A DNA stretch of 64,000 nucleotides from Trichormus variabilis 0441. GTDB lineage: Bacteria > Cyanobacteriota > Cyanobacteriia > Cyanobacteriales > Nostocaceae. The translations under genes and the position numbers were made by a program. Where the stretch lies: positions 5,212,501-5,276,500 of the forward strand of contig NZ_CP047242.1 of NCBI RefSeq assembly GCF_009856605.1. The letters run 5' to 3'. The notes below the pieces were generated by a model. That model was not told the origin of the DNA. It did not search any database and was given only the letters and a program-made list of their open reading frames with translations. Positions 1 to 64,000 of this stretch are shown here, piece by piece; position 1 is the first letter of the stretch; every line of letters begins with the position of its first letter.

Positions 1-747
1 CATCCAGAGTGGTTAACAAAAAAGCGTAATGGTGGACAAACTTCAATTAGTGCTGCTGGTGAGGTGGTGTGGCTTAATCCTTTCCACCCACAAGTACAAC
101 GTTTGATTACTGACCTTGTATTGGAAATTGTGACCAATTATGACGTTGATGGTATACAGTTCGATGATCACATGAGTTTGCCTCATGAATTTGGTTACGA
201 TAAATATACAATTTCTTTGTATACTAAAGAGACCAAAAATGCACCTCCAGCTAATCATCAAGATCCAGCATGGGTGCGCTGGCGTTCTGATAAGATTACA
301 GCGTTTATGGTGAAGCTAAACCAAGCTGTAAAAGCGAGAAAACCTAAGATAATTTTCTCGGTAGCTCCCAATTATTACGATTTTGCCTACAAGTCTCAGC
401 TACAAGATTGGCTTGCTTGGATACGTCTCAAGATTGTTGATGAGCTAATTGTGCAAGTATATCGTCCTAACCTACAAAGTTTTATTTCTACTATTTCTCG
501 TCCAGAAATTCAAGAAGCACAAAAATTAATACCAACTGGCATTGGAATTATGACAGGATTACGCAATAATGCTGTTCCTATGTCACAAATTAAATCTCAA
601 GTGCGGACTACGAGAGAACGGGGCTTGGGGGTAGCTTTTTTCTACTACCGTAGCCTTTGGGATTATAGCCAGGAAGATTTAGATGAGCGCCAAGCAGGAT
701 TCCAAGCTCTTTTCCCTAATTCTGCACTCCGTGCAAGAATTGAATAA
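1..747 (+). CDS. Family 10-like glycosyl hydrolase (GHL10/DUF187), 3' part
   Basis: The reading frame is open from base 1, so the N-terminal part lies outside the window; 248 codons are present. The motifs WLNPFHPQVQ and VDGIQFDDHMSLP are typical of the YngK/GHL10 (DUF187) TIM-barrel hydrolases, in which such acidic residues at strand ends are presumed catalytic. Near the C-terminus the segment GVAFFYYRSLWDY fits the last barrel strands. Family members are usually exported and thought to act on cell-wall or exopolysaccharide glycans; the substrate here is unknown. The signal peptide, if any, is outside the window. No partner gene follows closely: the next gene begins about 150 bases downstream. 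Confidence 0.8.
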   Translation, partial: HPEWLTKKRNGGQTSISAAGEVVWLNPFHPQVQRLITDLVLEIVTNYDVDGIQFDDHMSLPHEFGYDKYTISLYTKETKNAPPANHQDPAWVRWRSDKITAFMVKLNQAVKARKPKIIFSVAPNYYDFAYKSQLQDWLAWIRLKIVDELIVQVYRPNLQSFISTISRPEIQEAQKLIPTGIGIMTGLRNNAVPMSQIKSQVRTTRERGLGVAFFYYRSLWDYSQEDLDERQAGFQALFPNSALRARIE

Positions 748-900
748 TATTGTTAGGGGAAGATTAAAACTATTAGGAAATTCCTTGATCATCAACTGGG
801 ATGAGGTTGGCGTAATAGATACCTAAGGGAGAGCCGATCGCCCCAGCACACCATAAAATATAAAATCATCATCTGCCAAGAGTCAGCTATATCTCCCATC

Positions 901-2550
901 ATGCCTTTTACAGAGGTTCTACACCCGTTGTCAGATTTTATTGAATATGATTTGACCGATGATGACTTATCAGCTAACTATTGGTATGAAGGGTATTGTC
1001 TGCAATCTGGTGATTTATTAAGGCTGCCTCGTACTGCTTTAGTAGAGACGATCGCTCATAGTTTAATGCAATACCTTGCTAAGGATGAACGTTATTCCCG
1101 TGAAGGTAAAATGTATGGCATATTGCTAGTTGAAATACCCACGGGTGAAAGACGAGTACTTAAAGCTTTCTCTGGGTCGCTAAACGGACAAAATGTATTT
1201 GATGGCTGGGTTCCACCAATTCCGGGAAGAGAACAAGTTGCTATACAAGAGGAGCATACTTTAGCTGAGTTAGATGCTATTAAGCAGGAATTGATTACCC
1301 TCAAGCAACTACCACAAAGACAAGAGTACGAAACTCTTTCTAGAGAGTTTGAGCAGCAGTTGCAAGCAATGAGCGATCGCCATCGTTATCGCAAATCTCA
1401 ACGACAACAACAACGTCAGCTAATAGACGAAACTATTTCACCAGCAACCCTCACTACTACTTTAGAACAGCTTGATGAAGAAAGTCGTCAGGATGGAATT
1501 GAACGACGGCGACTCAAGCAAGAACGAGACACAGTTCTGCAACCATTACAAGAAGCGATCGCCTCAGCAAATATTAAAATACAACACCTCAAGCAAAAGC
1601 GGAAAGCCCTATCTCGGCAATTACAGGTGCAAATGCACGCTGCTTACTCCCTGATGAATTTTTTAGGGCAATCTGTATCATTACAGCAATTGATGCCGAA
1701 TGGCTTACCTACAGGAACGGGAGACTGTTGTGCGCCAAAACTCTTACACTATGCAGCCACGCATGGACTGAAACCTTTAGCAATGGCTGAATTTTGGTGG
1801 GGTTCATCCTGTCAAGATAAAATTCAGGGTGAGTTTTATGGCGCTTGCATGGAACGTTGTCAGCCGTTGATAGGATTTTTGTTGTCGGGTTTGAAACCTG
1901 ACTCAAACTTTGACAAAGAACAAATTAATGTGATTTATGAGGACGAATGGCTGATTGCGGTGAACAAACCTGCGGGGTTGTTATCAGTTCCTGGTCGTTA
2001 TTTTGATACCCAAGATAGCGTTCTTAGCCGTTTGCGCCGTTTGTTAACTCAGGAAACAATGCTTGCTGCTGTGCATCGCTTAGATCAAGATACCTCTGGT
2101 ATTCTCTTACTGGCAAGAGACAGGCAAACTTATCGTCAACTTAGCCAGCAGTTTCAACAGCGACAAGTTCATAAGGTTTATGAAGCCATACTTGCCGGCG
2201 TTGTCAGCACAGAGACTGGGATAATTGATTTACCATTGTGGGGAGATCCAGAGAATCGACCTTATCAGCAAGTTGATTGGCAACGTGGTAAACCTAGCGT
2301 GACAAACTTTCGGGCGATCGCCAGGGAAGGAGATTACACCCGCGTAGAATTTGTACCACTCACCGGACGCACCCATCAATTAAGAGTTCATGCGTCAGAT
2401 GTGCAAGGATTGGGGGTGGTAATTTTGGGCGATCGCTTTTATGGTTGCACTGCTAAAGCAAATCGATTACATTTGCACGCTAGAGAACTCTGCTTTCTGC
2501 ATCCACACTCAGGAAAAATAATTCACTTACAAGTAAAGACACCATTTTAA
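901..2550 (+). CDS. RluA-family pseudouridine synthase with long N-terminal extension
   Basis: Converts uridine to pseudouridine in rRNA or tRNA. The C-terminal ~210 residues form the catalytic domain: INVIYEDEWLIAVNKPAGLLSVPG opens it in two family motifs, and HRLDQDTSGILLLAR carries the catalytic Asp, followed by GRTHQLRVH. The first ~330 residues are not part of the usual fold: they include a charged, probably coiled-coil stretch (about residues 125-250) and a Cys-containing segment (GDCCAPKLLHYAATHGLKPLAMAEFWWG). This two-part layout at ~550 residues is known in cyanobacterial and some proteobacterial RluA paralogs. Target nucleotide cannot be told from sequence. ATG start at 901; single-gene unit. 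Confidence 0.88.
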   Translation: MPFTEVLHPLSDFIEYDLTDDDLSANYWYEGYCLQSGDLLRLPRTALVETIAHSLMQYLAKDERYSREGKMYGILLVEIPTGERRVLKAFSGSLNGQNVFDGWVPPIPGREQVAIQEEHTLAELDAIKQELITLKQLPQRQEYETLSREFEQQLQAMSDRHRYRKSQRQQQRQLIDETISPATLTTTLEQLDEESRQDGIERRRLKQERDTVLQPLQEAIASANIKIQHLKQKRKALSRQLQVQMHAAYSLMNFLGQSVSLQQLMPNGLPTGTGDCCAPKLLHYAATHGLKPLAMAEFWWGSSCQDKIQGEFYGACMERCQPLIGFLLSGLKPDSNFDKEQINVIYEDEWLIAVNKPAGLLSVPGRYFDTQDSVLSRLRRLLTQETMLAAVHRLDQDTSGILLLARDRQTYRQLSQQFQQRQVHKVYEAILAGVVSTETGIIDLPLWGDPENRPYQQVDWQRGKPSVTNFRAIAREGDYTRVEFVPLTGRTHQLRVHASDVQGLGVVILGDRFYGCTAKANRLHLHARELCFLHPHSGKIIHLQVKTPF

Positions 2551-2657
2551 CTGAGTTGCTCTTTTTGTATTGGCAGGGAGGGTATGAGATAGAAATGTTT
2601 GACTCCACAAATATCAAGAGTGTACAACCTCTTGGATTCTCAATCCCCAATCCCCGA

Positions 2658-3158
2658 TTAGTTATTGTGTAAGGCAGACACCTTTGCCAAAGCATCCTTG
2701 ACGTTGCTGGGTAACTGACGCATGATCTTACCCCTATCTCTATCCAAGGCCACTAATGTCACTTTGGCAGTAACAAATAGTTGCCGTCCATCAGTGGAGA
2801 CAATAGCGTAATCCCAGTTGATCCGGACACCAGTCACATCTATCATCCGCGCTTTTACCACCACCGCCATACCTAGCTGAACTGAACGATGATAGCGGAT
2901 AGAAAGTTCTACTACAGGTAAGTCACAGCCTAAGGCAACTAAATCAGCAAACTCAATGCCAATAGAACGCAAACATTCTACTCTGGCTTCTTCCATCCAA
3001 GTTAAATAGGTACCATGCCAAACAATACCTGCATAGTCAGTATGGTGGGGATGAACTCTCACCGGATACTCAAACCAACTATCAAACTGACGTAATGATG
3101 AAACTTCGATGGCGTTGGTTGGTGGTAATTGGGATTGGTTTGATTGTTCGTCAGACAT
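2658..3158 (-). CDS. Hotdog-fold acyl-CoA thioesterase (4HBT family)
   Basis: A 166-residue hotdog thioesterase. The segment YPVRVHPHHTDYAGIVWHGTYLTWMEEARVE has the 4-hydroxybenzoyl-CoA thioesterase layout (D-x-x-G near the N-terminus, then Y..W.EEAR). It should hydrolyse an acyl- or aroyl-CoA thioester in the cytoplasm; in cyanobacteria one paralog acts on 1,4-dihydroxy-2-naphthoyl-CoA for phylloquinone, but nothing here identifies the substrate. The frame continues upstream to 3236, yet the ATG at 3158 (MSDEQSN) gives the normal family length and is preceded by an AAGAAG tract, so I chose it. Transcribed away from the 3.3-4.2 kb remnants. Confidence 0.8.
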   Translation of the reverse strand: MSDEQSNQSQLPPTNAIEVSSLRQFDSWFEYPVRVHPHHTDYAGIVWHGTYLTWMEEARVECLRSIGIEFADLVALGCDLPVVELSIRYHRSVQLGMAVVVKARMIDVTGVRINWDYAIVSTDGRQLFVTAKVTLVALDRDRGKIMRQLPSNVKDALAKVSALHNN

Positions 3159-3271
3159 CTTCTTGTTTTTGAGCAACTTAAGTTTTTCCAAGTCTGGAAT
3201 AACATAAAAAAGCGTCGCATTGTTGAATTTATTCAATTCATAAGGTTTAAACTCCTAGATAAAAGGAGTGC

Positions 3272-3526
3272 GTGGTTATGCAGTTTCATCTGCGTTATTT
3301 CAGTACTTTGGTTTCACCTATAATTTTTCTATTCAATTCTGGATTAGTACAATCACCAATTCAAGAGGTAAATTTATTTAATTACCGAGAAAAACATGAG
3401 ATATTAGTTCAGAAAAATCAGCGATCGCCTACACTAGAACTTTCTATAGGAAAGGCAGGGCTTATCTCCGAGACACAACGCGAACAACTATCGCCAATTG
3501 AAACATTAAATAAAAAGCGTTGCTGA
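3272..3526 (+). CDS. Small hypothetical protein with N-terminal signal-like segment
   Basis: An 84-residue reading frame that I do not recognise. It starts with a hydrophobic stretch (about residues 9-25, FSTLVSPIIFLFNSGL) that could be a signal peptide, followed by a polar segment with no motif. It precedes a repeat-rich stretch and a CHAT-domain fragment on the same strand. It may be the surviving 5' end of a secreted TPR-CHAT-type protein whose middle was lost, or a chance frame. Confidence 0.3.
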   Translation: MVMQFHLRYFSTLVSPIIFLFNSGLVQSPIQEVNLFNYREKHEILVQKNQRSPTLELSIGKAGLISETQREQLSPIETLNKKRC

Positions 3527-3544
3527 TTGATGGGATGATTTTTA

Positions 3545-3650
3545 TCTCACGCATACTGCTAAGGCGGAACCCTAAGGGTAGGTGCAAAGGCGCATTCGCC
3601 CTTGGCGTTCCCGTTCGCGTTAGCGTCTCCGAAGGAGAAGGGTAGAATCG
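3545..3650. repeat. Dispersed Nostoc-type GC-rich repeat
   Basis: About 100 bases that are much richer in GC than their surroundings and carry several short inverted pieces (CCCTAAGGG; TCTCC-GAA-GGAGA; GTTCGCGTTAGCG). Sequence of this style (CGTTCGCGTTAGCGTCTCC) is scattered through Nostoc/Anabaena genomes as a small non-coding repeat. It lies exactly between the 84-residue frame and the CHAT remnant, so it may mark the deletion or insertion that broke the gene. Confidence 0.55.
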
Positions 3651-3660
3651 ACTTTCAGCT

Positions 3661-4239
3661 TTGTCGAGAAGTCTAAATTCATCCCGCAAATATGCAACGC
3701 CAAATAAACAAGCAATCCTCAATTCCCAACAAGACCAGCCGCAAGTTACAGTACCACAGATGGATGATTATACGATTGTCCATCTAGCAACTCATGCAGC
3801 CTTTGTGGTCGGTAAACCACAAGATTCATTTATTTTATTTGGTAATGGCGATCGCGTGAATCTGTCAGATATTGCCACATGGTCACTACCTCATGTAGAT
3901 TTGGCAGTTTTGAGCGCCTGTGAATCTGCTTCAGGTGGTAAGTTGAGCGATGGTCAAGAAATTTTAGGCTTTGGTTATCAGATACAAAAAACCGGCGCAA
4001 AGGCAGCTATGGCCTCGCTTTGGGCTGTAGATGATGGTGGCACTCAAGCATTAATGAGTATGTTTTATCACAAATTATCTACAGGCAAAGTAACTAAAAC
4101 CGTAGCTTTACGGCAAGCTCAAACAGCTTTAATTAGAGATATAGAGTCAACCAATCACATCATCCCTGTAGCCACCAAGGGTAACTTTCATCACCCCTAC
4201 TACTGGGCATCTTTCATTTTGATTGGGAATGGCTTGTAG
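3661..4239 (+). pseudogene. CHAT-domain protease remnant (C-terminal part only)
   Basis: Codes for the C-terminal ~160 residues of a CHAT (caspase HetF associated with TPRs) domain. The His-Cys pair is intact: IVHLATHAAF and LAVLSACESASGG, followed by GFGYQIQKTGAKAAMASLWAVDD and the terminal YYWASFILIGNG. CHAT proteins of cyanobacteria normally have a long TPR region and an earlier half of the CHAT domain; both are missing, and the frame begins with ~30 residues unlike the family just after a dispersed repeat. I read it as a 5'-truncated relic; a short expressed protein cannot be excluded because the remaining frame is clean. Confidence 0.75.
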
Positions 4240-4326
4240 AATAATTCGTAATTCGTAAATTTACTTTAAGGTAGAGAATTGATGCTCCATTGTCCCTGTA
4301 TGGAGGTTGTTTAATTACGAATTATT
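4240..4326. repeat. Nested inverted repeat behind the CHAT remnant
   Basis: AATAATTCGTAATT at 4240-4253 pairs perfectly with AATTACGAATTATT at 4313-4326. Inside the loop CTCCAT pairs with ATGGAG around 4285-4305. The two-level hairpin starts at the end of the CHAT remnant and could be a small mobile repeat or a structured transcript end. No poly-T run follows directly. Confidence 0.5.
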
Positions 4327-4495
4327 CGGGCTTCAGCACACAGTATAGAGTGCAGCAATTAGCTAAATTAATTACGCAAGAGTAAATATAGATAGCTAAG
4401 AATTGCCAGCCAAGTCTGAATCACTAAGTTTTTGGGTGAGATTTAATCAATTTTCAATGAAAAATTGACTATTAAAACTATATGTACAGAAATTT

Positions 4496-4840
4496 TTAAC
4501 CTCGTTTTGCCAACGCCTTGTTCCCGGAACTAACTGGCGTAGGTTGCTTCACAAGATTTGCTAGTTCTTGTAACTGGTTAATTGCCTCTGCACCTTCCAA
4601 TTTCATCAATTCGCGATCGTCTCGCATCTCTGTCCAAGTGATCCCATAGTCAGATACTAGGAATCGTATCAAATGATTATTACCCAAGCTGACCATGAAC
4701 GAAGCACTGTTCATTTGGTCGCCGCAGGTATAACAAGAGGCAGGATATCCACGCCGTTCGAGTACAATTGCCAAGGCTTGGAGGTTCATTACCAAGTCTT
4801 GAACAAACTGCCGATGTTGATGAGCTAGTCTTAGAAACAC
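4496..4840 (-). CDS. DUF1815 family protein
   Basis: A 114-residue cytoplasmic protein of the cyanobacterial DUF1815 family; MFLRLAHQHRQFVQDLVMNLQALA at the start in overlapping parts and FLVSDYGITWTEMRDD in the middle are what I recognise. Function is unknown; no catalytic motif is visible, though CYTCGDQ contains two nearby cysteines. The start codon is GTG at 4840, decided by a strong Shine-Dalgarno GGAGG six bases upstream. A weak upstream frame overlaps its start by 10 bases. Confidence 0.75.
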   Translation of the reverse strand: MFLRLAHQHRQFVQDLVMNLQALAIVLERRGYPASCYTCGDQMNSASFMVSLGNNHLIRFLVSDYGITWTEMRDDRELMKLEGAEAINQLQELANLVKQPTPVSSGNKALAKRG

Positions 4841-5079
4841 TTTTGTCCTCCAGACACCACAGTCATTTTAGTCTCTTTTATATTTTCTTTAGATTCTCTC
4901 ACCCATTGGTATTGTAAACTATCCATTACAATTACTAAGACATTTGTTGAAGTCGTTAATTGACTACCTTGCTCAGGGTAAGAGAAAACTCCACATCCTG
5001 CCGTATCAAACAATTCAGTTTGCAGAATCAACACATCAGACAGAGTTAAAAAAATTAATAATAAATTTACAAACTTCAA
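4831..5079 (-). CDS. Doubtful small secreted-type reading frame
   Basis: An 82-residue frame beginning with TTG, with a hydrophobic N-terminus (VNLLLIFLTLSDVLIL) and no recognised domain. It overlaps the DUF1815 start by 10 bases, and the GGAGG of that gene lies within its last codons, which would permit coupling. The TTG start, lack of a ribosome site and lack of a known family make it weak. Confidence 0.22.
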   Translation of the reverse strand: MKFVNLLLIFLTLSDVLILQTELFDTAGCGVFSYPEQGSQLTTSTNVLVIVMDSLQYQWVRESKENIKETKMTVVSGGQKCF

Positions 5080-5815
5080 TCTGATTTTGTGATTGTTAGC
5101 AGTGATGGCATCAAGATTAACTCAGATTTAACCTTAGTCAACTATAGAAAAATCACGGATTGCACTTTTATACTAAATGTGGTTCATTCGTGATTATTAC
5201 AGTTTTTCAGCCTAGTTAATGTTCTCTACAGAGTTGTTATACAGTAAAATTACGGTTTTTCTTACTGCGGATTGTTACTAGATTTTGCTGCACCCAATTC
5301 AACCCCTCCTGGGTTTATAGAGTTAAATGGATGAGGGCGCAAGCTTTAGAGTGAAAATGAAGGCGTAATGGCCAAATATAGTAGGGGGGGTTGATTACAC
5401 TTCAGGAAAAGATAACTACAGCCCGAATATCTATAGGCATAAGACCGAGCATAACTAAACTAAAGATAAGTGTGTTGCCATTTCGGCAGTATTTTTTTAG
5501 GCTCTAAACGTTAAAAAAAATTAAGTAGATCACAAATATCCCCTTTGCAGATAGAACAGATTTCCTTTAAGAATGTCGAGCCTCCTAAAACTCTGTAGCC
5601 AATCATATTCAAGACTAACAGTAAGTCACTCTAGCGAGAGTTATAGATACAGAACTTAAAAAGCAATAGAACTGGCTAAAGTGTGCCTGATCACTTGATC
5701 TCTTGTGGAACAGGACTATTTGCTGTGAGAGGGTGTAAGGGTTCAGGGGTGTGGCGATGTAGGGGTGTAAGGATTTTGGACACATACACCCTTTCCCGAT
5801 CTTTTGACAGAAATT
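5080..5815. other. Gene-free 736-base stretch, possible non-coding RNA
   Basis: No convincing reading frame. Two structural signals are visible: AATTCAACCCCTCCT (5296-5310) can pair with the G-rich AGGGGGGGTTGATT (5383-5396), with a competing small hairpin AACCC-CTCCT-GGGTT at 5301-5315; and TGCC-ATTTC-GGCA (5476-5488) is followed by seven T at 5492-5498, like an intrinsic terminator on the + strand. Together they could bound a ~200-nt transcript ending near 5498, but no promoter or family match is recognised. Confidence 0.3.
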
Positions 5816-6031
5816 TTAGGCGGCTACTTGCCACCAACCAAAAGCCGGCCCGATAAAACGGATAGTTACCCAAGCAACAACCATTACACCGATTCCTACC
5901 CAAGCACCGCGAGTAGTCCAGCTAACGAATAGTTCAGCTTGAGATTTAGTGATGGGAACCCAAGATAAGATGCGGGTGTCTTGCCCGTACTGTTCTCCCA
6001 TAGTTGTTTTACGACGTTTTGCTTCACCCAT
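5816..6031 (-). CDS. DUF2839 small membrane protein
   Basis: A 71-residue protein starting MGEAKRRKTTMGEQYGQ, the signature of the cyanobacterial DUF2839 family. The N-terminal ~40 residues are charged, and one transmembrane helix follows (about residues 45-62, AWVGIGVMVVAWVTIRFIG). Length is normal for the family. Function is unknown. ATG start at 6031. The gene stands alone, 125 bases downstream of the helicase-like gene on the same strand. Confidence 0.8.
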   Translation of the reverse strand: MGEAKRRKTTMGEQYGQDTRILSWVPITKSQAELFVSWTTRGAWVGIGVMVVAWVTIRFIGPAFGWWQVAA

Positions 6032-6156
6032 AGTTTAAGATTCACGATTTAGTCTAGGCTATAAATTTACTTTAATACTTATGGTCATTAGTTATTAGAG
6101 AGGTTGCACTGCAACATCTCTACATCAGTCAGCAGTCAACCTTCAATAGACTGATG

Positions 6157-7713
6157 CTAGGCTGAATTTTCTTCACCACTGGGGGCAAACAGGCTGGGAT
6201 CGAGATAGTTAAGGCGTGCTAGAGGGCTGAGGACATTGAGGATTTGAGAACCATAACTACGGTTGACGACACGACTATCGAGTAAAGCGACAATGCCTTG
6301 ATTTTCACGCACGGGGGCTACGGCTCTTTGTAGTTCATTTAAGGCAGTTGGTAATAAAAATAAACGAAACCAATCTTGATGCGATCGCTTATAGTGAGCT
6401 ACTCTACCAGCCACTAGAGGGTGTTCTAAAGATGGTAAGGGTAAAGTTGCAATCACTAACAGTTGAGGCGCAGGTAAGACAGCCTGATGTTCTCGCCAAA
6501 ATTCCCAACCACTCACCAAAATACCATTTTCATCTAGACAGGTTTTTTCTACCTGTACCCTCGAACCAAATTCTGAGGCTAAAATTGCTCCCACCTGTGC
6601 CTTTAATGGCACATCTCCTACAAGCAACACCGTCAATCCTGGTGCAGTAGCACTTAGACAGACTAAAGTCCGCACCTTGTGAATGAATGCGGCTTGAAAC
6701 TCTGGTGTATTAGGTAGAGGTAACTTGTAAGGTATGTAGAGTTGAATTGCCTCTGATTGGCTATCAGAAGCGAATTTTAAGCAGGTTAAATCATCTAAAC
6801 CTAGACGCTCTTGAAACAAAGGAGCCTCGGTTTCTGGCTCTAAGGCGCTGCCAATGAGGACTACTGGCTGTCGTTGCCAAATAGGTGCAAGAATTTCTCC
6901 TAATTCGATTGGTGCGTAATGTAATGAAAATAAACCTTGGCGACGGGCGATTGTTGCCCAGAAGAGGAGTGGAGAGGATGAGGGGGGATGATTTTGCTCG
7001 CTGGGTAATTGCTGCCAGAATTGCTGCCATACTTCTGGTACACCTGATGCTGATTCTAAAACCGTGTAGAGTTTGGTTAAAATATCAGTTTCTGACTGGG
7101 AGATTAAATAGCACTCATAGGGATTTGCTGGATGCTTGAACAGTTCACTGGTCAATTCAATTCTTGCAGCCCGGATTGTTTCAGCTTGTTCGGGGCAGGC
7201 TAGTATAAGTTGATCCCAGTCTTGGGGTTGAATATCTCTAGTCAGCTGATCACGTACCCAATCTTCTAAATCATCGACTCCATCAATTATGGTGGGTATA
7301 CCTTGGGGGAAATTATCAGCAGATGTTAGCTGTCCTTTTAGCCAAGCTTCTGGGGAAGTTAGAAGTATTCCTTGGAACTCAGGGTTAGGCCAAACGTCAC
7401 CTGTTCTGATTGGTTTATTGACTTGTAGCCACTGCTGTAAACGAGGAATTTCGACTCGCAGTAGTAGTTGTTGCACTGTTTCTGTGGCAACAATAATTAC
7501 AGGGCCATGCCACATCAGAGCGGAGGCAATAAAACTTGTGCGATACCGTCCTTGATAGCCACAAACAGCCCCTACTTGAATTAAGGCGCTACGTCCCAGA
7601 CGCAAGGCGCGTGCTACCAACCTTGCCATCGTTAAATGATGGGGCCAGGAAGGGAAACCCGCCTGCGATCGCAAAAAGTTATGTAATGACAAATGAACTT
7701 CTGCTTCAATCAC
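6157..7713 (-). CDS. DinG/XPD-like helicase homolog with degenerate ATPase motifs
   Basis: A 518-residue protein whose C-terminal half matches the DinG helicase C-terminal domain: VAPVRENQGIVALLDSRVVNRSYG corresponds to motif VI of DinG, where the family has a Q/R-rich element and D-R-x-x-x-x-x-Y-G. In the N-terminal half the positions of the nucleotide-binding motifs are recognisable but changed: the Walker A region reads QVGAVCGYQGRYRTSF instead of G-x-G-K-T, and the Walker B/DEAH position reads IIDGVDDL. No Fe-S cysteine set is visible. It is therefore probably not an active ATPase in the usual way. GTG start at 7713. It is divergent from the M48 peptidase gene. Related proteins annotated simply as helicase occur in cyanobacteria, as far as I recall. 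Confidence 0.7.
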   Translation of the reverse strand: MIEAEVHLSLHNFLRSQAGFPSWPHHLTMARLVARALRLGRSALIQVGAVCGYQGRYRTSFIASALMWHGPVIIVATETVQQLLLRVEIPRLQQWLQVNKPIRTGDVWPNPEFQGILLTSPEAWLKGQLTSADNFPQGIPTIIDGVDDLEDWVRDQLTRDIQPQDWDQLILACPEQAETIRAARIELTSELFKHPANPYECYLISQSETDILTKLYTVLESASGVPEVWQQFWQQLPSEQNHPPSSSPLLFWATIARRQGLFSLHYAPIELGEILAPIWQRQPVVLIGSALEPETEAPLFQERLGLDDLTCLKFASDSQSEAIQLYIPYKLPLPNTPEFQAAFIHKVRTLVCLSATAPGLTVLLVGDVPLKAQVGAILASEFGSRVQVEKTCLDENGILVSGWEFWREHQAVLPAPQLLVIATLPLPSLEHPLVAGRVAHYKRSHQDWFRLFLLPTALNELQRAVAPVRENQGIVALLDSRVVNRSYGSQILNVLSPLARLNYLDPSLFAPSGEENSA

Positions 7714-7776
7714 ACGCTTTCCATCCCATACAAAATGACTTTAATTGCCAATAGCCCCATTTCTATTATCTCTTTT

Positions 7777-7846
7777 GTCAGTTGTTAATTGTCAGTTGTC
7801 AGTTGCATTCATACTGGCCACTAACTACTGACTACTGACCACTAAC
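7777..7846. repeat. Imperfect tandem short repeats (GTCAGTT / ACTACTG)
   Basis: Runs of GTCAGTTGT and its near-complement ACTGACTACTGACCACTAAC fill the divergent intergenic stretch before the M48 peptidase. This style of 7-9-base degenerate tandem repeat is common in Nostocaceae intergenic DNA and recurs near 18710, 45610 and 61880 in this window. Confidence 0.6.
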
Positions 7847-7861
7847 CCATTACCCTGAATT

Positions 7862-8824
7862 ATGCCAACTTACACAGGAATTTCCAGCGAAGCCTTCAGA
7901 CATCCACTGGATCGCCAAGCCGAGCAAGCTTTGCGAAATTTACCAGGATTTGATTTGATTGCTCGTAAATTTGTGGAATTTGTCTACGAACGCCCTCAGC
8001 TAGTCTATCTAATGGGCAACACCATCCAAGTAGGGCCTCGGCAATATTCCACTATTTACCAGATGTTTCGGGAGTGTGTGCGGGATTTGGATATTTATCC
8101 AGAACCTACACTGTTTGTTTCACAAAATCCTCAGGCAAATAGCTACGCATTAGGTCAAGAGAATCCTTACATAGTCATAAACACAGGGATACTAGACTTA
8201 CTCAACGAAGCCGAAATTAGGGCGGTGTTAGCCCATGAACTGGGGCATATTAAATGTGGTCATACTATTCTAATTCAAATGGCGATGTGGGCGATGAGTG
8301 CGGCTTCTGCCTTAGGAGAATTAACCTTTGGCATTGGTAATTTTGTCTCTCAAGCCTTAATTTATGCGTTTTTTGAATGGCGGCGCAAGGCTGAGTTAAC
8401 GGCAGATAGAGCCGCCCTGTTGGTGGTTGATGACCTAAATACTGTTTTATCGTCAATGATGAAGATTTCTGGCGGTAGCAGTAAATATGCCAATGAATGC
8501 AGTTTGCAAGAATTTATTAAGCAGTCCGAAAATTATCAGGCGTTAGATGAGGATGGGCTAAATCAAGTGTATAAATTCTTAATGTACAACGGCGCTCAAG
8601 GCATGATGTTAAGCCATCCGTTCGCTGTAGAAAGAGTCCAATACCTACAACAATGGGCAGTATCCTCAGAATATCAACAAATTCGCCAAGGTAATTATCA
8701 GCGATCGCCTGCCTCTGGTTCTGTAGACGTGAAAGCCTCTACCACCACAGCCGAAGCCGAAAGATTACGCCGCCAAATTGAAGAATTACAACAAGAAATT
8801 AACAAAATGAAACGGTCTGAATAA
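7862..8824 (+). CDS. M48 family metallopeptidase
   Basis: A 320-residue zinc peptidase of the M48 family. The catalytic HELGH is in AVLAHELGHIKCGH (about residue 125), and the third zinc ligand Glu lies in WRRKAELTADRAALL. A hydrophobic patch follows the active site (MWAMSAASALGELTFGIGNFVSQALIYAFF), as in membrane-associated relatives; the C-terminal ~35 residues form a charged coiled coil (AERLRRQIEELQQEINKMK). No signal peptide, so the protease probably faces the cytoplasm. Substrate unknown. ATG start at 7862; transcribed divergently from the DinG-like gene. Confidence 0.88.
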   Translation: MPTYTGISSEAFRHPLDRQAEQALRNLPGFDLIARKFVEFVYERPQLVYLMGNTIQVGPRQYSTIYQMFRECVRDLDIYPEPTLFVSQNPQANSYALGQENPYIVINTGILDLLNEAEIRAVLAHELGHIKCGHTILIQMAMWAMSAASALGELTFGIGNFVSQALIYAFFEWRRKAELTADRAALLVVDDLNTVLSSMMKISGGSSKYANECSLQEFIKQSENYQALDEDGLNQVYKFLMYNGAQGMMLSHPFAVERVQYLQQWAVSSEYQQIRQGNYQRSPASGSVDVKASTTTAEAERLRRQIEELQQEINKMKRSE

Positions 8825-8868
8825 TGGCGATGGGTGATGGGTAATTGGTAATTGGCTATATATGCTAG

Positions 8869-8895
8869 TTCCCAGTCCCCAGTCCCCAATCCCTG
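8869..8895. repeat. STRR heptamers (CCCAGTC/CCCCAAT)
   Basis: Four successive heptamer-like units of CCCAGTC and CCCCAAT follow the M48 gene. They are short tandemly repeated repetitive sequences typical of heterocyst-forming cyanobacteria. Confidence 0.7.
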
Positions 8896-9072
8896 ATTTC
8901 ATAAAACAGTCATCTAAGAGACTCCGTTGTTTCCCTGTTAGGTGTAGCCTCAGCATGAGAGCGATCATTTTAGATAAATCATCCCTTGGAGAGTGGGAGA
9001 ATCTCAAATGTAAACCTTGACACCTGCACAACAGGCAACAAATAACCCAATTCCGTCTGGAAACTGCTGATT

Positions 9073-9501
9073 ATGGCAATTAACTTTCCAAAGTGGCTAG
9101 CTGTATTAGCCACTATTCTTGCCCTGCTTGTACTTATGCCCGTAACTACCTCGGCAGCAACATTTGGATTTCATACTCCCTCTAAAGCAATTTATGCCTC
9201 TGCTGCTAGTTTAGTTACCACCTACCCTTCTTTTGCTGATTTGGATTTAACTCCTTTGCAGCGCCAACGACTCCAATCTGTGCTGCAACGCAGAAATAAA
9301 GAAATCCAGGCAGTGTTGGGCATATCACAACGTGATACCCTGAGGCATCAAATACATTCTGGTCATAGCTTCAATCAAGCCTTGCTTTCCCTGGAACTGC
9401 AACCAGAACAGCAACACCTGATTAAAGCTATAGAACAATTGACAAGTCTGAAACTGAAAGCGCTTTTAGTTAAATATTCAGTACCAAGCGTTAGTAATTA
9501 A
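9073..9501 (+). CDS. Small secreted Spy/CpxP-like helical protein
   Basis: 142 residues. An N-terminal signal peptide (about residues 10-30, LAVLATILALLVLMPVTTSAA) directs export. The mature part contains LTPLQRQRLQSVLQRRNKEIQAVLG and a second helical block EQQHLIKAIEQLTSLKLKALL, an arrangement like Spy/CpxP periplasmic proteins (LT..Q...L), though the exact LTxxQ repeats are loose. A role in envelope protein handling is only an inference. ATG at 9073; an intrinsic terminator follows 27 bases after the stop codon. Confidence 0.6.
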   Translation: MAINFPKWLAVLATILALLVLMPVTTSAATFGFHTPSKAIYASAASLVTTYPSFADLDLTPLQRQRLQSVLQRRNKEIQAVLGISQRDTLRHQIHSGHSFNQALLSLELQPEQQHLIKAIEQLTSLKLKALLVKYSVPSVSN

Positions 9502-9527
9502 AGTCTGTCTGCCTCTTTTGGGAAAAT

Positions 9528-9568
9528 AGCGATCGCTTGCTGGGATATGATGGGGCGATCGCTTTTTA
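9528..9568 (+). terminator. Intrinsic terminator built from two HIP1-like arms
   Basis: AGCGATCGC at 9528-9536 pairs with GCGATCGCT at 9555-9563 and is followed by TTTTT. The stem arms are both HIP1 sequences. It ends the small secreted-protein gene. Confidence 0.7.
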
Positions 9569-9735
9569 TTTCACTATTTTTGCAGCAAGTCCCAAATGAG
9601 GAAGCAAAATTTAAGAAACGTAAGTACATTAAGAATTATGGTAAAAACTATGACAACAAACAGAAACAAGTAAAGCCAGAAGTCCAAATCAAGTCAATAC
9701 TTCTCGGTTAAGAACATAGTGTGGTTTTCCACCTC

Positions 9736-9774
9736 TAATTAACGTGAGTCTCCGACGGAGACTCACGTTAATTA
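9736..9774. repeat. Perfect 39-bp palindrome (GTGAGTCTCC family)
   Basis: Two 19-base arms, perfect complements around a single central A at 9755; the core reads GTGAGTCTCCG-A-CGGAGACTCAC. It lies in the convergent gap between the small secreted protein and the RTX gene. A looser copy with the same core occurs at 39322-39372, so this is a dispersed repeat family and not just a terminator (no T-run). Confidence 0.85.
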
Positions 9775-9814
9775 CGAATTAGTAATGATGGCAATTCTTT
9801 TGTCTATTGTCTTT

Positions 9815-11296
9815 CTAGACAAAGTGGATGTCGCTGACGCTGTAGCTAGTGGAAAAGATGGAAATGATATCAAAACGAGCAAATATAGAAGAGGATGTCA
9901 AATCACTCTGACTAGAAGCATCGTAGACACTATTGCCTTTCACAATCTGATTTGCAGTCGCAACTAACAGAGAATCATCGAAGGCTTTGCTGCTGTCTAA
10001 TAGGAATGGACTGGCGATCGCAATATAATTACTGCCGAAGATATAACCGTCTAGCTTTTTGAGTTGGATTTGATCCTGACCAGTTTGAAAATCAGTAATC
10101 AAGGCAAAGTCATTCAAACCAGCAAAACCGCCACCGCCTACATAGTAAGGATTTTTCGCATCTCCTAAGACGAATTTATCAGGATCTGCTCCTCCGGTTA
10201 GGGTATCTACTTCATTAATACCTGGTTGGAGACTGTTAGGATCAACGCCGATGATGGTATCTTTACCACCAAGACCAGAGATTTGATCATTGCCTCTACC
10301 ACCAATCAATAAGTTACTTTGGTTATTACCAACTATGGTGTCAGCTTGGGAAGTACCAGTGACGTTAACAAAGTTTTGAACGTTAAAGTTCAGTGTGCCT
10401 AAGACTGGAACACCGTTAACGATGAGACTATTAGTAGAGAGATTGACGTTAAATGATGTGGTTGTACTGGTACCGGTAGAACCGTCAATGGTGTTGGCTT
10501 GACGCGTTGCACCGATGATAGTTTCAATGTTGAGGATTTGATCTATACCTGCTACACCTTTATTGACAATACCAGTTGCTTGTAAGGCGATCGCAGTGCC
10601 TAAATTACTATAGTCGGCTGTATCAAGGTCAGTACCACCATCAAGGGTGTCATTACCAGTACCGCCGATCAGGACATCATTACCACCCTCGCCTTGTACG
10701 ATATCGTTACCATCACCTAATCGGGAAGTCGCAAGATTATTTCTACTCCCTCCACCTATTACATCATCACCAGCACCACCTTGTACGGTGTCATTACCGT
10801 TGAATCCAAAAATTTCGTCGTTACCTTGACCACCAATTAGCAGGTTATTGTTGTCATCACCAATAATGCTATCGTTTTGTGTAGTACCGATAACATTTAC
10901 AAACCTCTGCACTGTAAAATTCAATGTGCCAATGGTGGGAACTCCATTCACTATCAGACTGTTAGCGGAAAGATTAACGCTAACAGATGTAGTAGAACCT
11001 GTGGTGGTGGAAGTATCTATTGTATTGGCTTGTCCTTTCGCACCAATAATAGTTTCAATCCCATTGAGTGTGTCTGTTCCGGCTCTGCCTTTTTGAACAA
11101 TACCTGTTGCTTGTAAAGTAACAGCTTGACCTAATTCACTGTAGTCAACAGTATCAATTCCTGTATCACCAACTATTAAATCATTTCCAAAACTACCAAT
11201 GATTTGATCATTTCCTTGTAAGGCAATTATTAGATCATCAACCGCAGTACCAACGAGCAGATCATTAAATGGTGTGCCGATAATGGTGTTATACAC
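9815..11296 (-). CDS. RTX-type calcium-binding protein with internal duplication
   Basis: A 493-residue protein with hemolysin-type calcium-binding nonapeptides (GGQGNDEIFGFNGNDTV, GGRGNDQISGLGGKDTI and others). Two ~110-residue units are clearly duplicated: DYSELGQAVTLQATGIV... and DYSNLGTAIALQATGIV..., each ending in an RTX block. The last ~120 residues (DPDKFVLGD, FALITDFQTGQDQIQL) form the C-terminal domain common in cyanobacterial RTX proteins. There is no N-terminal signal peptide, consistent with type I secretion; no exporter genes are nearby. Function unknown, likely extracellular. GTG start at 11296 with AAAGGAAAA upstream. Confidence 0.85.
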   Translation of the reverse strand: MYNTIIGTPFNDLLVGTAVDDLIIALQGNDQIIGSFGNDLIVGDTGIDTVDYSELGQAVTLQATGIVQKGRAGTDTLNGIETIIGAKGQANTIDTSTTTGSTTSVSVNLSANSLIVNGVPTIGTLNFTVQRFVNVIGTTQNDSIIGDDNNNLLIGGQGNDEIFGFNGNDTVQGGAGDDVIGGGSRNNLATSRLGDGNDIVQGEGGNDVLIGGTGNDTLDGGTDLDTADYSNLGTAIALQATGIVNKGVAGIDQILNIETIIGATRQANTIDGSTGTSTTTSFNVNLSTNSLIVNGVPVLGTLNFNVQNFVNVTGTSQADTIVGNNQSNLLIGGRGNDQISGLGGKDTIIGVDPNSLQPGINEVDTLTGGADPDKFVLGDAKNPYYVGGGGFAGLNDFALITDFQTGQDQIQLKKLDGYIFGSNYIAIASPFLLDSSKAFDDSLLVATANQIVKGNSVYDASSQSDLTSSSIFARFDIISIFSTSYSVSDIHFV

Positions 11297-11556
11297 GTCG
11301 CTATTTTTCCTTTAAATTCAGTTGAGAAATGCAAATATTTGTAAATCTTCTTTAAAATATCAGAATTAGGTTAACAATTTGATACGGTTTCATTAAAAAT
11401 AAAACCCTGCAACAGAGTTTTTCTGATGTTCAATACTTTTGCATAGATATATCCATATATCAGCCTGAAATCTTTGTCTTAGCTAGGAAGTTAGCTGTTA
11501 GGTTCAGCAAAGAGAAAGTGGGCTTTATTCCCGATAATTAAATTTTGTTGCCGAAC

Positions 11557-12114
11557 TCATGGAAACAGTTGACTAATTTGGATGTCTATTTTTGGAAAAG
11601 CAACCAAAGATAACGTTGCATTCTCCTCTAAAATAAATTCTTGGGTGTAAGCCTCCCCATTTGGTTCGCGGAAAACATAAACCTGAAATTTATTGACATC
11701 TAAAATCCAGTATTCACTAATGCCACCTTGGGCATAGAGAGGTGCTTTTTGTTTACGATCTGTCTCTAGGGTTGTATCTGCCACCTCAATTAATAAAAAT
11801 ACTTCATCAGCTGTAGGATGGTGGTCAATGTATTTACGCGGCTCGATGCGAACAGTGGCAATATCTGGCTCAGGTTCAGAGTATTGGCTTAACTGCACGG
11901 GATCTTGTACACGAACTAAGGCAACTCCCGCCAACAGCCGCTTGAGATAATCAGAAGCACACAGAGTTATGGCTGCATGGGGAGGATTTTTCGCACTCAT
12001 CGGAATTACTTGCCCAGCAATCAGTTCTACTCGTTCATCAGGGGCAATAATACCGGCCGCTAACATCCGGTGATATTCTTCTACGTTCCACAAGCGGACT
12101 TTGGTTTGCGTCAT
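11557..12114 (-). CDS. Uma2-family (DUF820) putative endonuclease
   Basis: 185 residues of the Uma2/DUF820 family, which has the PD-(D/E)xK nuclease fold and is greatly expanded in cyanobacteria. Visible family motifs are ERVELIAGQVIPMS, EPEPDIATVR, FLLIEVADTTLETDRKQKAPLYA and ISEYWILD; the Asp (PDIA), Glu (IEVAD) and Lys (RKQK) fit the nuclease core. The biological role is not known; many copies sit near mobile DNA. ATG start at 12114; stands alone, divergent from lysS. Confidence 0.88.
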   Translation of the reverse strand: MTQTKVRLWNVEEYHRMLAAGIIAPDERVELIAGQVIPMSAKNPPHAAITLCASDYLKRLLAGVALVRVQDPVQLSQYSEPEPDIATVRIEPRKYIDHHPTADEVFLLIEVADTTLETDRKQKAPLYAQGGISEYWILDVNKFQVYVFREPNGEAYTQEFILEENATLSLVAFPKIDIQISQLFP

Positions 12115-12193
12115 AGTGCCTTGATTTTAGTTTAATTGTAGCGATCGCATCAATTCCAAATCCCCACCTCCACAAATCATAAGAATTTTTCCC

Positions 12194-12231
12194 TAATTCC
12201 CAATCCCTACTCTCTAATCCCTAATCCCTAT
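12194..12231. repeat. STRR heptamers (CCCTAAT type) upstream of lysS
   Basis: Four to five degenerate units of CCCAATC/CCCTAAT lie between the Uma2 gene and lysS, of the same kind as the heptamers at 8869 and 43357. Confidence 0.65.
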
Positions 12232-12267
12232 TTATAATTAATCTTGCCCTCTGAATAGTTCGTTACC

Positions 12268-13953
12268 ATGTCGGAAGAAGATATCCGTGCCGCTAGGCTG
12301 GAGAAAGTAGAACAACTCAAGCAGCTAGGAACTAACCCCTACGCTTACCGTTGGGAGTCTACCCATCACGCCGCCCAATTGCAAGAAAAATTTGCTGATT
12401 TAACCAGTGGTGAAGAAGTCGATACAGAAGTTGCCATTGCCGGACGCATTATGGCGCGTCGCGTTTTCGGTAAATTGGCTTTCTTCACCTTGGAAGATGA
12501 AACAGGCACTATTCAGCTTTATTTAGAGAAAAATCGTATCCAAGAAAGCATGGCAGAAACTGATGCCGATGCTTTTAATCATCTCAAACAACTCACAGAT
12601 GTAGGAGATATTCTGGGAGCCAAGGGAACCATAAAACGGACTGAAAAGGGCGAGTTATCGATTTACGTCAAAGAATATACCATCCTCACCAAATCCCTAC
12701 TGCCGCTACCCGACAAGTGGCATGGGTTAACGGATGTTGCCAAGCGCTACCGTCAACGCTACGTTGATTTAATTGTTAACCCCGAAGTCCGCCAAACTTT
12801 CCGCCGTCGCGCCCAAATTACGGCTGGGATTCGCCGCTATTTGGAACAAAGGGATTTTCTAGAGATTGAAACCCCAGTTTTGCAAAGTGAAACTGGTGGT
12901 GCTGATGCGCGTCCCTTCATCACTTACCACAACACCTTAGAAATGGAGTTGTATCTGCGGATTGCCACAGAACTCCACCTCAAACGGTTGATTGTCGGTG
13001 GTTTTGAAAAAGTATTTGAGTTGGGGCGCGTTTTCCGCAATGAGGGAATTTCTACCAGACACAACCCTGAATTTACCTCAATTGAAATTTACCAAGCCTA
13101 CGCCGACTACAACGATATGATGGCGCTAACAGAAGGTATTATCACCACTGTTGCCCAAGATGTACTCGGTACGCTGCAAATTACCTACCAAGGCGAAACG
13201 GTAGATTTGACACCACCTTGGCGACGGGTGACAATGCACGATTTAGTGAAAGAATATACGGGCTTGGATTTCCATTCTTTCCAAACACTAGAAGAAGCGA
13301 AATCAGCAAGTAAAAATGCTGGAATTCCTGGTGTAGATGAAGCCCAAACTATAGGAAAAATCCTGAATTTAGCATTTGAAGAAAAGGTAGAAGCTAACTT
13401 AATTCAGCCGACCTTTGTCATTGATTATCCTGTAGAAATTTCGCCATTAGCTAAACCTCACCGTTCTCAACCTGGGTTAGTAGAAAGATTTGAATTATTC
13501 ATAGTCGGGCGGGAGACTGCGAATAGTTTCTCAGAATTAACAGACCCCATCGACCAAAGAGAACGTTTGGAAGCCCAAGCAGCCAAAAAAGCCGCCGGTG
13601 ACTTAGAAGCCCAAGGTGTAGATGAAGATTTCTTAACTGCGTTGGAATATGGTATGCCACCCACAGGCGGTTTAGGTATTGGGATTGATCGGTTAGTCAT
13701 GTTATTAACTGATTCTGCCAGCATTCGAGATGTAATTGCTTTCCCTCTACTCAAACCCGAAGGCAGCTTTATTAAGGAATATCGCTATGAGTCAACAACT
13801 CAAACACTGACTATGGAGTTTGATAGTGGAAGTGTTTACGAATATTTCAAAGTACCGCTTACTGTCAAGGAAGAATTAGATAATGCACCGTCTAAGGGTC
13901 AATATTTCCATAAGTTTATTAAAGGGAAATTCAAGTATGAACAATTGAGTTGA
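12268..13953 (+). CDS. lysS: Lysyl-tRNA synthetase (class II) with C-terminal KTSC domain
   Basis: Charges tRNA-Lys. Residues ~55-145 are the OB-fold anticodon-binding domain; the class II core follows with motif 1 ([18 protein letters not shown]), motif 2 ([29 protein letters not shown]) and motif 3 ([36 protein letters not shown], in pieces). Bacterial LysRS normally ends there. Here ~63 residues follow (about 499-561) with [18 protein letters not shown] and [12 protein letters not shown], a KTSC domain (YxY motif), named after its occurrence on lysyl-tRNA synthetases and suspected to bind RNA. ATG start at 12268; a perfect-stem terminator follows. Confidence 0.97.
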
Positions 13954-13979
13954 TGGAATAAGTAGAAAATAAAATTTCA

Positions 13980-14018
13980 AGGGTGATTTAGGTAAAATAC
14001 TAAATCACCCTATTTTTA
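13980..14018 (+). terminator. Intrinsic terminator of lysS
   Basis: AGGGTGATTTAG (13980-13991) and CTAAATCACCCT (14000-14011) form a perfect 12-bp stem with an 8-base loop, followed by ATTTTTATT. Confidence 0.85.
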
Positions 14019-14160
14019 TTAATTTGGTCAGGCGATCGCTATCCTAGTTTTTTGCAATCACTCATCCAATCGAGACATTTCTACTAATAGCACTTCCTAG
14101 CGGTATCTGGTGATATGAGGGATAAAAAGATAAAATCTATAAAACTGGTAAATTTAAACT

Positions 14161-14427
14161 ATGAATACAAATATTGTTGCTAAAGTGACGGCTGAAGGCA
14201 AACTCGAAATCCCGCCAGAGGTGTTGGCTAAACTCCAGCCTTTGACAGAATATGAAGTTTTGGTTACAGAAGATGAAATTGTGTTCAAAAAAATGAGTAA
14301 CCAATTGACTTGGACAGAATTATCAGAAAAAATCGCAACGTTAGGAGTAGATGCTGATGAACCTACTCTGCAAGAAATTAGTGAGATGGTCAAAGAAATG
14401 CGACGGGAACGACGCTCTAAAAAATGA
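14161..14427 (+). CDS. AbrB/MazE-like antitoxin of a PIN toxin pair
   Basis: 88 residues. The N-terminal ~45 residues have the swapped-hairpin AbrB/MazE pattern (VTAEGKLEIPPEVLAKLQPLTEYEVLVTEDEIVFKK), which binds operator DNA. The C-terminal part is acidic and then basic (EISEMVKEMRRERRSKK) and should hold the toxin. Its stop codon overlaps the start of the PIN gene (ATGA), typical of co-translated toxin-antitoxin genes. The partner is now broken by an insertion element, so this antitoxin has no intact cognate here. Confidence 0.8.
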   Translation: MNTNIVAKVTAEGKLEIPPEVLAKLQPLTEYEVLVTEDEIVFKKMSNQLTWTELSEKIATLGVDADEPTLQEISEMVKEMRRERRSKK

Positions 14428-14641
14428 GAGTTGTCTTAGACGTTAATGTTTGGGTTTCTGGTTTACTTTGGCGTGGTGTCCCAGGTAAAATTTTTGATTT
14501 AGCAGCAGCAAATAAAATCACCATTTATACTTCTGAGCCTATCCTTGCAGATGTTGAAGAAATACTTGTGCGTAAGAAGTTTCAGGCAAGGATAAATACT
14601 TTAAATACAAGTGTAAAAGAGTTGCTTTCTATAATAAAACA

Positions 14642-15822
14642 CAGAAGTGTTGAATATTAAGAAAAAGATGAGAAAAATAGCCCAAGATATGTTAATTTTG
14701 GGCTAGGTATTACAATATTTTGATTTCACAGTGATTATAAATTCATTTCCCAAAATTGTCAAAGATATCCTGAAAGGATTGCCAAAAAATGATTATCCAG
14801 TATTGAACAGTCGTCTGTTTTTTGAGTTCTGGCTATCTTACGTCTTGGATAATAGCTTAACAAGTATGCGAGGTTTATTTGCCAGGCTAAATAATACAGG
14901 ATTTGAGTTAGATATTTCTACTTTTTCTAAAGCAAATTTGCATCGAAGCCAAAAACCCTTTCAAGAAATTTACCAAAAACTAAATAAATTAGTCCAAAAT
15001 AAAGCTGAGAATAAACTCCATAATAAATATGCAATATGCCCGATTGATTCCACAGTTATTACATTAACTAGTAAGTTATTATGGGTGCTGGGTCATCATC
15101 AGGTAAAACTTTTTAGTTCTCTAAATTTAGCTACTGGAAGCCCAGAGGATAACTTGATCAACTTTGGACATGACCATGATTATAAGTTTGGTTCAAAAAT
15201 GATAGCTAATTTACCAACAAATGCTGTTGGGGTAATGGATAGGGGCTTTGCCGGATTAAAGTTTATTCAAGAACTAGTACAAGAAAACAAATATTTTGTT
15301 CTGCGGATAAAAAACAACTGGAAACTAGAATTTGAAGAGTCAAGCGGATTAATTAAAGTTGGTGCATCTGATGATGCCCAAGCCTATAGAGTAATTAATT
15401 TTTGTGATTTAGAAACAAAAACTGAATTTCGGTTAGTAACTAATTTACCAGCAGATGGAGAGGCTACTGTTAGTGATGATGATATTAGGGATATTTATCT
15501 ATTACGTTGGGGAGTTGAATTGTTGTGGAAATTTTTAAAGATGCACTTAAAACTTGACAAATTAATTACTAAAAATGTTAATGGTATCACCATACAAATC
15601 TACGTTAGCTTGATAGCATATCTGATTTTACAGCTTGTATCTATTCCCGAACAATGGGGACATACACTATTAGATAAATTCCGCTATTTACAATCCTGTA
15701 TGTGTCAGAAAATCAGTTATGTTCATTGGTTTGAAGAGATGATGTTATGTTGAATATTTTGGGCTTAATAGAGTTAATGTAACTAACTATGTAAAGTTTT
15801 GTATCAGCTTTCAACATTTTTG
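14642..15822 (+). mobile_element. IS4-family insertion sequence, 1181 bp, intact ends
   Basis: Left end CAGAAGTGTTGAA at 14642; right end reads, on the other strand, CAAAAATGTTGAA from 15822. These 13-bp terminal repeats differ at two positions and begin with CA, as in the IS4Sa-type subgroup. The flanking 9-bp direct repeats AATAAAACA (14633-14641 and 15823-15831) are perfect, indicating a recent or at least undecayed insertion. Just inside the left end, TAGCCCAA/TTGGGCTA (14678-14705) forms a hairpin before the transposase, as is common for blocking transcription from outside. Confidence 0.9.
14731..15753 (+). CDS. IS4-family transposase (DDE)
   Basis: 340 residues, with GTG start at 14731 because an in-frame TAG lies ~27 bases upstream and no ATG is available. 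The DDE residues are visible: first Asp in CPIDSTVITL, second Asp in VGVMDRGFAG, and the Glu in the signature Y-x2-R-x3-E-x6-K as YLLRWGVELLWKFLK. Family knowledge: cut-and-paste transposition through a hairpin intermediate. No frameshift or stop interrupts it, so it may be active. Codon use is more AT-rich than the neighbouring genes, consistent with transfer. Confidence 0.9.
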   Translation: MIINSFPKIVKDILKGLPKNDYPVLNSRLFFEFWLSYVLDNSLTSMRGLFARLNNTGFELDISTFSKANLHRSQKPFQEIYQKLNKLVQNKAENKLHNKYAICPIDSTVITLTSKLLWVLGHHQVKLFSSLNLATGSPEDNLINFGHDHDYKFGSKMIANLPTNAVGVMDRGFAGLKFIQELVQENKYFVLRIKNNWKLEFEESSGLIKVGASDDAQAYRVINFCDLETKTEFRLVTNLPADGEATVSDDDIRDIYLLRWGVELLWKFLKMHLKLDKLITKNVNGITIQIYVSLIAYLILQLVSIPEQWGHTLLDKFRYLQSCMCQKISYVHWFEEMMLC

Positions 15823-16052
15823 AATAAAACAGTTATCAAATTCATGTATTATCACTTCTATTGAAGTTTCCCAACTGCGAGATCCAGATGATGCGGTCAT
15901 ACTCGCAACTGCTTTATCTGCTAATGCTCAAGTAATTGTTACTGGTGATTTAGATTTACTAGTGTTGATAGAATTTAATGAAGTTCCAATTTTAACACCG
16001 CAGATTTTTCTCAGTCGCTACTTCTCAGATGAATAACTATTCACAAAAACAA

Positions 16053-16095
16053 AATAAGGTGCGTTATGGTTTTGCCAAACCCACCTTATTTCTCA
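16053..16095. terminator. Bidirectional terminator between toxin remnant and VOC gene
   Basis: AATAAGGTG (16053-16061) pairs with CACCTTATT (16082-16090), with an A-rich left and T-rich right flank. It lies between two convergent genes. Confidence 0.6.
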
Positions 16096-16116
16096 CAAAT
16101 GACCAATAACTAATAA

Positions 16117-16710
16117 CTAATTAGCTACTTCCGCTATTTCAATAATCCGCCCTTCATAATCCTTAACTAAAAAGTTTAAGGGCTTCTGGTTACGGATTTT
16201 GAATTTTAAACCGCGTGTTTCTACCCGCATTAAAACCATTTCTAAGCAGTCACGGTCAAAGCAAACGTGACGTTGCTGATTTTTTACACCCAAACTTGCA
16301 CCTGTAATGACGTGTAGCTGGGTATTCTTCTTTAATTGATACCACAGTCCATCACTGGCATTACTCATTGACTTGCCAGACCAGCTAGGACTGGTGGACA
16401 TATATAGCGGATCTATGCCCGTTGCGCCTATAGTTTGTTCGTAGTTGTAGTAGTAGTGCAGTGGTACTTCTGCGGCTGGTAAATCTAGTAGCCCTTCGTA
16501 TAATTGTCGGGCAATCTCTAGATCGGACACCATCACAGTATGCACTTTGGGCGCACTGGTGAGGAATAGCCACATAGCGCCAGCATAGGCTGCTAAGAGC
16601 ATCACCATGATGCCTTGGGTTGACAACAGGCTATCTAGAGGCAAGGAGGGCAAAAAAGAGCCTAAAACAGGGGTAAGCCGGAACGATATCACACTAGCTG
16701 CTATAACCAT
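16117..16710 (-). CDS. Membrane-anchored VOC/glyoxalase-like protein
   Basis: 197 residues. Two hydrophobic N-terminal segments (about residues 1-18 and 32-52, IMVMLLAAYAGAMWLFL) anchor a C-terminal VOC-fold domain that starts at KVHTVMVSDLEIARQLYEGLLDLPAAEVPLHYYYNYE. The domain ends with LNFLVKDYEGRIIEIAEV, where VOC enzymes carry a metal-binding Glu. It could be a dioxygenase, glyoxalase or binding protein; no substrate can be assigned. The frame opens upstream with TTG at 16716, but the ATG at 16710 is preferred. Confidence 0.7.
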   Translation of the reverse strand: MVIAASVISFRLTPVLGSFLPSLPLDSLLSTQGIMVMLLAAYAGAMWLFLTSAPKVHTVMVSDLEIARQLYEGLLDLPAAEVPLHYYYNYEQTIGATGIDPLYMSTSPSWSGKSMSNASDGLWYQLKKNTQLHVITGASLGVKNQQRHVCFDRDCLEMVLMRVETRGLKFKIRNQKPLNFLVKDYEGRIIEIAEVAN

Positions 16711-16895
16711 GAACAAATTAAAAATTATATAAGGGAGTCGCTTTTATTTTTGTCTATAAAGACTTCAACTAAGAGGTCTTTGTTCTAGTGTACAAGACTA
16801 AACTAATCTGAGTCTTCGTTCTCAACAGACCTACATCAAGATATTATACGGCTGACTCAAAAATCTTATTGGCAACTTTATTTTAACAAGTATCA

Positions 16896-17537
16896 ATGGC
16901 CAAACTTATGCAAATTCCTCATTTTTCTGAAGCTAATCACCCACTGGTAAAGTCCCTGTTTCATCACAGTGACCAAGAATTGCTGGATCTGTTTCAACAT
17001 AATCCCGATGCTGGTAAGTACTTTACGGTGATTTTTTGTCGTTACAGCCCGATAGTCTACACTTTAATTCAACATTCCGCGCGATCGCCTGTACAGGCTG
17101 ATTATCTTTTTGCTCTGACTTGGCGACATATCTATTACGAACTCGGTGGACTGGATTTAAAAAATCCCCTTCCAGGTCAAGAAGGGTTGACCTTGCAAAA
17201 TTGGCTGATTAACATCACAGCTTACTGTATCAATGAAATTCAATTACCCCCAACTGAAGCCATTCACTATTCTTTGCAAGCAACTTCTCCACCACTTTGG
17301 TGCTATGTCGAACAGGCATTAGACCAACTGCCCCCTATGTTACGATTGATGGTCTTGATGGCGCAAACCTTTCATTGGAGCGAAACTCGCATTGCTGCTT
17401 ATCTACAAGCCGAAGGGGAAAAGGTGACACCTGCTGAAGTAGCCAATTTTCTCCAGGAAGGCTATCGTATGCTAGAGGACAAATTACCCGCAGACATCCG
17501 CACTATCTACTTGGGCGAAGATTTGGTTAAGTCATAG
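16896..17537 (+). CDS. Sigma-70-like (ECF-type) factor
   Basis: 213 residues. The N-terminal half resembles sigma region 2 (FTVIFCRYSPIVYTLIQHSAR...ADYLFALTWRHIYYELGG) and the C-terminal half region 4, with a helix-turn-helix candidate at HWSETRIAAYLQAEGEKVTPAEVANFLQEGYRMLED. Such factors replace the main sigma on RNA polymerase for a small regulon. The match is distant and the promoter it reads is unknown. The TPR gene starts 98 bases downstream on the same strand and may be in the same unit. Confidence 0.65.
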   Translation: MAKLMQIPHFSEANHPLVKSLFHHSDQELLDLFQHNPDAGKYFTVIFCRYSPIVYTLIQHSARSPVQADYLFALTWRHIYYELGGLDLKNPLPGQEGLTLQNWLINITAYCINEIQLPPTEAIHYSLQATSPPLWCYVEQALDQLPPMLRLMVLMAQTFHWSETRIAAYLQAEGEKVTPAEVANFLQEGYRMLEDKLPADIRTIYLGEDLVKS

Positions 17538-17634
17538 GTTAAGTATATACGCGTAAACTGCTAGTCTTCATGCTGACATAATAAAACTTTTCTGCCAGCT
17601 TTTACTTAAAACCGCAATTTCTTGGGTAAGTTTT

Positions 17635-18708
17635 ATGACACAACAGCATTTATTCCCTAGCACTCAAGCCAAAAGCTACCAGTTGTTTGGTTTTTACCTA
17701 TTAATTTTGACTTCCCTATTGCATCCTGTAGCCGCCAGTGCGGCTGATATTACTCAACAACTCCATCGTCCTTTCAATAGTTCTATTGGACGGCAATCTA
17801 GAGATGATGCAGACTCATTATTACAGATGGCTGAACAACAATATGCTGCTGGATATGCAGACAAAGCCATTGACTCTGGTTTACAAGCGTTGGATATTTA
17901 TCACTTGATTGGTGACCTGAGGGCAAAAGGTCTAACTTATAATTTGTTAGCAAAAGCTTATATTGAATTAGGACGTTTTAAAGAAGGAGAAGACGCATTA
18001 CGTCGAAGGTTAGCGATCGCCCGTGATACTAAAGACTTTCAATCACAAATTTTCGCCCTGAATAATCTTGGTACGTTGCTACTACAAGCAGGTGAAGCCA
18101 CAGCCGCCGGACAAACAATTCAGGAAGCCTACACCATCGCTGACAATGTGAAAAATATTGATGGTGAGGGACTATCCTTGAGTAACTTGGGTCTTGTATC
18201 GGCTAGGCTGGGAGATTACAACAAGGCGATCAAACTTTATGAAACAGCTTTGATTTTCCGCCGTCGGACTGGGGACGCACCAGGAGAAATGAATACTTTA
18301 AATAACTTGGGCGATGCTTACCTAGCGGCTGGCAATTATCAAGATACGATTGGTACTTATGGCGCAGCTATGAGAATTGCCAAAACTATAGGCGATCGCT
18401 CTAACCAATTACGTGCCATTGATGGTTTAGTCACAGCTCACAGCGCCGTAGGACGCTATGAACGCGCCTTTGATTTACTACAACAGCGTTTAACCATCGC
18501 TCAAGAATTACAAAATCTGCGCGAAGAATTAAAATCCTTTGAATCCTACGCAAAATTATACGAGCAGCTAGGTAACTACCCAACCGCTCGTAATTTTTAC
18601 GAAAGAGCAATCATACTTTCGCAAACCCTAGAAGATAACAAACAAGAAGTGTTTTTACGCGATCGCCTGACGCAAATGTTGAGGAGTCAAAAGTCCATAG
18701 CTAAGTAA
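17635..18708 (+). CDS. Exported TPR-repeat protein
   Basis: 357 residues. A signal peptide (about residues 15-37, YQLFGFYLLILTSLLHPVAASAA) is followed by about six tetratricopeptide repeats, e.g. DAEQ-type units NLLAKAYIELGRFKEGEDAL, NNLGTLLLQAGEATAAGQTI, SNLGLVSARLGDYNKAIKLY, NNLGDAYLAAGNYQDTIGTY and YAKLYEQLGNYPTARNFYERA. It should act in the periplasm as a protein-protein scaffold. Partner unknown; it follows the sigma-like gene and may be co-transcribed. Confidence 0.85.
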   Translation: MTQQHLFPSTQAKSYQLFGFYLLILTSLLHPVAASAADITQQLHRPFNSSIGRQSRDDADSLLQMAEQQYAAGYADKAIDSGLQALDIYHLIGDLRAKGLTYNLLAKAYIELGRFKEGEDALRRRLAIARDTKDFQSQIFALNNLGTLLLQAGEATAAGQTIQEAYTIADNVKNIDGEGLSLSNLGLVSARLGDYNKAIKLYETALIFRRRTGDAPGEMNTLNNLGDAYLAAGNYQDTIGTYGAAMRIAKTIGDRSNQLRAIDGLVTAHSAVGRYERAFDLLQQRLTIAQELQNLREELKSFESYAKLYEQLGNYPTARNFYERAIILSQTLEDNKQEVFLRDRLTQMLRSQKSIAK

Positions 18709-18729
18709 CAACTGACAATTGACGACTGA

Positions 18730-19563
18730 CTAGTTCAAAAACACTGAACCGTTATTTTCAATTCTCAACGCGCTTCGATCTTGACCAACATCAGTTGTTT
18801 CTCTCAATCTCACCTCCAAAACACCTGATTGTGGGGAAGCCTGAGGAGTTGCTTCTAGCAATCCACCGTCTTCCCGTTGAAATGTGACAGTGACGGGTGC
18901 TGTTAAATCTCGGAGTGTGACATCGGATTTACCTTGGAGCGATCGCGGTGCTGTGTCTCCAATTACCTGATAAGTGACATTAGCACCGCTATCATTAACT
19001 AATCTCACGTTTACTCTACCACTCGCCAGAGAAATACGGGTGCTAGGACTTTGTTGTTGACCTGGTGAGGGTAGGGGACTAACTGGCACAGTAGATTGTC
19101 CTACACCAGGCGCTGGGGTCTGCTGTGATCCTTGAACACCTGGCTGTGTGTTTCCGCCTTCAGTTTGTAAACTGCGTTGAGAACGACCATAGGGGGCTTC
19201 ACTAAAAATCCTGGGGTTAGGGTTTAGTACTGAACTTGTTTCGCCACCGACACCCATTCTTATTTGCTCAGCGTTTGGCGTAGCAGGAACGCTGCTTTGT
19301 GGAAGCAATCCCTGATCTATAAGCCTTTGAGTGAAAGCATTAGGAGGGCAACCCTGAGGGACTGCAACCCGATCATTGTGTGGTTGCTCATAAAAAATTC
19401 TTGGACAAGGATTAACTTTAGAATTGGGCTGGATAGTAGGTTGCTGAACTGGCTGTTGTGACAGCACTGCTTGAGGAATTGCTACTATACCCATCAGCAA
19501 CCCTCCACAAATTGCACTCAATAATTCAGCAGACTTGCGAAAGTTGGAAAAGTTTATGCTCAT
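18730..19563 (-). CDS. Secreted Pro/Gln-rich protein, unknown function
   Basis: 277 residues with a signal peptide (about residues 13-36, ending AVLSQQ). The middle ~100 residues are rich in Pro, Gln, Ser and Thr and probably unstructured. The C-terminal ~95 residues (ISLASGRVNVRLVNDSGANVTYQVIGDTAPRSL..., in pieces) look like a compact beta domain. Two similar short motifs, NPCPRIFYEQPHNDR and NPNPRIFSEAPYGRS, flank the linker. I do not recognise a family; it seems to be an envelope protein of Nostocales. ATG at 19563. Confidence 0.6.
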   Translation of the reverse strand: MSINFSNFRKSAELLSAICGGLLMGIVAIPQAVLSQQPVQQPTIQPNSKVNPCPRIFYEQPHNDRVAVPQGCPPNAFTQRLIDQGLLPQSSVPATPNAEQIRMGVGGETSSVLNPNPRIFSEAPYGRSQRSLQTEGGNTQPGVQGSQQTPAPGVGQSTVPVSPLPSPGQQQSPSTRISLASGRVNVRLVNDSGANVTYQVIGDTAPRSLQGKSDVTLRDLTAPVTVTFQREDGGLLEATPQASPQSGVLEVRLRETTDVGQDRSALRIENNGSVFLN

Positions 19564-19878
19564 GATTTACTCCTAAAAATTTGAGTTTTAGCAAATAGGA
19601 CGATTTTTTATTTAAATCAATTAAATAAATCTCTACTACGAAAGCAGCATTCTCAATCTACCAGCTATTCTTTTCGTCTTTCTCTAGCTTTGGGATTGAA
19701 AATGTGGACAAAAATTGTGTATATCAACCTCTATCTTTAGGATGATGAATATAAATAAATCACATTACTAATAATAAAAACATTTCTAGATCAATCAGAT
19801 TAATTTTCTTGGAAATTTAATTATCCGTAGGGTGGGCATTGCCCACCACATAGTTATTAAGAAGATGCCAGACTTCAG
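19564..19878. other. 315-base gene-free stretch with a GGTGGGC hairpin
   Basis: GGTGGGC (19831-19837) and GCCCACC (19841-19847) form a tight hairpin with a three-base loop, a form of repeat widespread in Nostoc and also seen at 24165-24210. It lies downstream of the DUF2267 gene. The rest is AT-rich and shows nothing else. Confidence 0.5.
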
Positions 19879-20358
19879 TTAAGCTTCTTCCCAAATTTGA
19901 CGAACTTTATCAGGTAACCAATTAGCAATTTCTTCAATTCGCTCTGATGATAATTCATCTTTTGTAGCAGAAAACACAGCTTTAACTACTTGTTCCCTAT
20001 CTACATTTGGCGGCATTCCCCCCTCATTAGCCACCCGGAATAGGAAGCGATCGCTATCGATTTTAAAAATTCCAGGGCCTTGCCAGGGTGGACGTACCCG
20101 ACTCAAGAAGCCGACAAGAGGATTGGTATCATGCCACAAATCTGCAATTTCCATTTGCAGCGATTTATCATCACTTTCTTCCGCAGGTTCATGTAGTTCT
20201 GCTTCTACTCTGTCCGCAGCTTCTGTAGTCATCAAATCACGCATGACACGAAAGACTACTTCAGTTATATCTCTGGCATCATAAATATCACCCAAGCCGC
20301 TTTCTGTTCTTACTTTTTCTAAAAAAGGTATATTTTTTTCTGGAATGGAAGTTGTCAT
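19879..20358 (-). CDS. DUF2267 family protein
   Basis: 159 residues of the DUF2267 family: IPFLEKVRTESGLGDIYDARDITEVVFRVMRDLMTTEAADRVEAEL at the start (in overlapping blocks), then DRFLFRVANEGGMPPNVDREQVVKAVFSATKDELSSERIEEIANWLP. The family is made of two helical repeats and has no known activity. The frame extends upstream to 20436, but the ATG at 20358 is preceded by GGAGG seven bases away, which decides the start. The C-terminus lacks the usual ending FWAG-type tail and stops in RQIWEEA. Confidence 0.8.
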   Translation of the reverse strand: MTTSIPEKNIPFLEKVRTESGLGDIYDARDITEVVFRVMRDLMTTEAADRVEAELHEPAEESDDKSLQMEIADLWHDTNPLVGFLSRVRPPWQGPGIFKIDSDRFLFRVANEGGMPPNVDREQVVKAVFSATKDELSSERIEEIANWLPDKVRQIWEEA

Positions 20359-20548
20359 CAAGACCTCCAAAAGTTTTCTTATACCTGCATTTTCGCCAGC
20401 AAAAAATAGCATATTAAATGACAAATTCTTAATCATTCAACTGCTGGCTGCAATATTTATGGCTAAAAAATGCAGGCTTTAATAAATAAATTAGTATGTA
20501 AATTTAATAAAATTCATCTGTCACAGGAAACAAATATCAATTATCAAA

Positions 20549-21976
20549 TTAAGACTCTAGAGTTATGGGTAAAGTGACAATAAAAGTAGTACCGTTACCT
20601 ACAGTGCTTTCGACTTGAATGTTACCGTGGTGATGTTCCACAATAGCTTGCGCGATCGCTAGTCCCAATCCTGAACCTGTAGCATTATCTTTACCTACAT
20701 TCCCACTCTTATGAGTGCGTGCAGGATCAACTCGATAAAAACGATCAAATAATCGCGGTAATGCTTCAGCCGGAATACCAATTCCCGTATCACTCACCTT
20801 AATTTGTAACTGCGATGTATTATAGCGAACTCTATCTACACGCACCAATTCCACATTCACCGCCCCACCTGGGGGTGTATAGTGCAAAGCATTACCAATT
20901 AAATTAGTGAATAATCGCACCAGTTGATCCCAATTCCCCACCAGTGTGAACCAATGTTCTAGTAATTCAGGACTAGTTTCAGAATCAGCAGGATCAATTA
21001 AGTGCAAATTCAGAGTAATTGCTTTTTCTGTAGCTACAAGCTGTTGTTCTTCCACCACATCCATCAGTAAAGCATCAAGGGGACAAGATGAAAAACCATC
21101 TCTGCTTACACCACTGTCCTGACGTGCTAGAAATAATAAGTCATTAACTAACTTACCCAAACGCTGGGTTAACCGTTCCACTACCTTTAATTGTTGGCGA
21201 TAATTGGAAGATGTAGCGGCTTCAGTTTCAGTCAACTCTAAATCAGCTAAAGCAACTTGGACATTAGTTTGAATCAAAGTGATGGGACTTCTGAGTTCAT
21301 GGGAAGCATCCGCAGTAAATTGCTTGAGACGTTGGTAAGATTCACCAACTGGTTCCATTGCTTTACCTGAGAGAAACCACCCACTGGCGGCAACAGAAAT
21401 CACCATTAACCCAGTTCCCAGCGCCAAATCAAAAATTAACTGGCGACTCGGTTTAGTCACTTCAAACCAAGGATGACTCACACGCAGATATCCCAAAACT
21501 TGCCGTCCAAATTCCACTCGTTGTGTAACTTGTCGCAATAATAGTCCTGAATCTTGATTGGTGAGTGCTGAGTTTTGCGTTTTTGAGTTTGTCCATCTGT
21601 CTTGCTTAAAAACGTGAACAGTTTCACCTGTGCGGTTACTGTGAATAGGAATATTTAAAGGTTCAGAAAAAGTTGACCAGATTAAGTCACCAGTAGGACT
21701 AAACCACTCTAGATCAATATGATCATCTTCTACAGTATTGGCATTGTTGCGAAAACTGGCTTCTACGTTAATGCGTAGCTTCTCAGGCTCACCGTTCACT
21801 GGTTCAATGACCAGCGATCGCTCTACAATTTCCACCACATGACTAAGAGTATCGTCAATCCGTTCCACCAATGTACTACGGACATATAAATACACACCAC
21901 TGGCAAACAACAGCAACAATACCGCAGTTACCGCAGTGTACCAAATAGCCAGACGACGACGAGTAGCTTGAAACAT
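20549..21976 (-). CDS. Sensor histidine kinase of a two-component system
   Basis: 475 residues. Two membrane helices (about residues 10-30 and 180-200) enclose a ~150-residue periplasmic sensor region; a short linker leads to the dimerisation box FTADASHELRSPITLIQ with the phospho-acceptor His. The N box (LFTNLIGNALHYTPPGG), G1 (VSDTGIGIP), F (RLFDRFYRVDP) and G2 (GSGLGLAIAQAIVEHHHG) boxes are all intact. It resembles the RppB/NrsS-type kinases of cyanobacteria. No response regulator adjoins it, so the partner is encoded elsewhere. Signal unknown. Confidence 0.9.
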   Translation of the reverse strand: MFQATRRRLAIWYTAVTAVLLLLFASGVYLYVRSTLVERIDDTLSHVVEIVERSLVIEPVNGEPEKLRINVEASFRNNANTVEDDHIDLEWFSPTGDLIWSTFSEPLNIPIHSNRTGETVHVFKQDRWTNSKTQNSALTNQDSGLLLRQVTQRVEFGRQVLGYLRVSHPWFEVTKPSRQLIFDLALGTGLMVISVAASGWFLSGKAMEPVGESYQRLKQFTADASHELRSPITLIQTNVQVALADLELTETEAATSSNYRQQLKVVERLTQRLGKLVNDLLFLARQDSGVSRDGFSSCPLDALLMDVVEEQQLVATEKAITLNLHLIDPADSETSPELLEHWFTLVGNWDQLVRLFTNLIGNALHYTPPGGAVNVELVRVDRVRYNTSQLQIKVSDTGIGIPAEALPRLFDRFYRVDPARTHKSGNVGKDNATGSGLGLAIAQAIVEHHHGNIQVESTVGNGTTFIVTLPITLES

Positions 21977-22506
21977 TTGCCTAATGTAAAAGAACTAAAT
22001 CTTTGTTAAGTGCTAAATTCTTGTTAAAGCAATGCAGTAAAGAATATTAACTGATGTAAGTAATATTTAAACCAAGTTTTTCCTCACTATCACTTAAGTA
22101 AATATGCTGAGGACGGAGACTAGTAGGTAAGAATATAGTAAATGAGCTAAATATCAAATTAGGCTATTTTTTATTGTTCAATAAGTTTTAATACTTCACC
22201 ACCTGAACTGCCAATTCAAATTTATATCTAACTTTATTTTCTATCATTTTACTGTTTATTCATTCAAATTTTATCAACTAATTATTTAAAGGATGAGTTT
22301 AGCCCTTATTCATGGGTAAGTTAATCTTGTTAGCTCCAATATTTAGATAATGGCTGTGAACTTTCCTCAAGAAGTTTTGATGACTCAAAATTTATTGAAG
22401 GCATACTTACAGTAAATTAATCTATCTATGAATTTAAATACACAATCAATGAGATTTTCTGTAAATAAATTGACTAACCAAAAACAACAATATCCCAGGT
22501 TTTACT
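21977..22506. other. 530-base AT-rich intergenic stretch
   Basis: Lies between the divergent sensor kinase and RTX genes and must carry both promoters. I see no reading frame, strong hairpin or known box in it. Confidence 0.4.
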
Positions 22507-24078
22507 ATGTCAGCAATCCAACTTTCTAGCATCCTCAATAATAATGTTTATACTGAAAACTTTAATACCTTACGTACTTCAGGTAACGCCACTTGGGTTA
22601 ATGACAGCACTATTAATGGATGGTACACAGCTCGTACTGGTACTGGAACCCAAATTTCTACAACTAATGGCAGCACTAGTACTGGAAACTTATACAGTTT
22701 TGGTACTGTAGGTAGCACCGATCGCGCCTTAGGTTCCATCGGTTCAAGTGGCTCCAGCGCCGGAAGTTTTTTCTGGGGTGTCCGCTTAGTTAATAATACA
22801 AACATCACCCTCGATTTTCTTAAAATCAGTTATGTCGGTGAACAATGGCGTAATAGCGGTGCAGGCGCTCAGACAGTAGATTTTCAGTATCAAGTCGGTG
22901 CTACTAGTATCACTGGCGGTACTTGGATAGATGCTAATAACCTTGACTTTACCAGTCCAGTAACTGGTGGTACTGCAACGGCTCTAGATGGTAATGCAGC
23001 AGCTAACCGTACTTCTATATCCGGTAAAATCAGTGGTCTGAATCTAGCACCAGGCCAAGAAATCTGGCTACGTTGGCGCGACATCGACCATACAGGTAGT
23101 GATCATGGTCTAGCCATTGATGACTTTTCTTTATCATTTGGTACTTTTGGTACAAACGGCAACGATACTCTACAAGGTGATGACTCTGAAGACTATATAG
23201 ACGGTTTAGCCGGTAACGACATCATCACAGGATTAAAGGGAGATGACATCCTCATAGGTGGTGGTGGTAATGATCAGTTCATCCTTAATGCAGGAGACGG
23301 AACAGATACCATCACTGATTTTGGTGGTGCAGGTACTCGCTTTAATCCATCCTCCAGTATCCGAGCAGAAATGGATCTCTTGAAATTTCAAGGCGCTGGT
23401 ATGACTGCTCAAAATATGCTCCTCACCCAAAATGGTGCTAATTTAGAAATTACCTTCGAGGGTGTGGCTAATACCAAGGTCATTTTGCAGAATTTTCAGA
23501 TGCAAAACCTGAATAACTTCCGGGAACCGCTCCTCAGTCAGCCGAAGATAGGCAACATTCTGTTTGAAGGAGACGGTAACACTATTCAAGATGTCTATGA
23601 TGTTTACACTGCTACCCAAACCGACAGAACCAACTTTAAAAATAATGCTGTCACTTTCCTGAATGACCTTGATAACTACTACGTTGGTCTCAATGGTTCT
23701 AACGATGTTATTAATGGTCAAGGAGGTAACGACACAATTGATGGTTTAAGTGGTAATGACATCCTCCGGGGTGGAGATGGTAATGATATTCTCATTGGTG
23801 GATTGGGTAATGATATTTTAGTTGGTGGTAGTGGTAATGACCTATTTGTTCTACAAGCAAAGGGTGGAACAGATATAATCAAAGACTTTGTAGACGGTCA
23901 AGACTTGATTGGTTTAGCAGGTGGTTTGACCTTTGGACAATTAACCATCACTCAAGGTACGGGTGTAGATATTAATAATACTTTAATTAGAATCACTAGT
24001 ACCAATGAATTAATAGGTATCTTAAATGGAGTTGTCAGCAGTAATATTACTGTCAGTGATTTCACTGCATTTACTTAA
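22507..24078 (+). CDS. RTX protein with nuclease-associated N-terminal beta domain
   Basis: 523 residues. Residues ~1-215 (NLYSFGTVGSTDRALGSIGS..., ISYVGEQWRNSGAGAQTVDFQYQVG, IWLRWRDIDHTGSDHGLAIDDFSLSF, given in parts) match the beta domain found at the start of large secreted nucleases of the ExeM/NucH kind, here without any nuclease domain. Two RTX blocks follow (about 217-255 and 395-450: LAGNDIITGLKGDDILIGGGGND; GGDGNDILIGGLGNDIL). The C-terminal ~60 residues are the domain shared by RTX type I substrates. No signal peptide. Probably secreted and calcium-stabilised; activity unknown. Confidence 0.85.
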   Translation: MSAIQLSSILNNNVYTENFNTLRTSGNATWVNDSTINGWYTARTGTGTQISTTNGSTSTGNLYSFGTVGSTDRALGSIGSSGSSAGSFFWGVRLVNNTNITLDFLKISYVGEQWRNSGAGAQTVDFQYQVGATSITGGTWIDANNLDFTSPVTGGTATALDGNAAANRTSISGKISGLNLAPGQEIWLRWRDIDHTGSDHGLAIDDFSLSFGTFGTNGNDTLQGDDSEDYIDGLAGNDIITGLKGDDILIGGGGNDQFILNAGDGTDTITDFGGAGTRFNPSSSIRAEMDLLKFQGAGMTAQNMLLTQNGANLEITFEGVANTKVILQNFQMQNLNNFREPLLSQPKIGNILFEGDGNTIQDVYDVYTATQTDRTNFKNNAVTFLNDLDNYYVGLNGSNDVINGQGGNDTIDGLSGNDILRGGDGNDILIGGLGNDILVGGSGNDLFVLQAKGGTDIIKDFVDGQDLIGLAGGLTFGQLTITQGTGVDINNTLIRITSTNELIGILNGVVSSNITVSDFTAFT

Positions 24079-24118
24079 ACGTATGAAAGGTTATTTATAA
24101 AGTATAAATAAAATTCCT

Positions 24119-24254
24119 GTAGTGGAGTGTCAAGGCTAAAGTAGTGGAAAAATATAGCTCTTGTGGGATGGGCTTCTAGCCCGTCTTGTGTCGGCAAGAT
24201 GCCCACACTGGAAGATAATCCCAGTGTAACATTTAAGGCTTGCCACGCTACTAC
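24119..24254. repeat. MITE-like element, 136 bp
   Basis: Terminal inverted repeats of about 18 bases: left GTAGTGGAGTGTCAAGGCT, right (read on the other strand) GTAGTAGCGTGGCAAGCC, with four mismatches. The inside has a second inverted pair, TGGGCTTCTAGCCCG against TGGGCATCTTGCCG. No coding capacity. It resembles small non-autonomous elements of Nostoc. Confidence 0.6.
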
Positions 24255-24332
24255 TGGATTATTATTTATCTGTTCAAAAATTAAAGATGATTCCTATATG
24301 CAGATTTTGTGGTAAAGATTTTGGTTCCCAAA

Positions 24333-24357
24333 ATAAGGACTAAAGTCCTTACTACGA
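24333..24357. repeat. Short palindromic repeat AAGGACT-AA-AGTCCTT
   Basis: A 16-bp palindrome followed by ACTACG; the same GTAGTAAGGACTTTAG-type sequence is found in another form at 39943-39988, so both belong to one dispersed family. Confidence 0.5.
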
Positions 24358-24587
24358 GCTTATTCATACTTTAAAATTGCTTTTGCAGACGATTTCCATC
24401 TGTTTTGCTTTAACCGTAAATCGACTGAGTAAGAAAAAAGAAATAAGTACTATTACTTATCATGAATATAGTAAATTTAAATACTTTCAGTAAAATTTCT
24501 GATGTTGCTTAAATATACAACGGGCTAAATTGTTTTTGCGCTTGTTCAGGCGTAGCAAAAAACCACACAAGTTATACCTACACGACC

Positions 24588-25172
24588 ATGAAAAAGATAT
24601 ATTCTTTAGCATCTTTAACATTGGGTACAGTAGCTTTAGTTAGCAATTTCTTTTCCGCACCCGCTAAGGCAGCCACCGCCGATGTAGACATCCAAGCCAA
24701 CGTTCCAGAAATTATCTTTTTGGAAACCTATGATACTCTCACCTATGACGTACAACCTACAGATTTAGCACCTGGCTATACTAATGGAGTTATCCAGACT
24801 GTAAATGGTACTTTTGATGCCGCAGGCACAGTTGATAATGCCCTCAACGGTGGTGCAAGTGCCACCGTTGCTAACGGCATTGTAACAATTACTAACCCTA
24901 TTACCCTGTACAAGACTTGGGGTATTACTAGCACTGGTAATATCGTACATGGGATTGCCAATAGTGGCACTGCTGTTGCCTTGGATTCAACTAGCGGCAA
25001 CAGTACAGTTTCCTTCACACCTACTCTAGCTTCCTCTACTGATTCTGCTCCTGGTTTAGATTATGCTAACGCTCTGACAGGAGACGTAAGCTTTGAGTTC
25101 GACTTTTCTGCCACCACCGAATCTGGTTTGCACACAGGCGGGACTATTACTGTCACAGCTACAGCTAACTAA
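24588..25172 (+). CDS. Secreted pilin-like subunit of a chaperone-usher-type locus
   Basis: 194 residues with a clear signal peptide (about 1-28, SLASLTLGTVALVSNFFSAPAKAA). The mature protein is small, rich in Thr, Gly, Ala and beta-strand-like, with no cysteine. It ends SGLHTGGTITVTATAN; the 181-residue protein two genes on ends with the matching SGIHSGSLQLTITEF. This kind of ending resembles the last strands of Spore-coat-U/DUF4402 fimbrial subunits (G-x-Y/H-x-G then alternating hydrophobics). A chaperone and an usher follow, so I infer a fibre subunit. Homology to known pilins is not proven. Confidence 0.55.
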   Translation: MKKIYSLASLTLGTVALVSNFFSAPAKAATADVDIQANVPEIIFLETYDTLTYDVQPTDLAPGYTNGVIQTVNGTFDAAGTVDNALNGGASATVANGIVTITNPITLYKTWGITSTGNIVHGIANSGTAVALDSTSGNSTVSFTPTLASSTDSAPGLDYANALTGDVSFEFDFSATTESGLHTGGTITVTATAN

Positions 25173-25461
25173 GATATCTGCATTTAGTTTCCCAGAATAG
25201 AGTCGATAATGGCAATTGATATCGGCTCAGAGCAAAATTTTTGTGTTAGGTAAATAGTTTTCATGTGTATCTACGCCCTAACCCATAGAGCTGACAGTCC
25301 GCACACATAAACAAGCGTAGTCCATCTAAGACACTTGTAGATTCACGTACTCAGACTTAGTGACTCTGAATCTAAGCCATGAGTTATAAAGTTTAATTAT
25401 TTCTGCTCTGTCCGTAATCAATTGCCATATTTTTTAGTTATCTGATTGAAATAATTGCTGA

Positions 25462-26007
25462 ATGAATAATTTGATGCAGCACCGGTATTGTCTCGGCATA
25501 ACAACGATTATTCTGGCTCTCTATCAAATCTGTACTGCGGGTATAGCATCTGCTAATCCAACTTGTACAAGTACTAATGACGGCTGTATTGTCATTGAAA
25601 ATGAAATACTAGAAATTAGCCAAGAAGATATTGTGCCAGATGGTCGAACTGTGAATTTAAGTGGTCATGGAGTGATAGGTGAAACTTCCTTAAATACATC
25701 TAACCCGTTCTTAGTTAATACACAAATTAGCAAGACAATTAATAATCTCTGGCAGTTCCAAATAGATAGTAATAACCTTAATAGTTTACAGGTACAATAC
25801 ACCCCTTCTGGTAATTTTTCACTTACACAAGGAAGCTCCGTAATTATAGTAGATATTGACCCTCTAGCACCCATTGTTATCGGACAAGGTGCAACACTGG
25901 ATAGGGTGATAGTCCAAGGAGGAGCAACTTTTACTTTAGACTTATCACAAGTAACAAAATCCGGTATTCATTCTGGTAGTTTGCAGTTAACAATTACAGA
26001 ATTTTAA
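25462..26007 (+). CDS. Second secreted pilin-like subunit
   Basis: 181 residues. Signal peptide about 1-30 (CLGITTIILALYQICTAGIASA). The mature part holds two cysteines close together (NPTCTSTNDGCIVIE) that could form a disulphide, then beta-rich sequence and the ending SGIHSGSLQLTITEF, as in the 194-residue protein upstream. It ends 22 bases before the chaperone gene, so the two are almost certainly co-transcribed. It may be a tip or minor subunit. Start ATG at 25462 (a second ATG four codons on is also possible). Confidence 0.55.
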   Translation: MNNLMQHRYCLGITTIILALYQICTAGIASANPTCTSTNDGCIVIENEILEISQEDIVPDGRTVNLSGHGVIGETSLNTSNPFLVNTQISKTINNLWQFQIDSNNLNSLQVQYTPSGNFSLTQGSSVIIVDIDPLAPIVIGQGATLDRVIVQGGATFTLDLSQVTKSGIHSGSLQLTITEF

Positions 26008-26029
26008 ACAATTAATCTATTTATTATTA

Positions 26030-27001
26030 ATGATGAACAAGCAGATAAAGCTAACTAAAACACTAAGAAATGTTGGGCTGAGTATCTTAGCAACAGCGAG
26101 CGCAGTTGCTTTAGCTTGTAATTCTACTTCAGCTATTTCTATTGGTGTTAGCCCTCCACGCTTTGAGTTAAAGCTTGACCAAAGAAGGTCTAGTACTCAA
26201 TCTTTTCAAGTAGTAAATAACGGGAAAAAACCATCGACTTTTAGAATCTATACTCAAGATTGGACACTCGACGAAAAAAATAATATTAAAGCCGTACCAA
26301 CTTCTGAACAGTCGCTGTCTTCATCAATTGTAGTTAACCCAGTTAGGTTTACTATTCCCCCAGGAAAAGCTCAAAGTGTCAGATTTTCCGTGCGTCCCCG
26401 TGTACAGCCTAAATCCGGAGAACATCGAGCTTTTATCTTTATAGAAGAAGTTCCTTCTGAAGATAGAGACGCAAGTCCTAAAAGTGTAGCTGATGTGAGA
26501 GTTGTTGGACGTTTTGGGGTTGCTGTCTATGGTTATGTTGGTGAAATCAAGAGAGTTGCTTCACTCAATAAAATTACTGTAGATACTAAAACTGGCCCCG
26601 TACAAGCAAATTTTGATATTTCTAGTCAAGGTAATGGCTATGTGCGGATGGCTGGTCAATATGCTATTTGGCCGGCTGCTAAATATCCAGGTGCTAATGC
26701 TACTAAACAAATTGCCAATTTAGAAAAGAAAACTACAAAATTACCAGAAAATGTCTTGAGTGCTGGTTTCTTACCTAGAAGCCCCATATTACCAGATACT
26801 CGTCGTCAAATCCCTCTCCGAATACCACAAAAACTAACACCTGGTCAATATGTTTTAGACATTAACGGTGAATTGAATGGGATCAAAATTGATCAAGGTA
26901 TCCCTTTCAGTGTGTCAGTTTTAGCGAGTACTCCTCGAAAGCCTTTAACCAGTCCTGCTGATTCGTCTCGTCGTAACATCATTCCCAGACGCACAAGATA
27001 G
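26030..27001 (+). CDS. PapD-like periplasmic pilus chaperone
   Basis: 323 residues. Signal peptide about 1-35 (ending STSA). The N-terminal Ig domain has the pilus-chaperone pattern: ISIGVSPPRFELKLDQRRSSTQSFQVVNNGKKPSTFRIYTQDW, then VVNPVRFTIPPGKAQSVRFSVRP and SGEHRAFIFIEEVP (in pieces), matching the P-x-x-x-x-L-x-P-G-x-x-Q-x-V-R and G-E-h-R elements of archaic fimbrial chaperones. These lend a strand to unfolded subunits in the periplasm. The C-terminal domain is long for PapD (~150 residues) and ends in a basic RRTR tail. Lies 22 bases after a subunit gene and 116 before the usher-like gene. Confidence 0.8.
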   Translation: MMNKQIKLTKTLRNVGLSILATASAVALACNSTSAISIGVSPPRFELKLDQRRSSTQSFQVVNNGKKPSTFRIYTQDWTLDEKNNIKAVPTSEQSLSSSIVVNPVRFTIPPGKAQSVRFSVRPRVQPKSGEHRAFIFIEEVPSEDRDASPKSVADVRVVGRFGVAVYGYVGEIKRVASLNKITVDTKTGPVQANFDISSQGNGYVRMAGQYAIWPAAKYPGANATKQIANLEKKTTKLPENVLSAGFLPRSPILPDTRRQIPLRIPQKLTPGQYVLDINGELNGIKIDQGIPFSVSVLASTPRKPLTSPADSSRRNIIPRRTR

Positions 27002-27117
27002 CATTTGTTGGTACATCAACTGCGATTTTTTAATTGATTTAACTACTTTCTTCCCCAACTACTTTGCAGTCAAGAAATTTCTCGGCTGCTTATAGGAACA
27101 TTTGTGTTTAATTAACT

Positions 27118-30060
27118 ATGTTTTACGATCGCCCCCCAATTTCCCCCCCACCAATCACACCACATTCGTTAGTAAGTTCTATTCCCACACCCCAAGATAA
27201 TGATCATAGCCAAACGGCTGATACATTTAAGTATGCGATCGCTACTCCTAGTGAACTAGAAACATTTCCCAATGAGTTCTCTACAGGTGTTTCACCGCAG
27301 CTTTTTACAACAGAACATTTTAGTGAGGAACTCATTACTCAACATATAGTTAGCGAACTACCTGTTGGTAATACGAGTAACAATAACGTCACCAATATCC
27401 CAGGAATATCTACTGTTGACAATATTAAACAAGCTCCTAAAGCTGAATCTTCTCCACCAAATTTGGGTAAACCGGAAAAAGATAATGGTGTCACAGCACC
27501 AGTAAATACAACAGATACAATTACTTTTACCGAAACTTCTAGTTCTGGTATAGAAACTTTATTACTAGGGGTAATTATTAACCGTAGAGAAGTTGGTAGT
27601 TTAGATGTTATACGTCGAGGAAATACCTTACTAGTACCTTTAGAAAACTTTGCTCAACTTACAGGCTTAACCATTACAACAACTGATGATACTACAGAAA
27701 TCAAAACACCTCTAGGTGCTGTGAAACTAGCGTCTAGTGAACTAGAGATAATTCAGGGAATTACCCATATTAGCGATTCTTTATTACAAGAAAAACTCAA
27801 TACCACAATCGAGTTGAGGTCTTTAGAAGCAGCTTTGATTGTTGGGTTACCTTGGTTATCAGGTAGTAGAGAAGCGCGAAATGCAGCAATTGATCTAGAA
27901 CCAGAAGTTAAAGCACCGCTAAGTGGATTGTCTAGTTTTAGACAGGAACTTAATGTTGTTAATGATTCTGGTGGTACTCGGTTCCAGAGTTATAGTTTGT
28001 TGGGTGGGAGACTCGCTGGCGGGACTTGGCGTATACGTTTAAATAATAATTTTGAAAATTCTCCCAACTTAGCTGAATATTTTTTCTATAAACGTAATGG
28101 TAGATTTCTTTATCAATTAGGTCGTCAACAAATAAGTGTACATCCCCTATTAAATGGGCAAATTTTAACGGGCGCACAATTTGGTTACACTAATTTACCC
28201 GCAGATCGCTATAGACAAAGTTATAGTGCTAATCAGTTAATACCAAGAAGTTCTCGTTCTGTACAAACATTTCGAGGCGAAGTTCCTCCAGCCAGTTTTG
28301 TGCAACTGCGAGTTGGTAGTAGAATAATTGCCCAACAGCAGGTAGGATTTGATGGAAGATACGAATTTTTTGATGTAAATTTGCCTGCTGGACAAAATAA
28401 TTTAATTGAAGTTTTGGTTTACGATCGCAACAATTTCAGTGTACCTATTGAAATTCGCTCTGTGAGACTCAACACCTCAGATTTACTATTACCTCCAGGT
28501 GGTAATGTACAGTTATTGGGTTTGGGTTTTAGTGGTAACTTAGCTCAAAATGCTTTTTCTGACGATTATAATACCTCTGATTCTGGTAGCCTTGTGGGCT
28601 TTTATCAATTTAGGCAAGGTCTATCAGATAATTTTACTGTTGAAGCTGGACTACAAGCAATTCCGAATACTTTCCAAACTCAATTAGGTGCAATTTGGCG
28701 TATAGCCAATCCTGTGATTTTATCGGGTAGCGTGGGTACATCTTTTGGTAAGCTTGCTTATAATGCAGATTTAGATGTTCAGTTAGGTGGATTAGATATA
28801 AATGCTAATTCTCAGCTATTCCCCGAAGGTTATAGAAGTGATAATGGCTCAAGAGAAAGATATAATCATAGCTTAGAAGTAGGTTATCGCTTCAATAGTA
28901 ATTTGAGGTTGGGAGTTTTAGCACGTAGTCGCAAATCTGATTCAAACTCAACTGAATACATTGCACCTACTTTCTATTTCCGTCCCTCTAATAGTTTATA
29001 TTTTACAGGTAGACCTGACACTGAAGGGCAATATCTGTTTTATTCGGCATATCAACCTAATGCTTTAACTCGATTATCATTTAGTAGCTTTGGTGATAAC
29101 TATGCTACGGATTTCAGTTATAAATTAAACAATAATTATCAGTTATCTTTGGGTAGTGATTTCGGTGGTAATCTACCAGCTCGCTACCTTGCTACAGTAA
29201 ATTATTATCCCAGAAATATTAGAGGATTTAGTTGGAGGTTAGGGCTTGCTTATCGGGATGGCGATGTGGGGCCAATTGTTGGTGCTAGCACCCAATTGAT
29301 ACCGGGTCTATTTGCTAGAGTCGAATATCAAGCTATACCTTCCAGGGCTAGAAGTAATTTTGGTGGATGGGGAGATGATCGCCTGACAATTTCTCTAGTA
29401 TCCGATTTATCATTCTCTGATGGTAGAATCTCCCCAGGTAACTTTAACTCTTTTGGGAAAGATAAGGGAGCGATTTCTGGACGTATTTTTGTCGAAGGAA
29501 GTAAAGAAAGCTTTGATTTAGGCGAGTCTAGTGTCCGAGTTACAGACAAATACGGTAAGATTATCGGTGGTGCGAGAACCAATGCTCAGGGTAACTTCTT
29601 TGTCGGTAATTTGCCAGAGGGTGTTTACATAGTTGAGGTCGTTCCCAAAGACTTACCCATAGAACTTACCCCCCTGAAAACTACCACAATTGCCGAGGTT
29701 GCGGGTGCGGCGGTAACTAAGTTGAGTTTCCCTATGAGGGTTGAATATGGCATTGCTGGACGCATTACAGATAGTGCAGGTCTGCCCGTACCGGGTTTAG
29801 CGGTAGAACTTGTTAATGCTGAAGGTAAAAAAGTTGGAACAGGCGCAACTGACGAATTTGGTCTTTATCGTGTAGATGGTCTTCCGGCTGGTCAATACAC
29901 ATTACAGGTTCCCAATCAAAGCAACATCAATCGTAGCAATAGCCTGCCCAAACGAGCTATAACTATTGAGAACGATTTTGCCTACGACCAAAATCTGCAA
30001 TTACCCATTTCCGCAGCCACTAAAGATGCACAGGAAGCACCAAAGTTACCTAATCCTTAA
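27118..30060 (+). CDS. Usher-like outer-membrane protein with carboxypeptidase-regulatory C-terminus
   Basis: 980 residues. About 1-140: Pro/Thr/Asn-rich, probably disordered. About 145-250: ETLLLGVIINRREVGSLDVIR onward, like the N-terminal domain of archaic ushers. About 381-460: plug-like segment FRGEVPPASFVQLRVGSRI, VGFDGRYEFFDVNLPAGQNN and LNTSDLLLPPGG, the order seen in usher middle domains. Flanking beta-rich stretches (about 255-380 and 460-780, e.g. GFYQFRQGLSDNFTVEAGLQ) would form the barrel. About 784-875 and 878-960: two carboxypeptidase-regulatory-like beta domains (GAISGRIF...; YGIAGRITD...). It should export and assemble the secreted subunits. Oddity: no signal peptide is visible at the only available start; a stop lies just upstream in frame. 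Confidence 0.75.
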   Translation: MFYDRPPISPPPITPHSLVSSIPTPQDNDHSQTADTFKYAIATPSELETFPNEFSTGVSPQLFTTEHFSEELITQHIVSELPVGNTSNNNVTNIPGISTVDNIKQAPKAESSPPNLGKPEKDNGVTAPVNTTDTITFTETSSSGIETLLLGVIINRREVGSLDVIRRGNTLLVPLENFAQLTGLTITTTDDTTEIKTPLGAVKLASSELEIIQGITHISDSLLQEKLNTTIELRSLEAALIVGLPWLSGSREARNAAIDLEPEVKAPLSGLSSFRQELNVVNDSGGTRFQSYSLLGGRLAGGTWRIRLNNNFENSPNLAEYFFYKRNGRFLYQLGRQQISVHPLLNGQILTGAQFGYTNLPADRYRQSYSANQLIPRSSRSVQTFRGEVPPASFVQLRVGSRIIAQQQVGFDGRYEFFDVNLPAGQNNLIEVLVYDRNNFSVPIEIRSVRLNTSDLLLPPGGNVQLLGLGFSGNLAQNAFSDDYNTSDSGSLVGFYQFRQGLSDNFTVEAGLQAIPNTFQTQLGAIWRIANPVILSGSVGTSFGKLAYNADLDVQLGGLDINANSQLFPEGYRSDNGSRERYNHSLEVGYRFNSNLRLGVLARSRKSDSNSTEYIAPTFYFRPSNSLYFTGRPDTEGQYLFYSAYQPNALTRLSFSSFGDNYATDFSYKLNNNYQLSLGSDFGGNLPARYLATVNYYPRNIRGFSWRLGLAYRDGDVGPIVGASTQLIPGLFARVEYQAIPSRARSNFGGWGDDRLTISLVSDLSFSDGRISPGNFNSFGKDKGAISGRIFVEGSKESFDLGESSVRVTDKYGKIIGGARTNAQGNFFVGNLPEGVYIVEVVPKDLPIELTPLKTTTIAEVAGAAVTKLSFPMRVEYGIAGRITDSAGLPVPGLAVELVNAEGKKVGTGATDEFGLYRVDGLPAGQYTLQVPNQSNINRSNSLPKRAITIENDFAYDQNLQLPISAATKDAQEAPKLPNP

Positions 30061-30284
30061 ATCTGCGTGTTGTTGAATTGATGTATGAATAAGGAAAAGC
30101 AAAGATAAAAATCTTTACCTTTTGGGAAAATTTAATTTTATTTCGGCAACAACGCCTAATTTTAAATATTTAAGTGTGGCAATTATATTTATTAGCCAGA
30201 TACTTCACCTTTATGCCCCATTTCATCTACGATATGAATTGTTCTCCCCTTCAATGGGCTGCATTAGGTTAATCTGCGATCGCT

Positions 30285-32495
30285 ATGCCTAAATCAAAAA
30301 AAAGCTCTAATTCTATTAATTTAAACGATCCTCAATACTATCTTAACCGGGAGTTAAGCTGGTTAGAATTTAATAACCGAGTTTTACATGAAGCTTGCGA
30401 CTCACGCACAAAACTATTAGAAAGACTTAAGTTTTTGGCAATTTTTAGTTCCAACTTAGATGAGTTTTTCATGGTGCGGGTGGCAGCTCTAAAACAACAG
30501 GTAGAAGCAAAGGTCAGCAAACTAACTCCCGATGGACGCACACCCCAACAACAATTAAATGATATTCGCCTGAATCTCATACCCCAAGTTACAAAACAGC
30601 ATCAACATTTTGAACAAATAATTCGCCCCTTGTTAGCTAGTCATGGTATCCATATTTTGGATTACATTAACTTGACTCAAAAACAACGCAGTTATCTAGA
30701 TAACTATTTTGAAGATCAAATTTTCCCGGTTCTGACACCCTTAGCCGTTGACCCCAGTCATCCCTTTCCCTACATTTCTAATCTCAGCTTGAATTTGGCT
30801 GTTGTGGTCAAGAACCCAGAGACAGAAGAAGAATTTTTTGCCAGAGTCAAAGTTCCCAGCGTTCTCCCTCGGTTTTTGCCCCTACCGCCAGAGTTAGCAT
30901 TTCAAGAGAACGGACAAGCAGCTAACTGGGTAGGTGTACCATTAGAGCAGGCGATCGCTCATAATCTAGATTCCCTCTTTCCAGGGATGAATATCCAAGA
31001 ATATCATCCCTTCCGCATTACCCGCGACGCTGACCTAACTCTGGAAGAAGATGAAGCTGATGACTTGTTATTGGCAATAGAACAAGAACTGCGAAAACGG
31101 CGTATGGGTGGTTCTCCCGTCAGAATTGAAATTCAATCCCAAACGCCAGAACTCATCCGCACCAGGTTACTGCAAGACCTAGACCTAACAGAACAAGATG
31201 TCTACGAAGTCGATGGTCTGTTAGGACTGCGTGATTTGATGTCCTTTATGGCTTTGCCGTTGCCAGAACTCAAAGATCCACCACGCCAATCTGTAGTACC
31301 GATGCGTCTACAACGATTGCGAGAACCAAACTTAAATCCTGATGTTTTGGAGTTAGAGGAAGGTAAAGACTTTTTCTCGGTCATTCGAGAAAAAGATTTG
31401 TTCGTACACCATCCCTATCAATCTTTTTCTGCCACAGTCGTGCGCTTTATCACCCATGCAGCCCACGACCCAAATGTCTTAGCAATAAAGATGACATTGT
31501 ATCGTACTTCCGGCGATTCACCCATCGTTAATGCTTTAATTGCGGCGGCAGAAAATGGTAAACAAGTATCAGTCCTAGTAGAACTTAAAGCACGATTTGA
31601 TGAAGAAAATAATATTTATTGGGCAAGGCGATTAGAAAGAGTTGGTGTTCACGTTGTCTATGGCTTAGTAGGTCTGAAAACTCACTGCAAAACGGTGATG
31701 GTAGTGCGACGAGAAAAAGACCGGATGCGGCGTTATGTACATATTGGAACTGGCAATTACAACCCAAAAACAGCCAGACTATATACAGATTTAGGATTGT
31801 TTAGTTGTCGGGAAGAATTGGGTGCGGATATTACAGATTTGTTTAATTTCTTGACTGGTTATTCACGGCAAAAGTCTTATCGAGAATTGCTAGTTGCGCC
31901 TGTAAATATGCGCGATCGCTTTTTGGAGTTAATACGTCGGGAAATCACCAACGTACAGAATGGATTTTCAGGTCGTATTGTTGCCAAAATGAACTCTCTT
32001 GTTGATCCACAAATTATTGCGACTTTGTACGAAGCTTCCCGTGCTGGCGTACAAATTGATTTAATTATTCGAGGCATTTGCTGTTTGCGCCCAGGTATTA
32101 AAGATATCAGTGAGAATATTCGCATTATCAGCATTATCGGCCGCTTTTTAGAACACTCCCGCATCTATTACTTCCATAACAATGGACAAGAAGAAATTTT
32201 TATTGGTAGTGCAGATTGGATGAGCCGTAACTTAGATCGGCGAGTAGAAGTAATTACCCCTATAAAAGACCCAGATATTGCTAAGGATTTGCAAGAAATA
32301 TTGGGAATTTTGCTAGCTGATAATCGTCAAGCTTGGGATTTACAAGCTGATGGTAGTTACATTCAGCGCCTTCCGGGAGAAAATTGTCCAGAAACTAACT
32401 CACAGAAAACTCTCATGAATATGGCGTTACGTTCAACGGGAATCGCTACAAATCTGATCGATTCACCAAAAAGTCCTGCATATAAAGACAATTAA
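30285..32495 (+). CDS. ppk: Polyphosphate kinase 1
   Basis: 736 residues, full length. Reversibly transfers the gamma phosphate of ATP to polyphosphate, the phosphate and energy store of cyanobacteria. All domains are present: N-terminal (YLNRELSWLEFNNRVLHEA), head, and the two phospholipase-D-like C-terminal domains with the autophosphorylated His in GLKTHCKTVMVVRRE and the binding segment YVHIGTGNYNPKTARLYTDLG; a second C-terminal motif is IFIGSADWMSRNLDRRVEV. ATG at 30285, just after a HIP1 site. No ppx or pho genes adjoin it; no Pho-box was recognised in the 224 bases upstream. Confidence 0.97.
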   Translation: MPKSKKSSNSINLNDPQYYLNRELSWLEFNNRVLHEACDSRTKLLERLKFLAIFSSNLDEFFMVRVAALKQQVEAKVSKLTPDGRTPQQQLNDIRLNLIPQVTKQHQHFEQIIRPLLASHGIHILDYINLTQKQRSYLDNYFEDQIFPVLTPLAVDPSHPFPYISNLSLNLAVVVKNPETEEEFFARVKVPSVLPRFLPLPPELAFQENGQAANWVGVPLEQAIAHNLDSLFPGMNIQEYHPFRITRDADLTLEEDEADDLLLAIEQELRKRRMGGSPVRIEIQSQTPELIRTRLLQDLDLTEQDVYEVDGLLGLRDLMSFMALPLPELKDPPRQSVVPMRLQRLREPNLNPDVLELEEGKDFFSVIREKDLFVHHPYQSFSATVVRFITHAAHDPNVLAIKMTLYRTSGDSPIVNALIAAAENGKQVSVLVELKARFDEENNIYWARRLERVGVHVVYGLVGLKTHCKTVMVVRREKDRMRRYVHIGTGNYNPKTARLYTDLGLFSCREELGADITDLFNFLTGYSRQKSYRELLVAPVNMRDRFLELIRREITNVQNGFSGRIVAKMNSLVDPQIIATLYEASRAGVQIDLIIRGICCLRPGIKDISENIRIISIIGRFLEHSRIYYFHNNGQEEIFIGSADWMSRNLDRRVEVITPIKDPDIAKDLQEILGILLADNRQAWDLQADGSYIQRLPGENCPETNSQKTLMNMALRSTGIATNLIDSPKSPAYKDN

Positions 32496-32647
32496 ATCAA
32501 CCGAATTTCCCTGCAAACATTAACTTTTCACAATTACTCTAATTAATCTTTATGGTTACGCACAAATTATTCAACCATAGGATAGAGTAATCATTGGTAC
32601 TTGTTCCCATAAACTATGGAAAATATCGTATTTAGTTATTCCTGGGA

Positions 32648-33064
32648 ATGTTAATGTTCTCTTGTGAGTCCTCTACCTTAAAGGTTCTAGTGGTTGACGA
32701 TCATGAACTGACTCGTTTAACCTTACAATTAGCCTTTTCTAGTCAGGAAAATATCCAAGTAGTCGGTTTAGCCAGTAACGGTCAAGAAGCGATAGAAATG
32801 GTAAGAGACAGTCATCCTGATGTCATTGTTCTAGACTTACAAATGCCAGTCATGGATGGTTGGAGCGCCTCTTGTCATATTAAAGCCATTTCTCCCAACA
32901 CACAAATACTAGCTTATTCGTCAGTAGAAGATATACGTTTTCTTGACACAAAGACAACTTCTAACTTTGATGATGTTTGTAAAAAAGATGTGCCTACCAA
33001 GGAACTTATTGCTTTGGTAAGAGAATTGGGAAGACGTGGGGCGAATAGTTCAATTTCCCAATAA
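32648..33064 (+). CDS. Single-domain response regulator
   Basis: 138 residues consisting of one receiver domain: acidic pocket in KVLVVDDHELTR, phospho-acceptor Asp in DVIVLDLQMPVMDGW, Ser in AYSSVED and the Lys in VCKKDVPTKEL. There is no output domain, so it would act by protein contact or within a phosphorelay. No kinase gene adjoins it. The start may be the ATG at 32648 or 32654, the latter better spaced from GGGA. A terminator shared with the convergent small gene follows. Confidence 0.88.
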   Translation: MLMFSCESSTLKVLVVDDHELTRLTLQLAFSSQENIQVVGLASNGQEAIEMVRDSHPDVIVLDLQMPVMDGWSASCHIKAISPNTQILAYSSVEDIRFLDTKTTSNFDDVCKKDVPTKELIALVRELGRRGANSSISQ

Positions 33065-33138
33065 ATACATTTGCTACGTCGCTTAACTAAATCGGTATAG
33101 TTGAAAATGGGGACCTGAAGAAATTTTATCATTCAGAA

Positions 33139-33183
33139 GCGTCGGTAAAATCGTTATTTGACGGTAAGACCGACGCAATTTTA
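33139..33183. terminator. Terminator between convergent genes
   Basis: GCGTCGGT (33139-33146) pairs with ACCGACGC (33169-33176) and is followed by AATTTTATTT. It ends the receiver gene; on the other strand it lies at the stop of the small coiled-coil gene. Confidence 0.65.
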
Positions 33184-33184
33184 T

Positions 33185-33367
33185 TTAATTGTTACCTGTT
33201 TCGGGAATAGTGCGTTTATATTCTTCTATCAATTCGTCCAGTTCTTCCAACGCTTGATTAACATCAACTCTTAAAATGCCTAGATTCGGTTGCTCTAGAA
33301 GGCTGAGCAAATACTCACGTTTGCTTTGAACTGCTGTAATTCTTTCTTTGAGAGTTGGCAAATCCAT
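33185..33367 (-). CDS. Small helical protein, unknown function
   Basis: 60 residues, predicted almost wholly helical: MDLPTLKERITAVQSKREYL followed by VDVNQALEELDELIEEYKRT. The regular Leu/Ile spacing suggests a coiled coil or helical hairpin. No signal or membrane segment. I do not recognise a named family, but the clean ATG start, composition and length look like a real small gene. Confidence 0.55.
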   Translation of the reverse strand: MDLPTLKERITAVQSKREYLLSLLEQPNLGILRVDVNQALEELDELIEEYKRTIPETGNN

Positions 33368-33535
33368 GATTTTTGTATCCTAAAAGCGGCTTCAAATTTA
33401 AAGTTAACTCAAAAAAGGCTCGTTATGTAGCTGGCATAAGAAGGAAAATCAAGGGTTTAAGCAGAGACTCTTCCCTAAGTTGTCACTCATAACAGATGAT
33501 AATAAAACTAAAGTGTTAAGAATTTATACTATCTC

Positions 33536-34111
33536 ATGTTACGCCAAATCTCTTTGGGAACAATTGGTTTAAGTATCGGTGGCATATTAACCATCGTGGG
33601 GTTTGTTGCCTATGCTGCAAATAATGCCACACTAAACCTGGTCGGATTCTTTTATGGGTTTCCTTTACTTTTAGGAGGACTAGCTCTCAAGGCTAACGAA
33701 CTCAAGCCCATATCCTTTAGCCAGACAACAACAGAGTCAGTGTTACTCTTGCGCCAACAGCAAGCGACTGTCACCCAAAATAAAATCCGTAAAGATATCA
33801 CTCGATATTGTTACGGACAGAATGCTCACTTAGACGGAGCGCTGTCTTACTTGGGTTTAAGTCCTTCAGATGAAGACAGACCAATAGTTACAGGTCTACG
33901 AGAAACAGAAACTAATGGAGCTTATACCCTAATTTTAGAATTTGACTCGCCTGAAATACCAGTCAGTGATTGGCAACAAAAACAAGAAAAGATGACCAAG
34001 TACTTTGGACCAGGAGTTGAGATAAAAATTACTCAAGTGGGTGAAGATAAAATCGAATTAGCATTGATTACTCTTAGTCAAGAGCCAATAGCCCAAAGTA
34101 ATCGCCAATAA
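33536..34111 (+). CDS. DUF2854 family membrane protein
   Basis: 191 residues. Two membrane helices near the N-terminus (about 7-29 IGLSIGGILTIVGFVAYAA and 35-52 LVGFFYGFPLLLGGLAL), then a soluble domain of ~140 residues with RYCYGQNAHLDGALSYLGLSPSD and WQQKQEKMTKYFGPGVEIKI. This is the DUF2854 family of cyanobacteria and plant plastids; function unknown, presumed thylakoid or plasma membrane. ATG at 33536. Confidence 0.78.
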   Translation: MLRQISLGTIGLSIGGILTIVGFVAYAANNATLNLVGFFYGFPLLLGGLALKANELKPISFSQTTTESVLLLRQQQATVTQNKIRKDITRYCYGQNAHLDGALSYLGLSPSDEDRPIVTGLRETETNGAYTLILEFDSPEIPVSDWQQKQEKMTKYFGPGVEIKITQVGEDKIELALITLSQEPIAQSNRQ

Positions 34112-34127
34112 CTAAATAATTAACAAC

Positions 34128-34388
34128 TTACTTTTCTAGTCGCACTGCGTACCATTGTAGATATTTTCCCGCACCTACGTCTAACTCACAACTGGTATCG
34201 ATCAAGTGTTGGGCTTGGGCTGGCAAAGAATCTAATTTTTGTAGCTCAAGGGGTAAATCCGAAAAATTAATTTTTTGTAATTCCCCCTTGAGCTTTTCTA
34301 GTAATTCTATTGTGGTGAGAAACTTTTCTGGTTGGTTGGTTTCTAGGACAACAAAGTTATCCTGTTGATACATTAATGGATCTGGCAT
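34128..34388 (-). CDS. CRR7-like protein (NDH-1 biogenesis family)
   Basis: 86 residues. QDNFVVLETNQPEKFLTTIELLEKLKG at the start (in overlapping blocks), AQHLIDTSCELDVG in the middle and YLQWYAVRLEK at the end match my recollection of the CHLORORESPIRATORY REDUCTION 7 family. In plants CRR7 is needed for the chloroplast NAD(P)H dehydrogenase-like complex; the cyanobacterial role is not settled. ATG at 34388. Convergent with DUF2854, 16 bases apart. Confidence 0.7.
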   Translation of the reverse strand: MPDPLMYQQDNFVVLETNQPEKFLTTIELLEKLKGELQKINFSDLPLELQKLDSLPAQAQHLIDTSCELDVGAGKYLQWYAVRLEK

Positions 34389-35271
34389 TGTCAGGATGCT
34401 CTAAGTTATGTCAAATGATTTTACTAAGATAAATTAGATTTTTATAAAAATCTATTACAATGTTGTAATTCATCTAGATGTATGTAAAAATTTCTGAATT
34501 TTTAGGAAAAGATAACTTTTGTAGTATGTGATGAGTCTTTAAAATCCAGATATCTTGAGCGACCATGAATGCCAATCGCCTGAATCTATATTATATTTAT
34601 TTACATTTTAAATTCAAAAACATATTTTTAAATCAGCTTGTCAAGAGGAATCTTACTTAATTGAGTAGCTGATTAATAACACTAAAAAAATCATTGTGTT
34701 AATAGCTTGATAATAAACTTATACAATCTCAGTAATTTTCTTGAATACCCATCACTATCAAGCTTACAGGATGTTTTCAATCGCTGCAACTTAATTGAGA
34801 GCAGGCTTGGGTTTGGGAAATATTTTCCTGGTAATTTGGCTATTCATATATTGTTTTATTTTTTTAAGTTTATATACAAAATAACCCCTGGAGTGAAAAA
34901 TTGGGATTCACATTTAAAGTTTTGCTTAATAGAGCAATTACGCTTTATCAGACGGGAACTATAACAGTAATATTTCTTATCATGCCTATAAAGAATCAGT
35001 GTAATAAGCAACTACCTTTGTTCTGCCTATTCAATGTATACCCGACATAGTATTAATCCAGATTCTGGGTTACAAATTATCGAGAAGTCCATAGCTACAA
35101 AAGATACAGGCTTGCTATCTGTTTCAGTATTGATGAATGCCGTACAAACTTTTTTCTACACACTCACCAAGATTTTGCTGAAATTATGACTACAGGTAAT
35201 TTAACTATGGAGGTGGAGCTTTTCTCTGTTTTTCAGTCCTCAGAACTCTGATTTTCTACGGAACGCATCTC
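34389..35271. other. 883-base stretch with only weak reading frames
   Basis: Very AT-rich. Two frames exist without recognisable features: 34707-34964 (+, 85 codons, TTG-type start, hydrophobic middle) and 35034-35189 (+, ATG, 51 codons, MYTRHSINPDSG...). Neither has a ribosome site or known family, so I do not call them genes. The last ~80 bases should hold the promoter of the REC-GGDEF gene. Confidence 0.4.
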
Positions 35272-36306
35272 ATGTCAGGCATAAGCCCATATTCTCTTTC
35301 TAAAAAACCTCCCTTAATTTTGGTGGCTGATGATGACAAGACCATCCGAATGCTGTTGCGTGAAGCTATGGAAAAAGAAGGCTATCGAGTAGTAGAGGTC
35401 ACAGATGGTAAACAGTGTCTAGACGCTTATGAGGCTGTTAAACCAGATATAGTGTTGCTAGATGCTATGATGCCTGTAATGGACGGTTTTACGTGCTGTA
35501 AACAATTACTACAAATTGCCAGAAATAATCTAATTACCGCATTGGCAAATCTAGATACTGATTCCGGCTTAGGAAGTACGGTGATCTCCAGATTGTGGGA
35601 ACGTACACCTATCCTGATGATCACTAGTTTAAACGATGCAGAGTCCGTAGATCGTGCTTTTGAAGCTGGCGCAACTGACTATATTACTAAGCCAATTCAC
35701 TGGGCTGTGTTGCGTCAACGCTTACGAAGATTACTACAGCAAGCACAAGTGTATAAACAGTTAGAAGCTGCGAACATGGCCTTACAGCACTTAGCCAATG
35801 TGGATGGTTTAACTGGATTAGCTAATCGCCGCCGCTTTGATAATTATTTAAATACGCAGTGGATTAACTTGGTACAGAAAGGCGCTCCCTTGTCTTTGAT
35901 TTTGTGTGATATTGATTATTTTAAATTTTATAATGACCAGTACGGACATCCGGCTGGGGATATTTGTTTACAAAAAGTAGGTGCGGTTTTAAGCTACAAA
36001 GCTCAGAAGCATCAGGATTTAGTTGCCCGTTATGGTGGCGAAGAATTTGCCGTGATTATGCCATATACTCATGCAAAAGGAGCGATTTATGTTGCCCATA
36101 CCATACAAACCAGTGTCAGAGATTTGCAAATTACCCATGATAAATCTGCTGTGAGTCAACATATTACTCTCAGTATGGGTGTTGCTACCATAACTCCTAC
36201 CTGGGAATCTTCACCTTCTGATTTGATTGCGGCGGCGGATAAAGCACTTTATAAAGCGAAGGAATCAGGACGAGACCGTATTTGTCAATGGAAAGGTAGT
36301 CAATAG
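35272..36306 (+). CDS. PleD-like response regulator with GGDEF domain (diguanylate cyclase)
   Basis: 344 residues. A receiver domain (about 12-150; LVADDDKTIR, phospho-Asp in DIVLLDAMMPVMDG, Lys in ITKPIHW) carries a ~25-residue insertion before strand 4 (NNLITALANLDTDSGLG). The GGDEF domain follows (about 180-340) with the active-site RYGGEEFAVI, so it should make cyclic di-GMP when phosphorylated. The inhibitory I-site, R-x-x-D five residues before, reads KHQD, so feedback inhibition may be weak. Convergent with sasA across 43 bases. Confidence 0.92.
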   Translation: MSGISPYSLSKKPPLILVADDDKTIRMLLREAMEKEGYRVVEVTDGKQCLDAYEAVKPDIVLLDAMMPVMDGFTCCKQLLQIARNNLITALANLDTDSGLGSTVISRLWERTPILMITSLNDAESVDRAFEAGATDYITKPIHWAVLRQRLRRLLQQAQVYKQLEAANMALQHLANVDGLTGLANRRRFDNYLNTQWINLVQKGAPLSLILCDIDYFKFYNDQYGHPAGDICLQKVGAVLSYKAQKHQDLVARYGGEEFAVIMPYTHAKGAIYVAHTIQTSVRDLQITHDKSAVSQHITLSMGVATITPTWESSPSDLIAAADKALYKAKESGRDRICQWKGSQ

Positions 36307-36349
36307 TTTTCTTTTCCCCTTGCTCCCAGCCAATCCCTAGTCCCAATCT

Positions 36350-37537
36350 CTAAGATGGATAAACGGGCAGGGTGAAGTGGAACCACGCTCCACCGTGGGG
36401 GTTGGAGTCTACCCAAATTTGACCGTAGTGGGCGCGTATTATGCGTTGGCATAAGGAAAGACCGATGCCGTAGCCTTCTTTGGCTTCATCTCGTTCTAAG
36501 CGATAGTGATTTTCAAATATACGCTCTCGATTGTCAGTAGGAATACCGGGGCCGGTGTCGCCAATACTAAATTGGACTTTTTGGGTAGTGCGGTGTAATC
36601 CAGCAATGCTAATTGTGCCACCTTCTGGAGTATATTTGATGGCATTATCTAACAGATTGATCAGTACTTGGCGGATGCGTTCGGGGTCGGCGTAGACACA
36701 GGGCAAATCTTGGGGAATGTCTGTTTCTACTTTTTGCGCTTTGGTGGTGTAGCGATCGCGCAATTCTCCTAGTACTTCTAAACAGAGTAGACCTATTTCC
36801 GTTTTTTGTGGTATAATTATTAGCTCTGTATCAGTACCGCGACCCACCTGTAAAAGATCCGCAATCATTTTATCAATTGTTTTAGCTTGAGTGCGGGCTT
36901 GTCTTAATAGGTTGACTACTAAGGCGGGTTTTAAGCGTTGAAATTGGCCGATATCTGGGTTGTAGTTAGATTGTAGGGTTTCAATAGCGATCGCTGCTGC
37001 TGTGAGGGGATTGCGGAGGTCATGAACTAACATGGCAATTACGCGGTCTTTAAACTGTAACTGCTCTAGTAATTTTTCTTTCTCTTGTTTGAGATTGAAT
37101 ATTTCGTCTGAAAGCCTTAACAGTTCCGCCGAAACAGCAACAGAATTGATAGTAGATGTAGGTTGTGCTACCCGGCCATTATCATCTACACGTTCTTGCA
37201 AGTCCTCTTGCAACTTTACATAGGTATCTACGGCTGCTTGCCAGCGCGGCCACAAATTTTTCAGTTGGGTGATGATGTTACTACCGGCTAAAATCTGCCT
37301 GGGTTCTGGATGAATTTTAATTAGAGCTGGTGTTGCTACTAACTTAAAATGTTCTGCCAAGTATGGTTGTTGCCCGACATCAATGATTTGAAGTTCAAAG
37401 TTATACTCGGCCTGCAAGTCTTTTAAGTAAGCACGGATACGCTGCACCTGCTGTTTGGATTTGGGTCGTCCATCGACGAACAATAACAGCTGGAGTGGAG
37501 CCTCAGAATAAATAGGCTGATCCTGGGAAACTTGCAT
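36350..37537 (-). CDS. sasA: Adaptive-response (clock output) histidine kinase SasA
   Basis: 395 residues. The N-terminal ~100 residues form the KaiB-like thioredoxin-fold sensor ([48 protein letters not shown]) that binds KaiC. The kinase part has the H box [21 protein letters not shown] box [20 protein letters not shown]1 [11 protein letters not shown] and G2 [18 protein letters not shown]. In Synechococcus SasA passes the KaiABC timing signal to RpaA. The frame opens upstream with TTG at 37564; the ATG at 37537 gives the usual length. Kai genes are not in the window. Confidence 0.95.
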
Positions 37538-37679
37538 GGAATCGTGTTTCAGCACTGGTAACAACCCGGCGACGCTTTGCGGAAATTAGAATAGACTGAC
37601 AGGTGTCGATGGTCGTTCTTTTTTCAATTTAATATCTATTTTAGGTTTTTACTACACCTATCCACACAGGGTTTTTGAG

Positions 37680-39179
37680 ATGAGATACATATTTCTTGGC
37701 CTTTTATTACCTTTTTGTGTTGCTAGCTGGGAGAGAAACGCTCTTGCCCTAGAATATCAGTCTCCGTCTCATAATCATACTCTGGCGGTTGAGTCAACTG
37801 ATGAAAATTTTTATACTAAGGCTAGTTACCTGCTTCAGCAGCAGTTGGATTTGATTGTACGCATTGAACAAGCTTTAGTTTCTCCAGATGCTAATCGGAT
37901 GCGTGCTGTACGGGGACAATTAATTTTTCAAGCTAAAACGGTAGAAAGTTTTCTCCAGCGTTACAAGGGCGATAATTTTTGTAATCTTGCCAACGATTCC
38001 CCTGACCAGTTAAGCGAATCACAAACAAAAATTTATTGCGCGCTGTCTGCTTCTAGCCAGGAATTATTAAAGCTTGCGCCTGTGCTAGATAATCTTTTGT
38101 CTCGTCGAGGTGAATTAGGTTTAGTTAGGCGCTTACCCTTGGTGAGTGGTGAACGTAAGTTCGATCCAATACTGACTATTGCACCAATACAACAGCCAGA
38201 CCTGGGGAAGCCAGCAGTGCCTTTATCAACCAGAGAACCAAATTTAGCACCGAGCAATCAACAGACTACCACAGTGACTTTGCCATCTGCACCACCAATT
38301 ATTGGCAGAGTTGCGAAAACAGCTGTAGTTAATTATCTACCACCGATACAACCTGCGATCGCACCACCTCATACGGCACTGCATATACTGGCAAACGCCA
38401 AGCAGTGGTTGACAGCAGCACAGATAGGATTTCCCCCAGAAACAAAATTTAGAGATGCACAGGAAACAGCGAGAGTACTTGACCGTTTTGCTTACGGACT
38501 TGACCCACAAGAACCGGAAACTCACGCTAAGTTTTTAAGATTGTCGCGTACTGGGATTTTTCGGGTTTTACCTGCTTCAGCTTACCAGCGTCCGCTAAAT
38601 ACTTTGTGGAATAGATTACAGCCCAACGTGAGTGAGCGCTATTCTTTTCCAAGTTTGGGTAATACTCAGGGAGGACTTAATCCTAGTTTAACACTCCAGG
38701 TTGTAGAAGAGAACTTTCAATTTCTGCATCAGGGCATAGACTATAGTTTTATGGTAGATGTGGGTGATGTGCCATTAGAGAAATTGGACAACAGCCTGAA
38801 AGTCTTACCCTCATCAAAAAAAGATTTTTTCTTAAACTACCAACCTCCCAAGCAGCTAGAAGCTTTACAAGTAGACAAAAGACGGTTTGTGACTGGTAAA
38901 GACCAAAATTGGCAGCAAAATCAGTTAATTCTCACCCGTGCCACCGCTAAATTGAATCATACTTATTTAGTGCGATCGCTACAATTCCAACTACCAGAGA
39001 TTATTCTCAATGGTCAATTTGCCAATTTAGACAAGAGCAGCTACATAGACCAATTAAAACAAATTCGCAGCAGCGATATGATTATTGCCTTTCGACCAGT
39101 CCGTAGGCGTTCTGATGGTAGTTATACTATACTTTGGCGGGTGTTAAATGAGTTACCAGCACCACAAATTCAAGACTAA
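37680..39179 (+). CDS. Exported protein of unknown function
   Basis: 499 residues. The first ~25 residues (YIFLGLLLPFCVASWERNALA) form a signal peptide. About 45-160 is helical and holds two cysteines (FCNLAND, KIYCALS). A proline- and threonine-rich linker follows (about 165-230), then a C-terminal region of ~270 residues without recognised motifs (ETARVLDRFAYGLDPQEPETHAKFLRLSRTGIFRVLP, in pieces; RSSDMIIAFRPVRRRSDG). I do not recognise the family. It begins 142 bases upstream of, and divergent from, sasA. Confidence 0.65.
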   Translation: MRYIFLGLLLPFCVASWERNALALEYQSPSHNHTLAVESTDENFYTKASYLLQQQLDLIVRIEQALVSPDANRMRAVRGQLIFQAKTVESFLQRYKGDNFCNLANDSPDQLSESQTKIYCALSASSQELLKLAPVLDNLLSRRGELGLVRRLPLVSGERKFDPILTIAPIQQPDLGKPAVPLSTREPNLAPSNQQTTTVTLPSAPPIIGRVAKTAVVNYLPPIQPAIAPPHTALHILANAKQWLTAAQIGFPPETKFRDAQETARVLDRFAYGLDPQEPETHAKFLRLSRTGIFRVLPASAYQRPLNTLWNRLQPNVSERYSFPSLGNTQGGLNPSLTLQVVEENFQFLHQGIDYSFMVDVGDVPLEKLDNSLKVLPSSKKDFFLNYQPPKQLEALQVDKRRFVTGKDQNWQQNQLILTRATAKLNHTYLVRSLQFQLPEIILNGQFANLDKSSYIDQLKQIRSSDMIIAFRPVRRRSDGSYTILWRVLNELPAPQIQD

Positions 39180-39321
39180 TTGACCAAGTTGCTAGTTACT
39201 TAGTCTTAATCGTCTTGTGCGTGTCAGTTGTCAGTTGTTACTAAAACAAACTCCACCCCCAAAGGAATAGAGTTTTTTATTTGGTAATGGGTAATTGAGC
39301 AGAAATTCTGACCCAGTACCA

Positions 39322-39372
39322 GTTATTAATTTAATGTGAGTCTCCAACAGAGGCGCACGTTAAATTAATAAC
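39322..39372. repeat. 51-bp imperfect palindrome (GTGAGTCTCC family)
   Basis: The outer 13 bases GTTATTAATTTAA pair perfectly with TTAAATTAATAAC. The inside, TGTGAGTCTCC against GAGGCGCACG, is a decayed version of the perfect palindrome at 9736-9774. Confidence 0.7.
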
Positions 39373-39942
39373 CGAGGTGAAAAATAATTTAGCTTGACTT
39401 GTGCAGAGATTGCAAGCTGAGAAAATTAGTCAACTTGGAGAACATTTGGCACAGAAATGAGGGCTGAACTTACAGAATTGGCTCCCCGTTTTGGCATAAG
39501 CCGTACAGTAAGGAAAACTGGTGATTCCCATACTGCCGGGAAGGGATTTTGTACTCTTGGATAATCTTAGAGTGCGTTTGTTTTTAGGAGCCGAGAGAAT
39601 CAAGGAAAGAAGTTTAGGTAATCCCAAACAAGCGACGATATTGATCAGCGTTAGTAAGAAAGCATCTAGTAACTCTATAGGTAATCACCCCCATCGGATA
39701 ATCAGGTGGCATCTGTTTATTGGCTGTCAATTTCATGCACCAGCTCGTACTCTCAGAACCATCGATTCTAAGCTATATAAAATAACTTTAACATAAACTT
39801 TTATCAATGCAACCGTGAAGGTCAGGAAACTGCATACACCCAAGGTGGTGTAGATATGGAGAAGAGATATTCTAAACGTAAGTAGAAAGACTTGAAAAAA
39901 AACAACTATGTTAAATAATGTAAAAACAATAGGATTAATTGC

Positions 39943-39988
39943 GTAGTGAGAATTTTAGTCCTTTTTTGAGAACTAAAGTTCTCACTAC
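39943..39988. repeat. Inverted repeat GTAGTGAGAA...TTCTCACTAC
   Basis: Nineteen-base arms with two to three mismatches around a poly-T loop; relative of the AAGGACTAAAGTCCTTACTACG repeat at 24333. Typical dispersed Nostoc repeat. Confidence 0.6.
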
Positions 39989-40074
39989 AAACATTTAATT
40001 ATTTACCCTGTTCTACTTAGTAACAGAATTAATTAATTAAGAAAAAACGATTTATTCCATTTGAGGTGTGCTTT

Positions 40075-42051
40075 ATGACCAACAGTCAACCAGGATATTC
40101 ATTACTATCCGATATTACAAAGGAACAAAGCAAAGAAATACAACGCTTAGTAGATTATACAAATGTAGATTCGTTACCGGAAATTTGGCCGATAGCTGCG
40201 AAGAAATTTGGTGAGACTTTAGCTCTTTACAATCCCCATGCTAAACCGGAAGTAAAGATTACTTATCAGCAACTAGCAGAAAAAATCCAGCTATTTGCTT
40301 CTGGATTACAAGCATTGGGAGTTCAAGCGGGCGATCGCATCTCCCTGATAGCCGATAATAGTCCTCGGTGGTTCATTGCCGATCAAGGGATTATGACAGC
40401 AGGTGCAGTGGATGCGGTGCGTAGTTCCCAAGCCGAAAAGGAAGAATTACTTTATATTGTTGCTCATAGTGGTAGCACAGCTTTAGTAGTCGAAGATTTA
40501 AAGACATTCAATAAGCTGCAAGATAGACTCCACGACTTACCAATTCAAGTGGTAGTCATACTTACCGACGAAACGCCACCGACAGAACAAAGCCTTAAAG
40601 TATTGAACTTTCTTCAGTTAATAGAAGTTGGCACAAACCATGCTTTTGTTCCAGTTAAACGGAAACGCGACGAACTGGCGACATTAATTTATACTTCCGG
40701 AACTACGGGAAAACCCAAGGGCGTAATGCTCAGTTATAGCAATCTCCTACATCAAGTCACAACCTTCCGAGTTGTGGTGCAACCCAAAGTAGGCGATACG
40801 GCTCTCAGCATTTTACCTAGTTGGCATAGCTATGAACGGACTGTGGAATATTATTTATTATCTCAAGGTTGCACACAAATTTATACCAATTTACGCTCAG
40901 TCAAAGCCGACCTGAAACAATATAAACCCAACTACATGGTTGCTGTCCCGCGCCTGTGGGAATCGATTTATGAAGGAGTGCAGAAACAGTTCCGCGAACA
41001 GCCAGCCAACAAACAACGCCTGATTAAGTTTTTATTGGGCATGAGTGAAAAATATATCAAAGCCCAAAGAATTGCCCAAGGTACAAGCTTAGATCATCTC
41101 CATGCTTCATCTTTGGAACGATTAATCGCTAAGGTACTAGAATTGGCTTTTCTACCCTTCCATGTTTTAGGACAAAAGTTAGTGTATGGCAAAGTCAAGG
41201 AAGCTACAGGAGGAAGATTTAAACAAGTAATTAGCGGTGGCGGTGCATTACCAAAACACATCGATACCTTTTTTGAAATTATTGGCGTGCAGATTTTGCA
41301 AGGTTATGGTTTAACCGAAACATCACCAGTCACCAACGTGCGCCGTCCCTGGCGTAATTTTATTGGGACATCCGGACAACCAATTCCCGGCACAGAAGTT
41401 AAAATCGTAGACCCTGAGACTCGCCAGCCTTTACCTGTTGGACAACGAGGCTTGGTGTTATTGAAAGGGCCACAAGTCATGCAAGGCTATTACCAAAACC
41501 CAGAAGCAACAGCAAAAGCCATTGATCCTCAAGGTTGGTTTGATAGCGGTGACTTGGGTTGGGTAACACCAGATAACGAACTCGTGCTAACTGGCCGGGC
41601 AAAGGATACGATTGTTTTGTCCAACGGGGAAAATATCGAACCGCAACCCATCGAGGATGCGTGTTTGCGATCGCCCTACATTGACCAAATTATGCTTGTT
41701 GGACAAGATCAGCGTAGCATCGGTGCTTTAATTGTCCCCAACGTGGAAGCTTTGGCAAAGTGGGCAGAAAGCCAGAATCTTGTTTTGAGTGTAGAGGATG
41801 ATAATTTAACCTCCTCATCCAGTCAAAAAATTAACCTGGAGAGTAAAATGATCCAGGGTTTATTCCGGCAAGAATTGAATCGGGAAGTGCAGAACCGTCC
41901 TGGTTATCGCCCAGATGACCGTGTGGGGCCGTTTAAACTGATTCTGGAGCCATTTTCCATCGAAAACGGCTTGATGACACAAACGCTGAAAATCCGGCGA
42001 CACGTTGTCACAGAACGCTACCGCGATATTATCAACGCCATGTTTGCCTGA
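40075..42051 (+). CDS. aas: Long-chain acyl-ACP/acyl-CoA synthetase (AMP-forming)
   Basis: 658 residues of the ANL superfamily. The phosphate loop is LIYTSGTTGKPKGVML; other signatures are GYGLTETSPVTNVRR, WFDSGDLGW and LVLTGRAKDTIVLSNGENIEPQPIE, with the conserved Asp in SGDLG. In cyanobacteria the single enzyme of this type activates free fatty acids onto acyl carrier protein for lipid recycling, so aas is the likely identity, inferred from family. GTG at 40066 is possible, but GAGG at 40063 is placed for the ATG at 40075. The ylqD gene follows after 42 bases, likely one operon. Confidence 0.9.
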   Translation: MTNSQPGYSLLSDITKEQSKEIQRLVDYTNVDSLPEIWPIAAKKFGETLALYNPHAKPEVKITYQQLAEKIQLFASGLQALGVQAGDRISLIADNSPRWFIADQGIMTAGAVDAVRSSQAEKEELLYIVAHSGSTALVVEDLKTFNKLQDRLHDLPIQVVVILTDETPPTEQSLKVLNFLQLIEVGTNHAFVPVKRKRDELATLIYTSGTTGKPKGVMLSYSNLLHQVTTFRVVVQPKVGDTALSILPSWHSYERTVEYYLLSQGCTQIYTNLRSVKADLKQYKPNYMVAVPRLWESIYEGVQKQFREQPANKQRLIKFLLGMSEKYIKAQRIAQGTSLDHLHASSLERLIAKVLELAFLPFHVLGQKLVYGKVKEATGGRFKQVISGGGALPKHIDTFFEIIGVQILQGYGLTETSPVTNVRRPWRNFIGTSGQPIPGTEVKIVDPETRQPLPVGQRGLVLLKGPQVMQGYYQNPEATAKAIDPQGWFDSGDLGWVTPDNELVLTGRAKDTIVLSNGENIEPQPIEDACLRSPYIDQIMLVGQDQRSIGALIVPNVEALAKWAESQNLVLSVEDDNLTSSSSQKINLESKMIQGLFRQELNREVQNRPGYRPDDRVGPFKLILEPFSIENGLMTQTLKIRRHVVTERYRDIINAMFA

Positions 42052-42093
42052 TAATTCCACACTACAAACTACTTAGAGTGAACGGGAAATTTT

Positions 42094-42546
42094 ATGACAG
42101 ATGTCTCCAACCCTCAATTGCTTTTGAAGCGCGTTGTTAATGTAAAAGTTATTGTCACCCCCCTCTGGAAAGAGGAAGTGCAACAGCAATTGCAAGCACA
42201 AATTAACCAAATTGACCAGCAACTACAACAATTGGATTTAGAAGGACAAAGAGCGATCGCTGCTATTCAAAAGCAAAGCCTCCAACCACCCGGACCCCAA
42301 ACCCTGCAACAAATTGACAATATTCAACTCCAAGTCAATCAAAAGAAAAGCGAACTTCTAGAACAAAAAAATCAAATGCTGCAAAATCTCCAGCAAGTAC
42401 AATTGCTTGAGTTAGATCAAGAAGTCAATCAATTTCAAATGGAAGGTTTCTTCCGTGTGGAACGGGGAGACAACTTGATTAGCAAAATGCAGGTAGAAAT
42501 CGTCATCCGCGATGGTGTTGTAGAAGATATTCGTGGCGACATTTAA
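42094..42546 (+). CDS. YlqD family coiled-coil protein
   Basis: 150 residues. After KRVVNVKVIVTPLWKEEVQQQL comes a Gln-rich coiled coil (about residues 35-110), then a conserved end RVERGDNLISKMQVEIVIRDGVVEDIRG. This is the YlqD family found in Bacillus and cyanobacteria; function unknown. It lies 42 bases after the acyl-ACP synthetase gene on the same strand and is probably co-transcribed with it. Confidence 0.8.
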   Translation: MTDVSNPQLLLKRVVNVKVIVTPLWKEEVQQQLQAQINQIDQQLQQLDLEGQRAIAAIQKQSLQPPGPQTLQQIDNIQLQVNQKKSELLEQKNQMLQNLQQVQLLELDQEVNQFQMEGFFRVERGDNLISKMQVEIVIRDGVVEDIRGDI

Positions 42547-42602
42547 ACGTTGCGGATTCTGAGTTTTAACTAGAAATTCCTCACACCACACTATTAACTC
42601 GT

Positions 42603-43127
42603 TCAATCACAACGTTGAGTTAAGTTACCCAAGGGTTGGTTACCATTTCGACATGATATTTGGGAACCAACCCAAACTATTTGCCATACGGGCGGTGAAC
42701 TGGCAAAAAGCGATCGCCCCAAACTGTTCATCTCTAACCGATATTTGATTTCTCCAGATGTATCTTTGCTTTTTGAGACTTGTGTAACCGTGACTAAAGC
42801 TTGATTATGTTGAGGATAAGCTATCTCTACCTTTCGCTTACCACCGGCTACCGTAAAGTCATCCAGAAAATTGAGAGCTAAAGTTTTAGGGTCACTACCT
42901 TGCAGTGGAGAATTGATCCCCGATAATGGTATATTTTTATATTGAATCCGTTCTGGATCATGTAAAACTTCCTGAGAGTTTTTCACAACTGATAATTGCT
43001 GTGGTGTGCTGCTGCTGTTATCTACAATCAATGTATGATCTTGGTACTGATGAAGATAAACACCAGCACCAGCAGTAACAAAAATACTAAGCAGCAAAAT
43101 CAAAAACAATTTCAATTTTCCCGACAT
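42603..43127 (-). CDS. Membrane-anchored extracytoplasmic protein, unknown
   Basis: 174 residues. One N-terminal hydrophobic helix (about 4-25, LKLFLILLLSIFVTAGAGVYLH) acts as anchor or signal. The outer part has a compact ~110-residue domain: LALNFLDDFTVAGGKRKVEIAYPQHNQALVTVTQ and PPVWQIVWVGSQISCRNGNQ, ending with two cysteines (ISCR, TQRCD) that may pair. I do not recognise a named family. A GTG at 43154 lies upstream in frame; the ATG at 43127 is preferred. Confidence 0.6.
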   Translation of the reverse strand: MSGKLKLFLILLLSIFVTAGAGVYLHQYQDHTLIVDNSSSTPQQLSVVKNSQEVLHDPERIQYKNIPLSGINSPLQGSDPKTLALNFLDDFTVAGGKRKVEIAYPQHNQALVTVTQVSKSKDTSGEIKYRLEMNSLGRSLFASSPPVWQIVWVGSQISCRNGNQPLGNLTQRCD

Positions 43128-43154
43128 AGAATTAAACAAGTATTTCAACAACAC

Positions 43155-43466
43155 TAATTTTGAATTTAGGGTTCTAAATTGGAGTTAAACTTCTACACCC
43201 TATCATCTACCTTGGGATAGCATCTGTGTCATGTTGATTAGTTATCAGCAACACAAATACACATATCTTGGATAGACCTGAAGTTGGTTTTGAAGTTCCA
43301 GGTAATGAGTAATCAGTAATGGGTAATAGAGACTACCAAATAATTATCCCAACTACCAATTCCCAATTCCCAATTCCCAATTACTCAAAAACCCTCGTAC
43401 CAAGATACAATTCGATCTGGCAAAAGCTGTTAAATTCCTTAAACCTATTGATTCTGAAACCACCCT
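43155..43466. other. 312-base intergenic stretch with CAATTCC tandem repeat
   Basis: Between two divergent genes. Holds about four tandem CAATTCC heptamers at 43357-43383, another STRR array. No other signal seen. Confidence 0.55.
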
Positions 43467-44765
43467 ATGAGCATTCACGAAATCTTCATGCCGGCGCTGA
43501 GTTCCACCATGACCGAAGGCAAAATTGTCTCCTGGGTGAAATCGCCAGGCGATAAAGTGGAAAAAGGCGAAACAGTGGTGGTTGTCGAGTCAGACAAAGC
43601 AGATATGGATGTAGAAACCTTCTACGAAGGGTATCTCGCTCACATCATTGTAGAAGCTGGTGATAGCGCACCTGTAGGAGCAGCGATCGCTTACGTAGCC
43701 GAAACCGAAGCGGAAATCGAGGCCGCCAAGTCTTTAGGCAGTTCTGGTGGCGCTGCGGCCACTCCTAGCGCCCCTCCTGAACCAGTCGCAGCCACCGCCG
43801 CCGTAGGTGTACCAGCCGCATCACAAAATGGCTCTAACCACCGTGAAGGAAGGCTTGTAGCTTCACCCCGCGCCCGCAAGTTGGCAAAAGAACTGAAAGT
43901 TGATTTGACCAGTCTCAAAGGTAGTGGCCCCTATGGTCGCATTGTGGCCGATGACATAGAAGCTGCTGTTGGTAAAGTCAAGCAACCAGCCACTACACCG
44001 ACTGCACCCACACCCACCTTTACCCCAGCCCCAGTCCCAGCAACCAGGACTCCAGCACCAGCACCAGCACCAGCACCAGTAGCGGCCGCACCTGGGCAAG
44101 TAGTACCATTTAATACCCTACAAAACGCTGTCATTCGTAACATGGTGGCGAGTCTAGATGTACCCGTGTTCCGTGTGGGTTACACCATCACCACCGATGG
44201 CTTAGACAAACTTTACAAACAAATTAAATCCAAAGGTGTAACCATGACAGCGCTACTGGCGAAAGCTGTAGCGGTGACATTACAAAAACACCCTTTATTA
44301 AATGCCAGCTATTCAGATCAAGGTCTTGTTTACCATCCTGACATCAATATTGCGGTAGCTGTAGCGATGGATGGTGGCGGTTTAATTACACCAGTATTAA
44401 AAAATGCCGACAAGATAGATATTTACTCTCTATCACGCACCTGGAAATCTCTAGTAGACAAGGCCAGAAGCAAACAACTACAACCAGATGAATACAGTGG
44501 TGGTAACTTTACCCTATCAAACTTGGGGATGTTTGGTGTAGATACATTTGATGCCATTTTACCCCCAGGACAAGGTTCAATTTTAGCGATCGGCGCATCT
44601 CGTCCCCAATTGGTAGCCACAGGCGATGGTTCATTTGCTATCAAACAACAAATGCAGGTAAATATTACATCTGATCACCGGATTATTTACGGTGCTGATG
44701 CTGCCGCATTTTTACAAGATTTAGCCAAGTTAATTGAAACTGACGCTCAATCTTTGACACTGTAA
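43467..44765 (+). CDS. Dihydrolipoamide acetyltransferase, E2 of pyruvate dehydrogenase
   Basis: 432 residues. One lipoyl domain (about 3-78) carries the lipoylated Lys in VVESDKADMDVE. An Ala/Pro linker leads to the peripheral-subunit-binding domain (about 131-167: ASPRARKLAKELKVDLTSLKG, SGPYGRIVADDI). A second Pro/Ala/Thr linker precedes the catalytic domain (about 215-432) with TSDHRIIYGADAAAFL holding the catalytic His; the common H-R-x-x-D-G is H-R-I-I-Y-G here, as I recall also for cyanobacterial and plastid forms. It transfers acetyl from E1 to CoA. The E1 and E3 genes are not in the window, as is normal for cyanobacteria. Confidence 0.95.
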   Translation: MSIHEIFMPALSSTMTEGKIVSWVKSPGDKVEKGETVVVVESDKADMDVETFYEGYLAHIIVEAGDSAPVGAAIAYVAETEAEIEAAKSLGSSGGAAATPSAPPEPVAATAAVGVPAASQNGSNHREGRLVASPRARKLAKELKVDLTSLKGSGPYGRIVADDIEAAVGKVKQPATTPTAPTPTFTPAPVPATRTPAPAPAPAPVAAAPGQVVPFNTLQNAVIRNMVASLDVPVFRVGYTITTDGLDKLYKQIKSKGVTMTALLAKAVAVTLQKHPLLNASYSDQGLVYHPDINIAVAVAMDGGGLITPVLKNADKIDIYSLSRTWKSLVDKARSKQLQPDEYSGGNFTLSNLGMFGVDTFDAILPPGQGSILAIGASRPQLVATGDGSFAIKQQMQVNITSDHRIIYGADAAAFLQDLAKLIETDAQSLTL

Positions 44766-44879
44766 AGGCGGTAGGGGTGTAAGGGTGAATTTCTGTGTAT
44801 TCTCACCCCTACGCCCCATACCCCTATACCCCCAACCTCGGTTTATCATGGATCAGAGGATGATAGAGAGATTGGGGCG

Positions 44880-45578
44880 ATGAAGCAAAAAAGCCAGATG
44901 GAAACAAGATTTGTTAAACCTCTTAGCTGTCTAACGCTGAGTATCATTACAACCATTGGTATATTGCCTCCCGCAACAGCACAGGAAACTTCCCCAGCGA
45001 AATCAGCCTGTGAGCAAGTTTTAAGCAACGCAGAACAAAAACCGCGAACCAAACAAGTACAAAAACTGGCGCAGTTTGCAGATCCCCAACAAGAGCGATC
45101 GCAACTGATTCAACAAGCTAATGCGCTATTTAGTCAAGGTGATTTACCAGGTGCAGAAGTAAACCTGTGTAAATTTTTGAAAAAATACTCAGATGATGCC
45201 TTCGGACACTTTCAATTAGGTAATGTATTTTTCCGTGGGAAAAAAGTAGAAGCTGCAATCAGTGCCTATCAAGAAGCCATTCGCCTCAAATCGCGGTACG
45301 CCGTGGCTTACAATGCACTGGGCATAGTTTATGCTAGTCAAAATCGCTGGAGTGATGCGATCGCCCAATATCAAAAAGCTTTAGAAATCAATCCCGATTA
45401 TGGCGACGCTCTCACTAATGTCGCTTTGGTATTGTGGCAAACAAATAAAAAAGATGAAGCCCTAGTTTCTTTAGAAAAAGCTTTAAATATTTTCAAAAAA
45501 CAGAATAGAAACGAAAAAGCTAACCAAGTCGAACAATTATTGCAGAGAATCAAAAACTCTGATGATAATCTCTCATAA
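44880..45578 (+). CDS. Exported TPR protein
   Basis: 232 residues. Signal peptide about 1-36 (LSIITTIGILPPATAQ). The mature part has about four TPR units: ANALFSQGDLPGAEVNLCKF, FQLGNVFFRGKKVEAAISAY, NALGIVYASQNRWSDAIAQY and TNVALVLWQTNKKDEALVSL. It should be a periplasmic scaffold. The ATG at 44880 follows GGGGCG. A hairpin terminator follows the stop codon. Confidence 0.85.
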   Translation: MKQKSQMETRFVKPLSCLTLSIITTIGILPPATAQETSPAKSACEQVLSNAEQKPRTKQVQKLAQFADPQQERSQLIQQANALFSQGDLPGAEVNLCKFLKKYSDDAFGHFQLGNVFFRGKKVEAAISAYQEAIRLKSRYAVAYNALGIVYASQNRWSDAIAQYQKALEINPDYGDALTNVALVLWQTNKKDEALVSLEKALNIFKKQNRNEKANQVEQLLQRIKNSDDNLS

Positions 45579-45607
45579 AACTCTATTCCCTTATGGGTAG
45601 AGTTTTT
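45578..45607 (+). terminator. Intrinsic terminator of the TPR gene
   Basis: AACTCTA-TT-CCC pairs with GGG-TAGAGTT with a two-base bulge and a four-base loop, followed by TTT. Confidence 0.65.
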
Positions 45608-45904
45608 GTCAGTGGCTAATGGTCAGTAGTCAGTGGCTTTCAAGATGTGAACATCCTTCACAAAGGATGTTTTCGCCCAGATTCAAAAACAACTAACGCA
45701 CAACGTGTAATCAAAAACAATTGATAACTAACAACTGACAACCGACAAATTTAGCTTAATAAGGAAAATTTATGTAATTTCTTGCGAAACATAGCTGCTG
45801 ATTTGCTAGTCATCCGGTATAGTTTGGCAGGGGTTTTCTCGCTAGATATCTGCTAAATAACCCCATTTAACCAATTAACAATCAGCAAATCACAGAAGCA
45901 AAAA
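45608..45904. other. Intergenic stretch with AACATCCTT hairpin
   Basis: AACATCCTT-CACA-AAGGATGTT (about 45650-45672) is a perfect 9-bp hairpin. Degenerate GTCAGT repeats lie on both sides. The last ~100 bases should carry the promoter of the SLH gene. Confidence 0.45.
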
Positions 45905-47563
45905 ATGACACATCAGGGGTTTAACTTTTCTTCATTAAGAAATTTATGCTCGATTTTATCCTTACCAACTGGAATCACAGCCTTATTAGTTGCTTCTAGC
46001 GGGTTCATGCTAGTACCTAGTGGGGTCAATGCTGGTGCTGCGCCAACGTTAACAGCGCAGGTTCCCACGACAGCGTCAGTAATTTATGTCAACCCAACAA
46101 CTGGTACAGATACGGCTAGCGGTGGTGCGACAGCTGCAACACCCTACAAAACAATTACTTTTGCGCTCAATCAAGCCCAACCAGGGACGATTATTCAATT
46201 AGCACCCGGTAACTATAGCAGTGAAACTGGGGAACAATTTCCCTTGATTCTCAAACCAGGGGTGACGCTACAAGGTGATGAATCTGCTAGAGGTCAAGGT
46301 GTCTTGATTACAGGTGGTGGTTTCTATACCAGTCGTACCTTTGCCAGACAAGATATTACCATTTTGGCAAATAACGACACCACGATCGCCGGCATCACCG
46401 CCACCAATCCTAATCAACGTGGTACTGCTGTGTGGGTAGAATCCAGCAATCCCATTATCAGAAACAATACTTTTACCAATAGTGTGAGGGAAGGCGTTTT
46501 TGTCACTGGTACGGGAAACCCCAAAATCCAAGGTAATATCTTTATCCAAAACAAGGGTAATGGTGTTTCTGTAGCTAGGTCAGCGCTAGGAGAGATTAGT
46601 AATAACTTATTTCAGGATACTGGTTTTGGGATTGCGATCGGCGGTACTTCTACGCCTTTAGTAGCAGAAAACCAAATTGTGCAGAACCAAGACGGTCTAT
46701 ACATTTCAGAAACAGCCAAGCCTGTTTTGCGTAAGAATGTTATTCAAAACAATAAACGGGACGGCGTAGTAGCAACTGTTAATGCTCAACCAGACCTTGG
46801 GACTAGTGAAAATCCTGGTGGTAATTTGATCCGCAGTAACGGTCGTTATGATGTGAACAACGCCACCAAAACCATTCGCATTCTGGCTGTGGGTAACGAT
46901 ATTGACCAGAAAAAGATTTTTGGTCAGGTCGATTTTGTGGCTGCTAGTGTTGAACCACCACCTTCTGGTCAAGGTACAGGCTTTACGGACGTAGCCACAA
47001 ATTACTGGGCAAAAGGTTACATTGAAGCCTTAGCCTCCCAAAATATCATTGCTGGTTTTCCTGACGGCACTTTTAGACCTAATGAGCCTGTCACCCGCGC
47101 CCAATTTGCCACTATCGTTACCAAAGCTTTAACACCCGAAGCTAAACGCAACGCCATTAATTTCCGAGATGTCAGCAGCAATTTCTGGGCTTTTGCAGCA
47201 ATTCAAGCTGCATATCGGAGCCAATTTGTCTCCGGTTATCCCGATGGAACATTCAAACCACAGCAAGAAATTCCCAGAGTCCAAGCATTGGTGTCTTTAG
47301 CTAACGGGCTAGGCTTAACTGCTAACAATCAAAATGTAATTTCTATCTATTCTGATGCTGGTCAAATTCCTGGTTATGCTGTTGGGCCAGTTGCAGCAGC
47401 TACCACAAGGCAATTAGTGATTAACTATCCCACAGTTAGTCAACTCAATCCTAATCGTCCAGCTACCAGAGCGGAAATTGCTGCCTTTGTTTACCAAGCA
47501 TTAGTCAATGCTGGACGCGCACAACCACTGCCATCATCTTATTTAGTTCAAGTTCCCCAATAA
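45905..47563 (+). CDS. Surface protein: DUF1565 beta-helix plus SLH domains
   Basis: 552 residues. Signal peptide about 1-43. About 55-330: DUF1565/pectate-lyase-like right-handed beta helix (VIYVNPTTGTDTASGG, TPYKTITFALNQAQPGTIIQLAPGNY in pieces; repeats such as NPIIRNNTFTNS, NPKIQGNIFIQN, KPVLRKNVIQNN). About 360-530: three S-layer-homology modules (FTDVATNYWAKGYIEALASQ, FRDVSSNFWAFAAIQAAYRS, YSDAGQIPGYAVGPVAAATT) that bind peptidoglycan-linked polymer. A cell-surface polysaccharide-binding or -cleaving role is likely; no catalytic residues are certain. Confidence 0.9.
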   Translation: MTHQGFNFSSLRNLCSILSLPTGITALLVASSGFMLVPSGVNAGAAPTLTAQVPTTASVIYVNPTTGTDTASGGATAATPYKTITFALNQAQPGTIIQLAPGNYSSETGEQFPLILKPGVTLQGDESARGQGVLITGGGFYTSRTFARQDITILANNDTTIAGITATNPNQRGTAVWVESSNPIIRNNTFTNSVREGVFVTGTGNPKIQGNIFIQNKGNGVSVARSALGEISNNLFQDTGFGIAIGGTSTPLVAENQIVQNQDGLYISETAKPVLRKNVIQNNKRDGVVATVNAQPDLGTSENPGGNLIRSNGRYDVNNATKTIRILAVGNDIDQKKIFGQVDFVAASVEPPPSGQGTGFTDVATNYWAKGYIEALASQNIIAGFPDGTFRPNEPVTRAQFATIVTKALTPEAKRNAINFRDVSSNFWAFAAIQAAYRSQFVSGYPDGTFKPQQEIPRVQALVSLANGLGLTANNQNVISIYSDAGQIPGYAVGPVAAATTRQLVINYPTVSQLNPNRPATRAEIAAFVYQALVNAGRAQPLPSSYLVQVPQ

Positions 47564-47590
47564 AAAGCAAGGGGAAGTTATTAGAAATTC

Positions 47591-47644
47591 CAAGCGCCAG
47601 ACCAAGAATATACTTGTCTGGCGCTTGAAATATCGTGTTTTTTT
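47591..47644 (+). terminator. Strong terminator of the beta-helix/SLH gene
   Basis: CAAGCGCCAGA-C-CAAG pairs with CTTG-TCTGGCGCTTG (15 bp with one bulged C, loop AATATA), followed ten bases later by seven T. Confidence 0.8.
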
Positions 47645-47942
47645 AACTTAGGGGTCTTTAAATTAGTCCAACCCCATCCAAAGTGGCGTGTCTATTTTCA
47701 GGGTCTTTATATTGGCTGACCCCGTTTTAACAATTACAAGTCTCTCAAAAAATCTATTAATTCTCGATTTCATAATACTTTTTTTATTTTTTCTTTCCCT
47801 ATATTTAGTAATTTATAAAAATATGAATTACTTTTAACAAAAATTACTATCAATAAAGCCTTGAAGCTGCTTTTTTCAGAAAAATAAGTACTTATACTCA
47901 TCCATTCAGAGTAGAGTATTTAGATCAAAACAATCGTATTGT
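47645..47942. other. AT-rich gap between convergent genes
   Basis: Contains two related pieces, GGGTCTTTAAATTAGTCCAACCCC and AGGGTCTTTATATTGGCTGACCCC (each with a short GGG/CCC pairing; given in part), but no gene. Confidence 0.35.
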
Positions 47943-48209
47943 TTATCGCTTTTGGCGACTTTGTTCCCAACGCCAGAGAAAAATCATCAATGCTACAACT
48001 CCTACTTGCAGAGCGAAGTTAGGTAAAGCAGTTTCCATATTTCGCCCAGCTAGGATCTGAAAAAAGAAGATAAATGCCCCAATAAAGCCAGAAGCGCCAA
48101 AACCAACATAGAGAAGTTGCCGCAAGCCACGATATGGGGTAGACATTTCTGCTTTCAGGCGGGCATATTGTTCAGGATTAAGGCGCTTTTTGGGATTAGG
48201 TTCTACCAT
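47943..48209 (-). CDS. DUF3493 (LPA1/REP27-like) small membrane protein
   Basis: 88 residues. Charged N-terminus (MVEPNPKKRLNPEQYARLKAE, in part), then RGLRQLLYVGFGASGFIGAF with a first membrane helix and VGVVALMIFLWRWE with a second. This is the DUF3493 family; in plants and algae the same domain forms the C-terminus of LPA1/REP27, needed for photosystem II assembly and repair. A similar role here is an inference. ATG at 48209. The tRNA-Thr gene lies just upstream on the opposite strand. Confidence 0.75.
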   Translation of the reverse strand: MVEPNPKKRLNPEQYARLKAEMSTPYRGLRQLLYVGFGASGFIGAFIFFFQILAGRNMETALPNFALQVGVVALMIFLWRWEQSRQKR

Positions 48210-48242
48210 GAGTAAATAATGCTATAATCTCTTATCGTATAT

Positions 48243-48314
48243 GCCGATGTGGCTCAGTGGTAGAGCAGCTGATTCGTAATCAGCAGGCCGTGGGTTCAAA
48301 TCCCATCATCGGCT
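48243..48314 (+). tRNA. tRNA-Thr (anticodon CGU)
   Basis: 72 nt cloverleaf. Acceptor GCCGATG (48243-48249) pairs with CATCGGC (48307-48313), discriminator U. D-arm GCTC...GAGC, anticodon stem GCTGA/TCAGC around loop TTCGTAA giving anticodon CGU (reads ACG, Thr), variable loop AGGCC, T-arm GTGGG-TTCAAAT-CCCAT with a closing G-U. CCA is not encoded. Confidence 0.93.
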
Positions 48315-48391
48315 TGGCTTATAGAAAATAATATTTTTGTCTTGACTAATTCTTGTGTACTTTACAGTGACAAATAATTAGTCACTGTACA

Positions 48392-49339
48392 TCAAATTTG
48401 AATAAACCAAGCGCACAAAGAGGCGACTTGGTCAGGCTGAGTGAGGTTTGCTGCATTAGTAAGAATGCCAGAATTTAGTTGATGCCAAATTTCTTCTGCC
48501 ATGCTTTTTTCTATAGCAGATCCCACAAAAAAAGTATATGGCTTAAGACTGTGCTGATCAAATGCTGTTCTGATTCTGGCTAAAGCACTGTTCGCTGTTT
48601 TCCAATGTTCGTCTGCTCCTGCTGGGTCAATACCGCCCTTTAATTCACCTAGAGCTATGTAGATATTTGGGTTTGAAATTATATTCTTTTCAATTTCATT
48701 TTGTCTGCAATCAAACAAACAAATATCAATGTTTTTCCGTACAATCGGAACATTTACATTATAAACGAAAGTCCTATTCCTACCCTCCAAGTTCCAACTT
48801 AATCCCCTAAGACCTAATTCAATATCTGTATCATCATCAGGTTGATTAAGCCAAGTTTTGCTGTTTTTATCTAGCCATTTATAAGAAGTATTCGATAGAG
48901 TTAGTGCAGAAATAATATATCTTGCAAATTTACGTTCAGCAAGGATACCACCAACATTTCGCATTGATCCACCAAGTGTATCTCCACGCGTAAGTAGGAA
49001 ACGATAAACTAGTTCTTCTACAAAGTTTTCTCCAGCAGGCTCTAGGAAGTTTTGAATTAAACCTTCTATTGCATCGACCTTATCTTGTTCTTGAAGGTGT
49101 CCAGCAGCTTTATCTGATACCCCAGAGGCAGCTAGTAGAGTAGGTCTAATATCCCTCATTTGTAAAAGGTCTTGAGGCCTTTCAATTTGGTTTACTCGGA
49201 TCCTTAATGCTCTTGCCTGCTCAACAAATGGTGTTGCTTTTCGATTTCTTTCTAAAGCTAAAGCAACAAATCCTGCTCGGACTTCTTGATATGGAGTCAC
49301 AAGATCATGATTGCTTTTAAGATGATATTGATATGACAC
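48392..49339 (-). CDS. AvaI/BsoBI-type restriction endonuclease (C/YCGRG)
   Basis: 315 residues. It matches the BsoBI/AvaI family: DLVTPYQEVRAGFVALALERNRKATPFVEQARALR at the start (in blocks), the Asp of IDICLFD, then the E-x-K motif in LGELKGGIDPAGADEHWKTA, with a His 13 residues after the Glu exactly as the BsoBI catalytic set (Asp, Glu, Lys, His). It should cut C^YCGRG. The frame reaches 49366, but a GTG at 49339 has GGAG nine bases upstream and overlaps the methyltransferase stop as TAGTG, so I chose it. The methylase is directly upstream. Confidence 0.88.
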   Translation of the reverse strand: MSYQYHLKSNHDLVTPYQEVRAGFVALALERNRKATPFVEQARALRIRVNQIERPQDLLQMRDIRPTLLAASGVSDKAAGHLQEQDKVDAIEGLIQNFLEPAGENFVEELVYRFLLTRGDTLGGSMRNVGGILAERKFARYIISALTLSNTSYKWLDKNSKTWLNQPDDDTDIELGLRGLSWNLEGRNRTFVYNVNVPIVRKNIDICLFDCRQNEIEKNIISNPNIYIALGELKGGIDPAGADEHWKTANSALARIRTAFDQHSLKPYTFFVGSAIEKSMAEEIWHQLNSGILTNAANLTQPDQVASLCAWFIQI

Positions 49340-50787
49340 TAGGGTTTTCTCCAAACATATACACATTTGCGAAGTGTCTTTCTTCCATGTATCCCCATTT
49401 GTTGGCTACTGTTACCTTTACCAATAGGTAGGACAAGAATTTTCTCCACATTAAAACCAATTTTTTCTGCAATATTAGAAAGAATTAAATCAACCGAAAT
49501 ATCAATACCTGCATAGCGAACATTATCATTTACCATAAATAAAGGTGATCCATTTTTTAAAACTCTAAAACATTCTGTAATAACGCAAGCCATTTCGTAG
49601 AAATAGCCTTTTACCATGCGAGGAATACCGTTATTATTAAGTTTTTTTCTTTCAAGCTCTCGCTCAAGAAAGCGCAAAATACTCTGTAACAATTCTTGTT
49701 GATCAAGTATACGTAATGCTTCCTGCCAATTGTTAATAAGAAACTTTTCTTTGTTTTCAACAGTACAACTCAGCATATCTTGTCTGAGTTGCACTATATC
49801 TCTTTCTCCCACTCCTAATAGAGCTAATTCTAGAGCGTATGTACGTGTATAGTCATAACGATTACAATAGGGTGGAGAAGTAATGATACAGTCGTAAAAA
49901 TCTTGTTCAAATTCAGGCAGAATTTTAAGACATGAAGCATTAAATAGATTAATTTCACTTCTTTGAGTCCCATAACAAAATGATGTATTATTTATCATGT
50001 CAAAGGAATCATTCAAAATTAATTTTATTTGGTCAGTAATTGCTTCATCGAAATCCAGGATTTTACCTTTATCAAATTTATATGATCCACCTTTCCTAAA
50101 TGCTCTTTTATCCCAACGTAGATACTGTCCATCTTTCCGGGTATAGCTGATAGATTCAAGAATACACAATAGAGCAAAACGGAGAACTTGTTTCACAACC
50201 ATATTCTCTTTTTCTATAGAAAATAAAAATCTCTCTATTGATGCTTCTGTTTCATGAGGATAAGCTCCGTCGGTAATTCTTAAACGATTAAGATGTTTTC
50301 TACTATTATGCTGATTCCAAGGTTTTTGTTTGTACCATTCAATCAATCTCAAAAAATCTTCTCGACGGAATTGTCGCTGGATTATTTTCCTTACTTTAAT
50401 AATCTCTTGACCAATAGGTAACAATTCTATACCATCTGCTTGAATACCAGCATCACTACAGGCAAATAGCATTGTTCCTGCTCCTGCGAAGGGGTCAAGA
50501 ATCCTCTCAAATGGTTTTTTCTCGTACTCAAATATTAACTGATTGACCAAATCAACTGAAAAAGCTTCTTTATATTTAAACCAGCGATACTGAGGTTTTA
50601 ACTTATTAGCTTGAAAACTAACTATTTTTCGATTTAAACTTTGATGCAATCGCATCTTATCTCTAAAGCGTTGCTCAAGTGCTTTATTGAATCGAAAAAT
50701 TTCTTGTACAAAAGAATCCATCTCTTGAGCAAGATCAGTCGGGTCAGTCTTTATTTCTGTTGGAATCTCAAGCTCAAATGAAGTCAT
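49339..50787 (-). CDS. DNA methyltransferase of the AvaI-type system
   Basis: 482 residues. Motif I is ILDPFAGAGTMLFACSDAGI (AdoMet binding, about residue 105), motif IV is IITSPPYCNRYDYTR (about 310); SPPY is usual for N4-cytosine (sometimes N6-adenine) methylases. The ~190 residues between them should recognise DNA, giving the order I-TRD-IV (alpha-type). It protects host CYCGRG sites from the adjacent nuclease. TTG at 50808 opens the frame, but ATG at 50787 (MTSFELEI) is the likely start. The stop overlaps the endonuclease start by one base. AT-rich compared with neighbours, as for a transferred system. Confidence 0.85.
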   Translation of the reverse strand: MTSFELEIPTEIKTDPTDLAQEMDSFVQEIFRFNKALEQRFRDKMRLHQSLNRKIVSFQANKLKPQYRWFKYKEAFSVDLVNQLIFEYEKKPFERILDPFAGAGTMLFACSDAGIQADGIELLPIGQEIIKVRKIIQRQFRREDFLRLIEWYKQKPWNQHNSRKHLNRLRITDGAYPHETEASIERFLFSIEKENMVVKQVLRFALLCILESISYTRKDGQYLRWDKRAFRKGGSYKFDKGKILDFDEAITDQIKLILNDSFDMINNTSFCYGTQRSEINLFNASCLKILPEFEQDFYDCIITSPPYCNRYDYTRTYALELALLGVGERDIVQLRQDMLSCTVENKEKFLINNWQEALRILDQQELLQSILRFLERELERKKLNNNGIPRMVKGYFYEMACVITECFRVLKNGSPLFMVNDNVRYAGIDISVDLILSNIAEKIGFNVEKILVLPIGKGNSSQQMGIHGRKTLRKCVYVWRKP

Positions 50788-50997
50788 TTTATATTTTTCT
50801 TGTAACAAAGAGGCAATCTAGGATTCTATCATAACAAATCACTATCATTTATCAATTAAGATTTAAACCCTATTTTTTTATAGACTGATTGACAATGGTC
50901 GAATCCTGATTATACTTTGTTATGCTTTTACAGTAATCAAGTTAAATATTGAATACATTCCTTCTGTGACTCATTATAAATAATAATATTATTCTCC

Positions 50998-52038
50998 CTA
51001 AAATTCGGTTTCACAAAAAGCTTTCAATAAATTAATACAGTTGGAAATTGCGCCTAAATGAGCGATTTCGTATCCGTGGGTATTTTGGGTAGGAAATGCC
51101 AGACAAGCAGCACGTCCCACATGACCAAATTTCATGGCAATCGACGCATCACTCCCAAAGCCACTGAGAGTTGTTAGCTGTACAGGCATATTCAATTGTT
51201 TGGCACATTGGCGCAGTTCTCCATTTAGTCCTTCATCATATATGCCATAAGCATCCTGAATTAAAAGTACAGGATTTTCACTATCTTTAACAGGATATTC
51301 TTCAGATAAGGGACAAATTTCTAAGGCGATTAAGGCATCTAATTGCTGATTTTGGGTGAAGAATAATGCCCCAATTGCGCCTACTTCTTCTTTAGCTGAT
51401 GCTACTAAATAAACATCCATTGCTGGCTGTTTTAATTGTTGAGCTAAAGCCAATAAAATTGCTACTGATGCTTTGTTATCTAATGTATAACTAGCAATGT
51501 GATCCTGAAGTTTCACGGGATGTTTGCGATGCTTGCCAATCACCATTCTTGTCCCTGGGCGAATCCCAGCAATTTCTAATTCCTCGGTAGTGCGTTTGGT
51601 TTCAATCCAGGCGTTTTCCCATTTAACTGCTGTGTCTTCTTGTTGGACTTTTTGCGGTGATTCATGGGAGACGTGGCGGGAACCAAAACTGAGAATACCG
51701 CTAATGGTTTCGTTGTCTCCCAATAAATCAACGACACCCTCACCATAAACCCAAGGGTAAGCGCCGCCTAGCTTGCGGACTTCCACTTTTCCGGCATCAC
51801 CGATATTTTTGACGATCGCCCCGATTTCGTCTTTGTGGGCTGTAATCGCCACTGCTCGCTCAGAATTCTTCCCCGGAATCTTGGCTATGATATTATCTGC
51901 GCGATCGCTCCAAACCTCCACACCAAGCGCCGCAAATTTTTGTAACAAAAGCTGATTAATTTCGGCTTCTGCACCACTGGGCGAATGGTGCATCACTAAT
52001 TCTGCGATATTTTCAAATAATTGGTTGTAATTGCACAT
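50998..52038 (-). CDS. M42 family metallo-aminopeptidase
   Basis: 346 residues. Dinuclear zinc aminopeptidase of the glutamyl-aminopeptidase/PepA(M42) type, forming tetrahedral dodecamers that trim oligopeptides in the cytoplasm. Ligand motifs: AITAHKDEIG (His), ASYTLDNKASVA (bridging Asp), ASAKEEVGAIGA (catalytic Glu and ligand Glu), ALEICPL, and TQNTHGYEI (His). Domain layout and length are normal. ATG at 52038 rather than the TTG one codon earlier. Confidence 0.9.
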   Translation of the reverse strand: MCNYNQLFENIAELVMHHSPSGAEAEINQLLLQKFAALGVEVWSDRADNIIAKIPGKNSERAVAITAHKDEIGAIVKNIGDAGKVEVRKLGGAYPWVYGEGVVDLLGDNETISGILSFGSRHVSHESPQKVQQEDTAVKWENAWIETKRTTEELEIAGIRPGTRMVIGKHRKHPVKLQDHIASYTLDNKASVAILLALAQQLKQPAMDVYLVASAKEEVGAIGALFFTQNQQLDALIALEICPLSEEYPVKDSENPVLLIQDAYGIYDEGLNGELRQCAKQLNMPVQLTTLSGFGSDASIAMKFGHVGRAACLAFPTQNTHGYEIAHLGAISNCINLLKAFCETEF

Positions 52039-52158
52039 CAATACTTTTATTTCATCTCTATATCAGCCATATCCAATTATATTCAATATATTGTCTGGAT
52101 AAGCTATTTAAACTAGAACTATAGGGCTATTTTATGGTATTTCCATATTTTAAAATAA

Positions 52159-52186
52159 TTGCTCATTCAATTATGTGAATGAGCAA
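52159..52186 (-). terminator. Terminator of the GDSL esterase gene
   Basis: On the minus strand TTGCTCATTC pairs perfectly with GAATGAGCAA across an 8-base loop, followed by TTATTTT (52152-52158). Confidence 0.8.
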
Positions 52187-52217
52187 GAGACAGCTAATAA
52201 TTTAGCAGTAACCTTTG

Positions 52218-53267
52218 TTACTGAATTGCAGATTTAATTGATTTTCGCTGTAAGCGTTTGATGCTGCTCATTGCACCCAATGCACCCAGAAATAATACAC
52301 CAATTGTGCTTGAAGACTCAGGAGTTGTTGCCGCTAAGACTGATTCTGCTACTAACTTATGACCGTCAGTTGATGGGTGGACATCATCCCAGAAAAAATA
52401 TGTGCTGGGGTTGTTACTACAGTTAAGAAACTGAGACAGACAAGAATTAGTTACATTTTCAAAACCAAATTCATTGGGAGTTGCAAGCACACGGTTAACT
52501 AAAGAATAAATATCAATTTCAATGATATTTACTTGTTGGTTTTTCCGAATTTCGTCTAGATTTTTGGCTAAGTTTGAGTTGAAATCTTGAGTTGCTTGAG
52601 TCAGTGCTGCGGGATTGCGACCATTTGTTCCCGATGCTGGAATCCTGCCCAAATCCGGCAAGTTGAACACTAAAATATTTTTTGCACCTATTGCCGCTAG
52701 GTTACTTACAGCCTGGGAAATATTTGTGTAGGGTTCGGGTCTACTGGGATCACTGAACTGAGGAGGAAAAAGGTAGTCATTTGCACCACCGGACACAGCA
52801 TAGAGCGCATTAGGATCAAAGCTTTGTTGATTAACTTGTAGTAACGCTTGAAAAGCAGAAACTTGCTGTAAAACTCCAGGTAAAGGGAAACCAAAAGAGT
52901 TACCTTCACCGGAATTAGCACCACCGATAGCGAAGTTAATACCTTGTGTGGGAAAGGGTGTAGTAAGAGGAGTAGAAAAATCTAAGGTAGGAACTAGATT
53001 AGTGATGGGCGTGGGTGTTAAACCTAACTTGTCTCCTACATAATCTACCCATATTGAACCATTAGAAAAACGCCCCTGCTCATACGGAGGGCTGGGAGGA
53101 ATAGCATTCGATGGATCAAATAACCCACCGGAAAGTTGAAATGTATTACCTGTATCAGACAGGCTATCGCCAAATACGTAAACCCCAGTAAAATTTGCAG
53201 CCGAAGCTTTTAGCGGCGATATTAAGGTGAGTGTAATAAAACTTGCCGCGATGAATTTAGTTTTCAT
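52218..53267 (-). CDS. Secreted SGNH/GDSL esterase with PEP-CTERM-like tail
   Basis: 349 residues. Signal peptide about 1-23 (ending SASAA). SGNH hydrolase blocks: FGDSLSDTGNTF (nucleophile Ser), SGGANDYLF (Asn), FFWDDVHPSTDGH (Asp-x-x-His), so a lipase/esterase of the phospholipase-like cyanobacterial GDSL group. The C-terminus TTPESSSTIGVLFLGALGAM followed by KRLQRK is a PEP-CTERM-like sorting tag (P-E-x, hydrophobic helix, basic end), which would hold it at the envelope until cleaved. ATG at 53267. Confidence 0.88.
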   Translation of the reverse strand: MKTKFIAASFITLTLISPLKASAANFTGVYVFGDSLSDTGNTFQLSGGLFDPSNAIPPSPPYEQGRFSNGSIWVDYVGDKLGLTPTPITNLVPTLDFSTPLTTPFPTQGINFAIGGANSGEGNSFGFPLPGVLQQVSAFQALLQVNQQSFDPNALYAVSGGANDYLFPPQFSDPSRPEPYTNISQAVSNLAAIGAKNILVFNLPDLGRIPASGTNGRNPAALTQATQDFNSNLAKNLDEIRKNQQVNIIEIDIYSLVNRVLATPNEFGFENVTNSCLSQFLNCSNNPSTYFFWDDVHPSTDGHKLVAESVLAATTPESSSTIGVLFLGALGAMSSIKRLQRKSIKSAIQ

Positions 53268-53842
53268 TTTTAGTAAGATAATGAAATTTTATCGTTGAGC
53301 TTGTTTGATAAAGTTACAATAAGCAATGTTGTAAATAACACTCAGTGCAGATTTGCTAATCCTAGCTAAGTAACTTTACATAGCTAACCATAAAATATCA
53401 AGAAAAATTAGCTAAAAATATCAAGATTTTACGTGAATTTTCGTAATGAGATTAATTTGCAATGTAGATCAATGACCAACGGTCAGTCGCAGACCATCGC
53501 GTTTCCTACGCTGCTCTTACTTTAATTTGCACATCTTTTCGTGTTGACAGTTAACCGTCAACTGTCAACAAACCATACAAGTAATACCAATTCAAAATTC
53601 AAAATTCAAAATTAATAATCAAGACAGGACAAGCGTTTGGGGCTGTATATCTGTCGCATTCTTTTTTCAAATTGGTATAACTATGTAAGCTGTTACGCAT
53701 TTAAATTGTATATTTCGCACTCAGGTTGTCAAAAGTCCAAATTCCAAGCTAGCCTTTGACTCTGGACTCTTGACTATGGACAGCCCTGACGCAAGAATAT
53801 TTGATATAGGTGCGTATCAGCTTAATTTAAAAGCGTCATAGC
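53268..53842. other. 575-base gene-free stretch with short repeats
   Basis: Contains tandem AATTCAAA units (about 53586-53614), a GTCAACTGTCAA repeat pair (53547-53568) and GTCCA/GACTC repeat pieces near 53750. No reading frame or RNA gene recognised. Confidence 0.4.
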
Positions 53843-55180
53843 TTACTGCGTAGTTGTTTGTTTTAACTTGAGTGCATCAACTGCCGATATACCCTCACCC
53901 TGACTGCCGAAATACCACAAAGCACCAGCAGCTTCAGCACGAGTTACTGGTTTTTTGGGCTGAAACAGTGTTGTATAACCAAATATGCGGCGAATATTAG
54001 CCTGTTCACCATTTTGAAAATCCGCTAAAACTGCCCTTAAAGCCTTGGGGTCGATTTTCCCTGCATCTTGGAAACCCCAAGTTTCCTTCACCGCTTCTAA
54101 ATTGGCGTTGGGTAAAGCTTGACGGGTGTCTAGAGGCACTTTCCACAGAATTAACTGTTCCCTTGTCAGGGGTGCATCAGGACGGAACAAAACTGCTGTC
54201 GCATCTCCCGATAAAGGGCTAGGAATTAAACCAGCTTCGGCTAATCCTTGAATGGCTGGAAAATCAGCATCTTGAGACGACACATCAGTAAATGCTGCTT
54301 GTGTACTTTCCCCAGCCAAGCGAATCTGCTTCGCTGAATTATTGGCATACATAGCGTTATTGGCATTTACTAACCAACGAGCATATTCTCGGCGGGTAAT
54401 GATTCTACCGGGTTCAAATTGGTTGGCGGGATTATTATTCTTATTCTTTGAAGATGCAGAACTGAAAACGCCCAATGCAGCTAAATCTTGAATATATTGG
54501 CGCAGTTGTTGGGGTGCTTTATTTACATCGTTAAATTCTGATGCGACTGTTGGAGTAGTGGAATTATCTTTCGCCCAATTCGTCGGTGGTACTGGGCCGA
54601 TAAACTGGGTATCACCTGCCGTAGGAATATTTGATGCTGCTGTGGTAGTGCTATTGGGAACGTACTCTATCTTGATTGCTGTTGCTGTTTGGGGTTGATT
54701 AGCTGTGGCGTTAGTCACCGATTTGGGTTGAATCGACACATTTACCAGCAAATCGTTCCGACGTGCGGCAAAAGTTCCCTCCACATCATCAGTTGGCTGT
54801 TGTAAAATCTGCCAATTGTTGGTCTGGAACTGGTTACGATAAAAACTACTAATAAAATTGCTGGGGTCTGAACTCAGCCAAGTAGTTGAGACTCGCTTGT
54901 CTGAACCACTCGCGGGGATAATTTCCTGTAATTGAGCATTTTGATATAAAGGTATCTCTTGGGGAAAATCCGCCGGTAGTTGGACTGAGGGTTGATTTTC
55001 CTTCGGTTGGGCTGCACCCTCCTTAGTTTCCCCAAAGATCACTTGATTAGTTTGTAGTCTCGGATCTGCTGCCAAAGACTGTTCTAGGTTTTTGGCAGTT
55101 GGAGTGTTTGCACAGGCTGTTAATGAAGTCAAGAAAACAGCCAAGCTCAAGACTAAAGTTGGTCGTTTACAAGGAAGCAC
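53843..55180 (-). CDS. SLH-domain lipoprotein
   Basis: 445 residues. The N-terminus LVLSLAVFLTSLTACANTP has a lipobox (LTAC), so it is probably a lipoprotein. About 60-175 is a domain with FPQEIPLYQNAQLQEI and SSFYRNQFQTNNWQILQQP. After a linker, two to three SLH modules follow (about 225-440: FTDVSSQDADFPAIQGLAEAGL, GFQDAGKIDPKALRAVLADFQ, PVTRAEAAGALWYF). It would link outer membrane and peptidoglycan or sit at the wall. GTG start at 55180; no good ribosome site. Confidence 0.82.
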   Translation of the reverse strand: MLPCKRPTLVLSLAVFLTSLTACANTPTAKNLEQSLAADPRLQTNQVIFGETKEGAAQPKENQPSVQLPADFPQEIPLYQNAQLQEIIPASGSDKRVSTTWLSSDPSNFISSFYRNQFQTNNWQILQQPTDDVEGTFAARRNDLLVNVSIQPKSVTNATANQPQTATAIKIEYVPNSTTTAASNIPTAGDTQFIGPVPPTNWAKDNSTTPTVASEFNDVNKAPQQLRQYIQDLAALGVFSSASSKNKNNNPANQFEPGRIITRREYARWLVNANNAMYANNSAKQIRLAGESTQAAFTDVSSQDADFPAIQGLAEAGLIPSPLSGDATAVLFRPDAPLTREQLILWKVPLDTRQALPNANLEAVKETWGFQDAGKIDPKALRAVLADFQNGEQANIRRIFGYTTLFQPKKPVTRAEAAGALWYFGSQGEGISAVDALKLKQTTTQ

Positions 55181-55322
55181 AGGAAATCACAAATCGCGCG
55201 TCAATTCCTACCCTAGCGCAGAGTATCACCTCTGAACTAAGTTTGAGAAAAAATATGTCAGTGGTCATTAGTCATTAGGGAACAGGATTTTTGACTATGG
55301 ACTATTGACTTTTGACTGTGGA

Positions 55323-56171
55323 CTACAGCCTCAATGACAACTGTCGCAATAAAGCGAATCTAATTAATCTCAAGGGTGTTGTAGAACCTTGGACGACTGG
55401 CAGACGTAAAAAACGCCCTACTGCCAAACGGGCAATTCCTTTGAGACGCGCTTGCAATCTCACTGTCAGAAATTTCCATGTTCCACCTTGTTCGCCAAGG
55501 GCATACAACGGCGTAAAGGCAAGTTTACCGTAGAGGACATCGGCGTGATGAACATTACCCAGATTGTTTTGCCGATGTTCTGGATTGGGTAAACCTCCAT
55601 GTTCTCCATAATTGCGCCAAGGAATGTAATTTTTCAGCTTGCGTTGGAGGAGAAATTTATCAATCTCGGAATCCCAAGTTGAGTATTTAGTGGCTCCTAT
55701 TTTTTCTGTGATTTCATCAGCTAGTTCTAATAAATAGGTGGCACTTTGCGAATTGACAATATAAGCAACGGCGGAAGTAGAAAAACCTTGAGCATAGCCT
55801 TCTGGTGAAACGTGATAAACCTGGGGCGCACAAGTGTAAAGCCAACTAATACCAACATCCTTTTGATGAGGTTCAAAAGGTAAGGGTAACTTACCAAAAC
55901 CAATGACTGGCACGAAATCTGCTTCAACAATGAGTGTTAGTTTATCTGTTTGTCTGGCTTTTTCCCAGGCGCTTCTATGATTGAGTAAACACAAATAACT
56001 GCGAGAAAAGTTTTGATATTCTGGTTGACTTTCTTGGCGGAGAACTTCGTAATTTAATCCCTCTTTAGTTAAGGTTGCTTCTAACTGTTCGGTTGATTCT
56101 TTATGAGCAATAATTAACACCTGATGAATGTAGTTAATCAGGGAATTATTAACCGTTTCTTGTTTATCCAT
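55323..56171 (-). CDS. Glycosyltransferase family 25-like protein
   Basis: 282 residues. IHQVLIIAHKESTEQLEATLTKEGLNYEVLRQ and SRSYLCLLNHRSAWEKARQ followed by LTLIVEADFVPVIGFGKLP (in parts) match the layout of GT25 LPS-type glycosyltransferases: start strand, S-C-L-x-H-x-x-x-W, then E-x-D with the metal site. FSTSAVAYIVNSQSATYLLE fits the acceptor half. The last ~60 residues are basic and family-unlike. It should transfer a sugar to a surface glycan or lipid; donor unknown. ATG at 56171. Confidence 0.65.
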   Translation of the reverse strand: MDKQETVNNSLINYIHQVLIIAHKESTEQLEATLTKEGLNYEVLRQESQPEYQNFSRSYLCLLNHRSAWEKARQTDKLTLIVEADFVPVIGFGKLPLPFEPHQKDVGISWLYTCAPQVYHVSPEGYAQGFSTSAVAYIVNSQSATYLLELADEITEKIGATKYSTWDSEIDKFLLQRKLKNYIPWRNYGEHGGLPNPEHRQNNLGNVHHADVLYGKLAFTPLYALGEQGGTWKFLTVRLQARLKGIARLAVGRFLRLPVVQGSTTPLRLIRFALLRQLSLRL

Positions 56172-56640
56172 AACTTTTAATAAAACTCATTAACTAAAAT
56201 CTGGTTTCAGAGTGATTTAGGGTTTATTGCTGCGGAATGGTACGGGAACAATGTATGTCGGCGGCTAATTTTGCCTAAAATTTTATGCCACATTCTAGCC
56301 TAGTCATGGTATTTGTAGCACGTTTATCATATTTCTCGTTTGATTGAGATATATAGCTGGGGACGGGGGATTGGGGACTGGTGACTGGGTGAGAAGTCTT
56401 GTTATGTCTAGGTTGTATCATCTATTGATGTCCTAACACTACTGGCGACAGCTATATCTCTATTGATTAAGTAAATTAAAAGTTATATTTTTTACCGATT
56501 GTTTATGATGAACTACCTGATACTTGTGACTCAGGAGAGAGAAAGCATAAAAAAATCTTGAGCGATCGCCCCTCAATTTAGCACAGCACGTTATCATCAG
56601 GTATTGTGGCTTCTCTGTGCGTAACTTCCAGCATCTATCT
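56172..56640. other. 469-base gap upstream of mutS
   Basis: Between two divergent genes. Has GGGGACTGG/GGGGATTGG heptamer-like units at 56360-56390 (STRR type) and a HIP1 half near 56562. No reading frame of note; promoter positions not clear. Confidence 0.4.
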
Positions 56641-59205
56641 ATGACCGCTTCTGACATTCAGCCGACGGAACCCCATACTCCCCCAACCCCTCACGCCGAC
56701 ACTCGACTGGTAGACCGCACTAAGCTGAGTAAGATGTATCAGCATTATGTTGAGGTGAAAGATAAGTATCCTCATGCGTTGTTGTTGTATCGGGTGGGTG
56801 ATTTCTTTGAAACGTTTTTTCAAGATGCTGTCACGGTAGCTAGAGAATTAGAATTAGTCCTGACAAGTAAACACGGTGGCGAAGTTGGACGGGTAGCCAT
56901 GACTGGTGTTCCTCACCATGCTTGGGAACGCTACACTACCCAATTGGTGGAAAAAGGTTATGCTGTGGTGATTTGCGACCAAGTAGAAGATGCTTCCGAG
57001 GCTGTGGGTTTGGTGCGGCGGGAGGTGACGCGCATCCTGACTCCCGGCACTTTGCTCGAAGAGGGAATGCTCAAATCAAGTCGCAATAATTACTTAGCAG
57101 CTGTGGTAATTACGAGCAATCATTGGGGGCTAGCCTATGCAGACATCTCCACCGGGGAATTTTTGACAACTCAAGATAGTGATTTAGAACGGTTGACCCA
57201 GGAATTGATGCGGTTGCAACCTTCAGAAGTATTGGTTCCCACCAACGCCCCAGATTTGGGTACATTGCTGCGTCCGGGGGAAACTTCACCACACCTTCCA
57301 GAATGTTTACCACCATCATTTTGCTATAGCTTGCGATCGCAACAACCATTCTCCCAGGCCGAAGCTAGAAGTACATTATTGCAGAGATTTAAAGTGCGAT
57401 CGCTGGAAGGTTTGGGTTGCGACCATCTCCCCTTGGCTGTGCGCGCGGCTGGTGGGTTGTTGGAATATGTGGAAGATACCCAAAAAGCTGGACAAGTATC
57501 CCTGCAAAGACTCCGCACCTATACCATTACCGATTATCTAATTGTTGATAACCAAACCCGCCGCAATTTGGAAATTACTCAAACAGTTCGTGATGGTACT
57601 TTTCACGGTTCCTTACTATGGGCATTAGATAAAACTAGCACGGCGATGGGTAGTCGGGCTTTGCGGCGATGGCTATTACAACCGCTACTGGATATTAAAG
57701 GGATTAGTTCACGCCAAGACACCATCCAAGAATTAGTCACAAATACTCGACTACGGCAAGATTTACGGCATTTGTTACGCCAAATTTACGACCTCGAAAG
57801 GCTAACGGGTCGGGCTAGTTCGGGGACTGCAAATGCTAGAGATTTAGTCGCCTTGGCTGATTCCCTCTCCCGTTTGCCAGAATTAGCCAACTTAGTCATT
57901 GATGCTCATTCGCCTTTCCTCAAGGCTTTGCAAAAAGTACCGCCAATTTTAGAAGAACTGGCACAAAAAATACACGCTCATCTGGTAGAATCACCACCAT
58001 TACATCTCAAAGAAGGGGGCTTGATTCGTCCTGGTGTCAATCCTTTATTGGATGAAAGAAAAGCGACCGTCGAAGCAGACCACCAATGGATTGCTAATTT
58101 AGAAGTGGATGAAAGGGCGAGAACGGGAATCCCTTTGCTGAAGGTGGGATTTAACGAAACCTTTGGCTATTACATTAGTATTTCCCGCGCCAAAGCTGAC
58201 CAAGTACCCGCCAATTACATCCGCAAGCAAACCCTGAAAAATGAGGAACGTTACATCACCCCGGAATTGAAGGAAAGGGAAGCCAGGATTCTCACAGCGC
58301 GGGATGATTTACATAAGTTGGAATATGAGGTTTTTGTCACCTTACGGGAAGAAGTAGGAGAACAGGCGGAAGCAATTCGCCACCTTTCCCGCGCCGTAGC
58401 CGCCGCCGATGTGTTGTGTGGTTTAGCTGAGTTGGCGGTTTATCAAGGTTATTGTCGTCCCGAAATGGTGAATGGACGAGAGATAGCAATTATCGATGGT
58501 CGCCATCCGGTAGTGGAACAGTCCTTACCTGCGGGGTTCTTTGTGCCAAATTCCACCCAGTTGGGGAGTAATGAAGAAACCCACCAACTTCCTGACTTAA
58601 TTATTCTAACTGGACCAAATGCCAGTGGTAAAAGTTGTTACCTGCGTCAAGTGGGTTTAATTCAACTAATGGCGCAGATTGGCAGTTTTGTTCCGGCTAA
58701 ATCTGCTAGGTTGGGAATATGCGATCGCATTTTTACCCGCGTTGGTGCAGTGGATGATTTAGCCACAGGTCAATCTACATTTATGGTGGAGATGAATGAG
58801 ACAGCAAATATTCTCAATCATGCCACATCTAGATCCCTAGTTTTATTAGATGAAATTGGTAGAGGAACCGCTACTTTTGACGGTCTTTCCATCGCTTGGG
58901 CGGTTGCAGAATATATCGCCACCGAGATTCGTTCCCGGACAATTTTTGCCACTCACTACCATGAATTAAACGAACTGGCGGGAATGTTACCAAATGTGGC
59001 TAACTATCAGGTGACAGTGAAAGAATTACCAGACCAAATTATCTTTCTGCACCAAGTCCAACCAGGAGGCGCTGACAAGTCCTACGGTATTGAAGCGGGA
59101 AGGTTAGCGGGTTTACCAACCGTAGTCATTCAACGGGCGAAACAAGTCATGGGGCAAATTGAGAAACATAGTAAGATTGCGATGGGATTGCAAAATTTGG
59201 ATTAA
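56641..59205 (+). CDS. mutS: DNA mismatch repair protein MutS
   Basis: 854 residues. The mismatch-reading F-x-E is in [14 protein letters not shown] (about residue 55). Connector, lever and clamp domains follow; the ATPase domain has Walker [18 protein letters not shown] (family consensus GPNMGGKS; here Ala-Ser), Walker [17 protein letters not shown] and the ATHYHEL motif. Residues for dimer contact follow. It starts repair of mispaired bases. The frame also has GTG at 56617; ATG at 56641 is preferred for its codon and length. The stop is 13 bases from the convergent Crp gene. Confidence 0.96.
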
Positions 59206-59217
59206 GCCACCCCTCTT

Positions 59218-59913
59218 TCATTTTTTATTTTGTAAATTAATCAACCGATCGCGATCGCATAATCTCACAGTAGTCCCTTCCATCTCGATAATTTTTTCTT
59301 GAGCAAGTTTGTATAAAGCACGAGAAAGCGTTTCGGGTATTGTCCCTAATAAAGCTGCAAGCTGTCCTTTAGGTAAATCTAGCTCGACGACATCCGCATT
59401 ACCCAAGCGCTTACTCAAATTTAATAAGTAGTTGGCTAATCGTTGGGGTACTTCCTGAAAAGACAGAGTATCAACCAAGTGTGTTAATTTGCGTAAGTGT
59501 CGAGCCAAAGTTCCTAAAATTGCCAGTGCCAATGTAGGATGTTGTTGCAACACCGTCAAAAATGATGATCTAGGAATAAACACCACCTGGGAATTTTCCA
59601 ACGCTGCGGCTGAAGCAGGATAATTTCCCCCATCAAAAGCTGGTACTTCCGCAAAATATTCTTCCGCGCCGAATATGTGGAAAATTTGTTCTTTACCGCC
59701 ATTCGCTACCTTAAAAATCTTCACCCTACCAGACTTAACAATAAAAAACCCCGTCCCCTCATCACCTTCCCAGAATATAATTTCCCCTTTTTTATAAGTT
59801 TGCACAATAGCAATATTCGCCAGTGCTTGCAATTGTTCATCTAATAGATCCCGAAAAATCGGCGTTTTCTGTAAAAATTGTTTAACTTCTAAAATACGTT
59901 CCGTAACAGTCAT
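59218..59913 (-). CDS. Crp/Fnr-family regulator, probable regulator of hcp
   Basis: 231 residues. cNMP-binding-type sensor domain (about 15-125: YKKGEIIFWEGDEGTGFFIVKSGRVKIF, given in part), a long dimer helix, and a winged helix-turn-helix with recognition helix IPETLSRALYKL. The E-x-x-S-R in it is the FNR signature that reads TTGA half-sites. Only one Cys occurs, so there is no FNR-type iron-sulphur cluster; this fits the DNR/HcpR group, some of which sense NO through heme. It is divergent from hcp, and a TTGAC-N4-ATCAA site lies between them. Regulation of hcp is inferred from these facts. Confidence 0.85.
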   Translation of the reverse strand: MTVTERILEVKQFLQKTPIFRDLLDEQLQALANIAIVQTYKKGEIIFWEGDEGTGFFIVKSGRVKIFKVANGGKEQIFHIFGAEEYFAEVPAFDGGNYPASAAALENSQVVFIPRSSFLTVLQQHPTLALAILGTLARHLRKLTHLVDTLSFQEVPQRLANYLLNLSKRLGNADVVELDLPKGQLAALLGTIPETLSRALYKLAQEKIIEMEGTTVRLCDRDRLINLQNKK

Positions 59914-60106
59914 AAATAAAATTTCTCTTGCAGTTATGTAAAAAAATGAACAACAGCAGGCGACTCATCCCAATTCTCCATAAACACACACCTAATTCCA
60001 AATACCTAACGACATAACAAATCATCCTCAAAAAACCTCCGCGCAAACCTCAGCGCCCCTCCTCGTTCAAAACTCCTCCTCCCTTCACCGAACTTTACAA
60101 ATACTT

Positions 60107-60120
60107 TTGACTTAGATCAA
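60107..60120 (+). promoter_or_regulatory. FNR/DNR-type operator upstream of hcp
   Basis: TTGACTTAGATCAA fits the TTGAy-N4-rTCAA consensus of FNR-class regulators. Its centre (60113.5) lies 63 bases before the hcp start. If the site acts in the usual activator position of -41.5, transcription would start near 60155 and TACTCT at 60143-60148 would be the -10 element. The adjacent divergent Crp/Fnr gene carries the matching E-x-x-S-R helix. Confidence 0.7.
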
Positions 60121-60176
60121 GGAATTACTCTATCCAAAGAAATACTCTGGAAGCATAAAGATTTGAGAGAAGATTT

Positions 60177-61811
60177 ATGTTCTGTAACCAGTGTGAACAA
60201 ACTACCCGTGGCGATGTCTGTCATCAGTGGGGAGCCTGCGGTAAAAGTCCAGAAGTTGATGCTTTACAAGATTTACTAGTCCATTGTTTACGCGGACTCT
60301 CCCAGGTAGCGCTACAAGCAAAATCTCTAGGACTGGCGACTCGTGAGACAGATGAGTTCACCTGTGAGATGCTCTTCTCCACACTCACAAACGTCAACTT
60401 TTCCACATCTGATTTTATTAGCTTTGTCAATCGCGCGATCGCCTTACGTGAAAGTCTGAAGTTACAAATTCAAGCCACAGGTAACGCCGTCATCCAATCG
60501 GCGATTAACTCTTTTCAACCTGCTAGCGACACCCAAAAACAAATTCAGCAAGGAAAAGACCTAGAATTTGAATTTATCAGCCAATCTGCTAAAAATGTCG
60601 ATATTTTCTCACTCAAGCTCACCTTATTATACGGACTCAAGGGTGTTGCTGCTTATGCCTTCCATGCCTTGGAACTAAACCAGCACGATGAAAGCTTATA
60701 CATATTTTTCCACGAAGTTTTAGCAAATCTTGATGCCCAAGACAAGAGTTTACAAGATTGGCTTGATTTAACCTTAAAAGTTGGGCAAATGAACCTGAAA
60801 GCAATGGAATTACTTGATGCTGGTAATACCGAAACCTTTGGACATCCTACCCCAACAACTGTTCCCCTTGGTCATACCGTAGGTAAAGCCATCCTCGTTT
60901 CAGGACATGATTTACTCGCTTTAAAAGCCGTCCTCGAACAAACATCTGGAACCGGAATCAAAGTATATACTCACGGCGAACTCCTCCCCGCACATGGCTA
61001 TCCAAAGCTAAAACAGACTCATCCTCACCTTTATGGACACTACGGTACAGCGTGGCAAAATCAAACCCATGAGTTTGAACGCTTTCCTGGTGCGATCGTT
61101 ATGACGACTAATTGTCTCATGCCGCCCCATGAAACTTACAAAGATAAGGTGTTTACTTTGGGGCCTGTGGGTTATCCTGGTTTGCAACATATCAGCATCC
61201 ACGACATTTCCCTAGTTATCCAAAAAGCATTAGAACTCCCAGGTTTTACCGAAGATAGCGAACAAAAAACAGTAACTACAGGTTTTGCTAGAAATGCAGT
61301 TTTAGGTGTAGCCGATACTGTCATTAATGCGGTAAAACAAGGTGATATCCGCCACTTCTTCCTAGTTGGTGGTTGTGATGGCGCGAAACCAGGACGCAAT
61401 TACTACAGTGATTTAGTAGAAAAAATCCCCAATGATTGTGTAGTCTTAACTTTGGGTTGTGGCAAATTCCGCTTCTTTGATCAGAATTTGGGTGATATCG
61501 GTGGGATTCCTCGCTTACTCGACCTCGGACAGTGTAACGATGCTTACTCAGCCATTCAGATTGCCGTGGCTTTAGCCAATACTTTTGAAGTTAATGTGAA
61601 TCAACTACCACTGTCGATGATACTGTCTTGGTATGAACAAAAAGCGATCGCTGTTCTCCTAACACTGTTGTACTTGGGTATCCAAAATATTCGCATTGGC
61701 CCCACACTCCCAGCTTTCCTTACTCCCAATGTTGTGAAGTTGCTCTCAGAAACCTTCCATCTCCAACTCATCACCACACCAGAACAAGATTTGGCGGTAT
61801 GTCTAGGTTAA
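60177..61811 (+). CDS. hcp: Hybrid cluster protein (hydroxylamine/NO reductase)
   Basis: 544 residues, full length. N-terminal cysteines C3, C6, C15 and C21 (MFCNQCEQT...CHQWGACGK) bind the first Fe-S cluster. Hybrid-cluster ligands are visible further on: the ESG-type region, GHD in ILVSGHDLLAL, TTNCLMPP, VGGCDGAKPGRNYY and LTLGCGKFRF, with the late Glu/Lys segment near GGIPRLLDLGQCNDAYSA. It reduces hydroxylamine in vitro and is now thought to detoxify NO. No hcr reductase gene follows. Controlled, by inference, by the divergent Crp/Fnr gene. Confidence 0.95.
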   Translation: MFCNQCEQTTRGDVCHQWGACGKSPEVDALQDLLVHCLRGLSQVALQAKSLGLATRETDEFTCEMLFSTLTNVNFSTSDFISFVNRAIALRESLKLQIQATGNAVIQSAINSFQPASDTQKQIQQGKDLEFEFISQSAKNVDIFSLKLTLLYGLKGVAAYAFHALELNQHDESLYIFFHEVLANLDAQDKSLQDWLDLTLKVGQMNLKAMELLDAGNTETFGHPTPTTVPLGHTVGKAILVSGHDLLALKAVLEQTSGTGIKVYTHGELLPAHGYPKLKQTHPHLYGHYGTAWQNQTHEFERFPGAIVMTTNCLMPPHETYKDKVFTLGPVGYPGLQHISIHDISLVIQKALELPGFTEDSEQKTVTTGFARNAVLGVADTVINAVKQGDIRHFFLVGGCDGAKPGRNYYSDLVEKIPNDCVVLTLGCGKFRFFDQNLGDIGGIPRLLDLGQCNDAYSAIQIAVALANTFEVNVNQLPLSMILSWYEQKAIAVLLTLLYLGIQNIRIGPTLPAFLTPNVVKLLSETFHLQLITTPEQDLAVCLG

Positions 61812-61903
61812 TATCCTGGTAATGGTGAAAGACAATGATAGGACTTACGCAGTGTTACTAATTTTCTGGCTTTTTTGTCAATAGTCAATAGTCAATAGTC
61901 ATA

Positions 61904-63064
61904 CTAAATTGGGAAAGGAAGTATTAATTGAATAACTGAGGTCAAATTTGGCAAATCCAATCAAACCCAACCTTGCCATGAACAATTTGAGGGTGAGACA
62001 TTAACCATTGACAACGAGAAATTAACACAGTTTCTAGTTCATCGAGAGTAGAAAACATCTGATTAGCAACAGCTTCACGTAGAAGCGACCAAACACACTC
62101 AGTCGGTTGGAGTTGAGGTGTATAAGCAGGCAGAGGAAACAGAATGATACCAGCTGGCAACATTAATTGTTTACTGGTATGCCAACCAGCTTGATCAACA
62201 AGCAAAACAATGATTTTGTGATGATGAGGATTGACTTCAGCGGCAAAAGCATCTAAAGCCATTTGCATGACAGCAATGTTGACTCTGGGTAAAATCAAGA
62301 AAAAACTCTCGCCAGTAGCTGGATGGACAAATCCATAAGTATAAAGCCATTGGTAACGAGTGCGATGCACAGCATTGGGACGATGACCTACTGGTGTCCA
62401 AACTCGACGGACGATGGGTTTGAGGCCTAATCGAGCTTCATCTTCTGCCCAAACTTCAACTGATTTGTGCGGATGGAGGAAACGTAACAATCGCACAAAC
62501 TCCGTTAACTCAGTTTTAAACATCTGTCTTTGAACAAAAGTTGCCGCCTCAGTATGCAGAGGTCGTGGTTGTTGCAGACTAAATCCTAGCCTTTTGAGGT
62601 AATCCCAAGCTGTAGTGACATGGAGTGTAATTCCAAACTGTACTCGGATCAATTCCCCTACTTTTGGCGCACTCCATAACCCCCCATCTTCTGGTGGTGA
62701 AGCTAACCTTTGGCGCAACCACTGTTGTTGCTCGTTTGTGAGTGCAAGTTTTTTTCCTCCTGGTTTCAGTTTCTGTTGATTGATGATTCCGTTTGCTCCT
62801 AGCTTGTTGTATCGCCGCACGATTTTTCTCACCCAGTCCCCTGAGAATCCCACAATCTCTGCTACCTTTTGCGCTGACAACTGTGGTTGTTGATTGAGCA
62901 ATTTAATCACTAACCATCGGGTTTTCTCTTGTGCATCTTCACATCGGCGATAACTTTGTTCTATTTCTTCTGTTGATAGATGCTCTGTTAGTTTTATCCT
63001 GGGACGTACCATTTTTCTAGCCTTTTTCCCTCTGCTTCAAATGATACTACCTTTCCCTATTCAG
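61904..63064 (-). mobile_element. IS630-family insertion sequence, 1161 bp
   Basis: Ends CTAAATTGGGAAAGG (61904 on) and, read from 63064 on the minus strand, CTGAATAGGGAAAGG are inverted repeats that extend to ~30 bases with five mismatches. Both sides carry the TA target duplication (61902-61903 and 63065-63066), the IS630/Tc1 hallmark. It lies inside a MITE that has its own ends and TA duplication. Confidence 0.88.
61942..63012 (-). CDS. IS630-family transposase
   Basis: 356 residues in one frame. N-terminal helix-turn-helix pair (SAQKVAEIVGFSGDWVRKIVRRYNKLG, given in part) binds the ends. The DDE core: Asp in VEVWAEDEARLGL, Asp in IVLLVDQAGWHTSK, Glu in PAYTPQLQPTECVWSLLRE. It cuts at TA dinucleotides. 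No frameshift is needed, unlike many IS630 members with two frames. It appears intact and may be active. Confidence 0.93.
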   Translation of the reverse strand: MVRPRIKLTEHLSTEEIEQSYRRCEDAQEKTRWLVIKLLNQQPQLSAQKVAEIVGFSGDWVRKIVRRYNKLGANGIINQQKLKPGGKKLALTNEQQQWLRQRLASPPEDGGLWSAPKVGELIRVQFGITLHVTTAWDYLKRLGFSLQQPRPLHTEAATFVQRQMFKTELTEFVRLLRFLHPHKSVEVWAEDEARLGLKPIVRRVWTPVGHRPNAVHRTRYQWLYTYGFVHPATGESFFLILPRVNIAVMQMALDAFAAEVNPHHHKIIVLLVDQAGWHTSKQLMLPAGIILFPLPAYTPQLQPTECVWSLLREAVANQMFSTLDELETVLISRCQWLMSHPQIVHGKVGFDWICQI

Positions 63065-63167
63065 TATCAATAGTCAAAATCAAGGTTTTTGGACTGTGGA
63101 CTATTGACTATTGACCACCCTCAGAAGGGTTTTTTAATTCAGTGCGTCAGTCCTAAATTAACAAAAC

Positions 63168-63196
63168 AAAAAAAGGGGATGATTTTTGTCATCCCC
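63168..63196 (-). terminator. Terminator of ftsH
   Basis: On the minus strand GGGGATGA-loop-TCATCCCC forms an 8-bp stem followed by seven T. It lies just after the ftsH stop and just outside the MITE end. Confidence 0.85.
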
Positions 63197-63222
63197 TGCT
63201 ATTTGCTGATAAAACTTAAAGC

Positions 63223-64000
63223 TTACAGTTGTGGTACAAACTGCTGCTTATCAGGTACATCAGTGTACTCAGCCACAATTTGCCGGAACTCGTCGCCGTC
63301 AATGGTTTCTTTTTCAATCAGCAGGTCAACGATGCGATCTGTAACGGTGCGATGATCACGCATAATCTTCTTAGCGTTTTCATAGCATTCGTCAACAATC
63401 AACCGGACTTGAGAGTCAATTCTTGCCGCAATGGATTCAGAATAATCTGATCTGGTCATCCAGTCACGACCTAAGAATACTTCTCCTTGTTGACTTTCCA
63501 AGGACAAGGGGCCTAAATCAGACATCCCAAATCTTGTCACCATTTGCCGTGCCATTCCTGACACCTGTTGCAAGTCTCCGCCTGCACCTGTGGTCACTTC
63601 CGCAGAACCAAAAATTATTTCTTCCGCCGCACGACCACCCAAAGCGCCGGTAATTCTGGCTTTGAGTTGGGAACGAGAAATTAAACCTTGTTCTTCGTTG
63701 GGAGTAAACCAAGTTAAACCTTGGGCTTGTCCTCTAGGAATCAGGGTGACTTTCTGCACTGGGTCATGGTCTTTTAATAAAGTACCTACCAAGGCGTGTC
63801 CTACTTCGTGGTAAGCAATTAAGCGCTTGCTCTTGCTATCTACGAGGGGAGTTCCTTCCATCCCCGCGACGACTCTATCCACCGCATCATCAATTTCGCT
63901 GAGGGTGATACCTTCTTTACGTCTTCTGGCGGTAAGAATAGCGGCTTCGTTGAGCAAGTTGGCTAAATCTGCACCGGTGAATCCAGGGGTACGACGGGCG
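63223..64000 (-). CDS. ftsH: ATP-dependent zinc metalloprotease FtsH, C-terminal part
   Basis: The last 259 codons; the membrane and AAA+ parts lie beyond the window edge. Present are the end of the AAA lid ([23 protein letters not shown]), the zinc site [11 protein letters not shown], and the third ligand Asp region ([30 protein letters not shown], in parts), ending [10 protein letters not shown]. FtsH degrades membrane proteins; in cyanobacteria hetero-complexes replace damaged photosystem II D1. Which of the four cyanobacterial paralogs this is cannot be told from this part. Confidence 0.95.

Follow-up and report, generated by a model that had tools for sequence, protein, structure and literature searches.

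A candidate chaperone-usher system, divergent in all four parts, in Trichormus variabilis and other Nostocales

The question raised by this locus is whether four consecutive plus-strand genes of a cyanobacterium encode a chaperone-usher system, as the initial annotation had proposed. The genes lie in a 64,000-nucleotide stretch of the 7.1 Mb genome of Trichormus variabilis 0441 (NZ_CP047242.1, positions 5,212,501 to 5,276,500), referred to here as the window. All four predicted reading frames were present on the + strand: S1, a candidate major subunit of 194 aa (24588-25172); S2, a second candidate subunit of 181 aa (25462-26007); a PapD-type periplasmic chaperone of 323 aa (26030-27001); and an usher-like outer-membrane protein of 980 aa (27118-30060). 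The reported 22-base spacing between S2 (end 26007) and the chaperone (start 26030) was exact, and S1 and S2 are the two small proteins with signal peptides, as judged by a simple hydropathy score (mean hydropathy of at least 1.8 over 10 of the first 45 residues, with a preceding K or R; not SignalP). The computed support consists of the gene order and its conservation, the predicted usher fold, the chaperone family, a conserved anchor arginine, the homology of S1 and S2, and purifying selection; the four genes very probably constitute a chaperone-usher assembly system that is divergent in all four parts, and for its product we infer the form of a fibre and a location at the cell surface.

The predicted fold of the fourth gene product is that of an usher. 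The AlphaFold2 model shows an N-terminal domain (residues 145-243; 27550-27846, +), six barrel strands (residues 270-358), a plug (residues 385-449; 28270-28464, +), the remaining barrel, and C-terminal beta domains (residues 805-961; 29530-30000, +); the plug-like segment noted earlier is thus represented by beta elements that follow the six strands. In a Foldseek comparison with the PDB, the best 18 matches were all FimD or PapC (11-15% identity), and several of these alignments take in the plug and the C-terminal domains; the protein resembles the ushers of type 1 and P pili in predicted fold and domain order, but differs from them in this low identity, and a classical chaperone type is not indicated for the locus. 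The Pfam family PF00577 (Usher) matched neither this protein nor any other in the window's genome, nor any of 41 core usher sequences in the rows listed at E <= 1; the only Pfam matches above cut-off were C-terminal and of the CarboxypepD_reg type (best match at residues 879-931). PDB sequence searches found no usher, chaperone or pilin for the four-gene system. Profile alignment with hhalign linked the usher family to the type B ushers (Prob 99.6 over 567 columns) and to PF00577 ushers (Prob 91.8, over the plug and part of the barrel). One homologue (P0021) carries the JGI label "outer membrane usher protein FimD/PapC"; among the other homologue names shown, carboxypeptidase-regulatory-like, Cna B-type and hypothetical predominate. 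Ahead of the folded domains lies a disordered N-terminal region of approximately 140 aa, which is longer in many relatives. The usher gene is under purifying selection, with a dN/dS (window vs. locus L038, simple counting) of approximately 0.15 overall and approximately 0.08 in residues 144-800.

The third gene product appears from its sequence to be a PapD-like two-domain periplasmic chaperone, in agreement with the initial annotation. The PapD_N domain was detected at 30.9 bits against a cut-off of 23, and matched 40 of 42 chaperone family members at E <= 0.1; the family aligned with archaic-type chaperones from six cyanobacterial loci (hhalign Prob 97.3, pairwise E 2.1e-11) over 218 columns that span both domains, consistent with a two-Ig layout. 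Of the two chaperone motifs originally highlighted, GEHRA was exact, whereas "PIPPG" was one letter off, the sequence being T-I-P-P-G-K-A-Q-S-V-R-F. The arginine of GEHRA, Arg133, was invariant in 42 rows, and maps via these cyanobacterial archaic-type chaperones to the CsuC arginine that is counted as Arg89 from the alignment; CsuC Arg89 is described as the invariant domain-1 anchor for the subunit carboxylate (PMC4654587). The domain-1 carboxylate-anchor arginine of non-classical (archaic/alternative) chaperones is therefore apparently present as Arg133. The invariant Tyr274 and Arg206 (conserved in at least 90%) are candidate counterparts of the domain-2 residues Tyr196 and Arg174 of CsuC, with which the alignment ends in domain 1.

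S1 is predicted to be pilin-like; the fold matches of its model were weak, and almost all were chaperone-usher pilins. Its donor-strand-like N-terminal stretch follows the alternating family consensus V-x-V-x-V-x-V-P-E. S2 is homologous to S1 in sequence, and would be pilin-like by that homology alone. The last strand of the subunits is of the Gly-x-Tyr type. Neither S1 nor S2 of the window had a credible Pfam match; the SCPU domain (PF05229) was found in 0/44 S1-family and 0/43 S2-family members among the listed rows and nowhere in the window's genome, and hhalign against an SCPU-type set gave Prob 17.1 for S1 and 2.9 for S2. An identity with DUF4402 (PF14352) was considered and rejected, as the best score in 118 genomes was 22.9 bits vs. 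a curated cut-off of 25.2. PF14352 matched weakly in two members of each subunit family, with every score shown lying below the curated cut-off, and S1 and S2 of the window were unmatched; in the genome scan, one S1 (locus L014, genome G060) matched at E 5.8e-4.

The four genes recur together in related genomes, as the initial proposal implied. When named genomes were scanned for the usher by means of two peptide patterns, 59 loci were obtained, nearly all from genomes with Nostocales titles, plus UBA8803; the order S1-S2-chaperone-usher was complete in 58 of them, the exception (L084) lying at a contig end. The chaperone occurred in all 59 loci, S2 in 59 (one cut by a contig end) and S1 in 58 (again all except L084); the assignment of S1 and S2 was positional, followed by alignment, and BLAST queries with the two subunits of the window recovered them in 46/59 and 39/59 loci, respectively. 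The usher frame was complete in 57/59 loci, open to the contig end in L084, and broken in L086. A chaperone search matched 69/118 same-family genomes at E <= 0.001; the close chaperone class was present in 45 of the 118 (47 places, E <= 1.6e-73), and the remainder of the 69 contained a distant class (E approximately 1e-12 and weaker). In 27 of 30 loci from the chaperone search, tblastn located the usher within 1.5 kb downstream of the chaperone; the other three (L005-L007) gave no usher by tblastn, yet had an open frame with an M-I-Y...P-P start downstream of the chaperone. In a phylum sample, the usher core matched 15/386 genomes, 13 of them strongly and all of these in the window's family, and two (G309, G006) weakly via type B; the Microcoleus protein P0132 also belongs to the usher family. 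Two homologue searches scored approximately 8,000 candidates each and listed the best 120 of 182 and the best 120 of 142 matches, so that the size of the usher family is not bounded by these numbers. PF00577 ushers were found in 12/118 same-family genomes vs. 45/118 with the close chaperone class; appendage surveys that use the Pfam Usher and SCPU families miss this system.

Chaperone-usher genes have been reported in Synechocystis and other cyanobacteria (PMC4390875), Nodularia (PMC5853447, PMC3610870), and Thermosynechococcus (PMC7005997); wherever the consulted sections of these reports name the subunits, they are of the SCPU type (PMC4390875, PMC5853447, PMC7005997). Systems with SCPU subunits were already on record in cyanobacteria; on the present type, no report was found in the open-licence PMC literature. 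For a Synechocystis ushA mutant, one study reports that flocculation and motility were kept (PMC6755745). The archaic (sigma) systems used for comparison, Csu of Acinetobacter, CccS/CccP/UshA of Synechocystis (slr1667, slr1668, slr0019) and BMF81_00267-00270 of Nodularia, share with the present locus the subunit-chaperone-usher logic, the anchor arginine (CsuC Arg89) and a similar Gly-x-Tyr-type last strand in the subunits; homology to the cyanobacterial PF00577-type systems is detectable in the chaperone and in the plug and barrel of the usher. In contrast to the archaic systems, the window's type lacks SCPU (PF05229) subunits and a PF00577 match, its usher has the disordered N-terminus of approximately 140 aa and no signal peptide, and Pfam reads the C-terminal domains of this usher as CarboxypepD_reg. 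Since SCPU membership was tested and not found, the system should not be filed with the SCPU/sigma class. Its nearest usher relatives found are those of type B (L127, L128, L129), a second Pfam-negative cyanobacterial chaperone-usher type with the chaperone just upstream of the usher; the one type B usher scanned (L110) shares the CarboxypepD_reg C-terminus and the negative PF00577 result. However, type B ushers carry ordinary signal peptides (3/3), and type B subunits differ from S1 (hhalign Prob 29).

The most unusual trait of the usher is its start. By the hydropathy score, signal-peptide-like starts occurred in S1 (58/59), S2 (53/60), chaperones (59/60), type B ushers (3/3) and PF00577 ushers (5/7), and in 0/57 ushers of the Nostocales type (the window and 56 loci); among the matches listed from the first homologue search, 3/119 database ushers scored as signal-peptide-like, with a scoring stretch that begins at residue 36. 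In place of a signal peptide, the window's usher has a proline-rich N-terminal element (M-F-Y...P-P...P-P-P; 27118-27156, +). Across 57 sequences the first 12 residues are conserved, as M-[LIF]-Y-x-A-L-P-P-T-P-P-P, and then become variable; an M..P..P start was seen in 142/151 database usher proteins among the matches listed in the two homologue searches. In the window, an in-frame TAA precedes the usher ATG with two codons between, and a search of all three frames found no frameshift or upstream start that would supply a signal peptide. The same search covered 58 sequences (the window and 57 loci; L076 and L096, with no start fitting the motif, were left out), of which 52 had at most 30 in-frame codons upstream of the usher before a stop. 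Candidate extensions appeared in six: the candidate in L083 is the real usher start, those of L043 and L062 were out of frame with the usher, and in-frame upstream GTG or TTG codons in L050, L064, and L093 would add a hydrophobic stretch. Because of these non-ATG starts, the missing signal peptide is not proven for every species; the Nostocales ushers have no recognisable Sec signal peptide, with an extended start possible in these three loci. A full signal peptide is present at the start of the outgroup usher L083 (UBA8803), and the loss in Nostocales-type ushers therefore looks derived; the usher start of the Microcoleus homologue is short and hydrophobic. Within the chaperone-usher pathway, export of the usher is required, and its signal peptide is a secondary trait. 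Rather speculatively, the Nostocales usher could be exported without a classical Sec signal, and M-L-Y-x-A-L-P-P-x-P-P, derived from the ancestral signal peptide, could serve as an export signal of a new kind, or as a tail that binds a chaperone and is carried on a long tether across the thick cyanobacterial wall. How an outer-membrane barrel is exported when the signal peptide is missing can be asked directly, and tested, with this usher.

The same trait could be read as decay, with an usher that has lost its signal peptide and is no longer exported, in an operon that is a relic. The contrast between the ushers and the signal-peptide-bearing S1 proteins and chaperones, the full signal peptide kept by the outgroup usher, and the broken frame in L086 point in this direction; yet nearly all usher frames are complete, with one more open to a contig end, the usher core has a low dN/dS, conservation extends to the first 12 residues, and the retention of all four genes across the order is not what decay would leave behind, so that we consider a relic very improbable. 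More improbable still is a porin- or TonB-type barrel that only happens to be encoded next to a PapD-like chaperone. TonB-type transporters, porins, and VDAC/TOM40 barrels do appear in the fold-match lists (that other barrel families are missing from the VIA list does not count against them), but ushers head the lists, and their alignments are much longer and in several cases include plug and C-terminal domains, and the profile alignments to type B and PF00577 ushers lead to the same family; the predicted barrel has a plug and the fold of FimD/PapC, as opposed to a plugless barrel of the TonB/porin type. The usher-like nature of the protein and the chaperone-usher identity of the locus are in this way borne out by predicted fold, chaperone family and gene co-occurrence.

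A different product of the same machinery, a non-fibrillar coat or capsule-like layer, perhaps on heterocysts, akinetes or hormogonia, is a possibility that we regard as unlikely, although less so than the preceding ones. From S1 to the usher, the gene set offers just two subunits, each the size of one domain, and lacks the larger two-domain adhesin that usually forms the tip; a chaperone-usher-like pathway also acts in spore-coat formation in Myxococcus, as mentioned in PMC7005997. However, with the chaperone class in only 45/118 same-family genomes, heterocysts and akinetes do not need the system in general. The likeness of the subunit models to the class of fibre-forming pilins does not separate fibre from coat.

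For the preferred reading, a chaperone-usher system that builds a surface fibre, the following sequence of events can be proposed. S1 and S2 would be exported by Sec via their signal peptides, and held in the periplasm by the PapD-type chaperone, whose GEHRA arginine may bind the C-terminal carboxylate of the subunit by analogy with CsuC Arg89. The N-terminal domain of the 980-aa usher in the outer membrane would take in the chaperone-subunit complexes, and the plugged barrel would open; each S1 would then insert its N-terminal stretch into the groove of the next by donor-strand exchange, and a thin polymer would grow on the cell surface, in which S2 is a putative minor, tip or terminating subunit. 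If fibres are built, they are likely to serve filamentous cyanobacteria in adhesion or as a matrix component.

Promoter-like and terminator-like sites were no commoner than in shuffled sequence, and Rfam gave no match in 21900-30400. An inverted repeat (6-bp stem with one G-T pair; 27066-27089, +) lies 28 nt before the usher ATG, and the genome holds no second close match to it. The window's stem was not exceptional against 40 mononucleotide shuffles (0.275); in 15/55 sequences, no more than 5% of 40 such shuffles attained the best stem before the usher, which was not always the one at 27066-27089. A role of this hairpin as a frameshift or hopping signal was discarded because no signal-peptide-like ORF precedes it in the window; the repeat is present in a subset of loci only, and covariation of its two arms is seen in some of the relatives. 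Directly upstream of S1, the window contains a gene for an RTX-repeat protein of 523 aa (22507-24078, +); a large same-strand ORF occupies this position in 24/59 loci, which makes the RTX-repeat protein an optional neighbour of the four-gene system, and a candidate member at most. With several flanks too short to tell, a divergent histidine kinase gene was found upstream in 37/59 loci and a polyphosphate kinase gene downstream in 46/59.

Two neighbouring genes lie upstream of the operon. A divergently oriented histidine kinase gene (20549-21976), which is syntenic with the operon in 37 of the 59 loci that carry the window-type system, encodes a possible regulator. A large ORF (22507-24078 in the window, where it codes for an RTX protein) lies upstream of S1, one of the two small candidate subunits, and on the same strand; this arrangement was found in 24 of the 59 loci, and a domain scan of six such upstream ORFs identified RTX repeats in three and PPC domains in three. 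Its product could be a companion surface protein.

Within the operon, an inverted repeat (27066-27089 in the window, and in the same region in relatives) is located 23-66 nt upstream of the usher start, and was present in approximately 22 of 55 sequences, as judged by eye. Its arms vary among the window and its relatives, yet stay complementary (GCAGTC/GGCTGC, GTAGCC/GGCTAC, CAGCCTA/TAGGCTG, and TTACTGCCTAGA/TCTAGGCGGTGA); a whole-genome search found no further close copies of the window repeat elsewhere in this genome. The repeat is possibly an operator, or an RNA hairpin that adjusts usher expression.

A second chaperone-usher type that is likewise not matched by PF00577, termed type B, occurs in several cyanobacteria (loci L110, L111, L112, L127, L128, and L129); it combines a chaperone and an usher of ca. 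870-925 aa, with a normal signal peptide, with two to three small subunits (L128, L127).

Elsewhere in the window, a CHAT-domain ORF (3661-4239, 192 aa) lacks a match to the beginning of the Pfam model, aligning with positions 120-289 of its 289, and is possibly a remnant. A further RTX-repeat protein is encoded on the minus strand (9815-11296), and two transposase genes are of the DDE_Tnp_1 (14731-15753) and DDE_3 (61942-63012) types. In a type II restriction-modification pair (48392-50808), presumably AvaI-like, a BsoBI-family endonuclease (PF09194, E 3.3e-166) adjoins a DNA methylase.
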